From Herbidospora yilanensis (lineage in GTDB: Bacteria; Actinomycetota; Actinomycetes; Streptosporangiales; Streptosporangiaceae): a stretch of DNA of 64,000 nt. Where the stretch lies: assembly GCF_001570565.1 (NCBI RefSeq), contig NZ_BBXE01000033.1, positions 62,001-126,000 on the forward strand, written 5' to 3'. Under the pieces are notes generated by a model that was not told the origin of the DNA, ran no database searches, and saw only the letters and a program-made list of their open reading frames with translations. Numbering within the stretch: position 1 is the first letter of the stretch; every line of letters begins with the position of its first letter. Below, one piece after another: positions 1-64,000 of the stretch. Position numbers and translations under genes: made by a program.

Positions 1-1858
1 GATGACCGTGGACGTCCGGGTGGACGAGCGCACCCTCCGGGAGCTCTACCTGGCCCCCTTCGAGCTGGTGGTGCGCAGGGCGGCGCCGTGGGGGGTGATG
101 GCGGCCTACAACGGCGTCAACGGGCTGCCGATGTGCGAGCACGCCGGGCTGATCGAGGGCGTGCTGCGCGGCGAGTGGGGGTTCGACGGGGTCGTGATGT
201 CCGACTGGACGGCCGCCCGCGACGCCGTCGGCTGCGCGCTGGGCGGGCTCGACCTGGCCATGCCGGGGCCGGGGAGCGTCTACGGCGAGCCGCTGGCCAG
301 GGCGGTGCGCGACGGGCTCGTACCGGAGGAGCTCCTCGACCGGAAGGTGGCCAGGCTCCGGACGCTCCTCGACCGGGCCGACCTGTCCGGGCGGGAGTCG
401 CCCGACGGGGTCGCGCTCGCGCGGGAGGTCGCGGCGCGGTCGGCCACCCTGCTCGCCAACGACGGCGTGCTGCCGCTCGCGCCGTCCGCGAAGGTCGCGC
501 TGATCGGCGGCCTGGCCGCCGACGCCCGGATCCTCGGCGGCGGCAGCGCCCTGGTCTTCCCCGAGCACGCCGTCTCACCGCTCGAAGGCCTCACCGCCGC
601 CGGGGTCGAGGTGACCTACAGCCGGGGCGCGGACGCGAGCGACCGGATCGGCTCCGCCGTGATGGCCGCCACCGCGACCGCGCGCGACGCCGCCGGGCGG
701 ATCCTGGGCGAGTTCCCGCTCCACGACGGCACGCTCGTCTGGCTCGGCGACGTCCCCGTCCCCTACGAGGACCTGCACAGCGTCGAGATCAGCGGCGTCC
801 TCGACGCGGCCCCCGGCTGGAACACCCTGGCCGTCGAGGGCGTCGGCCGGTTCACCCTGGAGGCCGACGGCCGGACGCTGTTCGACGGCGTGGTCCACCC
901 GACCGGCGACGACCCCATGGCCGCGTTCTTCCTCCCCCCGCAGCACGAAGTGCTCGCCGACCTGCCCGGCCCGGTCGTCGTCAGCCTGGTCCACACCGTC
1001 ACGCACGCGCCCACCTACCAGCCCTTCGTCGGCTTCTCCCTCTGCCACCGCCCCCCGAGGCCCACCACGGGCCGGATGATCTCCGAGGCCGTCGCGGCGG
1101 CCGCGGCGGCCGACGTGGCCGTCGTCGTGGTCGGCACCTCGAAGGAGGTGGAGAGCGAGGGCTTCGACCGCACGTCGCTGCGGCTCCCCGGCCGCCAGGA
1201 CGAACTCGTCGCGAAGGTCGCCGCGGCCAACCCGCGCACGGTCGTCGTGGTCAACGCCGGGTCACCGGTCGAGATGCCGTGGCGCGACGAGGTCGCCGCG
1301 ATCCTCCTGACCTGGTTCCCCGGCCAGGAGGGCGGCCACGCCCTGGCCGACGTCCTCACCGGCGCCGCCGAACCCGGCGGCCGCCTCCCCACCACCTGGC
1401 CCGCCGCCCTCGGCGACTGCCCCGTGACCAACGTCACACCCACCGGCGGAGTCCTCGCCTACGACGAGGGCCGCTTCATCGGCTACCGCGCCTGGGACCG
1501 CCACGACACGGCCCCGGCCTTCCCGTTCGGCCACGGCCTCGGCTACACGACGTGGTCGTACGACGAGATCGCCGTCGACGGCATGACGGTGACCGTCACC
1601 CTGACCAACACCGGCGACCGGCCCGGACGCGAGGTCGTGCAGGTCTACCTGGCCCCCGAGGACCCGGGCGACCGCCCGGCCCGCTGGCTGGCGGCCTTCA
1701 CGACGTGCGAGGCGGAGCCGGGCGAGACCGTCTCGGTCGGCGTGGAGATCCCCCGGCGGGCGGTGGAGGTCTGGACCGAGAACGGCTGGCAGGCCGTCCC
1801 CGGGCGCTATCGCGTCCTCAGCGGACTCTCAGTCGGCGCCGATAGCATCGCGATATGA
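1..1858 (+). CDS. GH3 beta-glucosidase, 5' end outside window
   Basis: Retaining glycoside hydrolase of family 3, expected to release glucose or a related sugar from beta-glucosides. The window begins inside the gene: the reading frame is open from base 2 and the first part of the catalytic barrel is missing. What is visible is the end of the barrel with the nucleophile motif VMSDW (Asp codon at about 203), a middle segment resembling the PA14-type insertion of such enzymes, the second domain with the ESEGFDR stretch that normally carries the acid/base Glu, and a C-terminal fibronectin-III-like domain. No signal peptide can be judged. The stop overlaps the next ATG (ATGA at 1855), so it is probably co-transcribed with the hydrolase/ABC gene. 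A paralogue lies at 49713-52163. The family is certain; the substrate is inferred. Confidence 0.93.
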   Translation, partial: MTVDVRVDERTLRELYLAPFELVVRRAAPWGVMAAYNGVNGLPMCEHAGLIEGVLRGEWGFDGVVMSDWTAARDAVGCALGGLDLAMPGPGSVYGEPLARAVRDGLVPEELLDRKVARLRTLLDRADLSGRESPDGVALAREVAARSATLLANDGVLPLAPSAKVALIGGLAADARILGGGSALVFPEHAVSPLEGLTAAGVEVTYSRGADASDRIGSAVMAATATARDAAGRILGEFPLHDGTLVWLGDVPVPYEDLHSVEISGVLDAAPGWNTLAVEGVGRFTLEADGRTLFDGVVHPTGDDPMAAFFLPPQHEVLADLPGPVVVSLVHTVTHAPTYQPFVGFSLCHRPPRPTTGRMISEAVAAAAAADVAVVVVGTSKEVESEGFDRTSLRLPGRQDELVAKVAAANPRTVVVVNAGSPVEMPWRDEVAAILLTWFPGQEGGHALADVLTGAAEPGGRLPTTWPAALGDCPVTNVTPTGGVLAYDEGRFIGYRAWDRHDTAPAFPFGHGLGYTTWSYDEIAVDGMTVTVTLTNTGDRPGREVVQVYLAPEDPGDRPARWLAAFTTCEAEPGETVSVGVEIPRRAVEVWTENGWQAVPGRYRVLSGLSVGADSIAI

Positions 1859-4425
1859 CGTTTCGCGGGGGCCGGCGCGGCCTCGCCGTGCTCGCCGCCG
1901 TGCTCGTGGCCGTCGCCGGGATCATCTGGATCGCCTGGCCCTCCGACGGGCTCCCCCAGGGGCAGGACGTGGTCATCCCCGTCGTCGACGGCCCGGCCGA
2001 CGACCAGAAGGTGCTGATCGACGCCTCCTACTTCCCGCCCGAGGGCGACGGCAGGGCGCCGGCGGTGCTGCTCGGGCACGGGTTCGGCGGCAGCAAGAAC
2101 AGCGTCCGTGACCAGGCCGGGCAGCTCGCCCGGGAGGGCTACGCGGTGCTCACCTGGTCGGCGCGCGGGTTCGGGCGCTCCACCGGGGAGATCGCGCTCA
2201 ACTCGCCCGACTACGAGGTCAAGGACGTCCGGCAGCTCATCGACTGGCTGGCGAAGAAGCCCGAGGTGCTGCTCGACGCGGCCGGCGACCCGCGCGTCGG
2301 CATGGCGGGCGGCTCCTACGGCGGCGCGATCGCCCTGATGACCGCCGCCCACGATCCCCGCGTCGACGCCATCGTGCCCTCGATCACCTGGTACGACCTG
2401 GCCGACGCCCTGTTCCCCGAGGCGTCGGGGGCCGGGCCGGCCACGGGCGTGTTCAAGAAGATGTGGGCCGGGATCTTCTTCAGCGCCGGCGGGTCGGGGC
2501 TCAACCCCGCCTCGCAGGCCGACGGGCTGGCGCGGCTGCTGAGCGGCTCCGGCGGGCAGCCGGCCCCCGACGGGGTCACCCCCGAGCAGGCGCAGTGCGG
2601 GCGGTTCCTGCCGTCGATCTGCGCGGTCTACCAGCAGATCGCCGCCACCGGGAAGGCCACGCCCGAGGCCGTCGACCTGCTGCGCCGGTCGAGCCCCGTC
2701 TCGGTGCAGGGCCGGATCAAGGTGCCGTCGCTGATCATCCAGGGGCAGCGCGACTCGTTGTTCCCGCTCGGCCACGCCGACCTGAACGCCAAGGCCATCG
2801 CCGCGACCGGCGCCCCGGTCGAGGTCGCCTGGATCGCCGGGGGCCACGACGGCGGCGACGCCGAGGCCGACTTCGTCTTCGCCCAGACCCTCAACTGGTT
2901 CGACGCCCACCTCAAGAAGGACGGCGCGGCCACCGGCCGGGCGTTCACCGTCTCGCGCGACGGCGGCCGCGACCCCGGCACCCGGCAGAACGTCCTGCTG
3001 CATGCCGAGGGCGCGGCCTACCCCGGCCTCGGCGGCACCGTGACGACCGAACTCGACCTGCTCGGCCCCGACCAGGAGGTGGCCACGCCGCCCGGCGGCA
3101 GCCCCGCCGCCATCTCCTCGGTGCCGGGCCTGAGCGGCCTGCTCGGCGGCGGCGCGGGAGGCGGCGGGCCGGCGGGCGCCTCGCTCGACCTGCCGGGCCA
3201 GGTCGCGGTCTTCCAGACCCGTCCACTCGACCGCACGCTCACGGTGACCGGTTCGCCCACCGCCGAGATCAAGGTGTACGGCGAGGGCGAGGTCACCCTC
3301 TTCGCCAAGCTCTACGACGCCGCCTCCGGACAACTCGCGGTGCTCCCCGGCGGCCTGGCCGCGCCGCTGCGCGTCACCGCGACCCCGACCGGCACGCCGG
3401 TCAGGGTCACCCTCCCGGCCATCGACCGGCGCGTCGAGGCGGGCCACGTGCTGCGCCTGGCGATCACCACGACCGACATGGCCTACGCTCTCCCGGCGCA
3501 ACCCAGCGTGCACAGGGTCGGCCTGGCCTCCACGACGCTGACGATGCCGGTCGACGCCGGTCTGGCCGCGCCCGCGCGGGGCCCCGCCTGGTGGACGTGG
3601 GCGTTCCCGCTCGCGTCGGTCCTGGCGGCGGCGGCGATCCTGCTGACCGGCCGGCCGCGCCGCGCCATCGTCGCGCCCGACCCCGCGCCGGCCGAGGTGC
3701 CGCTGCAGATCACCGGGCTGACCAAGCGCTACAAGAACGGCCACAAGGCCGTCGACGACCTGTCGTTCCGGGTCGAGAAGGGGCAGGTGCTCGGCCTGCT
3801 CGGGCCCAACGGCGCGGGCAAGACGACCACGATGCGGATGATGATGGGCCTCATCCACCCCGACGGGGGCGAGATCCGCATCTTCGGTGAGAAGGTCGTG
3901 CCGGGCTCGCCGGTGTTGTCGCGGCTGGGCTCCTTCGTCGAGGGCGCGGGCTTCCTGCCGCACCTGTCGGGCCGCGACAACCTCACGCTCTACTGGCAGG
4001 CCACCGGCCGCCCGGCCGGCGACGCCCACCTGGAGGAGGCGCTGGAGATCGCCGGTCTGGGCGCCGCCGTCGAACGCGCCGTGCGCACCTACTCGCAGGG
4101 CATGCGGCAGCGCCTGGCCATCGCCCAGGCCATGCTGGGCCTGCCCGACCTGCTCGTGCTCGACGAGCCCACCAACGGGCTCGACCCGCCCCAGATCGCC
4201 GAGATGCGGCGGGTGCTGAAGGCGTACGCCACCGAGGGCCGGACCGTCATCGTGTCGAGCCACCTGCTCGGCGAGGTCGAGCAGACGTGCAGCCACGCCG
4301 TGGTCATGCACCGGGGCCGCCTGGTGTCGGCCGGTCCGGTCGCCGAACTGCTCCGCCGGGGCGAACTCAACGGCTCCACCCGCCTGGAGGACGTGTTCCT
4401 CGACCTGATCGGAGAAAAGGCATGA
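1855..4425 (+). CDS. S15/CocE-like hydrolase fused to ABC transporter ATPase
   Basis: 856-residue two-function protein. Residues 1-30 hold an N-terminal membrane anchor. Residues 45-340 are an alpha/beta hydrolase of the X-Pro dipeptidyl-peptidase/CocE type, with GGSYGG (nucleophile Ser154), Asp near 300 (GQRDS) and His near 331 (GGHDGG). A beta-sandwich like the CocE C-terminal domain follows. A second membrane segment lies at 579-600, then a complete ABC ATPase: Walker A GPNGAGKT at about 652-659, signature YSQGM at about 746, Walker B LLVLDEP at about 765. The two membrane segments would place the hydrolase outside and the ATPase inside. It overlaps both the preceding GH3 gene and the following permease gene by ATGA, so all three are probably one operon. 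A TAGCAT hexamer 6 bases before the ATG could give an additional leaderless transcript. The substrate is unknown. Confidence 0.9.
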   Translation: MTFRGGRRGLAVLAAVLVAVAGIIWIAWPSDGLPQGQDVVIPVVDGPADDQKVLIDASYFPPEGDGRAPAVLLGHGFGGSKNSVRDQAGQLAREGYAVLTWSARGFGRSTGEIALNSPDYEVKDVRQLIDWLAKKPEVLLDAAGDPRVGMAGGSYGGAIALMTAAHDPRVDAIVPSITWYDLADALFPEASGAGPATGVFKKMWAGIFFSAGGSGLNPASQADGLARLLSGSGGQPAPDGVTPEQAQCGRFLPSICAVYQQIAATGKATPEAVDLLRRSSPVSVQGRIKVPSLIIQGQRDSLFPLGHADLNAKAIAATGAPVEVAWIAGGHDGGDAEADFVFAQTLNWFDAHLKKDGAATGRAFTVSRDGGRDPGTRQNVLLHAEGAAYPGLGGTVTTELDLLGPDQEVATPPGGSPAAISSVPGLSGLLGGGAGGGGPAGASLDLPGQVAVFQTRPLDRTLTVTGSPTAEIKVYGEGEVTLFAKLYDAASGQLAVLPGGLAAPLRVTATPTGTPVRVTLPAIDRRVEAGHVLRLAITTTDMAYALPAQPSVHRVGLASTTLTMPVDAGLAAPARGPAWWTWAFPLASVLAAAAILLTGRPRRAIVAPDPAPAEVPLQITGLTKRYKNGHKAVDDLSFRVEKGQVLGLLGPNGAGKTTTMRMMMGLIHPDGGEIRIFGEKVVPGSPVLSRLGSFVEGAGFLPHLSGRDNLTLYWQATGRPAGDAHLEEALEIAGLGAAVERAVRTYSQGMRQRLAIAQAMLGLPDLLVLDEPTNGLDPPQIAEMRRVLKAYATEGRTVIVSSHLLGEVEQTCSHAVVMHRGRLVSAGPVAELLRRGELNGSTRLEDVFLDLIGEKA

Positions 4426-5264
4426 CCGCGACCGGCTACGCGCCCGGGCGCACCCTCCCGCTGCGGGTCGAGTTCGTCCGCCAGTTCCGGCGCCGCCGCA
4501 CGATGGTCATGTTCGGGCTGCTCGCGGCGCTGCCGTGGATCCTGGTGATCGCCTTCCAGTTCGGCCCGAACAACAACCGGGGCGGCACCGGCCTGCGGAT
4601 CTCCGACCTGGCCATGGAGGGAGGCCTGAACTTCGCCGCGTTCGCCCTGTCGGTCTCGGCGAGCTTCCTGCTGATGGTCGCGGTGGCGCTGTTCTGCGGC
4701 GACACCGTGGCCAGCGAGGCCAACTGGTCGTCGCTGCGCTACCTGCTGGCCGCGCCGATCCCCCGCGACCGGCTGCTGCGCCAGAAGCTCATCGTCGCCC
4801 TCGCCTATTCGGCCGCCGCCGTCACGGTCGTGCCGGTGATGGCGGTGCTGGCGGGCACCCTGGCGTTCGGCTGGAACGACGTGCGGGTGCCCGGCACCGG
4901 CGAGGTCATCGCGGCCCTCGACGTCCTGCCCAAATTCGGAATCGTCATCCTGTACGCCATGGTCACCAACCTGGTCGTCGCATCACTGGCGTTCCTGCTC
5001 TCGGTGAGCACCGACTCACCGCTGGGCGCGGTCGGCGGCGCGGTCGGCCTGGTGATCGTCAGCACCATCCTGCAGGCGGTGGAGGCCTTGGGCGGCCTGC
5101 GCGAATTCCTGCCGACCTTCTGGAACACCGCCTGGCTCGACGCCCTCGCGCCGGTCCCCGACTACAGTGGCATGATCAAGGGCACCGCGATCGCGGTCAC
5201 GTACGCCGCCGTGCTGCTGGCCTTCGCGTTCCGCCGGTTCCGCCGTAAGGACGTCGTTTCCTGA
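4422..5264 (+). CDS. ABC-2 type transporter permease
   Basis: 280-residue integral membrane protein with about six hydrophobic segments and an Arg-rich cytoplasmic N-terminus, typical of ABC-2 permeases that act as dimers with one ATPase. The ATG at 4422 is chosen because it overlaps the stop of the upstream ATPase gene as ATGA; an upstream in-frame extension to 4287 lies inside the ATPase coding sequence and is rejected. The segment SLRYLLAAPIPRDRLLRQK is the usual ABC-2 motif after the second helix. It is the partner of the 1855-4425 ATPase domain. Whether the complex exports a product, or takes up or senses something released by the extracellular hydrolase domain, cannot be told. Confidence 0.9.
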   Translation: MTATGYAPGRTLPLRVEFVRQFRRRRTMVMFGLLAALPWILVIAFQFGPNNNRGGTGLRISDLAMEGGLNFAAFALSVSASFLLMVAVALFCGDTVASEANWSSLRYLLAAPIPRDRLLRQKLIVALAYSAAAVTVVPVMAVLAGTLAFGWNDVRVPGTGEVIAALDVLPKFGIVILYAMVTNLVVASLAFLLSVSTDSPLGAVGGAVGLVIVSTILQAVEALGGLREFLPTFWNTAWLDALAPVPDYSGMIKGTAIAVTYAAVLLAFAFRRFRRKDVVS

Positions 5265-5266
5265 CA

Positions 5267-5294
5267 TTGACAGGTCTCCGATTTCGTGTAGGAA
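5267..5294 (+). promoter_or_regulatory. Candidate promoter of the terpene synthase gene
   Basis: TTGACA at 5267-5272, a 16-base spacer, then TAGGAA at 5289-5294. This matches the actinobacterial housekeeping promoter pattern and starts two bases after the permease stop codon. A transcript from here would carry a leader of about 150 bases containing the AATTAAGC repeats before the GTG at 5454. Inference from motif only. Confidence 0.5.
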
Positions 5295-5314
5295 TCGATG
5301 GGACAAAAAGGCTC

Positions 5315-5341
5315 AATTAAGCTCGGACGCTTTAATTAAGC
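5315..5341. repeat. AATTAAGC direct repeat / imperfect palindrome
   Basis: AATTAAGC occurs at 5315-5322 and again at 5334-5341, 19 bases apart, and the interval reads as an imperfect palindrome (AATTAAGC, TCGGAC, GCTTTAATT). AT-only words of this length are rare in this GC-rich window. It lies between the candidate promoter and the terpene synthase start, so it could be an operator or a weak hairpin ending the ABC operon. Confidence 0.4.
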
Positions 5342-5453
5342 GCAATCACGCCCACACAACGCACCGGGCCGAAACCTCCTGCGCCCCTGGGACCGTGCCA
5401 TTGCCGGTTCCCTTTTCGTCGCGCCCGGCCAGACGAACCGGAAGGACCTGCTC

Positions 5454-6563
5454 GTGACCAGTGTCGTTTCGTCGCCCCGGTTGGATGTCCCCTCCTTCTA
5501 CTGCCCCTTCCCCTACGCCATCTCCCCCGAGGCCGACGACGTGGACCGTGCCACCGTGAAATGGATGGACGACTTCGGCCTCTTCCGCTCCCCCGAACAA
5601 CGGCAGTACCTCGCCGCCCAGCGCATCGGCCACTGCGCCGCCCTGGCGCTTCCGCACGGCCGCGGAGAAGGGCTCCGTCTCGCGGCCGACTACGTCTTCT
5701 GGTTGTTCACATTCGACGACATGTACTGCGACGAACGTGTCCACGAGATGTCGCTCGACGCGTTCGTGCAGTTCGTCAGCAAACTGACCCGCATCGTCGA
5801 GGCGCCCACCGCGAAGATCCTCACCGACGACCCGTGGGCCGAGGGCCTGCGCGACATCCGGTTACGGATGGAGCGGACCGCGACCCCGGTCCAGCTCGCC
5901 CGCTGGGTCGAGGAGCAGCGCAAATACCTCTTCGGGCTGATCTGGGAGACGGCCAACCGGCTGGAGGGACGGATCCCGCCCGTCGACGACTACGTGACCA
6001 TGTGGCTGAACGCCAGCGCGTGCGGCGCCAGCGTGATGTTCGTGGACATCAGCGCCGGCTACGAGGTCAGCGCCGACGACATGGCCGACTCGAGGGTACG
6101 GGCGCTCACCGAGATGGCCAACGCGATCATCGCCTGGGACAACGACCTGATCTCCTTCAACAAGGAGTCGTACCGGCAGCACCGTTACGGCTATCCGCAG
6201 ATCCAGAACCTGGTCAGCGTGCTGACCTCGGGCGGCAGGTCGGTCGAGGAGGCCTCGGCCGAGGCGGTGCGCATGCGCGACCGGGTGATGACCCTGTTCC
6301 TGAAGGTCGGCGACGAGGTGCGCGCCGATGCCTCACCCGAACTGGACCGTTACGTCTACGGCCTGGGCGAGTGGATCAGGGGCTATCTGGCCTGGGCGAT
6401 GAGCACCGGCCGCTATCTGGACCCGCGCAACCCGACCGACCGCGCCGCGGCCGACCCGGTCGCCATGCCGGGCACGTGGAAGGAGCGGGCCAGCGACGAC
6501 CGCCTCGACCCGCTGCCGCTGCCCGCCATCACCTGGTGGTGGGACCAACTGGGCTCTGTCTGA
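5454..6563 (+). CDS. Class I terpene synthase
   Basis: 369-residue bacterial class I terpene cyclase, which converts a prenyl diphosphate to a cyclic terpene with Mg2+. The acidic motif is DDMYCDE (residues 88-94); the second metal motif NDLISFNKE (230-238) and the RY pair (about 244-245) are all intact, so activity is expected. The acidic motif with Tyr-Cys recalls the DDxYCxD form of 2-methylisoborneol synthases. However, no methyltransferase or encapsulin gene lies beside it and the protein lacks a long Pro-rich N-terminus, so a 2-MIB call is not supported. The GTG start has GGAAGGA 7 bases upstream. No prenyltransferase or P450 neighbours are present. The product is unknown. Confidence 0.92.
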   Translation: MTSVVSSPRLDVPSFYCPFPYAISPEADDVDRATVKWMDDFGLFRSPEQRQYLAAQRIGHCAALALPHGRGEGLRLAADYVFWLFTFDDMYCDERVHEMSLDAFVQFVSKLTRIVEAPTAKILTDDPWAEGLRDIRLRMERTATPVQLARWVEEQRKYLFGLIWETANRLEGRIPPVDDYVTMWLNASACGASVMFVDISAGYEVSADDMADSRVRALTEMANAIIAWDNDLISFNKESYRQHRYGYPQIQNLVSVLTSGGRSVEEASAEAVRMRDRVMTLFLKVGDEVRADASPELDRYVYGLGEWIRGYLAWAMSTGRYLDPRNPTDRAAADPVAMPGTWKERASDDRLDPLPLPAITWWWDQLGSV

Positions 6564-6582
6564 TTGGGCAGATTCCAGAAAC

Positions 6583-6619
6583 GCGAGCCACACCCGGCCT
6601 TCGGCCGTGCGCGTCTCGC
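6583..6619. terminator. Bidirectional hairpin terminator
   Basis: An outer GCGAG (6583-6587) pairs with CTCGC (6615-6619) and an inner CCGGCC-TT-CGGCCG-type stem (6594-6607) sits between them. It lies between the convergent terpene synthase and the small gene at 6621-6785. There is no clear U-tract, as is common in actinomycetes. Confidence 0.5.
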
Positions 6620-6620
6620 T

Positions 6621-6785
6621 TTACCAGTGAGGCGGCCGGTCTTCGAGCAGGCGGGCGTCGTCGTCGGACTCCCGCCACTCGCCCCACCCGTGATCGGTGT
6701 CGTCGATGGTCTGGTCAGGGAGCACCGGCAGGCCGTCGTCGGACAGGTCGACCGGGCGCAGTTCATCGGGCTGCGGCTCAGACAT
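6621..6785 (-). CDS. Small conserved acidic protein
   Basis: 54-residue acidic protein starting MSEPQPDEL and ending with the motif DHGWGEW...LEDRPPHW. Short proteins with the same GWGE...RPPHW ending are, to my recollection, common hypothetical proteins in actinomycetes; no function is known to me. The start is the ATG at 6785, since the longer frame upstream runs through the divergent STAND gene and its leader. It is convergent with the terpene synthase and divergent from the STAND ATPase. Confidence 0.7.
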   Translation of the reverse strand: MSEPQPDELRPVDLSDDGLPVLPDQTIDDTDHGWGEWRESDDDARLLEDRPPHW

Positions 6786-6911
6786 GGCTCCAAGCCTAGC
6801 GAAGCAGGGAGCCGGATCAGGTATCTCCACGACGATCCCCCCGGCAAATCGCATCAAAGGTACGATGCCGAAGCAGGTGTAGGCCGGAACGCGACACCCC
6901 CGTGAGGCGGC

Positions 6912-9020
6912 ATGGCGACCCCAGCAGGTTGGCGAAGAGACGGCAATCTCCCCGCGGAGCTCACCAGCTTCGTCGGGCGGTCGCGGCTCCTGACCCAGAT
7001 CAGACAGCGCATCCAGCAGTCGCGCCTGGTCACGGTGACCGGGATCGGCGGTGTCGGGAAGACCCGCACCGCCCTGCGCGTCGCCCATCAGCTGCGCTCG
7101 CAGTTCGACGACGGCATCTGGTACGTCGACCTGGCCCGCCTCCAGGACCCGTCGATGCTCCACCACACCGTCCGCACCGCGCTCGGCCTGGCCGACCAGT
7201 CGAGCCGCACCAGCGGCGACTCCCTGGCCGACTGGCTGGGTGATCGCACCGTCCTGCTCATCCTCGACACGTGCGAGCACATGGTCGAGGCGTGCGCCGA
7301 GCTGATCGAAGACCTGCAGGGCCGCAACCCGAACCTCAAGGTGCTGGCCACCAGCCGCCGGTCGCTGAACGCGGCCGGCGAGTCGGTCATCCCGATCCCG
7401 CCGCTGCCGGTGCCGGGCGACGACCCGGCCGAGTCCCCCTACAACAACGACGCCGTGGAGCTGTTCCGGCAGCGGGCCACCGCCGTGGTGCCCGACTTCA
7501 CCGTCGAGGAGAACAACGTCACGTCGGTCGCCGAGTTGTGCGTGCGGCTCGACGGCATCCCGCTGGCGATCGAGCTGGCGGCGGTCCGGCTGCGGGCCCT
7601 GTCGGTCGACCAGATCCTCGGGCTGCTGACCGACCGGTTCTCCCTGCTGGCGGGCGCCTCCCGCACCGCGTTACCGCGCCACCAGACGCTCCGGGCCGCG
7701 ATCGGCTGGAGCCACGAACTGTGCGAGCCGCCCGAGCGCCTGTTGTGGGCGCGGCTGTCGGTCTTCGCGGGCGACTTCGAGCTCGACGCCGCGCGCTACG
7801 TCTGCGCCGGCGACACGCTGCCGCCCGACCGCATCATGGACGTCATCACCGGCCTGGTCGACAAGTCGGTGCTGCTCAGCTACAACACCGTGTCGGGCCA
7901 GCGCTACCGCCTGATCGACACCCTGCGCCAATACGGCGAGGAGTGGCTCGACAAGCTCGGCGAGACCGACAACCTGCGCCGCCGCCACCGCGACTACTAC
8001 CTCCAGCTCGCCGAACGCGGCGAGCACGCCTGGTCGGGCCCGCGCCAGGTGCACTGGTTCGTCCGGATGCGCCAGGAGCACGACAACGTCCGCACGGCCG
8101 TCGACTACTGCCTGTCGACCAACAGCGAACACCGCATCGGCCTCGAACTGCTGTCGTCGTTGTGGTTCATGTGGGTGGCCTGCGGCTTCATGCGCGAGGG
8201 CCGCCACTACCTCGAACGCGCCCTGGGCCTGTCCCGGCAGGCCAGCAAGGAGCGCTGCCGGGCGTTGTGGACGCTCGCGTACGTCTGCAACATGCAGGGC
8301 GACCACGACGGCGCGACCGAGGCGGCGGAGAAGTGCTCCTCGGAGGCGCTGGAGGTCGGCGACTCGGGCGCGGTGATCTTCGCGACCAAGATGCTCGGCA
8401 CGAGCGCCATGCTGAAGGGCGACTTCAAGCGGGCCACCGCGCTGCTCGGCGTGGCGATCGAGTTCCACAAGAGCGGCCGGGAGCTCAACCCGGGCCTGCT
8501 CCCGGCGGTGGCGGAGCTCGCGCTGGTGCTCACCTACCAGGGCGACTACACGGAGGCCGAGACCCTCGTCCAGGACTGCCTGAAGATCTGCAACGAGCGG
8601 GGCGAGTTGTGGATCCGCTCCTACGCGGTGTGGATCCAGGCCCTGATCGAGATCGAGACCGACCGCCCCGAGCAGGTCAAGACCAGCGCCCGGGAGGCGC
8701 TGCGGATCAAGCGGCACTTCCACGACGTGCCGGGCGTGCTGCTGTGCCTGGAGACGATGGCCCGCCACGCCGCGTCGTCGGGCGAGGTCGCCCACGCGGC
8801 CTACCTGCTGGGCGCCTCGGAGCACAACTGGCGGGCCTCGGGGCTGGCCCAGCTCGGCTCGCCCTTCCTGAGCGACGACTTCAAGCGCACCATCAAGGAG
8901 TGCCGCGAGACCCTGGGCGTCAAGGAGTTCGACCGCCTGTTCACCGCCGGGCAGGCCCTGTCGCTGGAGGACACCATCGCGGTGGCCCTCGGCGAGCTGG
9001 AGATCTCCGAGTCGCTCTAG
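6912..9020 (+). CDS. STAND-family ATPase without DNA-binding domain
   Basis: 702-residue signal-transduction ATPase. The N-terminus contains the LTSFVGR linker typical of actinobacterial AfsR/LuxR-type STAND proteins, Walker A GIGGVGKT (residues 44-51) and a Walker B-like ILDTCEH near 115. A winged-helix segment follows, then helical TPR-like repeats from about residue 350 to the end. Proteins with this N-terminus usually end in a LuxR HTH or start with a SARP domain; neither is present, so DNA binding by itself is unlikely. It may act through protein partners. Its 3' end overlaps the convergent ankyrin gene by 4 bases (9017-9020). Confidence 0.85.
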   Translation: MATPAGWRRDGNLPAELTSFVGRSRLLTQIRQRIQQSRLVTVTGIGGVGKTRTALRVAHQLRSQFDDGIWYVDLARLQDPSMLHHTVRTALGLADQSSRTSGDSLADWLGDRTVLLILDTCEHMVEACAELIEDLQGRNPNLKVLATSRRSLNAAGESVIPIPPLPVPGDDPAESPYNNDAVELFRQRATAVVPDFTVEENNVTSVAELCVRLDGIPLAIELAAVRLRALSVDQILGLLTDRFSLLAGASRTALPRHQTLRAAIGWSHELCEPPERLLWARLSVFAGDFELDAARYVCAGDTLPPDRIMDVITGLVDKSVLLSYNTVSGQRYRLIDTLRQYGEEWLDKLGETDNLRRRHRDYYLQLAERGEHAWSGPRQVHWFVRMRQEHDNVRTAVDYCLSTNSEHRIGLELLSSLWFMWVACGFMREGRHYLERALGLSRQASKERCRALWTLAYVCNMQGDHDGATEAAEKCSSEALEVGDSGAVIFATKMLGTSAMLKGDFKRATALLGVAIEFHKSGRELNPGLLPAVAELALVLTYQGDYTEAETLVQDCLKICNERGELWIRSYAVWIQALIEIETDRPEQVKTSAREALRIKRHFHDVPGVLLCLETMARHAASSGEVAHAAYLLGASEHNWRASGLAQLGSPFLSDDFKRTIKECRETLGVKEFDRLFTAGQALSLEDTIAVALGELEISESL

Positions 9021-9403
9021 GCCTCTCCGAAGATCTCCAGGGCGGTCGTGTCGCCGAACATCCGCGCGGTGTCGGCGGCCGACGGCCGCCCCTGGTGGGG
9101 GTCGGCGCCCGCCTCGAACAGCGCCCTGACCACGTCGTGGTTCTTCTTGAACACGGCCCCGGCCATGGGCGACTGGCCCTTGTCGTTGGGCCGGCCGGGG
9201 TCGGCGCCGCGGTCGAGCAGGGCCCGGACCGTGTCGGCGTGGCCATGGTAGGCGGCCAGCATGAGCAGGGTGTCGCCGTTCTCGTTGTGCAGGTCGGCCG
9301 GCACGCCCGCGTCGACGTAGGCGACCAGTTCGGCGGTCTGCCCCGCGCGGGCGTAGCCGAACAGTCGGGTGGCGAAGTCGACGAGTTCCGGATCCGGCTC
9401 CAT
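9017..9403 (-). CDS. Ankyrin repeat protein
   Basis: 128-residue protein made of three to four ankyrin repeats (NGDTLLMLAAYHGHADTV, then GRPNDKGQSPMAGAVFKKNH and a degenerate last repeat). It has no signal peptide or membrane segment. Proteins of this type are common in actinomycetes as small cytoplasmic protein-binding modules; in some bacteria a similar protein sits beside catalase (AnkB), but no catalase gene is here. Converges on the STAND ATPase with overlapping stop codons (CTAG at 9017-9020). Confidence 0.85.
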   Translation of the reverse strand: MEPDPELVDFATRLFGYARAGQTAELVAYVDAGVPADLHNENGDTLLMLAAYHGHADTVRALLDRGADPGRPNDKGQSPMAGAVFKKNHDVVRALFEAGADPHQGRPSAADTARMFGDTTALEIFGEA

Positions 9404-9505
9404 GCGCCTTATTGTCCAACGGTAGGGTCCCCGAAACGGCGTGGAATCGATTCACCTCGCCGTAGGTTCTGTAGATGAAACAGACCGTGAGAAAGGCTGC
9501 CAGTC

Positions 9506-10405
9506 GTGTACGACCCGACGGATCTCTACCGGCTCGACGGTGACGTCCCCGAGCTGACCGATCCGGTGATGCTCTACCACTTCGAAGGCTTCGTCGACGC
9601 GGGCGGGGCCGGACGGCTGGCTCTGGGGCACCTGATGGCCGAGCTGGACCACCGGGTCGTGGCCACCTTCGACGTCGACCGCCTGATCGACTACCGTTCG
9701 CGGCGCCCGATCATGGTCTTCGACACCGACCGCTGGGTCGAGGCCGACATGCCGGAGTTGTCGCTCCACCTGGCCCACGACCTGACCGGCACCCCGTTCC
9801 TGCTGCTCACCGGCCCCGAGCCCGACCGCGAGTGGGAGCTGTTCACCGAGGCGATCGGCATGCTGGCGACCCGGCTGAACATCGGCAAGATGGTGACGAT
9901 CCACGGCATCCCGATGGGCGTCCCGCACACCCGCCCGATCGGCCTGACCGCCCACGGCAGCCGCCCCGACCTGATCAACGGGCAGGTGAGCCCGTTCGGC
10001 CGGGTCCAGGTGCCCGGCAGCGTGGCGGCCCTGCTCGAACTGCGCCTGGGCTCCAAGGGCCACGACGCCCTCGGCTACTCGATCCACGTCCCCCACTACC
10101 TGGCCCAGGCGGAGTACCCCCAGGCCGCGGTGACCGCCCTGGAGGCGATCACGAGGGGCACCGGCCTGGTCTTCCCGATGGACGCCCTCCGCGACGCCGC
10201 CGACAAGACCACCGCCGAGATCGAGGAGCAGATCCAGGCCAGCGCCGAGTTGTCGGGCGCCATCACGGGCCTGGAGCAGCAGTACGACGCCTTCACCGCC
10301 GGCAAGGACAACCTGCTGGCCGAGTCGACGCCCATGCCGACGGGCGACGAGCTCGCCGCCCAGTTCGAGGCCTTCCTGGCGGAGCGCGACGACCGGGATG
10401 GCTGA
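9506..10405 (+). CDS. PAC2 family protein
   Basis: 299-residue protein of the PAC2 (proteasome assembly chaperone-like) family that is conserved in actinobacteria. The N-terminal LTDPVMLYHFEGFVDAG and the central LLLTGPEPDREW and MVTIHGIPMGVPHTRP motifs are characteristic. The exact role in bacteria is unsettled; a link to the actinobacterial proteasome is suspected from the family name only. The GTG at 9506 follows GAAAGG 9 bases upstream. The last 8 bases overlap the next gene, so the two are probably translated from one message. Confidence 0.88.
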   Translation: MYDPTDLYRLDGDVPELTDPVMLYHFEGFVDAGGAGRLALGHLMAELDHRVVATFDVDRLIDYRSRRPIMVFDTDRWVEADMPELSLHLAHDLTGTPFLLLTGPEPDREWELFTEAIGMLATRLNIGKMVTIHGIPMGVPHTRPIGLTAHGSRPDLINGQVSPFGRVQVPGSVAALLELRLGSKGHDALGYSIHVPHYLAQAEYPQAAVTALEAITRGTGLVFPMDALRDAADKTTAEIEEQIQASAELSGAITGLEQQYDAFTAGKDNLLAESTPMPTGDELAAQFEAFLAERDDRDG

Positions 10406-11408
10406 CGAGATCAAGGTCGGGCTGGTCGGCTACGGCCCGGCCGGCGAGTTCTTCCACGCCCCGCTGATCGCCGCGACCCCCGGCCTGCGGCTGGCCGCCG
10501 TGGTGACGGGCGACCCCGAGAAGGCCGCCCGGGTGAGCCCCGGCGTGGCCGTGGTCCGGCACGCCGCCGACCTTCATCCCCTGGTCGACCTCGTCGTGGT
10601 CGCCTCGCCCAACCGCACCCACGTGCCGATCGCCGCCGAGGCGCTGCGGGCCGGGCTGCCCGTCGTGGTCGACAAGCCGCTGGCCGCCACCGCCGAGGAG
10701 GCGCTGGAGCTGGCCGCGCTGGCCCGCGAGCGGGGCCTGCTGCTGACGGTCTTCCAGAACCGCCGCTGGGACGGCGACTTCCTGACGATCGAGCGCCTGC
10801 GCCCCCGCCTGGGCGAGATCCGCCGCTTCGAGTCGCGCTTCGAGCGCTGGCGCCCGGTCCCGAAGGGCGGCTGGCGCGAGCAGGGCGGCCCCGAAGACCT
10901 CGCGGGCCTCCTCTACGACCTGGGCAGCCACCTGGTCGACCAGGCCCTCCAGCTCCTCGGTCCGGTCGCCTCGGTGTACGCCGAGGCCGACATCCGGCGC
11001 GCGGGCGTACGGGCCGACGACGACAGCTTCATCGCCCTGACCCACGTGAACGGCGCCCGCTCGCACCTGTGGGTCAGCGCCGTCGCCGCAGACCTGGGCC
11101 CCAGGTTCCGTGTGCTGGGCTCCGAGGCGGCCTACGTGAAGTGGGGCATGGACCCCCAGGAAGACCGCCTGCGGGCGGGCCGCAGCCCCGCAGAACCGGG
11201 CTTCGGCGACGGCGAGCCGGGCTTCGTCGGCGACGAGCGGGTACCCACCGAGCCGGGGAACTACCTGGCCTTCTACGAGGGCGTGGTCCGGGCGCTGTGG
11301 GGCGAGGGGCCACCGCCGGTGACGCCGGAGTCGGCGGCCGAGACCCTGACGGTGCTGCGGGCGGCGCGGGTCTCGGCCGACGAACGTCGCGTCATCACGA
11401 CCAGTTAG
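10398..11408 (+). CDS. Gfo/Idh/MocA family NAD(P)-dependent oxidoreductase
   Basis: 336-residue dehydrogenase. The N-terminal Rossmann fold has VGLVGYGPAGEF (GxGxxG type); the DKPLAAT motif near residue 93 is the usual [E/D]KP signature that contacts cofactor and substrate. The second half contains LLYDLGSHLVDQALQLLG, with the conserved G-x-H pattern that supplies the catalytic His in this family. Members oxidise or reduce sugars, inositols and related polyols; the substrate is not predictable. Overlaps PAC2 by 8 bases at its start and the convergent 11395-11943 gene by 14 bases at its end. Confidence 0.9.
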   Translation: MADEIKVGLVGYGPAGEFFHAPLIAATPGLRLAAVVTGDPEKAARVSPGVAVVRHAADLHPLVDLVVVASPNRTHVPIAAEALRAGLPVVVDKPLAATAEEALELAALARERGLLLTVFQNRRWDGDFLTIERLRPRLGEIRRFESRFERWRPVPKGGWREQGGPEDLAGLLYDLGSHLVDQALQLLGPVASVYAEADIRRAGVRADDDSFIALTHVNGARSHLWVSAVAADLGPRFRVLGSEAAYVKWGMDPQEDRLRAGRSPAEPGFGDGEPGFVGDERVPTEPGNYLAFYEGVVRALWGEGPPPVTPESAAETLTVLRAARVSADERRVITTS

Positions 11409-11943
11409 GGAACAGCGGGCCGTTCGGGTCGTGGGCCGGCGAATACGCGTTGGCCGGGCGATGGTGTTCTTCGGCCGCCGATCTGAGTTCTTCGGGCAGC
11501 ACCTCGCGGATCTCGGCGTAATAGAAGCCGAGTGAGTCGAGGATCATCTCCTCGACCAGTCCCCTGAGATAGGTCCTGTCGGCGTCGGCGCTCTCGGCGG
11601 CGATCTCCAGGATGAGCCCGGAGAGCCGGGAGAGCGTCGCCGCGTCCCTGTTCTCGATGGCCGGCCAGAGGCGGTCCCAGAGAATCTGCAGGAATTCGCG
11701 ATAGGAGAGCGGGTAGTCGGGCTCGATGGAGTCGTGCTCGCGCTCCGCCTGCTCGATGTCGAGCTCGAATTCGGGCAGCCACCGGATCATCGCCGCCCGG
11801 AGATAGGGGCGGGCGTCGTCGACGTCGTCGGCGCCCGCTTCGGCGAGGTACCGCACGGCCAGCTCGATCAGGGGACCGTGCACCGGTCGCAGGCCGAACC
11901 ACCGGCGGACCCGGTCAGGGAGACGAAGGCCCCTGAGGTTCAC
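11395..11943 (-). CDS. Hypothetical helical protein
   Basis: 182-residue soluble protein, not recognised. It looks mostly alpha-helical and acidic, with an N-terminal basic patch (RLPDRVRRWFGL), a central block ending FLQILWDRLWPAIENRD, and a C-terminal HHRPANAYSPAHDPNGPLFPNW tail. There is no signal peptide, membrane segment or known catalytic motif. Its 3' end overlaps the convergent oxidoreductase by 14 bases. It lies downstream of the phosphatase gene but is separated from it by a hairpin, so it may have its own transcript. Confidence 0.6.
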   Translation of the reverse strand: MNLRGLRLPDRVRRWFGLRPVHGPLIELAVRYLAEAGADDVDDARPYLRAAMIRWLPEFELDIEQAEREHDSIEPDYPLSYREFLQILWDRLWPAIENRDAATLSRLSGLILEIAAESADADRTYLRGLVEEMILDSLGFYYAEIREVLPEELRSAAEEHHRPANAYSPAHDPNGPLFPNWS

Positions 11944-11962
11944 GAAGCCTCCACAGTGGTCG

Positions 11963-11988
11963 CGCCTGGTCGGGGGGCCGGCCAGGCG
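11963..11988 (-). terminator. Hairpin after the phosphatase gene
   Basis: CGCCTGGTCGG (from 11963) pairs with CCGGCCAGGCG (to 11988) with one G-U pair and a short G loop. Located 25 bases past the phosphatase stop and just before the hypothetical gene, so it is probably an intrinsic terminator without a U-tract. Confidence 0.45.
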
Positions 11989-12012
11989 GAGCCGTAACGG
12001 AAGAAGGTTCGG

Positions 12013-12822
12013 TCAGTCGCGGAGGCGGGCGCGCAGGGCGGCGGTGTCGTCCCCGGTCCAGGCGTGCTCCGCGAGCCAGCCCATCGGGCCGCCGTAGCGG
12101 GTGTCGAGGATGTCCAGGAAGTGCTCGATGTACTCCGCGCGCGGGACGTGGCTGTCGGCGGGCTTGGAGTCGAGGTCGACGCGGTAGGTGTCGCTCGACC
12201 GGAGGCGTTCCAGGATGGCGGCGATGCGTTCGCCGGTGGCGACGTAGTCGGCCACGATGGCCTCCCTCGTCACTCCGGCGATCTCCTGGGCCAGGGCGCA
12301 CAGGACGCCGGTGCGGTCCTTGCCGGCGGCGCAGTGGACCAGCGCGGCGCCGTCGCCGTGGGCCATCACGCGGAGCGCGGCCACCACCGAGTCGGGGCGG
12401 TCGCGCAGGTAGCCGTAGTAGTGGCCGGTGACCCGCAGTTCGGGGTCGAGGCGCTCGGCGTCGGCCCACGGGAGGGCGCGCTCGTCGATCTCGGCCTCGT
12501 CGGGGTCGTCGCTGGCCGCGTCGGTGAACAGGCCGCCCTCGGCGAAGAGCGTGTGGTGGTGGATCTCCACGGCCGCCTCGCCGGTGAGGGGGCCGGGGCC
12601 CTCCAGCCGGACCTCGGTGTTCGACCGCAGGTCGATGACGTGGCGCAGCTTCAGCTCCGCCACCAGCAGGTTCACGTCGGCCGGAGTCAGGCTCTGCAGG
12701 TTGTCGCCGCGCAGGACCCGGCCGGAACGGGTGACGCCGCCGTCAACGGTCGGCAGGCCCCCCAGGTCCCGGACGTTGACCGCGCCTTCGAGAACTATCC
12801 AACGCCCATTCTCATTCATCAC
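12013..12822 (-). CDS. Tyrosine / dual-specificity phosphatase (PtpB-like)
   Basis: 269-residue protein-tyrosine phosphatase of the family that includes mycobacterial PtpB. The P-loop is HCAAGKDRTG (Cys164, Arg170), with the Lys and Asp inside the loop that are typical of this branch and are linked to activity on phosphoinositides as well as phospho-Tyr/Ser/Thr. The N-terminal NVRDLGG motif is also diagnostic. Two adjacent ATGs open the frame (12822 and 12819). A TAGGCT hexamer lies 8 bases before the first ATG, so the mRNA may be leaderless. Single-gene unit. Cytoplasmic or secreted location cannot be decided; no signal peptide is visible. Confidence 0.9.
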   Translation of the reverse strand: MMNENGRWIVLEGAVNVRDLGGLPTVDGGVTRSGRVLRGDNLQSLTPADVNLLVAELKLRHVIDLRSNTEVRLEGPGPLTGEAAVEIHHHTLFAEGGLFTDAASDDPDEAEIDERALPWADAERLDPELRVTGHYYGYLRDRPDSVVAALRVMAHGDGAALVHCAAGKDRTGVLCALAQEIAGVTREAIVADYVATGERIAAILERLRSSDTYRVDLDSKPADSHVPRAEYIEHFLDILDTRYGGPMGWLAEHAWTGDDTAALRARLRD

Positions 12823-12885
12823 TTATGAGCCTATCTGGTAGCTAATGTCAGTCACATGGCCCCTATATGAACCTTCCGTACCCCA

Positions 12886-15477
12886 TCAGCGGGGCGGTCT
12901 GGCCTGGTCGAGGGCCTCCTGGGCGCGGCGGGCGCCCGACTCGTTGCCCAGGTGCAGGTAGATGTCCAGCGCCCGGCGGGCGGGCTCGTAGGCCTCGCTC
13001 AGGCGGCCGGCCCGGATCAGCACTTCGGCCTCCGTGCGCAGGCACCGCGCCTGCCACCACCGGTCGCCGAGGGCCTCGAAGTCGTGTACGGCCCCCCGCA
13101 GCATGCCCACCGCCTCGTCGACCCGGCCCAGGCGTTCCAGCACCCGTCCCTCGCTGACCTCCGACCGGGCCACGCCCCAGGAGTCGCCCAGTTTGGCCAG
13201 CATCTCCTTGGCGTCGCGCACGTTGGCGTGCTCGGTGAGCATGTTCGAGGGGTCCCCGATCTCCCCGGCGGCGCGCAGGCTGCGGGCCTGCTCCCACTCC
13301 TCGCCCCGGTCCCGGAAGGAGCGGATGGCGAACCCGAGCGCGTTGCCGGCCAGCACGAAATTGCGTTCGGCCGCGTGGACGTCGCCCCGGGTCAGCAACA
13401 TCCGGGCCTCGGCGCCCAGCACCTCGCCCAGGGCCCGCTGGGTCTGCGCCTCGGAGTAGCGGTTGCCGGCCCGCTGGAAGGTGCCGAGCGCCTCCTCCAG
13501 CAGTTCCCGGGCCTCGGTGTAGCCCCGCTGGGCCAGGCGGAGTTCGGCCAGGTTGCGCTGGGTGCGGGCGGTCCACCAGCCGTCTCCCCCCGCCTTGAAG
13601 GCGGTGATGGCGCCGATCAGGTACTCCTGGCCCCGGTCGAGGTGGCCGCTGGTGAACAGGGTCATGCCGACCGCGCGCATGGCGCGGGCCGCCCACCAGG
13701 CCTCGTTCTGCTCGGTCAGCAGGTCGAGAGCGCGCTGGGCGTCCTTCAGCGCCTCCTCGCCGCGCCCCACTCCCCCGGCGACGGCCGCGCGTTCGAGCAG
13801 GGCGATGCCGAGGGCGCGGGGGTCGTCCATCCGTTCGGCCGCGTCGCAGATGACGTCGGCGACGGCCTGCCAGTCGGACCAGTAGGCCCGCAGCGAGTGG
13901 CACAGGGAGCAGAAGGCGCGGCCGATGCCCCAGGCCAGGTCCCACATCTCCTCGGCCTGGGCGGTCTGCACGGCCGACAGCAGCGACAGGCGTTCGGCGG
14001 AGAACCAGGTGCCCGAGGTGACCTCGGGGCTCTTCAGGACGCGGATGGCCGAGCCGGAGGCCTCGATGCGGGGCCACGTGATCTCCTCAGCCGGGCGGGT
14101 GGTGGGGTGCGAACCGGGGCGGGGGCTCCAGTCCTGCGGCCAGCGGATGGCGGCGGCGGCCTCGGCGCGGCGGCGGTAGCCGTACAGGACGCGTTCCATG
14201 GCGGCGTGCCGGGCGGGGGCGTGGTCGGCGCGCTGTTCCTGGGCGAACAGGCGGACCAGGTCGTGGAGGCGGTAGCGGGTCTGGCCGGTCAGGTCGCGGC
14301 CGGTCACCTCGGCGAGGTGGCTGGCCACGAGCGCCTCGATCTGGTCGGCGCCGTCGGTCTCGGAGACGTCGAGCAGGTCGCCGGCCACCCAGTCGGGCAC
14401 GTCGGGGGCGGGGAAGCGGGCCAGCAGGCGTAACAGGCGGCGCTGGGTGCCGGTGCACTCGTCGTAGGAGAGCTGCACCGAGGCCCGGACGCTCTTGTCG
14501 ATCTCCCGGCCCACTTCGAGCTGGTCGAGGCGGCGGCGTTCGTCTTCGAGGCGGTCGTACAGGTCGGAGAGGGACCAGTGGGTCCGGGTGGCCAGGCGGC
14601 CGCCGCAGATGCTGATGGCCAGCGGCAGCCGGTCGCAGGCCCGGACGATGCCGAGGGCGGCGTCGAGGTCGGCCGCCACCCGCTCGGAGCCCGCCAGGCG
14701 GGCCAGCAGCTCGACGCCCTGGGCCTCGGTGAACGCCTGCACCTGCGCGTCGTAGGTGTTGCGCAGCATCAGCGACTTGCGCGAGGTGACGATGACGGCG
14801 CAGCGCGGCTCGGTCGGGATCAGGTCCTTGATCTGGTCGCCGTCCTGGGCGTTGTCGAGGAAGATCAGCAGGCGCCGGCCGGTGGTCCACGTCCACCAGA
14901 GCTTCTGCAGTTCCCGCAGGCTGCCGACGTCGGTGGTGAGGCGGGCGCCCAGCGCCCGCAGGAAGGCCATCAGCACCTCCTCCGGCCGCACCGCGCCGTC
15001 GGCGCCGCGCAGGTCGAAGTAGAGCTGGCCGTCGGGGTGGCGGCCGACCATCTCGTGGGCGAACCGGGAGGCCAGCGCCGACTTGCCGACGCCGCCCTGT
15101 CCGTAGAGGGACGCCACGATCGGGGAGTCGCCGTCGCGCCCGGCGAACAGGTCGCGCAGCTCGGCCAGGAGGTCGGCGCGGCCGGTGAAGTGGGCGATGA
15201 CCGGCGGGAGCTCGGCCGGGATGGGCGTGCCGCCCGGTTTGGCCCTGCGCTCACGGCGGCCGGACGGGTCGGCGGTGGCCCAGGCGAGCACCCCGGCGAG
15301 CACGGCGGCCACCCCGGTGATGCCGATCCCGGCCACGACCGGGAGGTCCCAGATGTTGGTGACGGCCGCCATGGCGCTGGCGACGGCGGCCACGACCCCG
15401 ACGGCGGCCGGGGCGGCGACGGACGAGCGGCGCGTCGACGGCAGGCGATCGTCGTCGTCGCGGGGAGCTTCCGACAT
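12886..15477 (-). CDS. Membrane-anchored NB-ARC/TPR STAND protein
   Basis: 863-residue STAND NTPase. Two hydrophobic helices (about residues 20-40 and 47-67) tether it to the membrane; a P-loop NTPase follows with Walker A YGQGGVGKS (126-133), LLIFLDNA as Walker B (near 197) and the sensor-like VIVTSRKS. A winged-helix segment comes next, and the C-terminal half (from about 480) is a run of TPR repeats with ARxLRAxGE-type motifs. No DNA-binding or effector enzyme domain is visible. It resembles NB-ARC TPR proteins of filamentous actinomycetes, whose roles are mostly unknown; both regulation and phage defence are possible. It is divergent from the SGNH hydrolase gene. Confidence 0.87.
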   Translation of the reverse strand: MSEAPRDDDDRLPSTRRSSVAAPAAVGVVAAVASAMAAVTNIWDLPVVAGIGITGVAAVLAGVLAWATADPSGRRERRAKPGGTPIPAELPPVIAHFTGRADLLAELRDLFAGRDGDSPIVASLYGQGGVGKSALASRFAHEMVGRHPDGQLYFDLRGADGAVRPEEVLMAFLRALGARLTTDVGSLRELQKLWWTWTTGRRLLIFLDNAQDGDQIKDLIPTEPRCAVIVTSRKSLMLRNTYDAQVQAFTEAQGVELLARLAGSERVAADLDAALGIVRACDRLPLAISICGGRLATRTHWSLSDLYDRLEDERRRLDQLEVGREIDKSVRASVQLSYDECTGTQRRLLRLLARFPAPDVPDWVAGDLLDVSETDGADQIEALVASHLAEVTGRDLTGQTRYRLHDLVRLFAQEQRADHAPARHAAMERVLYGYRRRAEAAAAIRWPQDWSPRPGSHPTTRPAEEITWPRIEASGSAIRVLKSPEVTSGTWFSAERLSLLSAVQTAQAEEMWDLAWGIGRAFCSLCHSLRAYWSDWQAVADVICDAAERMDDPRALGIALLERAAVAGGVGRGEEALKDAQRALDLLTEQNEAWWAARAMRAVGMTLFTSGHLDRGQEYLIGAITAFKAGGDGWWTARTQRNLAELRLAQRGYTEARELLEEALGTFQRAGNRYSEAQTQRALGEVLGAEARMLLTRGDVHAAERNFVLAGNALGFAIRSFRDRGEEWEQARSLRAAGEIGDPSNMLTEHANVRDAKEMLAKLGDSWGVARSEVSEGRVLERLGRVDEAVGMLRGAVHDFEALGDRWWQARCLRTEAEVLIRAGRLSEAYEPARRALDIYLHLGNESGARRAQEALDQARPPR

Positions 15478-15613
15478 CCTGGGTGTCCCCTCACGAAAGT
15501 GATCTAGTCAGGATTCAAGCACGCCTGTCACCATTCATCCGCAACCAACCGTCTCCTGGGCTAAATGGCCGTAATGTATGGCGTCTCAGAGATCGAACGT
15601 TCAGGGGAGAGGG

Positions 15614-16789
15614 ATGTCGCGGCCGGTCGTCCGAGTGATCGTTCTGATATCGGTGCTGGTCGCGGGGTTAACCGCGCCAGCGCAGGCCGCCGCCGCGCCG
15701 AGGAATCACCTGGTGGGCACCTGGTCGGCCGCGACCGACCGGCTGCCGACCGCGATCGGCGGGCAGACCGTGCGCATGATCGTCCGGCTCTCCGCGGGCG
15801 GCTCGGGCCTGCGCGTCCGGTTGTCGAACCTGTACGGTTCGGCCCCGATCGTCCTGCGGTCGATCCACGCCGGCCTCCAGGCCTACGGCGCCGAGATCGA
15901 GACCGGCACCAACGAGCCGGTGCTGTTCAACCGCCGCGACTACGTGCGCATCCCGGCCGGCAAGGCGGTGTGGAGCGACCCGCTGCCGAAGCGGTACGCC
16001 GCCGGGAGCGACCTCGTCGTCAGCCTGTTCGTCCCCGGCACCCACACGCGGGTGACGGGCCACGAGAGGGCCTACGCGACGACCTTCCTGTCCGACCCCG
16101 GCGACCACGCCGCCAAGGACGACGGGATGCGGTTCAGCTACACCAGCACCCAGTGGTACTTCCTCGACCGCGTCGCCGTCACCGCCTCCGCGAAGGTGCC
16201 CGCGATCGTCGCCATCGGCGACTCGCTCACCGACGGCGCAGGCCAGCCCACCGACTCCAACCGCCGCTGGACCGACTTCCTCAGCCAGCGGCTCAGGGGC
16301 CGGGCCTCGGTGCTGAACGTGGGCATCTCGGGCAACCGGCTGCTCCAGCCGGTGACCGGCGCGAGCGTGCTCCAGCGGTTCGGCCGCGACGCCCTCGGCC
16401 AGCCGGGGGTGAAGACCGTCGTGGTGTTCTCGGGCATCAACGACATCTGCAAGGGCGACTACACCTCGGCGGCGCCGCTGATCAACGCGTACAAGAGGCT
16501 GATCACGCTGGCCCACCGGCAGAAAGTGCGGGTCGTCGGCGCCACGCTGACCCCCTTCTACGGCTACCCCGCGTGGAGCGAGGAGCGGGAGGCGGTGCGG
16601 CAGCAGGTGAACAGGTGGATCCGCACCAGCGGGGCGTTCGACGCCGTGGCCGACTTCGACGCGGCGCTGCGCGACCCCACCTACCCCGACCAGTTGCGCG
16701 CCTCCTACGATTCGGGCGACCACATCCACCTGAGCGACGCGGGCCGGCGGAAACTGGCCTATTCACTTCGGTTGTCCCAGATCGTCTGA
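15614..16789 (+). CDS. Secreted SGNH/GDSL hydrolase
   Basis: 391-residue exported esterase or lipase-like enzyme. The start at 15614 is preferred over an in-frame ATG at 15578 because GGGGAGAGGG directly precedes it and it begins a clean signal peptide (MSRPVVRVIVLISVLVAG, cleavage near AQAAAA). Catalytic blocks: GDSLTDG (Ser at about 204), FSGINDI with the block III Asn, and DHIHLSDAG with the Asp-x-x-His pair. The roughly 170 residues before the GDS block form a beta-rich domain as in other actinobacterial GDSL proteins. Likely substrates are esters of lipids or of plant polysaccharides; not determinable. Monocistronic, divergent from the STAND gene. Confidence 0.92.
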   Translation: MSRPVVRVIVLISVLVAGLTAPAQAAAAPRNHLVGTWSAATDRLPTAIGGQTVRMIVRLSAGGSGLRVRLSNLYGSAPIVLRSIHAGLQAYGAEIETGTNEPVLFNRRDYVRIPAGKAVWSDPLPKRYAAGSDLVVSLFVPGTHTRVTGHERAYATTFLSDPGDHAAKDDGMRFSYTSTQWYFLDRVAVTASAKVPAIVAIGDSLTDGAGQPTDSNRRWTDFLSQRLRGRASVLNVGISGNRLLQPVTGASVLQRFGRDALGQPGVKTVVVFSGINDICKGDYTSAAPLINAYKRLITLAHRQKVRVVGATLTPFYGYPAWSEEREAVRQQVNRWIRTSGAFDAVADFDAALRDPTYPDQLRASYDSGDHIHLSDAGRRKLAYSLRLSQIV

Positions 16790-16859
16790 GACGTCCGGTT
16801 AACGGGCGGGCCACCGCCGCTTAAGCGCTGGTTCACGCGCCTTCGCCACGCTTTCACGC

Positions 16860-18392
16860 ATGCACAACAGGACCCTCCTCGTCACTGGCGCGCTCGTCGC
16901 CGGGCTCCTCGCCGCCACCCCCGCGGCGGCGACCCCCCACAAGGGCATCACGCTGCAGTTCCTCGGCCGGTACACCACCGGCGCCTTCGACGCGGGCGCG
17001 TCGGAGATCACCGCGTACGACGCGAAGACCCGCCGGGTCTTCGTCGTCAACGCCCAGGACGGCACCGTGGACGTGCTCGACATCCGCGACCCGAGGGCCC
17101 CCAGGAAGGCCGGCACCCTGCAGACCCCCGGCGCCAACAGCGTCGCCGTCAAGAACGGCCTCGTCGCCGTCGCCCAGCAGGCCGACGACAAGACCAGGCC
17201 CGGGACGGTCGGCCTCTTCTCGGCCGCCACCCTGAAGAGGCTCCGGTCGGTGACCGTCGGCGCGCTGCCCGACATGGTGACCTTCACCCCCGACGGCTCG
17301 AAGGTGCTCGTCGCCAACGAGGGCGAGCCGTCCGGCTACTGCGACGGCGACGTCGACCCCGAGGGCTCGATCAGCATCGTGGACGTCCGCCGCGGCTCGG
17401 TGAAGACGGCCGACTTCAAGAAGTACATCGGCAGTGAGGACCGGCTCCGCGCCCAGGGCGTCCGCGTCTACGGCCCCAAGGCGAACGCCGCCCAGGACTT
17501 CGAGCCCGAGTACATCACCACCGACCGGCACGGCCGCACCGCCTGGGTCTCGCTCCAGGAGAACAACGCCCTCGCGATCGTCGACCTGCGCTCCGGCCGG
17601 GTCGAGGACGTCGTGCCGCTGGGCCTGAAGGACCACAACCGCCCCGGCGACGGCCTGGACGCCTCCGACAAGGACGGCAAGATCAACATCGTGCCGCGCC
17701 CGGTCAAGGGCATGTACCAGCCGGACGCGCTGGCCTCCTACGAGTCGCACGGCCGCACCTACATCGTGACCGCCAACGAGGGCGACGCCCGCGACTGGGA
17801 GTGCTTCGCCGAGGAGGTCCGCGTCAAGGACCTCAAGACGACCCTCCCCGACGCGCTCAAGGCCGACGCCGAGCTCGGCCGGCTGACCGTCACCTCGACC
17901 TCGCCGAAGAACGCCGAGGGCGTCACCACCGAACTGCACGCCATGGGCGCCCGCTCCATCTCCGTCCGCGACGCCGGCGGCCGACTCGTGTGGGACTCGG
18001 GCGACCAGATCGAGCGGCTCGTCGCCAAGGAGCTCCCGGCCGAGTTCAACGCCGACCAGGAGAACAAGACCTTCGACTCCCGCAGCGACAACAAGGGCCC
18101 CGAGCCCGAGGGCGTGGCCGTCGGCGACGTCAGGGGCCGCACCTACGCCTTCGCCGGCCTGGAGCGCGTCGGCGGCGTCGTCGCCTTCGACGTGACCGAC
18201 CCCCGCCACCCGAAGATCGCCGACTACGTCAACAGCCGGAACTTCGCCGGCGACGTGGAGGCCGGCACCGGCGGCGACTCCGGCCCCGAGGGCGTGCTCT
18301 TCGTGCCCGCCTCCGACAGCCCGACCCGCAAGCCGCTGCTCGTGGTGGGTCACGAAATTTCCGGTACGACGGCGATCTACGAGATCCGCTGA
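16860..18392 (+). CDS. Secreted beta-propeller protein, choice-of-anchor I type
   Basis: 510-residue exported protein with a signal peptide (MHNRTLLVTGALVAGLLA, cleavage near AAA). The body consists of repeated propeller blades with motifs such as VFVVNAQDGTVDVLDI, NEGEPSGYCDGDVDPEGSI and PDMVTFTPDGSKVLVANEGE. The NEGDARDWE and PEGVAVGDV motifs are typical of the choice-of-anchor I / alkaline phosphatase-associated propeller family, some members of which sit next to phosphatases. No catalytic residues can be assigned. No good Shine-Dalgarno sequence precedes the ATG. The Ser/Thr kinase gene begins 18 bases after the stop. Confidence 0.82.
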   Translation: MHNRTLLVTGALVAGLLAATPAAATPHKGITLQFLGRYTTGAFDAGASEITAYDAKTRRVFVVNAQDGTVDVLDIRDPRAPRKAGTLQTPGANSVAVKNGLVAVAQQADDKTRPGTVGLFSAATLKRLRSVTVGALPDMVTFTPDGSKVLVANEGEPSGYCDGDVDPEGSISIVDVRRGSVKTADFKKYIGSEDRLRAQGVRVYGPKANAAQDFEPEYITTDRHGRTAWVSLQENNALAIVDLRSGRVEDVVPLGLKDHNRPGDGLDASDKDGKINIVPRPVKGMYQPDALASYESHGRTYIVTANEGDARDWECFAEEVRVKDLKTTLPDALKADAELGRLTVTSTSPKNAEGVTTELHAMGARSISVRDAGGRLVWDSGDQIERLVAKELPAEFNADQENKTFDSRSDNKGPEPEGVAVGDVRGRTYAFAGLERVGGVVAFDVTDPRHPKIADYVNSRNFAGDVEAGTGGDSGPEGVLFVPASDSPTRKPLLVVGHEISGTTAIYEIR

Positions 18393-18410
18393 CGGTCTAC
18401 CGTTTGGGGC

Positions 18411-19943
18411 ATGGTGACCCCGCTCGACCCCGACGACCCGCGCTCCCTGGGCGAATACCGGCTGACCGGACGCCTCGGGGAGGGCGGCCAGGGGGTCGTC
18501 TACCTGGGTGTGGCGCCGGCGGGCGGCCCCGTGGCGGTGAAACTGCTGCGCGGGGCCGACGACGGCGTCCGCCACCAACTAGGCCGGGAACTGGCCGCCC
18601 TGCGTGACGTGGCCCCCTTCTGCACGGCCCGGGTGCTGGCGGCCGACCTGTCCGGCCGGCGGCCCTACGTGGTCTCCGAGTACGTCGACGGGCCCTCGTT
18701 GCAGGAGCGGGTCTCCTCCGGCGGCCCGCTGAACGGCGGGGAGCTCGACCGGCTCGCCGTGGGGACGGCGACGGCTCTGGCGGCCATCCACGCGGCCGGG
18801 GTGGTGCACCGGGACTTCAAGCCGGGCAACGTGCTGCTGGGCCCCGACGGGCCCCGGGTGGTCGACTTCGGCATCGCCCGGCCGAGCGAGAGCGAGACCA
18901 TCACCGGCGGCCCCATCGGGACCCCCTCCTACATGGCCCCCGAGCAGATCGCGGGCCGCCCGGCGTCGGCGGCCTCCGACGTGTTCGCGTGGGGCGCGAC
19001 GATCGTCTACGCCGCGACGGGCCGGGCGGCGTTCGGGGCCGACTCGGTGGCGTCCGTGCTGCACCGCATCATGACGGTCGACCCCGACGTGTCGGGCGTG
19101 CCCGCGCCGCTGCGCGGACTGGTGGCGCGGTGCGTGAGCAAGGACCCGGCGGCACGGCCGTCGGCGCGCGACGTGCTGCTGACGCTGGTGGGGGCGGCCC
19201 CCGACCCGTTACGCGCGGGCGAGGCCGCGGCCCACGGCGGCCCCGGATTCGACGGGCCCGCTTTCGGCCGGGGTTCGAGTGACCCCGCGCCCGGCCTCTG
19301 GGCCGACGATCCCGATCGCCGACGGTTCACCGAGCCGCCCCCGTGGGCGGCGCATCCGGCGCCGGCAGGCGCGGCGTCCGGCGCGCCTCAGCACTCGACC
19401 CGGGGACCCGCCTCATCCGATGCCACCCTGCCACCGGCCCACGCCAACCGGAAGGCGCTCGCGTTCGCCCTCGCCGCGCTCGGGGCGGCGCTGTTCGCGG
19501 TGGCGGTCATCGTCGTCCCGCCGCTGCTCGCGCCCGACCGCGAACCGGAGACCACCACGGTCAGGTCGACGCTCACCCCGGCGGCCGAGGAGACGCCCGC
19601 CACCGCCGAGACCTCCGCACCGTCAGGCTCCGGCATACCCGAGGCGTTCGCCGGGCGGTGGGAGGGGCGCATCGTGCCGTCCAACCCCGTCATGAGCGAG
19701 CACGACGTCTCCATCGACCTCGACGCGGGCGAGACCACCGGCGAATGGTCCGAGGACCCGTGCGAGGGCACCCTCACGCTCACCAAGGCCTCGGCCGAAT
19801 CGGCCGAGTTCCGGCTCGACGGGCTCGGGGGTCAGTGCGTGCCGGGGACCGTGGTGCTGACGCTGAAGGGCGGTCAGGCCGAATACGTCTGGAACGACGA
19901 CCTCGGCCTGGTCTCCTACACCGGGACGCTGACGCGGAAGTAG
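18411..19943 (+). CDS. Membrane Ser/Thr protein kinase (PknB type)
   Basis: 510-residue receptor-like kinase. The cytoplasmic kinase domain (residues about 10-265) has the Gly loop GEGGQGVVY, VAVK (Lys44), HRDFKPGN (catalytic Asp135), DFG and APE, so it should be active. A Pro/Ala-rich juxtamembrane linker, one transmembrane helix (about 347-370) and an extracellular beta-rich domain of about 125 residues with two Cys follow. That external domain is not a PASTA domain and is not recognised. TACCGT seven bases before the ATG suggests a leaderless transcript of its own despite the short gap to the upstream gene. Confidence 0.9.
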   Translation: MVTPLDPDDPRSLGEYRLTGRLGEGGQGVVYLGVAPAGGPVAVKLLRGADDGVRHQLGRELAALRDVAPFCTARVLAADLSGRRPYVVSEYVDGPSLQERVSSGGPLNGGELDRLAVGTATALAAIHAAGVVHRDFKPGNVLLGPDGPRVVDFGIARPSESETITGGPIGTPSYMAPEQIAGRPASAASDVFAWGATIVYAATGRAAFGADSVASVLHRIMTVDPDVSGVPAPLRGLVARCVSKDPAARPSARDVLLTLVGAAPDPLRAGEAAAHGGPGFDGPAFGRGSSDPAPGLWADDPDRRRFTEPPPWAAHPAPAGAASGAPQHSTRGPASSDATLPPAHANRKALAFALAALGAALFAVAVIVVPPLLAPDREPETTTVRSTLTPAAEETPATAETSAPSGSGIPEAFAGRWEGRIVPSNPVMSEHDVSIDLDAGETTGEWSEDPCEGTLTLTKASAESAEFRLDGLGGQCVPGTVVLTLKGGQAEYVWNDDLGLVSYTGTLTRK

Positions 19944-19944
19944 C

Positions 19945-20277
19945 TCACCGGATTCCGAGACTCTCGATCAGCGCGCCCATGCCGCTGCCGGGATCACGGT
20001 CCAGGAGGCCGCACGCCGCACCGACGCGGGCGTGGGTGCAGTCGTTGGCCGCGCATCTCTTCTCCAGACTCCGGGCGCGGCCGGCCGCGGCGACGATGTG
20101 CGGAGCCAGGTCGGCCGCCCGCGCCTCGGTGACGCGTTTGTCGCGCCCGAACTTCGACCAGGGCTCCCTCTGGTTGAGCCGTCGGACAATCTCCTGGCTC
20201 GAACCGTTCAGCGGGACGTCGTATCCGGCGAAGTGGAGATATAACCAAAAATCGAAGGAGGGGTGCGGTTGGTCCGG
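19945..20277 (-). pseudogene. RloB/AbiLii-like remnant lacking its N-terminal half
   Basis: Directly after the stop of the AAA ATPase gene, and in the same reading frame, 110 sense codons run from 20277 to the TGA at 19947-19945. The translation starts PDQPHPSFDFWLYLHF, the hallmark of the second half of RloB-family proteins (the P-x-F-[DE]-x-W-L-x-x-H-F motif). It continues with a helical C-terminus with KFGRDKRV. No ATG, GTG or TTG is available before this motif, and the N-terminal TOPRIM-like half with its EGxxTE motif is absent (family usually about 200 residues). A deletion therefore fused the tail of rloB to the end of the ATPase frame, separated only by a TGA. It overlaps no other plausible gene. 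Confidence 0.75.
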
Positions 20278-21507
20278 TCAGGGCTCACCGGCGGCCTCGC
20301 TGATCCCGCGTGCCAGCTCTCCCGGAGCGACCCGTGGAGTGCCACCGTAACGGCCCACGAGATAGCCGCGTTCTAGGTTCTCATCCTTTCGCGGAGGCGG
20401 CTGAAGGCCGGAGACGGCGTAGAGCTCAGTGGCGCCCGACGCGTCCTTCTCGGTCATCCAGACCGCGTCGCGGTCGAGTACGCGCCCACCGCCGGGGAGC
20501 GGGCGCAAGAGGGTCGCATCGTGGGTCGTGAAGATCAGCTGTGCACCCGCCCGGTTGACTTCAGGGTCTTCGAACATCCGGATGACCTCGGCGACCATGA
20601 CCGGATGGAGGCTGGCGTCCAGCTCGTCGACGAGCAGAGCCGAGCCCTGATCGAGGGCACGGATGAGGTGACCGAGCATGACGAACCAGGTCCGCGTCCC
20701 AAGTGACTCCTGATTGAACCGCAGCGACTTGGCACCGTGGAGGAAATAGATCTCGCCCTCGTCAAGCGCCCGCGAGTCGAGACCCGTGATTCCTCTGTCG
20801 GCGATGGCCAGCAGCCGGATGATCCGGTCGCGGTAGGCGCTGTCGCGGGCCAACCTGGCCGTGTACATCAACGGTCGACTTCTCCGGAACCGCGTTTCCA
20901 GTGGCGCACCCAGCACCCTGAGACTCGCCCTGAACCATTCGAACACCGTCACGAGCTGCTCGTTGTTCCACTCTGCGGCCACCGTGAGGAACAACGCGTC
21001 CGGGCGTGTCCTACGGACGAGATCCTGCTTGTCGCCCTTGAGATAACCGGAGAACTGGTAGTCGTCGTCGACGCGATCGAACCAGGCTTGCCGTCGGCCC
21101 CGCGGGTAGGCGTGCAACCACTCTCCCCGCACCCGTTCGTCATCGATTTCGAATCCGTAGGTGTAGCGGATGCCGTCGATCTCCAGATCGACCTCGAAGT
21201 AGGACGGCGTGCTCGCGATGGTGTCATCGAGCGCGAACGCGACCCGCCGCTCCAGGTCGGTCTTGCTGAACCAGGACACGCTGTCCAGCACTGCTCGCTG
21301 CATATATGCCAGACCGCTGAGAACATTGGTCTTGCCGGAGGCGTTCGCGCCGTAAATGGCCACCACGGGCAGCGCGGAGAGCGTCCGCCCCGCTTCTCTG
21401 ATGGCCAGTGGGCGTGCGGAACCGCCGTTCAGGTCGGTGGCAATCAGCGACAGCTGCTGTTCGTCGCGCAACGACAACACGTTGGCCAGCCGGAGGTTGA
21501 GCAACAT
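20278..21507 (-). CDS. AbiLi/RloA-like AAA ATPase (COG1106 type)
   Basis: 409-residue SMC/ABC-like ATPase of the AAA_15/AAA_21 group. Walker A GANASGKTN (residues 53-61), a signature-like NQESLGTRTWF (265-275), Walker B ALLVDELDASLHP (290-302) and FTTHD with the switch His are all intact. In AbiL and RloAB-type defence modules such ATPases work with a TOPRIM-like nuclease partner (RloB/AbiLii). Here that partner is present only as the truncated remnant immediately downstream. The ATG has GGGGAGG 8 bases upstream. Only 27 bases separate it from the terminator hairpin following the HAD gene, so expression may depend on read-through or a promoter inside that hairpin region. Codon use looks less GC-biased than in the flanking genes. 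Confidence 0.85.
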   Translation of the reverse strand: MLLNLRLANVLSLRDEQQLSLIATDLNGGSARPLAIREAGRTLSALPVVAIYGANASGKTNVLSGLAYMQRAVLDSVSWFSKTDLERRVAFALDDTIASTPSYFEVDLEIDGIRYTYGFEIDDERVRGEWLHAYPRGRRQAWFDRVDDDYQFSGYLKGDKQDLVRRTRPDALFLTVAAEWNNEQLVTVFEWFRASLRVLGAPLETRFRRSRPLMYTARLARDSAYRDRIIRLLAIADRGITGLDSRALDEGEIYFLHGAKSLRFNQESLGTRTWFVMLGHLIRALDQGSALLVDELDASLHPVMVAEVIRMFEDPEVNRAGAQLIFTTHDATLLRPLPGGGRVLDRDAVWMTEKDASGATELYAVSGLQPPPRKDENLERGYLVGRYGGTPRVAPGELARGISEAAGEP

Positions 21508-21534
21508 GACAGAGGCCTCCCCGGCACAAGAATA

Positions 21535-21567
21535 GCCCTCTCATGCGGGATTCCCGCACGAGAGGGC
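21535..21567 (-). terminator. Strong hairpin terminator of the hrpA-HAD operon
   Basis: GCCCTCTC (21535-21542) pairs with GAGAGGGC (21560-21567); after one mismatch, TGCGGG pairs with CCCGCA around an ATT loop. On the minus strand it is followed by TATTCTTG. It sits 10 bases past the HAD stop. Confidence 0.8.
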
Positions 21568-21576
21568 CTGAAATCA

Positions 21577-22224
21577 TCACGCAAGCCGCTCCGCCAGTTC
21601 GGTGAGGCTGTCGACGATCAGGTCGGCCTTCGCGGCGTCGTCGCGGCGGGCGTGCAGGTGGCCCCATGGTCCCCGCCGCAGCAGCGCCGCCTTCATCCCC
21701 GCCGCCAGGGCCGGCAGGACGTCGTTGTCCATCCGGTCGCCCACGTAGAGGATCTCCTCGGGCGCGTGGCCGGTGACGGCCAGGACCTTGGCGAAGAACT
21801 CCGGGGCGGGCTTGGAGACGCCCCAGCCGGCGCTGGTGTAGATGCCGTCGTGGGGCAGGTCCATGACGACGAGCTGGTCGTAGGCCTGGATGGGCTGGTT
21901 GCCGGCGATGACGACCCGGTAGCCGGCGTCGCGCATGGCGGCCAGGGACGGTCTCACGTCGGGGTAGAGGTCGTCGGCGTCGAAGTTCTCGCGCAGGCCG
22001 TCGGGGTCGTCCTTCTTCCAGGCGGCCAGTTCGGCGGTGATGTCGCGGCCGGGGGCGACGAGTTCGAAGGCCTGGCGGTAGGACCCGCCGGTGGCGGCCA
22101 TCGCGCCCAGGGCGCCCATGAAGGTCAGCGGGGTGACGCCGAGGCGCTTGGACCAGCGCCACCAGATGCGCGACTCGTCGATGAGGGTCTCGCCGACGTC
22201 GAGCACCACGGAGCGGATCATCAT
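21577..22224 (-). CDS. HAD-superfamily hydrolase
   Basis: 215-residue haloacid dehalogenase-like phosphatase. Motif I is VLDVGETL: the nucleophile Asp is present but the usual second Asp of DxD is Gly, a variant common in DVGET-type HAD proteins. Motif II is IAGNQ, where Ser/Thr is replaced by Ala-Gly. The motif III Lys is in SKPAPEFF, and motif IV is YVGDRMDND. Start: two consecutive ATG codons (22224 and 22221), the first overlapping the hrpA stop as ATGATGA, indicating translational coupling. The substrate is unknown. Confidence 0.88.
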   Translation of the reverse strand: MMIRSVVLDVGETLIDESRIWWRWSKRLGVTPLTFMGALGAMAATGGSYRQAFELVAPGRDITAELAAWKKDDPDGLRENFDADDLYPDVRPSLAAMRDAGYRVVIAGNQPIQAYDQLVVMDLPHDGIYTSAGWGVSKPAPEFFAKVLAVTGHAPEEILYVGDRMDNDVLPALAAGMKAALLRRGPWGHLHARRDDAAKADLIVDSLTELAERLA

Positions 22225-25200
22225 AGTTGGGCCATCGCCTTTCTGATGCGTTTCTCCGACACGGGGGTCGGGGTGCCCAGTTGCTGGGCGAAGAAGCTGA
22301 CCCTGAGTTCCTCCAGCATCCACCTGATCTCGCCTGCCGCGGGGGCGGTCCGCCGGGCCGGGGGCAACCCCGCGACCAGGTCGCGGTAGTCGTCTTCGAG
22401 GTCGTGGATCTGGTGCATCAGGGTGCGGTCGCGGTGGACGTCGTCGGGCAGCTTCTCCAGCCGCCGTTCGACGGCCCGCAGGTAGCGGTGCAGGTCGGGG
22501 AGGCGCTGGTAGCCGGTCTCCAGCACGAAACCCGGATAGACCAGCGACGAGAGCTGGTCGTTGACGTCGGCCACGATGTCGGGCGGGCCCTGGAGCCGGT
22601 TCTGGACGGTGTGCCAGACGCCCAGCACCTTCTCCACCCTGGTCACCGTCTCCCAGGTCACGGCGTAGAGGTCGGCGCGGACCTGGTCGAGCAGGGCGGT
22701 GAAGGCCGTCTCGTCCCAGGCCGGGCCCTTGGCGTCGGCGATGAGCCGGTCGGCGGCGCAGGCGACGCAGTCGTCGAACAGGGCCGGGGCGCCGCCGTGG
22801 GGGCTGCGGGACAACGACAACTTCTCGGCGGTCGACAGGCCGCGCAGGATCTGCTTGGCGGGGTTGACCACGTTGAGCAGCACCAGTCGCCGGGTGCCGG
22901 CCCACATGGCGCGCTCCTGTTCGGCCGCCGTTTCGTACATGCGGACCGCGACGCTGGTCGTCTGGTCGGTCAGCGCCGGGTAGGCCTTGAGGCGGCCCTG
23001 TTCGAAGACCTTCGGGAGGGTGCCGATGGTCCACGACGTGAGGCCGGTCCGTTCGAGGGTGTCGGCCGCCTCCGACAGGGTTTCGCGGATCTTCGGGGCC
23101 AGACGGCGCTTGAGGCTCTGGAGGTCCTTGTCCTCGGCGACCGTGCGGCGGTTGTCGTCGACGACCCGGTAGGTGACCCGCAGGTGGTCGGGCAGGGCCT
23201 CGACGTTCCACGCGTCGCGGGGGACGGCGACGCCGGTCTGCCGCAGCAGTTCCCGTTCGAGGGCGTCGAGGAGGGGCTCGCTGCCGGGCCTCACCTGGGC
23301 CAGCACGGCCTTGGCGTAGTTGGGGGCCGGGACGAAGTTGCGGCGCAGGTGCTTGGGCAGCGACCGGATCAGGGCGGTGACCAGTTCCTCGCGCAGGCCG
23401 GGGATCTGCCAGTCGAGGCCGGTGTCGGTCACCTGGTTGAGCACCGACAGCGGGACGTGGACGGTCACGCCGTCGGCCTCGGTGCCGGGTTCGAACTGGT
23501 AGGTCAGCCGCATGCGGTGGCCGCCCTGGCGGACGGCGTCGGGGTAGTCCTGGGCCGAGACGCCGGAGTTCTCGTTGACCAGCATCTCGGGCGTGAAGGT
23601 CAGCGACGACTTGTCGGGCTGTTTCTTCCACCACGTGTCGAAGTGGGCGCCGGAGACGACGTCGTTCGGGATGCGCTGGTCGTAGAAGTCGAAGAGGGTC
23701 TCGTCGTCGACCACGATGTCGCGGCGGCGGGCCTTCTCCTCCAGTTCGGCGGCCTCGGCGAGCAGCTTGCGGTTGTCGTGGAAGAAGCGGTGGTGGGTGC
23801 GCCAGTCGCCCTCGACCAGGGCGTTGCGGATGAACAGCTCGCGGGAGAGCTCGGGGTCGATGCGGCCGTAGTTGACCTTGCGCTCGGTGACGATCGGGAC
23901 GCCGTACAGGGTGACCTTCTCGTAGGCCATCACGGCGGCCTGGTCCTTCTCCCAGTGCGGTTCGCTGTAGGTGCGTTTGACCAGGTGCTGGGCCAGCGGC
24001 TCGATCCACGACGGCTCGATCTTGGCGTTCACCCGCGCCCACAGGCGGCTCGTCTCGACCAGTTCGGCCGACATGACCCACTGGGGCTGCTGCCGGGCCA
24101 GGGCCGAGCCGGGGAAGATGGCGAAGCGCGCGTTGCGGGCGCCGATGTACTCGGTCATCGGGCGGCGGCCGCCCGGCTGGTCTTTCTTGGCGACGTCCTT
24201 CACGCCGATGTGCGACAGCAGGCCCGCCAGCAGCGACAGGTGCACCCGCTGCGGGTCGGCGTCGGCGGTGTTGAGGACCACGCCCAGGGTGCGCGCGACC
24301 GAGCGGAGCTGGGCGTCGATGTCCTGCCATTCGCGCACGCGCAGATAGTTGAGGTATTCGGCCTTGCACAACCGCCGGAACGCGCCCGACGACAGTTCCT
24401 TCTGCTGTTCGCGCAGGTAGCGCCACAGGTTCAGGTAGGTCAGAAAGTCGGATTCCTTGTCGGCGAACCGGCGGTGCTTCTCGTCGGCGGCCTGCTGCTT
24501 GTCGGCGGGGCGCTCGCGCGGGTCCTGGATCGACAACGCCGCCGTGATGATCATCACTTCGCGGGCGCAGCCGTTGGTCTGGGCCTCCAGCACCATCCGG
24601 GCCAGGCGGGGGTCGACCGGGAGCTGGGCGAGCTTGCGGCCCATCGGGGTGAGCCCCTTGGCGTCGAGCGCGCCGAGCTCCTGGAGCAGGTTCACGCCGT
24701 CGTTGATCTGGCGTTTGTCGGGCGGCTCGACGAACGGGAACGCCGAGATGTCGCCCAGGCCCAGGCTGGTCATCTGGAGGATCACGCTGGCCAGGTTGGT
24801 GCGCAGGATCTCGGGATCGGTGAACTCCGGGCGTCCCGTGAAGTCGTCCTCGCCGTAGAGGCGGATGCAGATGCCGTCGCTGGTACGCCCGCAGCGGCCC
24901 TTCCGCTGGTTCGCCGACGCCTGGGAGATGGGCTCGATGGGGAGGCGCTGCACCTTCAGACGGTGGCTGTAGCGGGAGACGCGGGCGGTGCCGGGGTCGA
25001 TGACGTATTTGATGCCCGGCACGGTCAGCGAGGTCTCGGCGACGTTGGTCGCCAGCACGATCCGTCTGCGTGAGCCGCGCTGGAAGACCTTGTGCTGCTC
25101 GGCGGCCGACAGGCGGGCGTAGAGCGGCAGGACCTCCTCGCGGCGGCCCTTCAGCGCCTCGGCGGTGTCGCGGATCTCGCGTTCGCCGCTGAGGAAGACC

Positions 25201-26054
25201 AGGATGTCGCCCGGCCCCTCGGCGACCAGTTCGTCGACGGCGTCGACGATGGCCTGGGTCTGGTCGTCCTGCTCGTCTTCGATCGGGCGGTAGCGGACCT
25301 CGACCGGGTAGGTGCGGCCGCTGACCTCGATGATCGGGGCGTCGTCGAAGTGGCGGGAGAAGCGTTCGGGGTCGATGGTCGCCGAGGTGATGACGACCTT
25401 CAGGTCGGGGCGCTTCGGGAGGAGCTGCTTCAGGTAGCCGAGGATGAAGTCGATGTTGAGGCTGCGCTCGTGGGCCTCGTCGATGATGAGGGTGTCGTAC
25501 TGGCTGAGGAAGCGGTCGGTCTGCATCTCGGCCAGCAGGATGCCGTCGGTCATGAGCTTGACCAGCGTGTTGTCGCTCGACTGGTCGGTGAACCTGACCT
25601 TGTAGCCGACCGCCTCGCCCAGCTCGATGTCCAGCTCTTCGGCGATGCGCTCGGCGACGGTGCGGGCGGCGAGGCGGCGTGGCTGGGTGTGCCCGATCTG
25701 CCCTTGTACGCCCCTCCCGAGCTCCAGGCAGATCTTGGGGAGCTGGGTGGTCTTGCCCGACCCCGTCTCCCCCGCGACGATCACGACCTGGTTGTCGCGG
25801 ATGGCTTCGAGCAGGTCGTCTCTGCGCTGGCTGACCGGCAGTTGCGCAGGGTAACCGATCACCGGCAGCGCCTCGCGGCGGGCGGCGACCCGTGCCTCGG
25901 CGGTCTCGACCTCGCCGGACAACTCGGTGAGGATCTTCTGGCGGGCCTTGGGGTCGCGTACCTTGCGCACGCCGTCGACACGGCGGCGCAACCGCCGCTG
26001 GTCGCGCAGCATCAGGCCGGACAGGCGGGTCTGGAGATCGGAGAGCGTGTTCAT
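22221..26054 (-). CDS. hrpA: ATP-dependent RNA helicase HrpA (DEAH)
   Basis: 1277-residue DEAH-box helicase, close to the length of E. coli HrpA (about 1300). Motif I GETGSGKTT (residues 95-103), DEAH (192-195), SAT (224-226) and QRKGRCGR in motif VI are intact, followed by the HA2/OB-fold region and the long HrpA-specific C-terminal domain (DUF3418-like). Roles of the family: ATP-driven RNA remodelling, including mRNA processing and rescue of stalled ribosomes in E. coli. The ATG at 26054 is chosen because GAGGATGGG precedes it and MNTLSDLQTRL begins the family homology; a frame-open ATG 42 bases upstream is less likely. Co-transcribed with the HAD gene. Confidence 0.93.
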   Translation of the reverse strand: MNTLSDLQTRLSGLMLRDQRRLRRRVDGVRKVRDPKARQKILTELSGEVETAEARVAARREALPVIGYPAQLPVSQRRDDLLEAIRDNQVVIVAGETGSGKTTQLPKICLELGRGVQGQIGHTQPRRLAARTVAERIAEELDIELGEAVGYKVRFTDQSSDNTLVKLMTDGILLAEMQTDRFLSQYDTLIIDEAHERSLNIDFILGYLKQLLPKRPDLKVVITSATIDPERFSRHFDDAPIIEVSGRTYPVEVRYRPIEDEQDDQTQAIVDAVDELVAEGPGDILVFLSGEREIRDTAEALKGRREEVLPLYARLSAAEQHKVFQRGSRRRIVLATNVAETSLTVPGIKYVIDPGTARVSRYSHRLKVQRLPIEPISQASANQRKGRCGRTSDGICIRLYGEDDFTGRPEFTDPEILRTNLASVILQMTSLGLGDISAFPFVEPPDKRQINDGVNLLQELGALDAKGLTPMGRKLAQLPVDPRLARMVLEAQTNGCAREVMIITAALSIQDPRERPADKQQAADEKHRRFADKESDFLTYLNLWRYLREQQKELSSGAFRRLCKAEYLNYLRVREWQDIDAQLRSVARTLGVVLNTADADPQRVHLSLLAGLLSHIGVKDVAKKDQPGGRRPMTEYIGARNARFAIFPGSALARQQPQWVMSAELVETSRLWARVNAKIEPSWIEPLAQHLVKRTYSEPHWEKDQAAVMAYEKVTLYGVPIVTERKVNYGRIDPELSRELFIRNALVEGDWRTHHRFFHDNRKLLAEAAELEEKARRRDIVVDDETLFDFYDQRIPNDVVSGAHFDTWWKKQPDKSSLTFTPEMLVNENSGVSAQDYPDAVRQGGHRMRLTYQFEPGTEADGVTVHVPLSVLNQVTDTGLDWQIPGLREELVTALIRSLPKHLRRNFVPAPNYAKAVLAQVRPGSEPLLDALERELLRQTGVAVPRDAWNVEALPDHLRVTYRVVDDNRRTVAEDKDLQSLKRRLAPKIRETLSEAADTLERTGLTSWTIGTLPKVFEQGRLKAYPALTDQTTSVAVRMYETAAEQERAMWAGTRRLVLLNVVNPAKQILRGLSTAEKLSLSRSPHGGAPALFDDCVACAADRLIADAKGPAWDETAFTALLDQVRADLYAVTWETVTRVEKVLGVWHTVQNRLQGPPDIVADVNDQLSSLVYPGFVLETGYQRLPDLHRYLRAVERRLEKLPDDVHRDRTLMHQIHDLEDDYRDLVAGLPPARRTAPAAGEIRWMLEELRVSFFAQQLGTPTPVSEKRIRKAMAQL

Positions 26055-26102
26055 CCCATCCTCAAGGATAGGCAGCCTGCCCGGCCCTCCAGCCAATGGT
26101 TT

Positions 26103-26546
26103 TTACCCGGCGTACTTGTAACCCACGTTACGCACCGTGACGATCCGGCCCGCGTGGCGGCCCAGCTTGCGGCGGAGGCGCAGGATGTGGACGTCGACCG
26201 TGCGGGCGCCGGCGTCGTCGTAACGGTCCCAGACGGCGGCCAGGAGCTGGCGGCGGTTGTAGACGCGGCCCGGCGCGGCGGCCAGGTAGTCGAGCAGTTC
26301 GAACTCGCGGTAGGTCAGGTCGATCTCGGCGCCGTCGGCGGTGACGGTGCGGCTGTCGCGGTCGATCTCGATCTCGCGCTGGGGGCGGGGGGCCCGGCCC
26401 GTGTCGCCGACCAGGTAGCCGACCACGACCAGGGAGGCGCCCGTCTCCGGCACGGGGATGACGCCCAGCACGGCGCCTTCGCCGGGGTCGGCTCCGGCCG
26501 TGTCGCGCTGGCGAGCCATGAGATCGATGACTGTCGCATGGGTCAT
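26103..26546 (-). CDS. Winged-helix (OmpR/PhoB-type) regulator without receiver
   Basis: 147-residue transcription factor. The C-terminal half is a complete OmpR/PhoB DNA-binding domain: LTYREFELLDYLAAAPGRV, then RTVDVHILRLRRKLGR (recognition helix region) and VRNVGYKY. The N-terminal 60 residues are too short for, and unlike, a phosphorylated receiver domain. No kinase gene is adjacent. Such single-domain winged-helix proteins are widespread in actinomycetes. The ATG at 26546 is preceded by GAGGAAAGGGGACGACC. It ends just before hrpA but the 48-base gap and different class suggest separate function. Confidence 0.88.
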   Translation of the reverse strand: MTHATVIDLMARQRDTAGADPGEGAVLGVIPVPETGASLVVVGYLVGDTGRAPRPQREIEIDRDSRTVTADGAEIDLTYREFELLDYLAAAPGRVYNRRQLLAAVWDRYDDAGARTVDVHILRLRRKLGRHAGRIVTVRNVGYKYAG

Positions 26547-26622
26547 GGTCGTCCCCTTTCCTCGTAGTTACCGAGAACAATACCACCTATACAAGTAGGA
26601 ATTAAGGGTTGGAGGTCCGGGC

Positions 26623-27555
26623 ATGTGCGGCACTTTGGCGGGTAGCAAGGCGCGCGTGAAGACGATCGCTGTTGTCGCGCATCAGAAGAAGACGCTCGGC
26701 GGGGGTCTCGACCGCCTCAGGTCGCTGCTGGCCGAGCACCATGACGGTGAACTGCTCTGGTACGAGGTGCCGAAGAGCAAGAAGGCCCCGAAGGCCGCCA
26801 GGGCCGCCCTGAAGAAGGGCGCGGAACTGGTCTTCGTGTGGGGCGGCGACGGGACCGTGCAGCGCTGTGTCGACGTGCTGGCCGGGTCGAAGGCCGCGGT
26901 GGCGATCCTGCCCGCCGGCACCGCCAACCTCCTGGCCCGCAACCTGGGCGTGCCCACCGACCTCGAAGAGGCGGTCCGGATCGGGTTCCACGGCCGGCGC
27001 GAGCGGCTCGACCTCGGCAGGCTCAACGGCGAGCACTTCGCCGTGATGGCCGGGGCCGGCTTCGACGCCGAGATGATCGCCGACGCCGACCGGGGCATGA
27101 AGGACCGGATGGGCAAGCTCGCCTACTGGTGGACGGGCCTGCGGCACGCCGGTTCCAGCGTGGTCGCCACGAGCATCGACCTCGACGGCGAGCGGTGGTT
27201 CGAGGGCGACGCGTCCTGCGTGCTGTTCGGCAACGTCGGCACGGTCGGCGGCGGCATCGAGGCGTTCGACGACGCCAAGCCCGACGACGGGTGGCTGGAG
27301 GTCGGCGTGTCCACGGCCAAGGGGCCGATCGAGTGGGCGCGCACCCTCGGCCAGATGTCGTCGGGACGGTCGGACGAGTCGCCGTTCCTGCGCATCACCC
27401 GGGCGCGGAAGGTGACGGTCCGGTTCGCGGAGCCGACGACGTACGAGATGGACGGCGGCGCCCGCGGCCGGGCCGCCAAGCTCAAGGTCAAGATCGTCCC
27501 GAAGGCGATCACCTTCTGCGTGCCGGAGGCGGCCCCCTACGCGAAGAGCGCCTGA
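26623..27555 (+). CDS. Diacylglycerol/sphingosine kinase-family lipid kinase
   Basis: 310-residue DagK-type kinase that transfers phosphate from ATP to a lipid hydroxyl. The nucleotide-binding GGDGT motif (FVWGGDGTVQ, near residue 85) and the PAGTANLLARNL motif are intact; the second domain has the beta-sandwich pattern seen in DgkB/YegS proteins. The substrate could be diacylglycerol or another glycerolipid. The ATG follows GGAGG with a 7-base gap. A GTG 33 bases downstream (VKTIAVVAHQK) is an alternative start, closer to the usual N-terminus. Monocistronic, followed by a strong hairpin. Confidence 0.9.
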   Translation: MCGTLAGSKARVKTIAVVAHQKKTLGGGLDRLRSLLAEHHDGELLWYEVPKSKKAPKAARAALKKGAELVFVWGGDGTVQRCVDVLAGSKAAVAILPAGTANLLARNLGVPTDLEEAVRIGFHGRRERLDLGRLNGEHFAVMAGAGFDAEMIADADRGMKDRMGKLAYWWTGLRHAGSSVVATSIDLDGERWFEGDASCVLFGNVGTVGGGIEAFDDAKPDDGWLEVGVSTAKGPIEWARTLGQMSSGRSDESPFLRITRARKVTVRFAEPTTYEMDGGARGRAAKLKVKIVPKAITFCVPEAAPYAKSA

Positions 27556-27565
27556 CCACACCCTG

Positions 27566-27599
27566 CGGGGTGCTGCCCGATCTCCAGGTCAGCACCCCG
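27566..27599. terminator. Hairpin terminator after the lipid kinase gene
   Basis: CGGGGTGCTG (27566-27575) and CAGCACCCCG (27590-27599) form a perfect 10-bp stem with a 14-base loop, 11 bases past the stop. It can serve the + strand gene; the next hairpin serves the convergent one. Confidence 0.75.
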
Positions 27600-27611
27600 T
27601 GACGTAATAAC

Positions 27612-27640
27612 GGCCCGGCCGGCTCCATCTGGCCGGGGCC
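27612..27640 (-). terminator. Hairpin terminator after ppgK
   Basis: GGCCCGGCC and GGCCGGGGCC flank a short CT-rich loop, forming a GC-rich stem with one bulge immediately past the ppgK stop on the minus strand. Confidence 0.5.
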
Positions 27641-27645
27641 CCGGA

Positions 27646-29580
27646 TCAGCCCTTCGTCCGGCGCGACCCGGACGACCTCTTCGGCGTCGCCGAACGGCGC
27701 GTGGTGCCCCCGGCAGAGCGGGCGGTGCGGCGCGCGGCCGACCGCGAACCGTTCGCCGGACTGCCGTTCGAGCGGCTCGCCGAGCTCCGGACGGAGCTGG
27801 TCGACCGGGACCGCGACGTCCGCGCGGCCGGCGTAGAACGGCTCGACGCCGAACGGCTCGACGCCGAACGGCCCGAAGTCGAACGGCCCGAAGTCGAACG
27901 GCCCGAAGTCGAACGGCTGGTCGAGGTTCCGTTCGAGCGCGTCGTGGAGGTCGAGCTCGAACGCGGCGTGGACGTCCGCGAGGCCCCGGTCGAGCGGGCC
28001 ACGGGAGTCCGCGAGGTGCCGGCCGCACCGGAGGAGGTCGCACGGCCCGTGGTCGAGCGCCCGGTGGCCGAGCCGCCCGTGGTCGCACGCCCCGTGGTGG
28101 CACGACCTGTAGTCGAGCGACCCGTAGTCGCACCTCCTGTGGTCGAGCGACCCGTGGTCGAGCGGCCCGTAGTTGCCCGGCCTGTAGTCGAGCGCCCGGC
28201 GGTCGCACGGCCTGTAGTCGAGCCGCCCGTGGTCGAGCGGCCTGTGGTCGCGCGGCCTGTAGTCGCGCCGCCCGTGGTTGCCCGGCCTGTAGTCGCACGG
28301 CCTGTAGTCGAGCCGCCCGTGGTCGAGCGGCCTGTGGTCGCGCGGCCTGTAGTCGCGCCGCCCGTGGTTGCCCGGCCTGTAGTCGCACGGCCTGTAGTCG
28401 AGCCGCCCGTGGTCGAGCGGCCTGTGGTCGCGCGGCCTGTAGTCGCGCCGCCCGTGGTTGCCCGGCCTGTAGTCGCACGGCCTGTAGTCGAGCGCCCGGT
28501 GGTCGCACGGCCGGTGGTCGCACGGCCTGTAGTCGAGCGTCCGGTGGTGGCACGTCCCGTGGTCGCACGGCCGGTGGTCGCACGTGCTGTGGTGGTCCGT
28601 GAGGTGCCCGTTCGGGAGGTTCCGGTCGTGCGGCCCGGGGTGGTCCGGGGTGTGCCGGAAGAAGCGGCTCGGCGGGTCGTCGTGGCGCCGGACCTGGTCG
28701 TCGTGCCGCGGGTCGGGGTGGTCGCGGCGGACCGGCGGGCGGCGCTGCGCGTCGCGCCCGTGGTGGCGCGGGCGACGCGGGGTCTCGACGCGGTCGTGGT
28801 GGTGCGGCGCGCGGTGGTGCGGCGCGTGGTCGTGCGCGGCTGCGGGGCCATGGTCTCCTCGGCGGCCAGGGCCGCGCCGACGATGCCGGCCTCGTTCAGG
28901 AGCATGGCGGGGACGACCGGGGTGCGCAGGTCGACCATGGGCAGGTACTTGTCGCTCCTCTTGCTGATGCCGCCCCCGATGACCATCAGGCCGGGGCTGA
29001 AGAGCATTTCCATGTGGCGCAGGTACTGACCGATGCGCTTCGCATATTTCTGCCATGACATGTCGCGTTTGTCGCGGGCGGCGTCGGACGCCCTCGACTC
29101 GGCTTCCTTACCCTTGAGTTCGAGATGGCCGAACTCGGTGTTGGGCACCAGCTTGCCGCCCACGAAGAGGGCGCTGCCGATGCCGGTGCCGATGGTGAGG
29201 ACCAGGACGACGCCCTGGTTGTTCTTGCCCGCGCCGAAGGCCATCTCCGCCAGACCGGCGGCGTCGGCGTCGTTGATGACCATGACGCTGTCGAGTTTTC
29301 TCCCGAACAGCTTGTTGGCGTTGACGCCGATCCACGACTTGTCGACGTTCGCGGCGGTCCGGATGACTCCGTCGACCACCACCCCCGGGAACGTGATGCC
29401 GACCGGACCGGTCCACTCGAAGTGGTCGACGAGTCTGGCCACGACCTCCGCGATCGCCTTCGGCGTGGCCGGCTGCGGGGTCGGAATTCGGTGGCGCTCC
29501 GCCGTGAGTTCGCCCGTTTTCGTGTCAACGGGCGCGCCCTTGATTCCGGAGCCGCCGATGTCGATGCCGAGAACGTTCAT
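27646..29580 (-). CDS. ppgK: Polyphosphate glucokinase with long Arg/Thr-rich repeat tail
   Basis: ROK-family kinase that phosphorylates glucose using polyphosphate (or ATP). Residues 1-265 are a normal Ppg[17 protein letters not shown] at the N-terminus, then [10 protein letters not shown] with the catalytic Asp, and [12 protein letters not shown]. The rest, about 375 residues, is a low-complexity tail of Thr, Ser, Gly, Ala and Arg built on pentads such as [15 protein letters not shown] and ending in a Ser/Arg-rich basic stretch (SGSRRTKG). Family members normally end near residue 250-270. [10 protein letters not shown] at 29580 matches the family start; an ATG at 29613 that overlaps the response-regulator stop as ATGA would add 11 residues and cannot be excluded. 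It is the last gene of the kinase-regulator operon. Confidence 0.9.
28201..28490. repeat. 90-bp tandem repeat inside ppgK
   Basis: Three head-to-tail 90-bp copies: 28201-28290, 28291-28380 and 28381-28470. Copies two and three are identical and copy one differs only at its first base; a partial fourth copy follows (28471-28490). Each encodes 30 residues, i.e. six pentads. A less regular 15-bp periodicity continues on both sides (about 28036-28600). The length (multiple of 15) keeps the ppgK frame open at every expansion or loss. Confidence 0.9.
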
Positions 29581-29609
29581 ACTCGGAGCGTTACCCGGAG
29601 GAATCACCC

Positions 29610-30242
29610 TCATTCCCCCATACCAGCGTCTCTAGCTCGGGCAACGGCCGCCGCGCGGTCGGTCACGCCGAGTTTCGTGAAGATGTTGGAGACGTGATTC
29701 CTGACGGTTTTCTCGCTCAGTACGAGCTTTCTGGCGATGGCGTGGTTCGTCAGCCCGCGCGCGAGGAGGGCGAGCACCTCCGATTCGCGTTCGGTCAATT
29801 CCGGGAACGGCCTTGACCTTTTCGATGGGTTCGAAAGCGCGGCCAGCACGCGTGTTCCGGCCCCGTGGCCGAACACGACCTGCCCGGCGGCGACCGCGGC
29901 GACCGAACGGGCGATCTCCTCGGGGGTGGCCTCCTTCAACAGGTAACCGCGCGCGCCGGCCCGGACCATGTCGTGGATGGTGGCGTCGTCGCCGAGCATC
30001 GTCAGGGCGAGCACCGCCACGCCGGGCAGCTCCGCCACGATGACGCGGGTCGCCTCGACCCCGCTCATCCCGGGCAGGTGCAGGTCCATCAGCACGACGT
30101 CGGGCCGGGTCTCGCGGGCTAACTCGACCGCGCGTTCGCCCGTCGCGGCGTGCCCGGCGACCTCCACGCCGTCGAGGTCGCCGAGCAGGGCGACCAGGCC
30201 GTCGGCGAACATCGGGTGGTCTTCGACGACGAGGACCTTCAT
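29610..30242 (-). CDS. NarL/FixJ-type response regulator
   Basis: 210-residue two-component regulator. The receiver domain runs [12 protein letters not shown] through VLMDLHLPG (phospho-acceptor Asp near 54) with Thr and Lys in the expected places (LALTM, LLKEA). The C-terminal LuxR HTH has [22 protein letters not shown] and [12 protein letters not shown]. The ATG at 30242 overlaps the sensor-kinase stop as ATGA; an upstream extension of the frame lies inside the kinase gene. Partner of the 30239-32209 kinase. The HTH may control its own operon including ppgK, an inference from position. Confidence 0.93.
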
Positions 30243-32209
30243 GGCTCCTCCCATGGCTCCTCCAGGGGCAGGACGACGCGGACGGACGTGCCGCCGCCGG
30301 GCTCGGTGACCAGGTCGAACGTGCCGCCGAGGTCGGTGGCGCGGCGGCGCATCGACGACAGTCCGACCCCGGGCCGCAGCGGCTCGGGCAGCCCGGAGCC
30401 GTCGTCGTCGACCCGGAGTCGCAAGCCACCTTCGCAGACGTCCAGGTCGATGGCGCAGCATGACGCGCCCGAATGGCGGGCGGCGTTGTTCAGCGCCTCC
30501 GCCGCGATCCGGTAGACGGCCAGTTCGACGGGCGCGGGCAGCACGGGCGGCGTGCTCCCGGCCCGCACGACCACCGCCAGGCCGCCGGCGAAGTTGCCGG
30601 CCAGTTCCTCCAGCGCGCCGGTCAGCCCGAGGTCGTCGAGGGGCGGCGGGCGCAGGTCGTTGACGATCGCCCGGACGTTCACCACGGTCGCCCTGATCTG
30701 GGTCGCCAGCCCGGCCAGCAGTTCCGCCGCCTCCGGGGCCTGGCGGCGGGCCCGGTCGGCCTGGAACGCCAGCGCGGCCAGGGTGGGGCCGACGCCGTCG
30801 TGGAGTTCGTGCATGAGGCGGGCGCGCTCCTCCTCGCGGGCCGCCAGCAGCCGCCGGTGCGACCGTTCGAGGTCGGCGGCCAGGCGGTGGGCCCGCACGG
30901 TCACCGCGATGTGCGGGGCGAGCTCGGTCAGCACCGTCCGGTCGCGGCGGCGCAGCGGCTCGCCGACGACGAGCGTGCCGGTCTCCGCGCCCCGGTGCCG
31001 CAGCGGGACACGTTCGAGGGGGCCGCCGGGCTCGCCCCACGCCGCGACGACCTCCCCGGCCTCCTCGACGGCGACGTACCGGACGCGCAGTGCCCGCCCG
31101 AGCGACTCGGTGACCTGTTCGAGCAGCTCGGAGGGGTGCCCGGCGCCCGCGAGCCGGTCACCGAGCCGGCGCAGCGCGGCCACCGGGTCGTCGCGCTCGC
31201 CGAAGACCACCTGGTTGGCCCGCCGGTGGATCCTCGTGTACGCCGGATGCGCCAGCACCGCCGCCGCGGCCAGGGCCAGCGGCGAGAGGTTGCCGAGCAG
31301 GAGGGCGCCGGCGGCGTACACGACGACGAGCGTCACGACGAGGGCGGCGACGGTGAGAGTGCGGGCGAGCAGCAGGTCGATGTCCCACAGCCGGTGCCGC
31401 AGCACCGCGACGGCGAGCGCCACCGGCAGCGGGACGGGCGCCAGCACGATCAGCGCGGGGCTGTCCAGCACGGGCGGCGCGGCCGCCGCGACGACCGCGA
31501 GCGTGAGCAGACCACCCGCCAGCACCCACTGCACCTGCCGCCTGACCTCTCCCGACGCGCGGCGGTAGCGCCAGGCGAGCGACCCGATCGCGGCCACGGC
31601 GGCGGCCAGCCCGAGGATCTGCCCGGCCGCCTGGAGGGGCGGCGCGAGTTGCTGGAACGGCGGCACCACCCCGGTGTAGCCGGGCGGGAACAGGTGCGGC
31701 ACGTCGACGTCCTCGGCCGGGGTCAGCGCCCAGCCGGCCGAGCCGGTGACCATCGCCGCCACGGCCAGCGCCGCCACCGGCCACCAGCGGCGCGACGGCA
31801 GCCGCCCGTCGGGCAGGAACAGCGGGAACAACGTCGGCACGGCCAGGTAGGGCGGCACCCACAACCAGTCGGACACCCACATGAGCTCGTCGTCGAACGG
31901 CAACGGCCGGTCGTTGATCCCGACCAGCCCGTAGGCCCCGGCGGCCAGCGAGAACCCCTGCGCGAACCCGACCGCCAGCAGCAACCACCCGACCCGCAAC
32001 TCCGGCCTGCGGGTGACCACGAACGCCCCCGGCACCCCGAACGCGACCGCCGCGACCGCCCGGAACGCGTCGAACCGCTCGACGAACCCCGCCACCCCCA
32101 GCTCCCGCAGCCTGGGTTCGACGGCGAGCGCCCCCGCGACGAACAGGAGGATCACCCCGGCGACCGCGAACCCGGAATCGCCGAGAATCCGGCTGTTCAT
32201 GCGGTTCAT
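30239..32209 (-). CDS. NarL-family sensor histidine kinase
   Basis: 656-residue membrane kinase. The first ~310 residues contain eight or more hydrophobic helices forming an integral sensor. A GAF-like segment follows, then the HisKA_3 helix with EERARLMHELHDGVGPTLA (phospho-acceptor His) and a HATPase domain with VDDDGSGLP and GVGLSSMRRRA. The start may be the ATG at 32209 or the one 9 bases later; neither has a strong ribosome-binding site. It heads a three-gene operon with overlapping stops and starts (kinase, regulator, ppgK). The signal is unknown; no extracellular binding domain is visible, so a membrane or lipid-borne signal is possible. Confidence 0.92.
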   Translation of the reverse strand: MNRMNSRILGDSGFAVAGVILLFVAGALAVEPRLRELGVAGFVERFDAFRAVAAVAFGVPGAFVVTRRPELRVGWLLLAVGFAQGFSLAAGAYGLVGINDRPLPFDDELMWVSDWLWVPPYLAVPTLFPLFLPDGRLPSRRWWPVAALAVAAMVTGSAGWALTPAEDVDVPHLFPPGYTGVVPPFQQLAPPLQAAGQILGLAAAVAAIGSLAWRYRRASGEVRRQVQWVLAGGLLTLAVVAAAAPPVLDSPALIVLAPVPLPVALAVAVLRHRLWDIDLLLARTLTVAALVVTLVVVYAAGALLLGNLSPLALAAAAVLAHPAYTRIHRRANQVVFGERDDPVAALRRLGDRLAGAGHPSELLEQVTESLGRALRVRYVAVEEAGEVVAAWGEPGGPLERVPLRHRGAETGTLVVGEPLRRRDRTVLTELAPHIAVTVRAHRLAADLERSHRRLLAAREEERARLMHELHDGVGPTLAALAFQADRARRQAPEAAELLAGLATQIRATVVNVRAIVNDLRPPPLDDLGLTGALEELAGNFAGGLAVVVRAGSTPPVLPAPVELAVYRIAAEALNNAARHSGASCCAIDLDVCEGGLRLRVDDDGSGLPEPLRPGVGLSSMRRRATDLGGTFDLVTEPGGGTSVRVVLPLEEPWEEP

Positions 32210-32376
32210 TCGGCTTATCGTCGCATTCAGGACGTCCCGGCGTCATGGGACGAGAAGTCCCGGGTCAGACGTGATCAGGAGCTCATGCGCCCGCCGCGCG
32301 GCACGCCTCAGGCTGGGCCCATGACCACCAGACCCCTCTCCGGCAGATCACCGGCCCCCTCGTTCGGGCAGGGGGC

Positions 32377-32934
32377 ATGACGTCGTCCTCCGAGAAGCTC
32401 ACCCCCTTCGCCGTGGCGGGGGCGGTGAGTGCGTTCGGGTGGTTCGGCCTGGGAGCCGAGTCGATCGCCCGGCCCGAGCCGGCGGACTTCCGCGACGCCC
32501 TGGTCCTAGTGCCGTGGACACTGCTGACGGTGACGCTGCTGGGGGTGCACCTGGCGCAGCGCCACCGGACGGGGCGCGCCGGGATCGCCGGGCTCGCCCT
32601 GATCGTGACGGGGGCGGCGGTCGCGATCACCGGGAACGTGGGGCTGGTGCTCGGCACCGAGACGCTGACGTTCCTGTCGTTTCCGGTCGGCCCGCTGGTG
32701 TTCTGCGCCGGGCTGGCGGTGTTCGGCGTCGCCACCTGGCGGGCGGGGGTCTTCCCCCGGTGGACGGCGGCGCTGATCGCGACGAGCCAGGTCATGACGA
32801 CGGCGGCGGGGGTGACGCTGTCGGTTTGGGCGCCGCTGAACGCGCACGGGAGTTACTCGGGCGTGTTGTGGCACGGGGTGACCATGCTCGCCGTGGCCGT
32901 GCGCCTGAGGCGGGTGCGGCCGGCCACGTCATGA
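32377..32934 (+). CDS. Small integral membrane protein
   Basis: 185-residue protein with about five transmembrane helices (for example LVPWTLLTVTLLGVHLAQ and LIVTGAAVAITGNVGLVLG). No family recognised. It is divergent from the sensor-kinase operon. An overlapping 19-codon frame (32321-32380) ends on its ATG as ATGA but lacks a ribosome-binding site. Nothing in the sequence indicates a substrate or partner. Confidence 0.7.
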   Translation: MTSSSEKLTPFAVAGAVSAFGWFGLGAESIARPEPADFRDALVLVPWTLLTVTLLGVHLAQRHRTGRAGIAGLALIVTGAAVAITGNVGLVLGTETLTFLSFPVGPLVFCAGLAVFGVATWRAGVFPRWTAALIATSQVMTTAAGVTLSVWAPLNAHGSYSGVLWHGVTMLAVAVRLRRVRPATS

Positions 32935-33047
32935 GATGTCCGAACGAATTGCCTTTCACTAAATAATGCACGACGTAACGATCAGGCCCTCCGTTCGCGA
33001 AGATCTGGGATAGAACCAGCGCAGTCACCCCAACCAGAGGAGCGATC

Positions 33048-35887
33048 TTGGAGCAGGCGTCGCTTGAAGCTCTACTCCCCTACGGCGGCGGATTGCTGGC
33101 CCTGTTCGTTCTGTTGTGGGTGGTGGACAAGTTCACCGGCGGCATCGTCGAGGAACTGGGAAAACAGCTTCTCGGACGTTTCCAGTCCAACCGTCAGCAA
33201 GACGTTCTGAAGCCCAAGGCGCTGAGGGCCTACACCGCGGCCGTGCACAAGAATCACAGCAGCCACACGTTGGGATTTCGTCGCGACGATGCCCCGATCA
33301 TGGTGGAGAAGGTGTATGTGCCGGCCCGCTACGAAGCCGACGGAGTCACGGCAAATGGCAGTTCACCCCGAGACAACTCGAGAGCGCTCTGGCCGACGGG
33401 CGGCTGCGTCTCTATTTCGACGGCCTCGACGAAATCCTGCAGGCCCACTACAACGCGGCGCTCTCGGATATCAAGAACCTGGCCAGGCAGCATCACAACT
33501 GCCCGATCTTCGTCACCTGCAGAGACGAGGTGTACGACGGCGAGCTGGCGGCCGAGTTCGGGCCCCCCATAGCCGTGGTCGAACTCGACGACGAGGCGCT
33601 GCGGCTGCTCTTGCGGCATCTCCTCGAAAGCGACCTGAGCGTCGAGGCGCTCTTCAGATCCCTGCAGGGCAACCGGCCCGTCCTGACGCTCGCCCGCAGC
33701 CCGATGCTACTGACCATGATCGCCTATCTCTATGTCGAAGGAGTGTTCGGTGGGCGAGGAGAGCTCATGCCTCGTTCCCGTTGGGAGTTCTACGAACAGG
33801 CGATCGCCTACCTGCTCCGCCGCGACGAGGCCAGAGGGCTCGGCGAGATCACCCGGCACGGTCCCGCGGTCAAGCTCGCGATCCTGCGAAAAGTCGCGCT
33901 GTTGCTGATGGACCGGCACTCCTCCGACGATTCGAATGACCGCCGCGTGATAACCCATCTGGAGCTTCTCCGAGTGATCCGGAGCGAGGGCGAACACTTC
34001 AACCTCGACTCCGGCCAGGCCGACGACCTGATTCGCGAGATCGTGGAGCGGAGTCGCCTCCTCATCCGCCTGGAGGGGAAGAACGACACCTACGGATTCC
34101 GGCACCTGACGCTGCAGGAGTATCTCGTCGCGCTGGAACTGCGTACGGACTGGCATGGGCTGCTCGGTCGCTATTCTCGCCATCCGGAGGTTTGGCACGA
34201 AGTGGTCCGGCTGTGGTGCGGACTCTCTTCGGACGACTCCACCCCCCTTCTCCGGAGAATCTACGAACTCGACGGCGGAGACGGAAAACTGCTGATCCTT
34301 CGCTGCCTGGCCGAGGCCACTCGCATCGACAGCGTGTTCTCCGGCGAGGTGATCGACCACTATGTCGGCAGGCTGGAGTCGAACACCAAGCTTTCCGAAC
34401 CGACCATCCGCGCGCTCGGCGCTCTGGGAAGCGCCAGTGGGCCGCGTGGCGACCGTCTGATGAACCACCTGCTGGCGGCGGCGTCGAGAAATCCGTCCGC
34501 GGTCAGAAGGAATTCCATGTCGAGGCGCCAGACGTTCAGGGTGCTCGCCGCCACGGGTCGTGCCGACGCGGTCGACGCTCTGATCAGCCTGACCCCGACG
34601 GAATCGGCCGCCCGGGCCGAACTGAGGTCAATGGGGGATCTGGCGATTCCGGCCCTGGCCAGAGCGGCTCGCGACGGCAGCGTGTGGGCGATCGACGACA
34701 TCGGCCGGATCGGAACGCCAGCCGCGGCCGAGGCCCTGGTCCCGTTGCTCACAGCCGGTCCTGGCACGCCGGAATCCACCTGCGCGCCCGCCGCCTGGTG
34801 GATGGCGGCGCTGCTGAACAGCGACGACGTCCTGGCCACGTTGAACAGGGACCAGAAGAACAAGGAAGTGATCTCCGGTGATCGCATCGACTGGATCACG
34901 GAGCCCTTCGACGGCGAATGGTCGCCTCACCTGAGATCGATCATCGGCCGGACGGCCTGGCTCATCAGAGAGAACCTCGACGGGGGCGTGCCGGACACAT
35001 TGCCTCCCCTGAGCCCGCTGATAGTTCTTCCATTGCACGTGGAATTGCAGCCGAAGGTCACGACGCGACTGTTCACCGTCGATTCCGAACTGAAGGAACT
35101 GACCCGGAAAATCGCCGCCGAAGATCCGGCCCTACCGTCTCTGCCCCACATCATCGCCTCGGCTTCGGACGTCTACAGGCTGATCGACGACATCGGTCTG
35201 GCCGCCAAAGCCGGGTCGATCGAGAGCAGCACGGCCCAGCTCGCCGACACGCTCACCACAGAAGTACTCCGGAGGGCGTTCCGCGATTCACGACCCACGC
35301 GATATGACCAACTGCTGAGCACGCTGGACTCCCCGGTCAGGTGGGGTCTCGTGGCCGGCCTCGGGATCAGGGAATGCCGCCGCGACGACTGGGAGAACCT
35401 CGCGCAGCCCGCGCCGAGGCCGCGTTTCCTCGGCATGCTCACCAAAACCGTCTGGACGGGAATCGGACTGGTCCTTTCGGTTTCGGGCGGAGTTCAGCTG
35501 ATCAACACGGTCAGAGGGGTGGACGCCTGGGGACCCTCCTGGCTGGCGATTATTGCGGTCATCGCCGTCGCGGCAGCCGTCATATCATTGCCCGTCGGCC
35601 TGGCGATGGAGCCGGAAACCATCGAGAGCGACACGGCCTGGGGAATCTTCGCACTCTCCGTGATACCCGGCGCACCGATATTGGCCGGCAACGGTTTCGC
35701 GGCCACGCAGGGTTTCCTGCGTCAGCATGTCGGCCCCTGGAACTGGGCGATCATAATAGCCGTGCTCATCGCCGCCAGCTGGCTCTTCGGCGTTTACATG
35801 GCACGGGTGGAGCGATTCGAGAATCCATTCCGGAACCTGTTGTACAAATACGCGCCGCAGTTGCTCCCCACCCGGAACGCCGGTTGA
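33048..35887 (+). pseudogene. NACHT NTPase gene with Walker A deletion and frameshift
   Basis: The first 100 codons from the TTG at 33048 (GAGGAG 5 bases upstream) encode a membrane helix (GGLLALFVLLWVVDKF) and the pre-NACHT segment ending VYVPARYEADGV. At about 33345-33355 the coding sense jumps to another frame, which continues KWQFTPRQLESALADGRLRL with Walker B YFDGLDEI and runs open to 35887. Full-length relatives have roughly 75-80 residues, including the Walker A GxPGxGKS loop, at this point; they are missing. Downstream are an intact NACHT C-terminal part (RHLTLQEYLVALEL), HEAT-like repeats and about four C-terminal transmembrane helices. Base composition is visibly less GC-rich than the neighbours, suggesting acquisition by transfer. 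A product lacking ATP binding might still be translated from an internal start. Confidence 0.75.
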
Positions 35888-35900
35888 CGGCCGTCCCGCG

Positions 35901-35930
35901 GGTTCGCCCGGCCCCGGAACCGGGCGAACC
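35901..35930. terminator. Bidirectional hairpin terminator
   Basis: GGTTCGCCCGG (35901-35911) and CCGGGCGAACC (35920-35930) form a perfect 11-bp stem with an 8-base loop between the convergent NACHT locus and the glycosidase gene. Confidence 0.8.
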
Positions 35931-35945
35931 TGCCACACAGGGTGA

Positions 35946-38900
35946 TTACACGTAGACGCCGAACTCCCAGAGCGAATAGCCCCACGGCGTGCCGCGTTGG
36001 GTCATCTCCACCCGCACGTACCGGGCGGTCGCCGTCAGGTTCAGGCTGTCGAAGCCGCCGTCGCCCGACGTCGTCGCGTAGGACTCGGTCCACGTCGTCC
36101 CGTTGGTGCTGGTCAGGACGCGGTAGGACTTGCCGTAGGCGCCCTCCCAGGCGAGTTGCACGTGCTTCACCGCCTGGTTGGAGCCCAGGTCGACCTGGAT
36201 CCACTGCGGGTCGGCCCACTCGCTGGCCCAGCGGGAGGTGTAGCTGCCGTCGGTGGCCCGGGCGGCGTTGAAGGGGCCGCCGTCGCCGGTCGCCTGGAAG
36301 GTCGAGGCCGTCGTGGTCTTGCCGGCCGCCACGTTGACGCCGGGGGCGACGGGCGGCACGACGCGGAACGACTTCGTCTCGATGCCGACGTTGCCGTGGC
36401 CGTCGTAGGCGTACACGTACACCTTCCAGACGCCCATGGCCTGCGGCGCGGTCACGGAGAAGCGGCCCGGCGAGGTCTCGGTGAACCTCACGTGGTCGAA
36501 GCCGCGGTTCCCGTTGACGTGCTTGTTGGAGAACATCAGGTTGTAGCGGATCAGGTCGCCGTTCGGGTCGGTGGTGCCGGTCTCCACGACGAACTGCGAG
36601 CCCGCGGGGACGGCCGTCTGGTTCTGGACCGTCATGGAGTTGATCTCCGGCGGGGTGTTGGCCGAGGCCGTGCCCGTGTACGCCCGCTTCAGCGAGTGGT
36701 AGCCGTGCCGTCGCCAGCCGCCCGTGAGGGTGTTGAGCCACACGCCGCCGAAGTCGTTCTCCAGGCCGTAGTGGAACTGGGTGGCGCCCAGCGCCACGCC
36801 GGTGTGGTTGTGGATGGCGTTGTAGCTGGCGGTGTACATGTCGCGCTTCTGCAGGTCGGTCGGCTCGGTCGGCACCCCGTTGACGTCGTCGGGGACCTCC
36901 CACTCGCCGTCGGGCCCGGCCTCGGTGACGATGTAGGGCTTGGTGTAGCCGCCGTTGATCCAGTCGGTGCGGACCGTGTGGATCGCGCCGTAGGAGTTGA
37001 CCGCCAGCAGGTCGAGGGCCGGCGAGTGAGCCCGGTAGTAGGTCCAGGCGAAGGTGTAGGCGTCGGTCGAGGTCACCGGGTGGTTCGGGTCGGCCGCCTT
37101 GATGGCGACCGCGACCTCGTTGACGAACTGGGCGTAGGCGACGCGCCGGGCCTCGACCGTCGCGGCCGGCAGGCCGTGGTCCTGCATCGTCAGGATGACC
37201 TCGTTGCCGACGTCCCACATCAGCACGCCCTGGCGGCCCTTCAGCGTGTTGACCCGGGCCACGATCTCGGCCTTCACGGCGGTCTTGTACGCCGTGTCGT
37301 TCACGTAGTCGGCGCCCTGGTTCAGCCAGTGGCCGACGATCACCTTGATGCCGTGCTGGGCGGCCTTGTCGAGCAGCGCCGGGGTGGCGTCGTCGACGCC
37401 CCAGATGCGGATCGTGTTGACGCCCATGTTCTTCAGGTCGCGCAGGTAGCCGTCGCCGGCGCTCTGCGGCGGGCCGTACGTGAGGCCCTTGACCTCCCAG
37501 GGCTGGCCGTTCACCTGGAGCTGCCAGTTGCCCTGGGTGCCCGTCACCCGCACGACCGACGGCCCGGCCGGAGTCGGGGGGTCGGTCATCGCGGCCGGGG
37601 TGGCGCCGGTCTGGCGGGCGACCTGCACCCAGTCGACGCTCAGCACGCCCCCCGGCGTGGTCGCGGCCGTCGGGGTGGTCTGACCGGCCAGCGCGTTCGG
37701 CAGCGAGCCGCCGATGGCCAGGTCGAAGCGCAGGTAGAAGCCATGGTGGATGGCCGCCTGCCAGGCCGCCACGCCGACCTGGGACTCCCTGACGACCCAG
37801 GTCTGCCGGCCGTCGAGGTAGAAGCGGATCTCCTCGTCGGTCTTGGTGCGGTCGATGACCTGCGTGTACTCGTGGTAGCCGGTCTGGCAGCCGGTGCACG
37901 ACGCGAAACCGCTGGTCCTTCCGTCGTACTCGTTGCAGACGCCGCCGGGCGCGGTGCCGCAGTGGAGGGTCTGGGCGAGCTGGTTGCGGCCGTTGACGTT
38001 GGTCATGATGTCGGTCTCGCCGACGCCGGGCCAGTTGGTGTAGTCGCCTCGGTAGGCGGCTCCCGTGGCGCGGAAGCCGGGCCAGTAGCCGAGGGCGTTG
38101 GCGACGTCGGGCTGCTTGAGGCGGGCGCTGAACCGGAGCATCTGGCCGGGCTGGGGGGCGAAGTCGGTGCGCTGGGTCTCGACGCGGCCGGAGGTCCAGT
38201 TGCCGGCGCCGTCCCGCAGCGCCTTGATCTCCAGGAAGCCCTGGCCGTTCAGCGACACGTTGGCGGTGGAGGCGCTCATGGTCTCGACCTCGCCGGTGCC
38301 CCAGTTGGCGGCGCCGCCGGGATAGGAGGTGCCGGTGCGCAGCAGCCAGTTCGCGGCGCTCGGGGAGGTGCCGGCGCCGCCGGTGAAGTCGTCACGCCAG
38401 ACCTCGGTCCAGTCTCCCGGCTGCTCCGGTTCCTGAGTGCCTCCGTCGCCCGAGTAGACCGCCATCTCCCACAGGCTGTAGCCCCAGCCCGAGTTGCGGG
38501 CGGTGCCGTGCATGCGGATGTAGCGGCCGGTCCCGCTCACGTCGATCGTCTGGGTGCCGCCGGCGCCCGTCGTGGTGCTGTGCAGGTCGGTCCAGGTCGT
38601 GCCATTGAGGCTCGATTGGATCTTGTACGCGGTCGCGTACGCCCCCTCCCAGGTCAGCACCACCTTGCAGACCGGCAGGGCCGAGCCCAGGTCGACCTGC
38701 ACCCACTGCGGGTCGCTGTAGGCGCTGGACCACCGGGTGGTCGCCGAGCCGTCGAAGGCGGCGCTCGCCGGGGTGCCGGCGTTCTCGACGCTGGAGGCCG
38801 TCGCGGTCTTCCCCTGGGCGACGTTGGCGGTCCCGCACGTGCCTCCGGGGTCGCCGGTGCCGCCGCCCGGCCCGAAGACCTGGAACTCCCAGAGGGAGTA

Positions 38901-39335
38901 GCCGTAGCCGGTGCCGCGCTGGGTGCCGTAGAGGCGGACGTAGCGCCCCGAGCCGGTGACGTTCAGCGTCTGGACGCCGCCCGTGCCGGTCGTGGTGGTG
39001 TAGACGTCGGTCCAGGTCGTGCCGTCGGTGCTGGTCTGGATGGCGAAGGAGCGGCCGTAGGCGGCCTCCCAGTGCAGGACGACCTGGCTGATCTGCCGGG
39101 TGGAGCCGAGGTCGGCCTGGACCCACTGCGGGTCGCTGAAGTTGGAGGCCCAGCGGGTGGTGAGGTCGCCGTCGAAGGCGGCGGCCGGGACGAAGGCCCC
39201 GCCTTCGGAGGAGGAGGCGGTCGCGGGTTTGCCCTGCGAGATCGGCGGGTCGGCGGCCGCCGCCGGTGACGGGACGGCCAGCCCGGACGCGACGAGCGCG
39301 GCCAGGGTGGCGATGAACAGGCCTAAGCGGGACAC
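35946..39335 (-). CDS. Secreted multimodular glycosidase: discoidin x2, GH16-like, TIM barrel, discoidin
   Basis: 1129-residue exported protein. Signal peptide 1-28; F5/8C (discoidin) carbohydrate-binding domains at about 30-155 and 168-295; a GH16-like domain at about 305-575; a GH2/GH5-like TIM barrel at about 595-870 with WDVGNEV (acid/base Glu712) and IVTEAG (nucleophile Glu805); an Ig-like domain; and a third discoidin domain at about 990-1129. In the GH16 domain the usual ExDxxE reads ETDIMT (440-445), so the acid/base Glu is Thr, and this module may bind rather than cleave. The barrel looks active and should act on a beta-linked polysaccharide. Transcription is probably controlled by the palindrome at 39368-39385 just downstream of a TTGACA promoter. 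Confidence 0.88.
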   Translation of the reverse strand: MSRLGLFIATLAALVASGLAVPSPAAAADPPISQGKPATASSSEGGAFVPAAAFDGDLTTRWASNFSDPQWVQADLGSTRQISQVVLHWEAAYGRSFAIQTSTDGTTWTDVYTTTTGTGGVQTLNVTGSGRYVRLYGTQRGTGYGYSLWEFQVFGPGGGTGDPGGTCGTANVAQGKTATASSVENAGTPASAAFDGSATTRWSSAYSDPQWVQVDLGSALPVCKVVLTWEGAYATAYKIQSSLNGTTWTDLHSTTTGAGGTQTIDVSGTGRYIRMHGTARNSGWGYSLWEMAVYSGDGGTQEPEQPGDWTEVWRDDFTGGAGTSPSAANWLLRTGTSYPGGAANWGTGEVETMSASTANVSLNGQGFLEIKALRDGAGNWTSGRVETQRTDFAPQPGQMLRFSARLKQPDVANALGYWPGFRATGAAYRGDYTNWPGVGETDIMTNVNGRNQLAQTLHCGTAPGGVCNEYDGRTSGFASCTGCQTGYHEYTQVIDRTKTDEEIRFYLDGRQTWVVRESQVGVAAWQAAIHHGFYLRFDLAIGGSLPNALAGQTTPTAATTPGGVLSVDWVQVARQTGATPAAMTDPPTPAGPSVVRVTGTQGNWQLQVNGQPWEVKGLTYGPPQSAGDGYLRDLKNMGVNTIRIWGVDDATPALLDKAAQHGIKVIVGHWLNQGADYVNDTAYKTAVKAEIVARVNTLKGRQGVLMWDVGNEVILTMQDHGLPAATVEARRVAYAQFVNEVAVAIKAADPNHPVTSTDAYTFAWTYYRAHSPALDLLAVNSYGAIHTVRTDWINGGYTKPYIVTEAGPDGEWEVPDDVNGVPTEPTDLQKRDMYTASYNAIHNHTGVALGATQFHYGLENDFGGVWLNTLTGGWRRHGYHSLKRAYTGTASANTPPEINSMTVQNQTAVPAGSQFVVETGTTDPNGDLIRYNLMFSNKHVNGNRGFDHVRFTETSPGRFSVTAPQAMGVWKVYVYAYDGHGNVGIETKSFRVVPPVAPGVNVAAGKTTTASTFQATGDGGPFNAARATDGSYTSRWASEWADPQWIQVDLGSNQAVKHVQLAWEGAYGKSYRVLTSTNGTTWTESYATTSGDGGFDSLNLTATARYVRVEMTQRGTPWGYSLWEFGVYV

Positions 39336-39367
39336 GGCCGCTCCTTGGGGGGTGAAGGGCTTCGCGG

Positions 39368-39385
39368 TTGGAGAGCGCTCTCCAA
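39368..39385. promoter_or_regulatory. CebR/CelR-like operator (glycosidase gene)
   Basis: Perfect 18-bp palindrome TTGGAGAGCGCTCTCCAA, 32 bases before the glycosidase ATG and just downstream of its candidate -10, as expected for a LacI-family repressor site. The same 16-bp core is repeated at 39491, 49672 and 53221. Confidence 0.8.
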
Positions 39386-39391
39386 ATCAAG

Positions 39392-39421
39392 AGACTCGCG
39401 CGGGCGGCTGACAGGTGTCAA
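39392..39421 (-). promoter_or_regulatory. Candidate promoter of the glycosidase gene
   Basis: On the minus strand TTGACA (39421-39416), an 18-base spacer and GAGTCT (39397-39392) precede the operator by 6 bases. The -10 is weak, but the layout matches the other operator-linked promoters in this region. Confidence 0.4.
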
Positions 39422-39490
39422 GGCCCCAATCCCGCGCGGGGAAACACCACCGAAACACCGGGGATGGCCGGAAGCAGGCATCGACGCAGG

Positions 39491-39506
39491 TGGAGAGCGC
39501 TCTCCA
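39491..39506. promoter_or_regulatory. CebR/CelR-like operator, second copy in divergent region
   Basis: Perfect palindrome TGGAGAGCGCTCTCCA in the middle of the 519-base region between the glycosidase and NRPS genes. No promoter is obvious beside it. It may help a repressor loop between the sites at 39368 and 39716. The remainder of this intergenic stretch (39336-39854) contains the promoters listed and no gene that I can support. Confidence 0.7.
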
Positions 39507-39670
39507 TGCGGCCGGCCCGCTGACCGAAACACCCGCTTTGACCTGCAGTAAGACCCGATCTGACTTCGGGCAGGCCGGCGCCGGATTGTCAAGGGCGGGC
39601 GCCGAATCGGGGCTGAAACTGCAGGCCGTTACCGCGATGTCATGAAACGTAATGAAATTTCGTCGTTTCC

Positions 39671-39700
39671 TTGACCCTGCCGAAAACGCGTCCATAGCCT
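39671..39700 (+). promoter_or_regulatory. Candidate promoter of the NRPS operon
   Basis: TTGACC (39671-39676), 18-base spacer, TAGCCT (39695-39700). Expected transcription start about 39706-39708, directly upstream of the operator at 39716-39729, giving a leader of about 150 bases. Confidence 0.5.
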
Positions 39701-39715
39701 CACAGAAGGGCGTAG

Positions 39716-39729
39716 TGGGAGCGCTCCCA
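39716..39729. promoter_or_regulatory. CebR/CelR consensus box before the NRPS operon
   Basis: TGGGAGCGCTCCCA, a perfect 14-bp palindrome identical to the operator described for CebR of Streptomyces and CelR of Thermobifida, LacI-family repressors released by cello-oligosaccharides. It lies 15 bases downstream of the candidate -10 and 125 bases before the NRPS start, a repressing position. Confidence 0.85.
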
Positions 39730-39854
39730 AATCAGTCGGCGGGGGCGCGGATTCGTGCTGTCCGCGTGAGCGGGACGCGGACGGCCGCAGGCCGGTCGTG
39801 GCCCGGGCTGCGAATCGGCCCCGACGAGGGGCCTCGACGAATCCGGAGCATCTG

Positions 39855-42800
39855 TTGACCAGTCTCTCCCCGGCCAAACAGGCACTTCTCGCCCGCCGGC
39901 TCCAGCGCCGGACCGTCTCGGAGACCATCGCGCCGCGTTCTCCCGAGATCGTCCCGCCGCTGTCGCACGCGCAGGAGCGCCTGTGGTTCCTGGAGCACTA
40001 CCGGGCGGGGACGACGGCGTACACGGTCCCCTACACGACCCGCCTCACCGGCGCCCTCGACGCGACGGCCTTCGCGGCGGCGGTGACGGAGGTGTCGCGC
40101 CGGCACGAGAGCCTGCGCATGCGCTTCCTCGCCTCGGACGACGGGCTGCCCGAGGTGGTCGTCGACGCCGAGCCCGCCACCGAGTTCTCCCTCGTGGAGG
40201 CCGCCTCCGAGGAGGCCGCCCAGGAGCTGATCACCGCCACGCTGGCCCGGCCCTTCGACCTGGCGGCCGGGGGGCTGCTCCGCGTCCTGCTGGTCCGCCT
40301 GGCCCCGGACGACCACGTCCTCCTGATGGCCGCCCACCACGCGGTCACCGACGGCTGGTCGGCCGAGATCCTGCTGCGCGAGCTGCTGACCCTGCACGGG
40401 GGCGACGCCCTCGACCCGCTGCCGATCCAGTACGGCGACTACGCCCTGTGGGAGCGCACCCGCGACCACACCCGCGACCTCGCCTACTGGCGCGACCGGC
40501 TGACCGGGGTGCCGCCGCTGGAGCTGCCGCTCGACTTCCCCCGCCCGGCCGAGCAGACCACCTCTGGCCGGGGCCACCGCTTCCGCGTCGACCCCGATCT
40601 CCTGGCCCGGTTCGCCGACCAGGGGGTGACGCCCTACATGCTCATGCTGGGCGCGCTGCAGCTCACCCTCGGCAGGTGGTCGGGGCAGCACGACTTCGCC
40701 GTCGGCTCGCCGGTCAGCGGACGCCCGCTGCCCGAGCTGGAACCCCTCGCCGGCATGTTCGTCAACACGCTCGCGATGCGGGCCGACCTGTCGGGCGACC
40801 CGTCCTTCGGGGAGTTCCTGCTCCGCGTCCGCGACTCCTGCCTGGACGCCTACGCCCACCAGGAGCTGCCGTTCGACAAGCTGGTCGGCGAACTGAAGGT
40901 GGAGCGCGACGTCAGCCGGTCGGCGGTGTTCCAGGTGCTGCTCGCGCTGCAGAACTACGGGCCCCGGGACGACCACGGGCTGACGGTCTCGGCGTTCCAT
41001 CCCGAGGTGACGGTCAGCCGCTTCGACCTGGCCTTCTACCTGTGGGGCGGCGACGGCCTGGTCATCTACAACCCCGACCTGTTCCGGCCCGAGACCGTCA
41101 CCCGGCTGACCGAGTCGCTGACGACCGTCCTGCGCGCCGCGCCCGAGACCCCGTTGTCGCAGGTGGCGTGGGTTCCCGACGCCGACGAGGTGCTGGCCCT
41201 GGGGGTCGCGGCCCCGGCCCGGCCGCTGCCCGCCCGGTTGCTGCACGAGCTGCCGCCCGTCACCGACGCCCCGGCCGTGGTGTTCGGGGGCGAGGTGGTG
41301 ACGTACCGGGAACTGGACCGGCGCGCCAACCACCTGGCCCACCGGCTGCGGTCGTCCGGGGTGCGCCCCGGCGACCGCGTGGCCGTCTGCCTGGAGCAGT
41401 CGGCCGGGGTGGCCGCGGCCCTGCTGGGCGTCCTCAAGGCGGGCGCGGCCTACGTCCCCCTCGACCCGGAGCAGCCGGACGACCGGCTGGCCTACCTGAT
41501 CGGCGACTCCGGGGCGCGGGTGTCGGTCACCGGACGCCCGCTGCCCGGCGGGACCGTCGAACTCGGCCTGGACGCGGGCGAGGCGGCCGGCCCGCCCGAC
41601 ACCGGGGTGACGCCCGGCGACCTGGCCTACGTGATCTACACCTCCGGGACGACCGGCCGGCCCAAGGGGGTGGCGGTGCGGCACCGGGAGGTGCTGACCT
41701 ACCTGTCCGGCGTGCGGGAGCGGTTCGGGATCGAGGACGGGAAGGTGTTCGCCCTCCCCCAGTCGCTCGCCTTCGACTTCGGGGTGACGATCTTCTACCT
41801 GTCGCTGATGACCGGCGGCACCCTGCACCTGATCCCGCCGAAGTCGACCGACCCGTGGCCGGTCCGCCCCGACTACCTGAAGATGACCCCCTCCCACCTG
41901 GCGGCCCTCGACGTCGAGCTCCCGAAGGAGCTGCTCATCCTGGGCGGCGAGGCCTCGACCGTCGGCTGGGCCTCCGAGCTGGCCGGGCACTGCCGGGTGG
42001 TCAACCACTACGGCCCGACCGAGGCGACCGTCGGCGTGACCACCTTCGAGGTCGAGCCCGGTCAGACCGGCCAGGCCACGCTGCCCATCGGACGGCCGCT
42101 GCCGGGGGCGCGGGTCTACGTGCTGGACGAGCACCTGCGGCCCGTCCCGGCCGGGGTGACGGGCGAGATCTACCTGGGCGGCGACCGGCTCGCCCGCGGC
42201 TACCTCGGCAAGCCCGCCCTCACCGCCGAGAAGTTCCTCCCCGACCCCTACGGGCCGCCGGGCTCCCGCGTCTACCGGACCGGCGACCTGGGCCGCTGGA
42301 CCCACGACGGGGTGCTGCAGTTCCTCGGCCGCCGCGACCTCCAGGTCAAGATCCGGGGCTACCGGGTCGAGCTGAGCGAGGTCGAGACGGTGCTCGCCGA
42401 ACATCCCGCCGTCGCGCAGGCGGTGGTGGAGCTGCGCGACCAGCGGCTGGTCGCCTACCTGGTCGGCGACGAGATCCCGGCCGTCGACGTGCGGGCCTGG
42501 GCCAGGGACCGGCTGCCCGACTACATGGTCCCGGCCCGGTGGGTGTGGCTCGACGTCCTGCCGCTCAAGGCGCACGGCAAGGTCGACCGCGCGGCCCTGC
42601 CGTCGGCCGACGAGCCGGTCCTGACCGGCCTGGTCGCGCCCGCGACGGAGGCCGAGGAGACCATCGCCGCGATCTGGGCGGCGGTATTGGGGCTGGAACG
42701 GGTCGGGGTGACCGACGACTTCTTCGACCTGGGCGGCCACTCCTTGCTCGCGATGCAGGTGGTGGCCCGCATGCGCAAGGCCGGTCACCCGGTGACGCTG

Positions 42801-45071
42801 ATGCGGCTGTTCACCCACCCGACCGTGCGTGAGCTGGCCCGGGAGGAGAGCGGCTCCGGCGGCCTGCTCCACCGGCTGACCCCCGAGCGCCCGGTGACCG
42901 CCTCCCTCGTCTGCGCCCCCTACGGCGGCGGCAGCGCGGTCATCTACAAGCCGCTGGCCGACGCGATGCCCGGCGACTGGGCGCTGCACTCGATCGCCGT
43001 CCCCGGCAACGAACTCGGCGAGGAGCCGCGCCCGGCCGAGGAGGTCGCCGAGCAGGTCACCGCCGAGATCCTCGCCACCGTCGAGGGCCGCGTCGTCCTG
43101 TACGGCCACTGCGGCGCGGGCACCACCCTCGTCGCGGCCGTCGCCCGCCGGCTCGAAGCGGCCGGGCGGCCGGCCGAGGCCGTCTACCTGGGCGGCGTGT
43201 TCCCCTTCACCCGGCCCCGGGGCCTGTTCGCCCGGGTGGGCGAGTGGCTGGAGGACCACGGCAGCGACCAGTCCCGCATCAACGGCCTGGTGGCCTCGGG
43301 CCTGGACGTGGCCGAGTTCGACCAGGCCGAACTCGAACTCATCGTCCGCAACCGGCGGCGCGGCACCCGGGAGGCGGAGCGGTACTTCGCCCGCCTCTTC
43401 GAGGAGGGCGCGGAACCGCTGTCGGCCCCGGTGATCGCGGTGGCCGGGGAACGCGACCCGGTCATGGAGTTCTACCAGGAGCGCTACCGCGAGTGGCACT
43501 GCCTGTCCCGGGTGACGGCCTGTGTGGTCCTGGACGAGGCGGCGCACTACTTCGTGAAATACCGGGCCGAGGAACTGGCCACGATCGTGACCACCGTCCA
43601 CGGCGAGCTGGCGGAAGACGCGTCCGGTGACGTGCTGCCCGCGAAGGGGACCGGCACGTGGTGGGTCGAGGGCGTCTCCCGGACGGACAGCCCCGTCCCG
43701 GACGCCGGGCTGCCCAGATCGGCCGGGCCCGCGCCGAGCATGCGGCGCTTCCTCGTGCTCGCCGCGGGTCAGCTCGTCTCGATGACCGGGTCGGCGCTGA
43801 CCGAGTTCGCCATCCCGCTCTGGATCTACCTGGAGACCGGCTCGCTGGCCAACTTCGCGCTGTTCTCGGTGCTGGGCCTGGTGCCGGGGCTGCTCGCCGC
43901 CCCGCTCGCGGGGGCCGTGGTCGACCGGTTCAACCGGCGGGCGGTGCTGCTGTGCGCCGACTTCGCGGCCGGGGGGACCCAGCTCGGGCTGGGCATCCTC
44001 GTCTGGACCGGAACGATACAGATCTGGCATGTCTACCCGCTGCTCGTGACGCTCTCGGTCGCGCTCACCTTCCAGCGGGTCGCCTACGCCTCGGCCATCC
44101 CCCAGCTCGTGCCGAAGCGGTACCTCGGTCACGCCAACGGCGTCGTCGGGATGGCCACCGGGGTCGCCCAGCTCGTGGTCCCGCTGGTCGCGGCGGGGCT
44201 GCTCGCGGTGGTCGGGCTGGGCGGGATCCTGGTCATCGACGTGGTCAGCTACGTGGTGGCGATCGCCGTGCTGGCCGCGATCAGGTTCCCGCGCAGCCTG
44301 CCGTGGAAGCGGCGGGAGACCGTGCTGAAAGAGATGGCCGAGGGGTTCCGCTACACCTGGGGGCATCTGGGCATCCGGCGCATGCTGCTGTTCTTCGCGG
44401 TCGTGAACCTGTTCATGTCGCCGCTGTTCCTGCTGGTCTCGCCGCTGGTGCTGAGCTTCGGCGACACCGCCGACGTGGGGCGGGTGGCGTTCTTCGGCGG
44501 GCTCGGGGTGTTCCTGGGCGGGCTCGCGATGACCTTCTGGGGCGGCCCGCGCCGGCTCCGGCTGCGCGGCCAGTTGCTCGCCACGCTCTCGCTGGCGGCG
44601 TTCGCGCTGGTCGTCGGGGTGCGTGAGGACTTGGTCGTGATCGCGGCCGGCGCCTTCGGCATGTTCGCCTCGCTGACCGTGCTGAACGGCATCTACAACA
44701 CGATCATCCAGGTCAAGGTTCCCCAGCGGTTCCACGGCCGGGTCTTCGCGCTGAACCAGCTTGTGGCCTTTTCGACACTCCCTATCGGCTATGGGCTCAT
44801 CGCCCCTTACGGAACGGCGCTGTTCGAGCCGTTGATGGCCGCGGACGGCCCCCTGAGCAGTACGGTCGGCATGATCATCGCAACCGGGGAAGGGCGTGGG
44901 ATCGCTCTCATGTACGTCCTGTTCGCCCTGGTCATGGCGGCCACGGTCGCCATCGGGACACGGATGCGGCGGTTGTGGAATTTCGATCTGGAGGTTCCGG
45001 ACGCCATCCCCGACGATGTCATCGGGTTCGCAGCAGTTGGTGCGAAAAAGCTCAGCACGGAGGAAAAGTGA
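39855..45071 (+). CDS. NRPS C-A-T-TE fused to an MFS exporter
   Basis: 1738-residue fusion. Condensation domain (about 30-450) with active AAHHAVTDG (His161/162, Asp166). Adenylation domain (about 455-940) with YTSGTTGRPKG and GYRVELSEVE; hand-read pocket residues D-F-T-K-L-L-H-V-G-K resemble Asp-type codes. Carrier domain with DLGGHS (Ser963). Type I thioesterase (about 1020-1260) in which the nucleophile elbow is GHCGAG (Cys1086 instead of Ser), with Asp in AGERDP and His in EAAHYF. A 12-helix MFS transporter fills residues 1295-1738. The TTG at 39855 has GGAG 7 bases upstream and fits the LSPAKQALLARRL start; a GTG at 39798 is the alternative. The stop overlaps the carrier-protein start. 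Likely final module: condenses, releases and exports the product. Confidence 0.9.
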   Translation: MTSLSPAKQALLARRLQRRTVSETIAPRSPEIVPPLSHAQERLWFLEHYRAGTTAYTVPYTTRLTGALDATAFAAAVTEVSRRHESLRMRFLASDDGLPEVVVDAEPATEFSLVEAASEEAAQELITATLARPFDLAAGGLLRVLLVRLAPDDHVLLMAAHHAVTDGWSAEILLRELLTLHGGDALDPLPIQYGDYALWERTRDHTRDLAYWRDRLTGVPPLELPLDFPRPAEQTTSGRGHRFRVDPDLLARFADQGVTPYMLMLGALQLTLGRWSGQHDFAVGSPVSGRPLPELEPLAGMFVNTLAMRADLSGDPSFGEFLLRVRDSCLDAYAHQELPFDKLVGELKVERDVSRSAVFQVLLALQNYGPRDDHGLTVSAFHPEVTVSRFDLAFYLWGGDGLVIYNPDLFRPETVTRLTESLTTVLRAAPETPLSQVAWVPDADEVLALGVAAPARPLPARLLHELPPVTDAPAVVFGGEVVTYRELDRRANHLAHRLRSSGVRPGDRVAVCLEQSAGVAAALLGVLKAGAAYVPLDPEQPDDRLAYLIGDSGARVSVTGRPLPGGTVELGLDAGEAAGPPDTGVTPGDLAYVIYTSGTTGRPKGVAVRHREVLTYLSGVRERFGIEDGKVFALPQSLAFDFGVTIFYLSLMTGGTLHLIPPKSTDPWPVRPDYLKMTPSHLAALDVELPKELLILGGEASTVGWASELAGHCRVVNHYGPTEATVGVTTFEVEPGQTGQATLPIGRPLPGARVYVLDEHLRPVPAGVTGEIYLGGDRLARGYLGKPALTAEKFLPDPYGPPGSRVYRTGDLGRWTHDGVLQFLGRRDLQVKIRGYRVELSEVETVLAEHPAVAQAVVELRDQRLVAYLVGDEIPAVDVRAWARDRLPDYMVPARWVWLDVLPLKAHGKVDRAALPSADEPVLTGLVAPATEAEETIAAIWAAVLGLERVGVTDDFFDLGGHSLLAMQVVARMRKAGHPVTLMRLFTHPTVRELAREESGSGGLLHRLTPERPVTASLVCAPYGGGSAVIYKPLADAMPGDWALHSIAVPGNELGEEPRPAEEVAEQVTAEILATVEGRVVLYGHCGAGTTLVAAVARRLEAAGRPAEAVYLGGVFPFTRPRGLFARVGEWLEDHGSDQSRINGLVASGLDVAEFDQAELELIVRNRRRGTREAERYFARLFEEGAEPLSAPVIAVAGERDPVMEFYQERYREWHCLSRVTACVVLDEAAHYFVKYRAEELATIVTTVHGELAEDASGDVLPAKGTGTWWVEGVSRTDSPVPDAGLPRSAGPAPSMRRFLVLAAGQLVSMTGSALTEFAIPLWIYLETGSLANFALFSVLGLVPGLLAAPLAGAVVDRFNRRAVLLCADFAAGGTQLGLGILVWTGTIQIWHVYPLLVTLSVALTFQRVAYASAIPQLVPKRYLGHANGVVGMATGVAQLVVPLVAAGLLAVVGLGGILVIDVVSYVVAIAVLAAIRFPRSLPWKRRETVLKEMAEGFRYTWGHLGIRRMLLFFAVVNLFMSPLFLLVSPLVLSFGDTADVGRVAFFGGLGVFLGGLAMTFWGGPRRLRLRGQLLATLSLAAFALVVGVREDLVVIAAGAFGMFASLTVLNGIYNTIIQVKVPQRFHGRVFALNQLVAFSTLPIGYGLIAPYGTALFEPLMAADGPLSSTVGMIIATGEGRGIALMYVLFALVMAATVAIGTRMRRLWNFDLEVPDAIPDDVIGFAAVGAKKLSTEEK

Positions 45072-45388
45072 ACGTAGAGCGGGTCATGCGGCTCTGGAGC
45101 GAGATCCTCGGGGTTCCGGTCACGTCCCCGGACGTGGACTTCTTCGACCTCGGCGGTCAGTCGCTGGCGATGGTGCAGTTCTTAGCCCGGGTGGAGAGCG
45201 AGTTCGGCGTGGTGTTGCCGATCGAGGTGCTGTTCGCGGGCGACCTGACCGCGTCCGGGGCGGCACGGGCCATCCAGGAGATCCTCGACGAGGAGGGCGA
45301 GGACGTCGACGCGCTGCTCGCCGAGGTCGACGCCCTGCCCACGGGCGAGATCAGGGCGCTTCTGGGAGACCGCACGTGGCGCGAGTGA
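45068..45388 (+). CDS. Free-standing peptidyl/acyl carrier protein
   Basis: 106-residue carrier protein with the phosphopantetheine site DLGGQSLAM (Ser32) in a four-helix bundle sequence, and an acidic C-terminal extension (EEGEDVDALLAEVDALP). The GTG start overlaps the NRPS stop (GTGA at 45068) and GGAGG precedes it. Since the two NRPS proteins each have their own carrier, this one probably holds a starter or side unit, perhaps loaded by one of the two A domains in trans. No free ligase gene is in the operon. Confidence 0.9.
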   Translation: MNVERVMRLWSEILGVPVTSPDVDFFDLGGQSLAMVQFLARVESEFGVVLPIEVLFAGDLTASGAARAIQEILDEEGEDVDALLAEVDALPTGEIRALLGDRTWRE

Positions 45389-46610
45389 TCATGTCCACGC
45401 ACGGCAGCCATGGTGACGTGCTGCCGTTCGTGGCCCTCGGCCGGGCGCTGCGCGACCGCGGCCACGAGGTCGAGCTGCTCACCCACGGGCCCTTCCGGGA
45501 CCTGGCGGAGCGGGCCGGCCTGGAGTTCACGGCGATCGACACGCGCGAGGCGTACGAGGCGAACCTGGCGGACACTCCCCCGCTGCTGGGCGCCGGCCTC
45601 GGGCGGTGGCGCGACTACTACGAGGCCAACGGGCTGTTCGAGCAGATCGTGTTCGAGATCCGGCACACGATGGAACGATACGTTCCGGGCGAGACCATCT
45701 TGGTGGGGCGGCACACCACGGCCATCTCCACCCTGTTCGCCGCCGAGGCGCTCGACGCCCCGGCCGCCTGGGTCGCGGTGACGCCGATCCAGTACATGTC
45801 CGAGCGCGGCATCGCGCACACCTACGCCCAGACGATGGCCGACCGCCTCGACGCCGTCCGCGCGGGCGTCGGGCTGCCGCCGGTGAAGGACTGGGCGGCC
45901 TGGTTCGCGTCGGCCCACCTCGACGTGGCGCTCTGGCCCTCGTGGTTCGACCGGGCGGGCACTCCCTCGCCCAAGCGGGTGCGCCTGACCGGCGCGCCGC
46001 TCGGCGACTCCGACGGCGACCACGAGCTCCCGCCGGAGGCCGCGGAACTGCTCGACCAGGACGCCGTGCTGGTCACCGGCGGGACCGGGCGGATGCTGCA
46101 CCAGCGGTTCTACGAGGTCGCCGTCGAGGCCTGCCGGGCGGTCGGGCGGCCCGCGCTGCTGGCCGTGCGGCACCGCGACCTGGTGCCCGCGACGCTGCCC
46201 GACGGGATGCGCTGGTTTCCCGGCCTGCCGTTCGACCGGGTCGTCCCGAGGGTGGGGGCGATCCTGCACCACGGCGGGATCGGCACCCTGATCAGGGCGG
46301 CCACCTCGGGCACCCCGCAGGTCGTCCTGGCCCACGGGTTCGACCGGGCCGAGAACGGCGCCCGGGTCGCGGCGGCCGGGCTCGGGTCGTGGTTGCCCGA
46401 GCAGCGGTGGTCGCCCGAGGAGGCGGCCGCGCTGCTGAAGGCCGCGCTGACCGGGCCGCGTGTCCGGGTGCCCGCCGACGGCGGGCTCGGCGCGGCGGCC
46501 GAGGCGATCGAAGGGCTGGCCGGAACCCCGGCCCCCTATTCGGCCAGACATCTACTCACCCGGGAGGAGCGCCTGGCGCTCGCCCGCCGACTGCGCTCAG
46601 GAGAGACGGC

Positions 46611-46614
<4 letters not shown>
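45376..46614 (+). CDS. GT1-family glycosyltransferase (MGT type)
   Basis: 412-residue glycosyltransferase of the GT-B fold, like antibiotic and macrolide glycosyltransferases. N-terminal motif ARVIMSTHGSHGDVLPFVALGR; donor-binding motif LHHGGIGTLIRAATSGTPQVV (HHGGIGT at 298-304). It would move a sugar from an NDP-sugar to the peptide product or carrier-bound intermediate. The GTG at 45376 lies 13 bases inside the carrier-protein gene, with GGGAG upstream, and the stop overlaps the next ATG. No deoxysugar biosynthesis genes are near, so a common sugar such as glucose is the simplest donor (inference). Confidence 0.92.
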
Positions 46615-49642
<3,028 letters not shown>

Positions 49643-49646
<4 letters not shown>

Positions 49647-49672
49647 CAGGGCCGGTCCCGGATCCCTTCAAT
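49643..49672 (+). promoter_or_regulatory. Candidate promoter of the GH3 gene
   Basis: TTGACA (49643-49648, overlapping the NRPS stop codon), 18-base spacer, TTCAAT (49667-49672), ending at the operator. It allows the GH3 gene to be expressed separately from the NRPS operon. Confidence 0.5.
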
Positions 49673-49687
49673 GGAGAGCGCTCTCCA
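49672..49687. promoter_or_regulatory. CebR/CelR-like operator (GH3 gene)
   Basis: Perfect palindrome TGGAGAGCGCTCTCCA immediately after the candidate -10 and 25 bases before the GTG start. An in-frame ATG (49671) falls inside this operator and is not the start. Confidence 0.8.
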
Positions 49688-49712
49688 AACCCACTCAGAC
49701 GCGGGGGGATCT

Positions 49713-52163
49713 GTGGACTTCGTCCGGCTGTTGTCCGGGTCGTCGGTATGGCGGACCGCTTCGGAACCTCTCCTGGGGCTGCCCGAACTCGTCATGTCCG
49801 ACGGCCCGGTCGGGGTGCGCGGCCCCGGCTGGGACGAGCGGCGCACCTCGCTCGTCCTGCCCTCCCCGACCGCCCTGGCGGCGACCTGGGACGTCGGTCT
49901 CGTCGGCGAGCTCGGCGCCCTCCTGGGCTCCGAGGCCCGCCGCAAGGGCGTCGACGTCCTGCTGGCCCCCAACCTCAACCTGCACCGTTCCCCGCTCGGG
50001 GGCCGCCACTTCGAGTGCTTCTCCGAAGACCCCCTGCTCACCGGGCTTATCGGGGCCGCCTACATCGCCGGCGTCCAGTCGCGCGGGGTGGCGGCGACGG
50101 CCAAGCACTACGTGGGCAACGAGGCCGAGACCGAACGCATGACCTACGACTCGCTCATCGCCGCCCGCGTGCTGCGGGAGGTCTACCTCGCGCCGTTCGA
50201 GGCGGCGGTGGCGGCGGGGGTGTGGGTGGTGATGTCGGCCTACAACCGGGTCAACGGGGCCTCGATGGCGGAGAATCCGCTGCTGCGCGACCCGCTGAAG
50301 ACCGAGTGGGGCTTCGACGGGGTGGTGGTCTCCGACTGGGGCGGCGTGCGCTCGACGGTCGCCTCGGCCCTGTCGGGCCAGGACCTCGCGATGCCGGGGC
50401 CGAACGACTTCTGGGGCGACCCGTTACGCGCGGCCGTCCGGGACGGAACGGTCCCCGAGGCGGTCGTCCACGACAAGATCGCCCGGCTGAGGTTGCTGGC
50501 CGACCGGGTCCGCGTCCTGCCTGAGGCGGCGACCGGGCCGACGCCGCACGCCGAATGCGACGCGCCCCTCCAGACGACCTCGCCCGACCGTCCGCACCCC
50601 GGTCGTGAAGCTCCCCGCGCAGTTCCGAAGACGCTGGCCGAGCGGGTGCAGCTCACCCGGAACGGTGGGCTCGCGCCGGAGACGGCCGGATCGGAGCAGG
50701 CCGCCGGCGGGCACGCGGGCGACCCCGCCGAACTCGCGCTGCTGCGGCGGGCGGTGGCCGACTCGTGCGTGCTGCTGAAGAACGACGGCGGGGTGTTGCC
50801 GCTGGCCACACCCCGGATCGTGGTCATCGGGGCGCACGCGGCGCGGACCAGGATCCAGGGCGGCGGGAGCGGAGGCGTCTACCCCTCGGGTGTCGTCTCC
50901 ATCCTCGACGGGCTGCGGGAGGTCGCGCCCGGACTGGTCCACGTGCCGGGGGTCGACGTCCAGGCCGGGCCGACGCCCGTCGACCGGGCGTGGGTGCGGA
51001 TGCTCGGCGGCGACGGCGAGGAGCTGTTCGCCGAGGACCGGCGGACCGGCTGGTTGCCCGAGCCGTCGGTGGTCGAGGGCACCACGACCGTCGAGGTCAG
51101 CTCCTTCCTGCGCCCGGAGGTCTCCGGGCACTGGCGGCTCTCCATCGCCGGCTGGGGACGCCTCACCCTGAGCGTCGACGGTCAGCGGGTGCTCGACACC
51201 CATGTGCCCTGCGACAGCGACGATCCCGCCACCGTCCACCTCAAACCGCCGTTCCGGCACGCCGTCGTCTGGCTCGAAGAGGGCGTCGAGGTGCTCGTCA
51301 CGGGCACCCGGGCCATCGAGCCCCATACCGGCCGGGCCTGCGTGCTGGCCGCCGACCCGCCCCGGCCCGACGACGACGCCGCGATCCAGGCCGCCGTCGA
51401 CGCGGCGCGGAACGCCGACGTCGCGGTCGTCGTGGTCGGCACCACCGAGGAGATCGAGAGCGAGGCGCACGACCGGGCCGACCTCGCGCTCCCCGGCCGC
51501 CAGGACGACCTCGTCAAGGCCGTCGCGGCCGCCGCGAGGACGGTCGTCGTGGTCAACTCGGGCGGGCCGGTCGCGCTGCCCTGGCGCGACGAGGTCGACG
51601 CGCTGCTGCTCTGCTGGTTCCCGGGGCAGCAGGGCGGGCACGGCGTCGCCGACGTCCTGTCCGGACGCCGGGAACCCGGCGGCAGGCTGCCCACGACCTG
51701 GAGCGACGTCCCGCTCCTCCCGGCCGCGCCGGTGCACGGGCAGGTGATCTACGCCGAGGGGCCGAACGTCGGCCATCGCGGCTGGCTGACCGCCGACAGG
51801 TCGCCTGGCTACTGGTTCGGCCACGGCCTCGGTTACACGACGTGGTCCTACGAGAGCCTCACGCCGGTCGGCGACGGGGTCCGGGTCAGGGTCAGGAACA
51901 CCGGCGAGCGGCCGGGGCGGGAGGTCGTGCAGGTCTACCTGTGCAAACCGGGGTCGGGCCGGCCGCCGCGCTGGCTGGCCGGGTTCGCCGTCGTGCGCGC
52001 CGATCCGGGCGAGGCGGTCGAGGTGGTCGTCGGGTTGCCCCGGAGGGCCTTCCAGCACTGGGAGGCGGGCGGGTGGCGTACCGAGGATGGGGAGTTCGTC
52101 GTGCACGCCGGACGCTCGGTGGTCGATCTGCGCCTTAAATGCGTTGCGTCCCCATCGCCGTGA
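49713..52163 (+). CDS. GH3 beta-glucosidase with PA14-type insertion
   Basis: 816-residue family 3 glycosidase without signal peptide, so probably cytoplasmic. Barrel domain: LVMSDGPVGVRG, HFECFSEDPLLTG, KHYVGNEAE and nucleophile VVVSDW (Asp208). A Pro/Ala-rich linker of about 60 residues (275-335) is longer than in the paralogue at the window start. Then comes the second domain interrupted by a PA14-like segment (MLGGDGEELF to HTGRACVLA), the acid/base region TTEEIESEAHDR and a C-terminal Fn3-like domain. The GTG at 49713 has GGGGGG upstream. Shares the operator with the flanking secreted proteins; it would hydrolyse imported beta-glucosides, or possibly the glycosylated NRPS product. Confidence 0.93.
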   Translation: MDFVRLLSGSSVWRTASEPLLGLPELVMSDGPVGVRGPGWDERRTSLVLPSPTALAATWDVGLVGELGALLGSEARRKGVDVLLAPNLNLHRSPLGGRHFECFSEDPLLTGLIGAAYIAGVQSRGVAATAKHYVGNEAETERMTYDSLIAARVLREVYLAPFEAAVAAGVWVVMSAYNRVNGASMAENPLLRDPLKTEWGFDGVVVSDWGGVRSTVASALSGQDLAMPGPNDFWGDPLRAAVRDGTVPEAVVHDKIARLRLLADRVRVLPEAATGPTPHAECDAPLQTTSPDRPHPGREAPRAVPKTLAERVQLTRNGGLAPETAGSEQAAGGHAGDPAELALLRRAVADSCVLLKNDGGVLPLATPRIVVIGAHAARTRIQGGGSGGVYPSGVVSILDGLREVAPGLVHVPGVDVQAGPTPVDRAWVRMLGGDGEELFAEDRRTGWLPEPSVVEGTTTVEVSSFLRPEVSGHWRLSIAGWGRLTLSVDGQRVLDTHVPCDSDDPATVHLKPPFRHAVVWLEEGVEVLVTGTRAIEPHTGRACVLAADPPRPDDDAAIQAAVDAARNADVAVVVVGTTEEIESEAHDRADLALPGRQDDLVKAVAAAARTVVVVNSGGPVALPWRDEVDALLLCWFPGQQGGHGVADVLSGRREPGGRLPTTWSDVPLLPAAPVHGQVIYAEGPNVGHRGWLTADRSPGYWFGHGLGYTTWSYESLTPVGDGVRVRVRNTGERPGREVVQVYLCKPGSGRPPRWLAGFAVVRADPGEAVEVVVGLPRRAFQHWEAGGWRTEDGEFVVHAGRSVVDLRLKCVASPSP

Positions 52164-52201
52164 CCACTATCAATGGTGGCCGGAAGAAAGGAGGGATCGA
52201 T

Positions 52202-52249
52202 ATGCGTGGCATCATCACGCCCGATTCCTCCCGACAGGGCGAGGAGTGA
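52202..52249 (+). CDS. Possible 15-codon leader peptide
   Basis: ATG at 52202 with a near-ideal ribosome-binding site (AAAGGAGGG, 6-base gap), encoding MRGIITPDSSRQGEE then TGA, 27 bases before the acetyltransferase ATG. The strong Shine-Dalgarno on so short a frame suggests a translated upstream ORF coupling to or attenuating the next gene. No run of a single amino acid typical of attenuators is present. Confidence 0.4.
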   Translation: MRGIITPDSSRQGEE

Positions 52250-52276
52250 TCGGGCGACCTCTCACGAAGGAAGCCC

Positions 52277-53164
52277 ATGTTGGAAATCCGGCCCCTGAAG
52301 GGCCGTCACGAACTCGACCTGTTCCGCCGTTTCCCGTCGTCGCTGAACGCCGAACTGGAGGCCGACCTCGACGCCGGCCGCCGCCGCCTCGACTGGTCGT
52401 GGCTCGCGCTCCGCGACGGCGAGCCGGTCGCCCGCGTCGCCTGGTGGTGCCGCGACGGCGACGAAGACCCGCTGGTCATGGACGTCTTCGACCTCGACAC
52501 CCCGGAGGCCGGCCGGGCGCTGCTCGACGCCGCGATGCGCCACGTCGTCACGGGCACCCCGCCGCCGTTCCTGCGGTTCGTCCCGCCCGACTGGCGTGAC
52601 CACGACACGACCTGGCTCGACGTCCTCCAGGAGGCGGGCGCGAAACCGCTGGTGGAGCGCCTGCGCCTCGAATGGCGCCCCGGCACGCCCATCGCGCCCA
52701 CCACGCTGGAGTTCCGCGAGCCGGCCGGCCGCGACGAACTGGTCGGCCTGATGACCGAGGTGGTCGAGGGCAGCCTCGACGCCCACACCCGGGCCGAACT
52801 GGCCCAGATGACCCCCCGCGAACAGGCCGAGAGCCAGTACGAGCAGGAACTGGCCCTCTACCGGTCGCCCCGCGAGTGGTGGCGGATCGGGATCGTCGAC
52901 GGCGAGCCCGCGGGCTTCGTCATCCCGGCCAGGAACGCCTACAACGCGATCATCGCCTACATCGGCGTCGTCCCGGCCCACCGGGGGAAGGGGCTCGTCG
53001 GCGAACTCCTCGCCGAGGGCACCCGGATCCTGGCGGGAAACGACGTTCCCAGGATCCGCGCCAGCACCGACGTCACCAACGTGCCGATGGCCCGCGCCTT
53101 CGCCCGCGCGGGCTACGTCACCATCGAGCACCAGGTCGACCTGGTCTGGGAGCAACCTGTGTGA
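52277..53164 (+). CDS. GNAT family N-acetyltransferase
   Basis: 295-residue acetyltransferase, longer than single-domain GNATs and probably two tandem GNAT folds. The second carries the acetyl-CoA motif VVPAHRGKGLVGELL and NVPMARAFARAGY, both typical; the first is degenerate. The ATG at 52277 follows GAAGGA. The acceptor is unknown. It sits between two operator-controlled genes but has no operator of its own. It could decorate a product of the NRPS locus, but nothing in the sequence proves it. Confidence 0.88.
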   Translation: MLEIRPLKGRHELDLFRRFPSSLNAELEADLDAGRRRLDWSWLALRDGEPVARVAWWCRDGDEDPLVMDVFDLDTPEAGRALLDAAMRHVVTGTPPPFLRFVPPDWRDHDTTWLDVLQEAGAKPLVERLRLEWRPGTPIAPTTLEFREPAGRDELVGLMTEVVEGSLDAHTRAELAQMTPREQAESQYEQELALYRSPREWWRIGIVDGEPAGFVIPARNAYNAIIAYIGVVPAHRGKGLVGELLAEGTRILAGNDVPRIRASTDVTNVPMARAFARAGYVTIEHQVDLVWEQPV

Positions 53165-53186
53165 ACTGCGTGTTTCCAACACGGTA

Positions 53187-53216
53187 TTGACAAGGTGAGA
53201 TGACACGGCCCACTCT
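53187..53216 (+). promoter_or_regulatory. Candidate promoter of the discoidin-DUF1996 gene
   Basis: TTGACA (53187-53192), 18-base spacer, CACTCT (53211-53216), then the operator 4 bases on. Same spacing pattern as at 49643. Confidence 0.45.
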
Positions 53217-53220
53217 CCTT

Positions 53221-53236
53221 TGGAGAGCGCTCTCCA
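53221..53236. promoter_or_regulatory. CebR/CelR-like operator (discoidin-DUF1996 gene)
   Basis: Perfect palindrome TGGAGAGCGCTCTCCA directly downstream of the candidate promoter and 28 bases before the GTG start. Confidence 0.8.
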
Positions 53237-53264
53237 TCACCCCCCTTCTTGCCGAGGAGACGCC

Positions 53265-54602
53265 GTGCATCCACGAATACGCCTGAGCCTGATCGTCGCC
53301 ACCATCGTGGCGACGATCACGGCCGGGCTGGCCGTCATCGCGCCCGCGATGGCCGCCGACGCCCTCATCTCCCAGAACCGGCCGGCCACCGCCTCGTCGA
53401 ACGAGGGCGATGGCTACGCCGCCGGCGCCGCGTTCGACGGCAACACCGGCACCCGCTGGGCCAGCGCCTTCAGCGACCCCCAGTGGATCCAGGTCGACCT
53501 GGGCGGCAACGCCACGATCTCCCAGGTGGTCCTCCAGTGGGAGGGCGCCTACGGGAAGTCGTTCACGATCCAGACCTCCGCCAACGCGGGCGGCCCGTAC
53601 ACGGACGTCTACACCACCACGACCGGCACCGGCGGCACGCAGACGCTGAACGTCACCGGTTCGGGGCGCTACGTCCGCCTCTACGGCACCCAGCGCGGCA
53701 CCGGCTACGGCTACTCGTTGTGGGAGTTCAAGATCTACGGCACGGGCGGCTCCGGCCAGCAGCCGGTCCCGAGCCCGACGTTCACCGACCCGGTCACCCA
53801 CCGCGAGTTCCAGGCCAACTGCTCGCTCACCCAGCACCGCCCGGACGACCCCATCGTCTACCCCAACCTGCCGGGCGCCTCCCACATGCACACCTTCGTC
53901 GGCAACACCACGACGAACGCCGCCAGCACCTCGGCGTCGCTGCTCAACGGCTCGACGTCGTGCACCAACCCGCACGACAAGTCGGCCTACTGGTTCCCGA
54001 GCTTCTACAAGGGCGACCAGCTCATCGCGCCGATCGGCAACCAGGTCATCTACTACAAGTCCGGCATCCACGAATACTGGCGCGTGGTGCCCTTCCCGCA
54101 GGGGCTGCGCTTCGTCGTCGGCAGCCCGACCGCCACGCTCGCCGAGTTCCGCGACTCCCCCGGCCGGGTCGAGGGCTTCGAGTGCGGAGACATCTCCTTC
54201 CAGTGGGACATCCCGGCCAACTGCCCGGCCGGCAGCCAGGTCAACGTCCGCTACCAGGCCCCGAGCTGCTGGGACGGCGTGAACCTCGACAGCGCCAACC
54301 ACAAGAGCCACATGGCCTACCCGGTCGGCGGCTACTGCCCCTCGTCCCACCCGGTGGCGGTGCCGATGCTGGAATTCAAGATCGCCTTCCCGGCGAGCGG
54401 AGACCTGTCGAACGCCAGGTTGTCGAGTGGCCGCGGCTACTCGTGGCACTACGACTTCTTCAACGCCTGGGACGACCCGGCGATCCTGGCCGCGCTGGTC
54501 CGCCACTGCATCAACGGCGGGCTCCAGTGCAACCCGCGCGGCTACGACCTCTACAAACCGCATCGAGGCGCGGCACTGACGGAGAACTTCGAACTTCCGT
54601 GA
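53265..54602 (+). CDS. Secreted discoidin-DUF1996 protein
   Basis: 445-residue exported protein. The GTG at 53265 (GAGGAG upstream) begins a signal peptide (VHPRIRLSLIVATIVATI, cleavage after PAMA). Residues about 35-165 form an F5/8C discoidin domain almost the same as the first one of the 35946-39335 glycosidase (shared GRYVRLYGTQRGTGYGYSLW). Residues about 180-440 are a DUF1996 domain with HMHTFVGN, SAYWFPSFY, SCWDGVNLD and HKSHMAYP. DUF1996 proteins are secreted in fungi and actinomycetes, often with carbohydrate-binding modules, and are suspected to act on polysaccharides; the activity is unknown. Operator-controlled like the glycosidases. Confidence 0.9.
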   Translation: MHPRIRLSLIVATIVATITAGLAVIAPAMAADALISQNRPATASSNEGDGYAAGAAFDGNTGTRWASAFSDPQWIQVDLGGNATISQVVLQWEGAYGKSFTIQTSANAGGPYTDVYTTTTGTGGTQTLNVTGSGRYVRLYGTQRGTGYGYSLWEFKIYGTGGSGQQPVPSPTFTDPVTHREFQANCSLTQHRPDDPIVYPNLPGASHMHTFVGNTTTNAASTSASLLNGSTSCTNPHDKSAYWFPSFYKGDQLIAPIGNQVIYYKSGIHEYWRVVPFPQGLRFVVGSPTATLAEFRDSPGRVEGFECGDISFQWDIPANCPAGSQVNVRYQAPSCWDGVNLDSANHKSHMAYPVGGYCPSSHPVAVPMLEFKIAFPASGDLSNARLSSGRGYSWHYDFFNAWDDPAILAALVRHCINGGLQCNPRGYDLYKPHRGAALTENFELP

Positions 54603-54616
54603 CGCGCCGCTGAAGA

Positions 54617-54642
54617 GCTCCCGGCTCGGCGCGGCCGGGAGC
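54617..54642 (+). terminator. Hairpin terminator after the DUF1996 gene
   Basis: GCTCCCGGC (54617-54625) and GCCGGGAGC (54634-54642) form a perfect 9-bp stem with an 8-base loop, 15 bases past the stop. Confidence 0.75.
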
Positions 54643-54732
54643 CCGTGAAAGATTCACCGGCCAAGAGCCCTTTTCCGGTACGGCTGCCGCCACCCCTTTG
54701 GCGATCCACGGCGAGACCGTTGAATAGCCGGA

Positions 54733-57168
54733 ATGCGGGAGGTTTTCGTCGGCCGCCAGGCCGAGCTGACCTGGCTGGCCACCACCAGGGCACACGTGGT
54801 GGGCATCGACGGCGAACCGGGCATCGGCAAGACGGCGCTGGCCCGCCGCTTCACCGCGAGCCAGGACCGGCCGGTCTTCTGGGCCGCCGCCGACGAACAC
54901 GAACCGGAACTGGCCTGGGAGGGCCCAGAACCGGTGTTCCGCGACTGCGTCGTGGTGCTCGACGACGCCCACTGGGCCGACCGCGACCAGCTCGGCGCGC
55001 TGCGCCTGGCGATCCGGCGCCGCCCCGACGTCTTCGTGGTGGTCGTCGGCGACCTCGGCGCCCTGGGCGACGGCTGGCGCCGCCTCATGACCGAACGGGT
55101 CACCCTGTCGGGCCTGAGCGCCGGGGACCTGATCCGGCTGGCCGCCCTGTGCGGGCATCCGGAACTGTCGGCCGCCGGGGCGGCCCGCCTGCACGAGCAC
55201 ACCGGCGGCCATCCCCTGCACGCCCGCCACCTGCTCGACGAACTCGACCCGCACACCCTCGCCTACGGCTCCGGCCCGCTGCCCGCGCCCCGCTCGGTCG
55301 TGACGGCCGTGCGGGACCGCCTGAAACGATGCCCGCCCGAGGTCAGGGCCCTGCTGGAGGCCGGTTCCGTGCAGGGGCGGCGCTGGACCGCCGACTCCGA
55401 CGCGGCGGTGGCGACGGGCCTGGTGCGGCGGACCGGCAAGGGGCTGGAGTTCACCAGCGCGCTGGTCCGCAGCGTGCTCTACCACGACATCCCCGAAGCC
55501 CGCCGGCGTGCCCTGCACGCCCGGCACGACTCGCTCCGGCACCGGATCGCCGCCGCCGGCGGGGCGCCGGACGAGGTGCTGGCGGCCGAGATCGCCCGGG
55601 AGGCGATCCGGCTGCAGCGCGACTCCCGCACCCAGGAGGCGGCGGTCCTGCTGGCCCAGTCGCTCCCGCTGACCGGCGACCGGGACCTCCGGCTGGCCGC
55701 GCTGGAGGCCATGCTCGTGGCCGGCGACCTGGCCCGCACCCTGCCGTTCCGCGGCTGGCTGGCCGCCGACCGGAGCAGGCGCGGCCGTTATGTGTACGGC
55801 TACCAGACGCTCCTGATGGGCCAGGTGGCCGAGGCCCGATCGCTCCTGCTGCGCGCGCTGGACCTCGACGAGGAGGGGCCGGCCGACCTCGACGCCCGGA
55901 TCGCGAGCCAGCTCGCCGTCATCGGCGTCGTCACCGTCTCGGACCACGACATGATCACCTTCGGCGCGCGGGCGGTGGCGGGCGCGCGGGAACCCTGGGT
56001 GGCGGCCTTCGCCTGGTTCGCGCGGGCGCTCGGCCTGGCCGTCGCCGGACGCGGCGAGGAGGCGCTGGAGCCGCTGGCCTCCGCCGACAGCCCCGGCGCG
56101 CCCGCCGGGCTCGACGGCCTGGTGGCCCGCGGCATCATCCGCCTGTGGCGCGGCGACCTCGACGGCTCCTGCGCCGACCTGCGGCTGGCCGTCCACCGCG
56201 CCGCCGAGGGCGAACCGCTGCGGGTCGGGCAGGCGCTCGGCTTCCTCGGCGAGGCGCTCTACCGGCGCGGCGAGCTGGCCGAGGCGGTGCTGCACACCGA
56301 GCTCGCCGTCGCCGACGCCCAGGACAACGAGCGTGTCTGGGACTACGCCATGCTGCACGCCCAGGCCGCCTACCCGCTGGCCGCGATGGGCGAATGGGCC
56401 CGCGCGGGCGCCCACGCCGAGGAGTCGGCCCGCTGGGCCCGCGCCACCGGCGTGCCCGCCGCCCGCGTCTACGCCGCCGCGGCGGCCATCGCCGTCGCGC
56501 GGGCCCGCGACGACCCGTCGTGGGCGCTGGCCGCCTCGACCGACCTGGCCGGGATCTATCCGGCCGGCGAACCGGGCACCCACCTGCTCGGCGCGGTCCG
56601 GGAGGAGGCCCTCGCCCAGTTGGGCCGGGCGGGCGATCTCGGGGACCCCCCGGATCTCCCCGACGGCCTGGGCGCCTCGCGGGCCCGGGGGCTGATCGCG
56701 ATGGCGCGTGGCGAGCACGAGCGGGCGCTGGCCTGTTTCGCCGAGGCCCGCCGCCACGCCGCGCCCTTCCCGCTGGAGCGCGCGTTCGTCGACCTCCTCA
56801 CGGGCCGCTGCCACCTGCTCCGGGGCCGGACGAAGGCGGGCGAGCGGGCGTTGCGGGCGGCGTACCGGGAGTTCGAGCGGATCGGCGCGCGCGCCTACCA
56901 GGACCTGGCGCGCGCCGCCGCCCGCGACGCGGGCCTGGTGGTCGACGGAGCCGCCCGTCCCTTCGACGACCTCACCCCCGCCGAACGCGCCGTCGCCGGG
57001 CTGGCCTGCGACGGCCTGACCAACCGGGAGATCGCCGACCGGCTCGTGGTCAGCGTGAAGACGGTCGAGTTCCATCTGGGGCACGTGTTCCGGCGGCTCG
57101 ACATCACCTCGCGGCGGGAGCTGCGCGAACTGGGGTCGGCGGCCGGAATTCCCGGGGTCGCACCCTGA
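54733..57168 (+). CDS. LAL-type LuxR family regulator
   Basis: 811-residue large ATP-binding LuxR regulator. N-terminal FVGRQAEL, Walker A GEPGIGKTA (residues about 27-35) and Walker B VVVLDDAHWAD form an AAA module. A long TPR-like helical region follows, and the C-terminal HTH reads LTPAERAVAGLACDGLTNREIA with SVKTVEFHLGHVF. ATP binding and inducer sensing usually switch such proteins. The target genes are not evident; neighbours are the DUF1996 gene and a secreted protein 36 bases downstream that could share its transcript. The start is the ATG at 54733, matching the usual short lead-in to FVGR. Confidence 0.9.
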   Translation: MREVFVGRQAELTWLATTRAHVVGIDGEPGIGKTALARRFTASQDRPVFWAAADEHEPELAWEGPEPVFRDCVVVLDDAHWADRDQLGALRLAIRRRPDVFVVVVGDLGALGDGWRRLMTERVTLSGLSAGDLIRLAALCGHPELSAAGAARLHEHTGGHPLHARHLLDELDPHTLAYGSGPLPAPRSVVTAVRDRLKRCPPEVRALLEAGSVQGRRWTADSDAAVATGLVRRTGKGLEFTSALVRSVLYHDIPEARRRALHARHDSLRHRIAAAGGAPDEVLAAEIAREAIRLQRDSRTQEAAVLLAQSLPLTGDRDLRLAALEAMLVAGDLARTLPFRGWLAADRSRRGRYVYGYQTLLMGQVAEARSLLLRALDLDEEGPADLDARIASQLAVIGVVTVSDHDMITFGARAVAGAREPWVAAFAWFARALGLAVAGRGEEALEPLASADSPGAPAGLDGLVARGIIRLWRGDLDGSCADLRLAVHRAAEGEPLRVGQALGFLGEALYRRGELAEAVLHTELAVADAQDNERVWDYAMLHAQAAYPLAAMGEWARAGAHAEESARWARATGVPAARVYAAAAAIAVARARDDPSWALAASTDLAGIYPAGEPGTHLLGAVREEALAQLGRAGDLGDPPDLPDGLGASRARGLIAMARGEHERALACFAEARRHAAPFPLERAFVDLLTGRCHLLRGRTKAGERALRAAYREFERIGARAYQDLARAAARDAGLVVDGAARPFDDLTPAERAVAGLACDGLTNREIADRLVVSVKTVEFHLGHVFRRLDITSRRELRELGSAAGIPGVAP

Positions 57169-57203
57169 AGCCTCCGGCCGCCGGCCGCGCCTACCCTCGC
57201 GCC

Positions 57204-58226
57204 ATGCTGCTGCGCAAAGCGCTCATCCTGACCCTGACCACGGCGCTGGTCATGGCGCCCGCGACGGCCGACGCCCACCCCAGGCCGACCAACGGCTTCG
57301 CCAAGTGGGGCCCGTGGAACCAGAAGCTCCCCCGCGACGTGCCGCTGGCCCCGAACTCGCAGGCCATCGTGAACAACATCAAGCTCGACAAGGAACAGAA
57401 CTACGGAAGCTGGGCGATCAACACCGACGAGTACTCGGCTCCGATCTACACCGTCGGCAGGCACACCCCCCGCAGGCAGTGGCGCTTCTCCGACTGCCTC
57501 GGCCTGCCCCACCTCGCCCCGGTCATCGCCGACTCGCTGCGGTCGGTGCCCACCCCCGGCGACCTGATCGTCTCGAAGGGCACCGACGCCTCCGTGGCGA
57601 TCTACCAGCCCTCCACCGACACCTACTGGGACTTCTGGCGCGCCGAGAAGGACGCCCTGGGGAACTGGTCGGCCTGTTGGGGCGGCAAGATCGAGGACTA
57701 CTCGCGCAACCCCGGCGTCTTCGACGACCCGCTCGGCGCGACCGCCACGGGCCTGCCGTTCGGCGCGTTCACGATCCGCGTCGAGGAGCTCCGGCGCGGC
57801 TACATCGACCACGCGCTGAACATCGTGACGGTCCGGACCCGGGCGAACTGCCACAGCTGGCCCGCCACCCGCGACGACGGCTTCGTCGAGGGCGACGACA
57901 TCCCGTGCGAGGGCCAGCGCTTCCGCCTCGACCCGGCGTTCGACGTCTCGACCCTCACCTCCCCCGCCGCCCGGACCATCGCCCGCGCGATGCAGGAATA
58001 CGGCCTGATCATGACCGACAAGGGCGGCGCGCTGGTGACGTACGCGGAGGACCCCCGCCCCCACATGGCGCGCAACGGCGGCGTGGACCCCTACTTCGGG
58101 CTGTTCGACCCCGACCACCTCGTCGAGCCCGACGGCCCGGAGAAGTACTTCGTGTTGTCGGAGATCCCGGTCGACCGCCTCCAGGCGCTGCCCATGGACT
58201 ACGGCAAGGGCCGCAGCCGGTGGTAG
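57204..58226 (+). CDS. Secreted protein of unknown function
   Basis: 340-residue exported protein with a signal peptide (MLLRKALILTLTTALVM, cleavage near ADA). Not recognised as a named family. It is rich in aromatic residues, with PGDLIVSKGTDASVAIYQP, TYWDFWRAE and, near the C-terminus, ARAMQEYGLIMTDKGGALVT, a pattern seen in secreted actinobacterial proteins of unknown role. Cysteines (about four) suggest disulphides outside the cell. The frame is open further upstream, but the ATG at 57204 begins the signal peptide. Its last 28 bases overlap the convergent lasso B gene. Confidence 0.75.
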   Translation: MLLRKALILTLTTALVMAPATADAHPRPTNGFAKWGPWNQKLPRDVPLAPNSQAIVNNIKLDKEQNYGSWAINTDEYSAPIYTVGRHTPRRQWRFSDCLGLPHLAPVIADSLRSVPTPGDLIVSKGTDASVAIYQPSTDTYWDFWRAEKDALGNWSACWGGKIEDYSRNPGVFDDPLGATATGLPFGAFTIRVEELRRGYIDHALNIVTVRTRANCHSWPATRDDGFVEGDDIPCEGQRFRLDPAFDVSTLTSPAARTIARAMQEYGLIMTDKGGALVTYAEDPRPHMARNGGVDPYFGLFDPDHLVEPDGPEKYFVLSEIPVDRLQALPMDYGKGRSRW

Positions 58227-58882
58227 GAGGGTTCGTCGCCGGTGGTGACGCGTTCGCCGCCGGCCTCGATCCAGGCGTGGAAGGTGTACGGGTCGGGCAG
58301 CACGCCGAAGCACCAGTCGGCCCGGCGTCCCCGGCATCCCGCCCACAACACGGTGGCCAGGGAGATCTGGAGGCACGCCGCCCGGCCGGGGAACCAGCCG
58401 GCGGCCCGGCCGACGTCGGCGACCATCCGGCGCGCGGTCGCCGGATCGAGGGCCCGCCGGTTCCGGCCCGCGCCCAGGGCGAGCCGGTGGGCGACCCTGA
58501 ACGGGAACAGCAGCAGCACCGCCGCGGCCACCGCCAGGAAGAGGGCCGCCCGGAAACCCGGGCGGCCCGGCGGCCCGGCCGCCATCGGCACGTCGACCGG
58601 CTGCGCCCGGCCCAGGCCCTCCGCCGGATGCCCGGGCGCGGCCACCGGCACCAGGCCGACCTGGTGGAGGTCGTCGAGCAGGGCGTCGACGTCGGCGCGC
58701 AGCCGGTCGCCGGGCACGGCCGGATAACGGGAGGCCAGCGCGCTGACCGCGTCGTCACGGGTGCCGCCCGAGCTCAGCACGCTCCAGGTCACCATGCCGG
58801 GCCGGTTGAGCACATGGCACTCGCCCGTGCGGACGTCGACGAGGACGAGGCCGCGCTCGTGGTCGGCCAGTTGGTAGATCAT
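58199..58882 (-). CDS. Lasso peptide B1-B2 fusion (RRE plus leader peptidase)
   Basis: 227-residue fusion of the two lasso-maturation proteins. Residues 1-80 are a PqqD-like RiPP recognition element (LADHERGLVLVDVRTGECHV, then GLVPV) that binds the precursor leader. Residues 140-227 are the B2 transglutaminase-like Cys protease with RAACLQISLATVL (Cys170) and DPYTFHAWIE (His202), the Asp possibly in GDEPSY (216). One hydrophobic helix lies between (113-130). Such B1-B2 fusions are known from actinobacterial clusters of the albusnodin type. Translation is coupled to the synthetase gene by an ATGA overlap at 58882. Confidence 0.88.
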   Translation of the reverse strand: MIYQLADHERGLVLVDVRTGECHVLNRPGMVTWSVLSSGGTRDDAVSALASRYPAVPGDRLRADVDALLDDLHQVGLVPVAAPGHPAEGLGRAQPVDVPMAAGPPGRPGFRAALFLAVAAAVLLLFPFRVAHRLALGAGRNRRALDPATARRMVADVGRAAGWFPGRAACLQISLATVLWAGCRGRRADWCFGVLPDPYTFHAWIEAGGERVTTGDEPSYHRLRPLP

Positions 58883-60726
58883 CCGCGCAGCCACACCTCC
58901 AGGGCCACGAGCCGCCCGAGCGCGCTCAGCGGGACCGGCGCCCCGGCGTTCAACCGGCTCAGCGTGACCGTGACGGCGGCCGGGTCGAGCACGCCGAGGT
59001 CGGCCAGACGTGAGTCGCCCAGCAGGCCGGCGATCCGCCGCCGGGCCACGCGGGCGCCCGCGTACTCCTCGGCCTGGTAGGCGCCCTTGGTCCGGCGGGT
59101 CAGCACCGGCTCGGGAACCAGGCCTGTCAGCGCGTCGGCCAGCAGCGGCTTGGCCCTCGACGGGTCGGGGACCGGCGCCGGGACGTCGAGGACCGCGCCG
59201 ACGACCGCGTCGTCCAGGTAGGGGGCGTGCACCGCCACCCCGAGGTGGTCGCCGAGGGTGCGGAGGAACCGCTGCGCGGCGGCGGCCGAGCGGAGGGCCG
59301 CCAGGGTCGCGTGCCGGGCCGGCGTCAGGCCCGCCGGGAGCCGCCGGGCGGTGGCCGGGTCGCCGGCGAGGTCGGACAGATCCTTCCTGATCCCCGAAGT
59401 CAGCCATCCGGCCGCCTGGCCCGGCACGCTCCACCAGCCGACGGCGTCGGCCGGTCCCGGGGCCTCGTCGGCCGGGGCGCGGGTCAGCGAGCGGGCCAGC
59501 ACGCGGAGCGCCCGGCCGTGGGAGGTCGTGGCGAGCCGGGCCGCCCGCACCGCCAGGTCGAGCGCCGACGCCTGCCGCAATCGGCTCAACCGGGCGCTGT
59601 GGCTCGCCCACCTCCGCAGCTCACCCTGCCTGACCAGGGTGGCCAGGTAAGAGGGCGGCGGCTGGAACAACGCGTCGGCGCCTTCGCCGGTGAGGTGGAC
59701 GGCACTTCCCGCTCCTCTCCGGCGGGCCCAGTCGAGCCGCAGCGCCGCCCGCCGACGCGCCAGGATTCCGGGCGCCGGCCAGTCGAGCCCCGCCGAAGTG
59801 CGATGGGCCGGGAAACCGGGCGCGGGGGGCAGGTCGAACCCCGGCATCCAGGCCCTCCCATCGGGCATCATCGCCTCGTCGATCCCCTGGTAGGGCAGCG
59901 TCTCCTGGTCTCCGGTCACCACGCTCAGCCTGATGCGGTCGCTCAGGGCGGCCGCCCGCCGGGCCGCGGCGAGGTCGGCGGCGGGGAGCCGGTCGTGGTG
60001 GTAGACGACCGCGTCGACCGGTCCCCCGGCCGCGGCGAGGAAGGCGAGGGAGGTCGAGTCGATGCCCCCGCTGAAGTCGGCGCTCACCCCCGGTCCCCGC
60101 CGCCGGACGGCCTCGACCAGCGCCGCGCGCAGCGGGACCACGGGGCCGTGGTGCGTGTTCTCGTAGCGCCCGACGTCGGTGAAGAAGGAACGGCCCATTG
60201 TCAGCGCGAGCACATTCGGGCACACGATCTGAATGGCCGCGGAAAGCGGGTCGGGCACGCGGGAATGGAGCGCGGCCAGAAGGGTCGCGTGATGGGCGGT
60301 CAGGGTCTCGTGGCCGCGTACCGAGAAATGGAAGGGGAATTGACCCGCGCGGTCGGTGTGCAGCTCGACCCGGTCGGCGGTGACGATCACGCAGGAATAG
60401 GCGCCGGGCAACTCGCGGATCGGGGCGGTGCGCAGTTCCCGCTCGGTGGCCAGGACGTGGCCGAGGAAGACGGCCCGGCAGGAGCCTCGGTCGACGGCTC
60501 TGAACAGGCCGGACGGGGGCGATCCATAGACCCGCACCGCTTCGGCGGCGGGCCAGACCGGTCTTCCCGGCAGGTCGGTGCCCCCGTCGAGACGGCCGCC
60601 GACCGTCCTGATCAGAATTCCGAAATCACCAGTAATAGTCGGAATTCGCGTCGGCGTTTCCGCTGCTGGAGTTCCCGCCGAACAGTTCGGTGACCCGGCC
60701 GAGGCGGATGAGGGTGGGCGGCTCAT
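58879..60726 (-). CDS. Lasso peptide macrolactam synthetase (asparagine synthase-like)
   Basis: ATP-dependent cyclase that joins the core N-terminus to an Asp/Glu side chain. The PP-loop SADFSGGIDSTSLAFL, LTGEGADALFQPP and the C-terminal RRTKGAYQAEEY motif match lasso C proteins; the N-terminal Cys of glutamine-using enzymes is absent, as expected. The start is uncertain: the conserved part begins at GDFGILIRTVGGRL (about 60630), where no standard start codon exists. The nearest in-frame ATG (60726) lies inside the precursor gene and would add about 33 residues encoded on an overlapping frame; an ATT at the precursor stop is the alternative. Length is about 585-615 residues. Confidence 0.87.
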   Translation of the reverse strand: MSRPPSSASAGSPNCSAGTPAAETPTRIPTITGDFGILIRTVGGRLDGGTDLPGRPVWPAAEAVRVYGSPPSGLFRAVDRGSCRAVFLGHVLATERELRTAPIRELPGAYSCVIVTADRVELHTDRAGQFPFHFSVRGHETLTAHHATLLAALHSRVPDPLSAAIQIVCPNVLALTMGRSFFTDVGRYENTHHGPVVPLRAALVEAVRRRGPGVSADFSGGIDSTSLAFLAAAGGPVDAVVYHHDRLPAADLAAARRAAALSDRIRLSVVTGDQETLPYQGIDEAMMPDGRAWMPGFDLPPAPGFPAHRTSAGLDWPAPGILARRRAALRLDWARRRGAGSAVHLTGEGADALFQPPPSYLATLVRQGELRRWASHSARLSRLRQASALDLAVRAARLATTSHGRALRVLARSLTRAPADEAPGPADAVGWWSVPGQAAGWLTSGIRKDLSDLAGDPATARRLPAGLTPARHATLAALRSAAAAQRFLRTLGDHLGVAVHAPYLDDAVVGAVLDVPAPVPDPSRAKPLLADALTGLVPEPVLTRRTKGAYQAEEYAGARVARRRIAGLLGDSRLADLGVLDPAAVTVTLSRLNAGAPVPLSALGRLVALEVWLRG

Positions 60727-60769
60727 AGTCGGGCTCCGGCGAAAGCGGTTCGGGCCCCTCTGCTGACAT
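60626..60769 (-). CDS. Lasso peptide precursor
   Basis: 47-residue precursor found by reading the gap before the synthetase. The leader MSAEGPEPLSPEPDYEPP then TLIRLGRVTELFG has the YxxPxLxxxG recognition motif bound by B1 proteins (YEPPTLIRLG). The proposed core is GNSSSGNADANSDYYW: Gly1 and Asp9 give the nine-member ring, and bulky Tyr14, Tyr15 and Trp16 end the tail. With this cut, position -2 is Phe rather than the usual Thr. A core starting one Gly earlier would need a ten-member ring and is less likely. Calculated mass of the cyclised 16-mer is about 1688.6 Da. The size and ring position resemble albusnodin, but there is no Lys and no adjacent acetyltransferase. No D-type ABC exporter is nearby. 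Confidence 0.85.
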   Translation of the reverse strand: MSAEGPEPLSPEPDYEPPTLIRLGRVTELFGGNSSSGNADANSDYYW

Positions 60770-60816
60770 GAATGACCACCTGTGCCTGTGAAGTGGGATA
60801 GGGAAGAGACCAGAGT

Positions 60817-60832
60817 GACTCTACCGAGAGTC
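60817..60832. promoter_or_regulatory. Hairpin/palindrome between ROK gene and lasso precursor
   Basis: GACTCT-ACCG-AGAGTC, a perfect 6-bp stem with a 4-base loop (extendable to 9 bp with one mismatch), overlapping the ROK stop codon and 48 bases before the precursor ATG. It may be a weak terminator, a transcript-end hairpin or an operator. Confidence 0.4.
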
Positions 60833-61964
60833 AGTGGAGATGGCCGATGAGCCCGAGAATCAGCGCCCCGTGGGCGGCGGCGTCCGGCTGGGCGAACCGC
60901 AGTTCCATGTGCCGGGTCCACGCCGAGCGGCGGAGTTCCTGCTCGCACTCGGCGGCGACCAGCCGCAGGCCCGGGGCGAGCGGGCCGCCCAGCACCACCG
61001 CCCGGGTCTCCAGGGTCACCGCGCTCTCGCGCAGGGCGCGGGCCAGCCTCTTCGCGGCGGCGACCAGGGCCCAGCGGCAGTCGGGGTCACCGCCCCGGGC
61101 ACGGTCGATGAGGGCGCCGATCGAGGTGGGCGGCTCCTCCCCTCGGGCCCGGATGGTCACGTACACCCCCTCCAGCACCGCCGGAACGCTGATGTAACGT
61201 TCCAAACATCCCCTTTCGCCACACCAGCAGTCGAGCCCCACGGGGTCGACCGAGTGGTGCCCGACGCTCCCCGCCCGGCCGAGCGCGCCGCGCACCATGC
61301 GCGGCCCCACGACCAGCCCGCCGAGCACGTGCTCGGCGATCTCGACGTAGAGCAGGGTCTCGTACGGATGGTGGTAGGTCTGCTCGTCGAGCGCGCCCAG
61401 CCGGGCGTCGGCGTCGACGACCACCCTGACCTCGCCGAACCGCGCCGAGAGGCGGCGGTGCAGGTCGGGCGCGGCGAACCAGGGCGAGGGGGGCGAGGGC
61501 GACAGGTCGCGCGGGTCGACCGGCCAGGGCACGGCCAGCCCGATCGTCGCGACGTCGCCCCGGCCGCGCCCGATCGACCCGGCGAGGTCGGCCACGGCGC
61601 CGGCCGCGGCGTCGATCCAGGCCCCGCCGTCACGCAGCCCGTGCCCGAGCGAGACGAGCCGCACCCGCTCACGCGGCCAGTGGGGCAACCGCGCGGCCAC
61701 GGTGACGTGGCGGGTGCCGACCTGCACGCCGACGGCGACCCCGGTCACCGGCCGCAACGCGACGGCCTCCTTCTTGCCTCCGTGGGCGATGTCGTCGTCG
61801 AGCAGCCGCTGCACCGCCGTGCTGACCGACGCGATCGACAGGCCGGTGCGCCTGGCGAGCTCGGTGCGCATGCCGGAACGGCACATCAGCGCCCTGATGA
61901 CCTGGAGAACGCTGTCGCTCCTGGTCTCCGGGTCGAGTAGGTCACGTGTCTCGTGCACGGGCAC
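60831..61964 (-). CDS. ROK-family transcriptional regulator
   Basis: 377-residue repressor-type protein. The N-terminal winged helix (MRTELARRTGLSIASVSTAV) is followed by a ROK sugar-kinase-like domain with the zinc motif CWCGERGC (family CxCGxxGC). The DGD-type catalytic motif of true kinases is altered to VVVDADARLGALDE, so sugar binding rather than phosphorylation is expected. The GTG at 61964 is used; another GTG lies 6 bases on. It is upstream of, and on the same strand as, the lasso genes with a 61-base gap, so it may control or read into them; otherwise it regulates a sugar gene elsewhere. A palindrome AATTCGAATT sits just before its start. Confidence 0.88.
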   Translation of the reverse strand: MPVHETRDLLDPETRSDSVLQVIRALMCRSGMRTELARRTGLSIASVSTAVQRLLDDDIAHGGKKEAVALRPVTGVAVGVQVGTRHVTVAARLPHWPRERVRLVSLGHGLRDGGAWIDAAAGAVADLAGSIGRGRGDVATIGLAVPWPVDPRDLSPSPPSPWFAAPDLHRRLSARFGEVRVVVDADARLGALDEQTYHHPYETLLYVEIAEHVLGGLVVGPRMVRGALGRAGSVGHHSVDPVGLDCWCGERGCLERYISVPAVLEGVYVTIRARGEEPPTSIGALIDRARGGDPDCRWALVAAAKRLARALRESAVTLETRAVVLGGPLAPGLRLVAAECEQELRRSAWTRHMELRFAQPDAAAHGALILGLIGHLH

Positions 61965-61974
61965 CCCGCCGCCG

Positions 61975-61984
61975 AATTCGAATT
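61975..61984. promoter_or_regulatory. AATTCGAATT palindrome near ROK start
   Basis: Perfect 10-bp AT-rich palindrome 10 bases before the ROK GTG codon; ROK repressors often bind AT-rich palindromes, so autoregulation is possible. Inference from position. Confidence 0.3.
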
Positions 61985-62147
61985 ACGAGTCGTGCCGCCT
62001 CGATCGTGACACAGCGATTTCACCCCGAAAAGCGATCACACAGTGACATGTCGCCACATCACGGCCCACCCGGGGAGAGACGGGGCCGAATGGGAGGTAC
62101 GCCCCTCGGCCGGCCACCCCGGTCTGCGCCTGATCCGCGGCGCTCGC

Positions 62148-62234
62148 TTGGTTTCGTATTGGTTTCAACTCTTGACCATCCAGGTAAAACGGGTGTAATC
62201 ACAGATAAAACAACACACCCAAGGATGAAACCAA
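62148..62234. promoter_or_regulatory. FruR operator repeats around the fru promoter
   Basis: TTGGTTTC at 62148-62155 and 62159-62166 (one helical turn apart) and its exact inverse GAAACCAA at 62227-62234, just before the regulator ATG. They flank the promoter at 62172-62199, the usual layout for DeoR-type autorepression. Confidence 0.65.
62172..62199 (+). promoter_or_regulatory. Candidate fru operon promoter
   Basis: TTGACC (62172-62177), 16-base spacer, TGTAAT (62194-62199), 39 bases before the DeoR-type gene and between the TTGGTTTC repeats. The rest of the 274-base ROK-DeoR intergenic region shows no gene. Confidence 0.6.
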
Positions 62235-62238
62235 CATC

Positions 62239-63000
62239 ATGTACGCCGAGGAGCGACAGCAGGAGATCCTGCGCCGGGCCCGCGCCGCCGGGCGGGTCGA
62301 CGTGGTGACCCTGGCCGAGGAGTTCGCCGTCACCACCGAGACCGTGCGCCGCGACCTGACCGCCCTCGAGAAGGCCGGGGTGCTGCGGCGGGTCCACGGC
62401 GGGGCCATCCCCGTCGAACGACTCGGCTTCGAGCCCGCGCTCGCGGCGCGCGACGAGGTCATGACGTCCGAGAAGGAGCGCATCGCCAAGGCCGCCCTCG
62501 GCGAACTGCCCCAGGACGGCGCGATCATCATCGACGCCGGGTCGACGACGCGGCGGCTGGCCCAGGAACTGCCCGCCGACCGCGAGCTGACGGTCATCGT
62601 GAACTCCCCGCCGCTGGCCACGATCCTGGCCGCGCGGGCCAACCTGAACGTCATCATGCTCGGCGGCCGGGTGCGCGGCCGCACCCTCGCCACCGTCGAC
62701 GACTGGGCGCTGCGCCCACTGGCCGGCATCCACGTCGACGTGGCGTTCATGGGCACCAACGGCATCTCCGTGGCCAAGGGCCTGACCACCCCCGACCCGG
62801 CCGAGGCCGCCATCAAGCGCGCGATGATCGCCTCCGCCCAGCGCAGCGTCCTGCTGGCCGACCACACCAAGTTCAGCGACACCTTCCTGGCCCGCTTCGC
62901 GACCCTGTCGGAGATCGACGTCGTCATCACCGACACCACCCTCGACCCCCAGGTGGCCGCCGACCTGGCCCTCCACGGCCCGGAGGTGGTCCGCGCATGA
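62239..63000 (+). CDS. fruR: DeoR-family fructose repressor
   Basis: 253-residue DeoR-type regulator. The N-terminal HTH reads ERQQEILRRARAAGRVDVVTLAEEFAV then TTETVRRDLTALEKAGVLRRVHGGA, the DeoR signature. The C-terminal sugar-phosphate-sensing domain has IDAGSTTRRLAQEL and MLGGRVRGRTLATV, and the KRAMIASAQRSVLLADHTKF motif. Fructose 1-phosphate is the usual effector of FruR-type members, consistent with the 1-phosphofructokinase gene next to it. AAGGA lies 12 bases before the ATG. The stop overlaps the repeat ORF start (ATGA at 62997). Confidence 0.9.
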   Translation: MYAEERQQEILRRARAAGRVDVVTLAEEFAVTTETVRRDLTALEKAGVLRRVHGGAIPVERLGFEPALAARDEVMTSEKERIAKAALGELPQDGAIIIDAGSTTRRLAQELPADRELTVIVNSPPLATILAARANLNVIMLGGRVRGRTLATVDDWALRPLAGIHVDVAFMGTNGISVAKGLTTPDPAEAAIKRAMIASAQRSVLLADHTKFSDTFLARFATLSEIDVVITDTTLDPQVAADLALHGPEVVRA

Positions 63001-63230
63001 CCCCCGACCCGCCCGGCCCGGCCCCGCACCACCCGAATGGTCCGCGCATGACTTCCACCCCGCCCGGCCTGGCCCCGCACGGCCCGAACGGTCCGCGCAT
63101 GACTCCTGCGCGGATCCCCGGCCCGCCCGGCCCGGCCACGCACGGCCCGAACGGTCCCCGTATGACTCCTGCGCGGACCCCCGACCCGCTCGGCCTGGCG
63201 CCGCACGGACCCGAGGTGACGCGCGCATGA
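62997..63230 (+). CDS. 77-codon Pro-rich repeat ORF between fruR and fruK
   Basis: In-frame ORF made of four imperfect units of 17, 17, 21 and 22 residues, each opening with Met-Thr (ATGs at 62997, 63048, 63099, 63162) and containing a PHGPNGPR-like end. It overlaps the regulator stop and the fruK start by ATGA on both sides. The unit resembles the last codons of fruR plus the fruK start junction (compare ALHGPEVVRA with LAPHGPEVTRA), so it looks like a tandem expansion of that junction rather than an old gene. It may be translated and keep ribosomes coupled to fruK. Function unknown. Confidence 0.5.
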   Translation: MTPDPPGPAPHHPNGPRMTSTPPGLAPHGPNGPRMTPARIPGPPGPATHGPNGPRMTPARTPDPLGLAPHGPEVTRA

Positions 63231-64000
63231 TCCTCACGCTGACCCTCAACCCCAGTCTCGACCGCACCGTCGACATCCCGTCGCTGGCGCGGGGCGAGGT
63301 CATCCGGGCCGCCGCCGCCCATCTCGACCCCGGCGGCAAGGGCGTCAACGTCTCCCGCGCGCTGCTCGCCAACCACGTGCGCTCGTGCGCCGTGGTGCCC
63401 TACGGCGGCGAGGAGGGGCGGCGGCTGATCGATCTGCTCGACGTCGAGGGCATCGACATGATCATGGTTCCGGTCGCCGGGACCACCCGGTCCAACATCA
63501 CCCTCGCCGAACCCGACGGCACCGTCACCAAGATCAACGAGCCCGGGGCCACGCTCAGCGCGCGCGAGCTGGAGGAGATCGCCACCGCCGTCCTCGGCGC
63601 CGCGCACAGCGCGGACTGGGTGGTCGCCTCGGGCAGCCTGCCGCCCCAGGTCCCCTCCGACGTGTACGCCACCCTCTGCCGCCGCTTCCGCCAGGCCGGC
63701 ATCAACGTGGCCGTCGACACCAGCGGCCCGGCCCTGCTGGCCGCGGTGCAGGCCGGGCCCCGGCTGGTCAAGCCCAACCGCGAGGAGCTCGCCGAGGCCA
63801 CCGGCTCCCCCATCGACACGGTCGGCGACGCCATGGAGGCGGCCGCGAAACTGCGCGCGATGGGGGCGGAGACCGTACTGGCGAGCCTCGGACGTGACGG
63901 CGCCCTGCTCGTCGACGACGGAACCGTCTGGCACGGCGAGTGCGCGGCGGAGGAGCCGCGCAGCTCCGTCGGGGCCGGCGACGCGTTACTGGCCGGGTTC
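63227..64000 (+). CDS. fruK: 1-phosphofructokinase, 3' end outside window
   Basis: PfkB-family kinase phosphorylating fructose 1-phosphate to fructose 1,6-bisphosphate. 258 codons are visible without a stop. N-terminus ILTLTLNPSLDRTVDIP and the GGKGVNVSRAL motif are characteristic of FruK/LacC; the substrate region has LPPQVPSDVY, and the window ends in SSVGAGDALLAGF, which contains the catalytic Asp motif GAGD. About 50-60 residues remain beyond the window. The ATG overlaps the end of the repeat ORF, with GAGGTG 8 bases upstream. A fructose PTS gene probably follows outside the window. Confidence 0.93.
   Translation, partial: MILTLTLNPSLDRTVDIPSLARGEVIRAAAAHLDPGGKGVNVSRALLANHVRSCAVVPYGGEEGRRLIDLLDVEGIDMIMVPVAGTTRSNITLAEPDGTVTKINEPGATLSARELEEIATAVLGAAHSADWVVASGSLPPQVPSDVYATLCRRFRQAGINVAVDTSGPALLAAVQAGPRLVKPNREELAEATGSPIDTVGDAMEAAAKLRAMGAETVLASLGRDGALLVDDGTVWHGECAAEEPRSSVGAGDALLAGF

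Follow-up and report, generated by a model that had tools for sequence, protein, structure and literature searches.

In Herbidospora yilanensis an operon for nonribosomal peptide synthesis lies among genes for glucan-degrading enzymes, and palindromes precede both. This raises the question of which repressors may read these sites, and whether peptide synthesis could be coupled to polysaccharide digestion. We analysed a window of 64,000 nucleotides (positions 62,001 to 126,000 of contig NZ_BBXE01000033.1), alongside the remaining genome and those of related actinomycetes. We consider it probable, at roughly 70%, that CebR controls the nonribosomal peptide synthetase (NRPS) operon and a second LacI-family protein, here LacI17, the glucan genes, that the operon joined the glucan locus in the Herbidospora ancestor, and that it is one case of a pattern repeated in the family.

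The operon, its neighbours and five palindromes

The operon opens with NRPS1 (39855..45071, plus strand), a C-A-T-TE-MFS protein with the Asp-like adenylation code DFTKIGHVG, which measures 1738 residues from a TTG start, as does its counterpart in Komaki's nrps-5. On the same strand follow a free-standing carrier protein (PCP, 45068..45388), a GT28-type glycosyltransferase (45361..46614, start approximate) and NRPS2 (46611..49646), a C-A-T protein of 1011 residues with the Gly code DILQLGVIW. Both codes agree with the Asp and Gly of Komaki, who described the Herbidospora clusters nrps-5 (Gly-Asp) and nrps-7 (Asn) (Komaki 2015, PMC4599437). There, nrps-5 has the same genes as the window operon, with domain order and lengths (1738 and 1011 residues) in agreement, and the terms CebR, LacI, regulator, cellobiose and glucan do not occur in that paper. 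Named relatives of the glycosyltransferase belong to six Herbidospora and two Acrocarpospora species.

On the other side of the intergenic region, sec1 (35946..39335, minus strand) encodes a secreted CBM32-CBM32-GH16-GH158-CBM32 protein with three F5/8C domains, a probable beta-1,3-glucanase. Among solved structures it matches the GH16 endo-1,3-beta-glucanase 3dgt (2.4e-84), 9oro for GH158 (3.2e-28) and 4zxe for the CBM (1.4e-34), and in Pfam its barrel gives a weak match to GH2/GH72. Behind the operon, on the plus strand, lie genes for a GH3 beta-glucosidase (49713..52163), a GNAT acetyltransferase (52277..53164) and a secreted CBM32-DUF1996 protein (53265..54602). The best solved chain for the GH3 is 7pjj (2.9e-194), presumably the S. 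scabiei enzyme BcpE2, which acts on plant heterosides; the window GH3 is only about 55% identical to the same-locus GH3 of other genera. The secreted glycosidases of the original prediction are borne out in part: no signal peptide was seen by eye in the GH3, which leaves the GH16/GH158 protein and the DUF1996 protein as the ones that seem to be secreted. CBM32-DUF1996 proteins occur at both glucan loci, the other at L053:5414-6709. Directly behind the DUF1996 gene stands a large LuxR-family regulator (54733-57168); one Acrocarpospora (L078) has a relative behind this locus too.

Five palindromes of two forms are indeed present. Four are copies of TGGAGAGCGCTCTCCA, at 39369 (previously given as 39368), 39491, 49672 and 53221, with no further match in a scan tolerating up to three mismatches; at that tolerance 0.65 copies are expected in the window, and four were reached in 1 of 100 shuffles. 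The other form, TGGGAGCGCTCCCA, has a single exact copy, at 39716, and two-mismatch matches at 40449 and 44897, both inside NRPS coding sequence. Across the 7.85 Mb genome (7,854,788 bases, 67 contigs), the scan that had been proposed returned 6 sites for the GGAGAGCGCTCTCC core of the first form, four of them in the window, and 18 for the GGGAGCGCTCCC core of the second, one of them in the window (16 exact TGGGAGCGCTCCCA copies), together with 38 PF00356 (LacI) matches, 37 of which exceed the cut-off. Reversed-pattern controls for both cores gave no site in the whole genome. Chance origin of the palindromes was ruled out by the window shuffles, the rarity in the genome and the promoter controls given below.

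As predicted, TTGACN-N18 elements lie upstream of the sites at 39369, 39716, 49672 and 53221, here read by eye. The CebR/CelR box (39716..39729) follows directly 3' of the NRPS promoter TTGACC-N18-TAGCCT (39671..39700, plus strand; TTGACC at 39671-39676, TAGCCT at 39695-39700), which is conserved in seven Herbidospora, with one base missing from the -35 in H. galbida, and also, in altered form, in two Acrocarpospora. The 16-bp site at 39369..39384 belongs to the sec1 promoter (TTGACA at 39421..39416, minus strand). That at 49672..49687, directly behind the NRPS operon, overlaps the GH3 -10 (TTGACA 49643-49648, TTCAAT 49667-49672), and that at 53221..53236 lies ahead of the CBM32-DUF1996 gene (TTGACA 53187-53192); the -10 hexamers at the 39369 and 53221 promoters are poor. 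The remaining site (39491..39506) has no TTGACN-N18 promoter of its own to the eye; it lies 122 bp from the first in 7/7 Herbidospora, with one outer base changed in H. galbida (L070), and 225 bp ahead of the 14-bp box, and may serve sec1, the NRPS operon or both. Gene order and sites, including those at 39369, 49672 and 53221, are kept in all six other Herbidospora, and the exact TGGGAGCGCTCCCA box stands at nrps-5 in 7/7. Further upstream of the NRPS promoter, at 39545-39665, the conserved stretches TGACCTGCNGTAA and CATGAANCGTAATGAAAT are common to Acrocarpospora, perhaps another regulator's site.

Candidate repressors for the two palindromes

The palindrome before the NRPS operon had been taken for a CebR/CelR box, and this reading is upheld by an exact TGGGAGCGCTCCCA in the promoter, the same box before this genome's cellulases and a cebR orthologue within an ABC/GH1 locus. 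By position, seven of the 18 GGGAGCGCTCCC sites precede cellulases or CBM2 proteins (GH9, GH48, GH9, GH6 and three CBM2), two the solute-binding gene of a ceb-like ABC-GH1-LacI locus, two NRPS genes and one, by eye, an epimerase-like gene; the remaining six lie near two LacI genes, as an unclear pair on contig C13, at an ambiguous site on C25 and at the C38 locus. The ceb-like locus (L056, on C20) holds solute-binding, permease, GH1 and LacI genes, one permease frame being without Pfam match. Its LacI protein matches 5ysz, which we take to be T. fusca CelR, at 1.1e-124 with an identical recognition helix, GVGRGTVSRVING.

The 16-bp sites differ from TGGGAGCGCTCCCA by two changes per half-site and were therefore not filed as CebR sites. 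Outside the window, the GGAGAGCGCTCTCC core occurs twice: 7 bases before the LacI17 gene on C17 (L052:7598-8632), and on C38 ahead of a CBM32x3-GH16 gene that is followed by CBM32-DUF1996. Among 200 family genomes, a LacI17 orthologue (E <= 1e-110) was found in 48 and the 16-mer in 31, all 31 within the 48 (Fisher 1.9e-24), with none in the 152 genomes lacking the orthologue; 17 of the 48 have no exact 16-mer. Moreover, 30/30 LacI17 orthologues fetched among the 51 matches listed have the exact core 14-41 bases upstream of their own start. At 13 non-Herbidospora loci, chosen for having the 16-mer, LacI17 was present in nine, GH3 in eight, and homologues of sec1 and of the DUF1996 protein in five each. 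At locus L085 the 16-mer adjoins CebR-like genes, with no LacI17 within 14 kb. NCBIfam has no specific name for LacI17 or for the CebR-like repressor.

The GGAGAGCGCTCTCC sites, a cognate LacI gene (on a separate contig, C17), GH3 and CBM32 genes are thus all found, and with LacI17 the 16-bp sites form, with putative operator binding, a coherent regulon around beta-1,3-glucan, not cellulases. The original assignment of all five sites to the CebR/CelR type consequently fails for four: these track LacI17, beside GH16, GH158, GH3 and CBM32 genes, so the glycosidases are probably under a repressor other than that of the NRPS. Whether one repressor or two paralogues were involved had been left undecided; the comparative evidence, with the 16-mer only where LacI17 is, favours two, and the two operator types are most likely meant for two LacI-family repressors. 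The window has no LacI gene, as stated before. The only PF00356 match on its contig, C33:49741, about 12 kb before the window start, was rejected as regulator: its helix reads VPTVSKV, and no site of this kind was observed next to the gene.

Could CebR alone read both palindromes, making NRPS and glycosidases one regulon? Both half-sites carry GAGC beside the centre and the repressors are related, with helices that are similar albeit different (SRA in LacI17 against GRG in CebR), so that cross-binding is possible. A CebR orthologue is however present in 119/200 family genomes, compared to the 31 with the 16-mer, every one of which has LacI17; the self-placed sites of LacI17 and the lack of the 16-bp palindrome from all 60 NRPS promoters described below also speak against a single reader, which we reject as very unlikely. 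Alternatively, LacI17 may mainly control the NRPS operon, as a response to beta-1,3-glucan with the 14-bp box secondary, since the 16-bp sites at 39491 and 49672 flank the operon in 7/7 Herbidospora, one of them shortly before the box. The promoters that 16-bp sites overlap are nevertheless those of sec1 and GH3, whereas it is the 14-bp box that overlaps the NRPS1 transcription start region, and this box is retained in Acrocarpospora, although no 16-bp site turned up around the operon there. We regard such control as unlikely.

It is similarly improbable, in our view, that another LacI paralogue, sensing a different sugar, reads the NRPS box. The genome has 37 LacI genes to choose from, and TTGGGAGCGCTCCCAA occurs at C13:270399 and C16:23136, ahead of two of them (C13:270465 and C16:23286); because of these, the 14-bp box may not be exclusive to CebR and may have more readers. 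Against this, where the neighbour of a box site is readable, it is mostly a cellulose gene or part of the ceb locus, and in other genomes the boxed NRPS genes frequently have cebR at a distance of no more than 30 kb. Control may also be dominated by the LuxR-type regulator or by the conserved stretches at 39545-39665.

We thus favour two repressors. The CebR/CelR orthologue encoded on C20 would bind TGGGAGCGCTCCCA and block the promoter of the NRPS1-PCP-GT28-NRPS2 operon until released by imported cello-oligosaccharides, as at cellulase genes and in thaxtomin synthesis, and its paralogue LacI17 would hold down the glucanase, GH3 and DUF1996 genes via TGGAGAGCGCTCTCCA, probably to be released by beta-1,3-gluco-oligosaccharides. 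Judging from gene content and sites, these soil bacteria probably make the peptide only while they digest cell walls with such polysaccharides.

CebR boxes at NRPS genes of the family

The nrps-7 gene, of the same architecture as NRPS1, lies a few kb from cebR and has the exact box in 7/7 Herbidospora. In the present genome the cluster (L066:898-12123, on C20) adjoins cebR and has its own CebR box, with GT28, GT4, lipoyl-E2-like and GH1 genes; the genome's three remaining NRPS-TE-MFS genes are box-less. We then assembled 60 NRPS-TE-MFS promoters, namely six Herbidospora nrps-7 orthologues and 54 hand-chosen non-Herbidospora genes, mainly higher-scoring full-length ones among the matches listed. 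The box was exact in 18 and within one mismatch in 23 (shuffles 0.0 and 0.01), while 29 permuted half-sites gave no hit and 170 random palindromes at most one promoter each. Exact boxes number 0-20 per genome in 37 genomes. At up to one mismatch, the box stands at 17/54 of the non-Herbidospora promoters and at 13/18 of a second set, made up of partial matches omitted at first, some fetched for nearness to cebR, to a total of 30/72 in 12 genera with about zero expected (one locus, L214, is the same as L100).

Distances to cebR, counted from where the TE-MFS match begins, were compared for 58 of the 60 promoters (the other two come from genomes for which no CebR was listed), and for the first set only, as some of the other 18 had been fetched for that nearness: cebR lies within 30 kb of 13/23 boxed and 0/35 box-less promoters. 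In a quick tree of 65 genes (L118 and L156 left out for length), the boxed genes fall into five separate groups, and the box needs 5 state changes, which are not a count of gains, against 21 when shuffled; four are forced by well-supported branches. A 2-oxoacid dehydrogenase E1/E2-type set, which the window operon lacks, accompanies 7/10 boxed neighbourhoods and 0/2 box-less ones. The CebR-boxed clusters L161, L163-L167 and L170 have in common a thiamine-dependent E1 alpha/E1 beta/lipoyl E2 set, joined by GH1 in L164, L165 and L170. A class-wide search returned close NRPS-TE-MFS matches in 11/296 genomes, all of the same family.

In Acrocarpospora the nrps-5 box is present at 3/3 loci seen, imperfectly, so control may be weaker there. 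A. catenulata has TGGGAGCGTTCCCA (one mismatch) at the same promoter position, its operon being on a different contig from the sec1-GH3-DUF1996 locus and without a 16-bp site within the stretch read. The picture is the same for A. corrugata (one mismatch, operon away from the glucan locus), and a third locus, matched by NRPS1 alone, carries TGGGAGCGTCCCCA with two mismatches. Conversely, the five sec1 loci found outside Herbidospora have no adjoining NRPS, and four of them have sec1 and GH3 side by side in divergent orientation. On the simplest reading, the operon had its CebR-type box before it joined the glucan locus in the Herbidospora ancestor, a direction that we infer.

Taken more widely, and somewhat short of even odds in our estimate, small NRPS-TE-MFS lines may have been wired repeatedly to the cellulose repressor in Streptosporangiaceae (at least 4-5 state changes, 13 genera including Herbidospora), often beside cebR, for a secreted, perhaps glycosylated peptide made during digestion of wall polysaccharides. 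The Herbidospora operon would further have been placed in a beta-1,3-glucan locus, two wall sugars perhaps being read at one place.

Relation to known systems

For one set of NRPS genes, those for thaxtomin in Streptomyces scabiei, control by CebR has already been described (PMC5332605, PMC4890002), and in the parts available of PMC8914351 and PMC12527672 the cluster said to have CebR sites is likewise that of thaxtomin. Recurrence of such control across a family appears unreported: the open-licence literature yielded no CebR-NRPS link besides thaxtomin and no family-wide version, no report of a LacI protein with AGAGCGCTCT, nothing relevant on cellobiose in nonribosomal synthesis of Streptosporangiaceae and, from titles and abstracts, no laminaribiose-LacI work on actinomycetes. 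A single plant-pathogen toxin provides the detailed example of a peptide-antibiotic type cluster directly controlled by a food-sugar repressor, and the same switch would stand before NRPS genes of actinomycetes from 13 genera, all outside the streptomycetes. If true, cellobiose, perhaps also laminari-oligosaccharides, would offer a simple means to wake these silent clusters, and making the compound while eating the wall would have been selected many times, not once.

The likeness to thaxtomin, within the parts of those papers available, lies in an NRPS cluster with CebR boxes and release by cello-oligosaccharides, and as a mechanism the comparison drawn originally holds. The thaxtomin boxes are however imperfect and placed at -786/-899 or inside txtB, whereas the window box is perfect and in the NRPS core promoter. 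Furthermore, the window operon has no txtR-like gene, organism and product are unrelated, and the pattern recurs in other genera. Judged on architecture, it is not of the txtA/txtB plus txtR type, as Pfam gives C-A-T-TE-MFS, PCP, GT28 and C-A-T.

For the 16-bp sites, the precedent is Streptosporangium roseum, where Anderson 2012 (PMC3377646) reported the GGAGAGCGCTCTCC palindrome at Sros_3721-3725 and Sros_7173 and, in the sections available, judged its neighbour genes not to be cellulose enzymes. The same palindrome there accompanies a LacI gene, two CBM32 proteins and a GH3, and, unlike in the window, no NRPS. Beyond that report, as available, the present analysis ties the LacI protein to the site by the 200-genome co-occurrence and the self-placed sites, and reads the enzymes as putative beta-1,3-glucanases.
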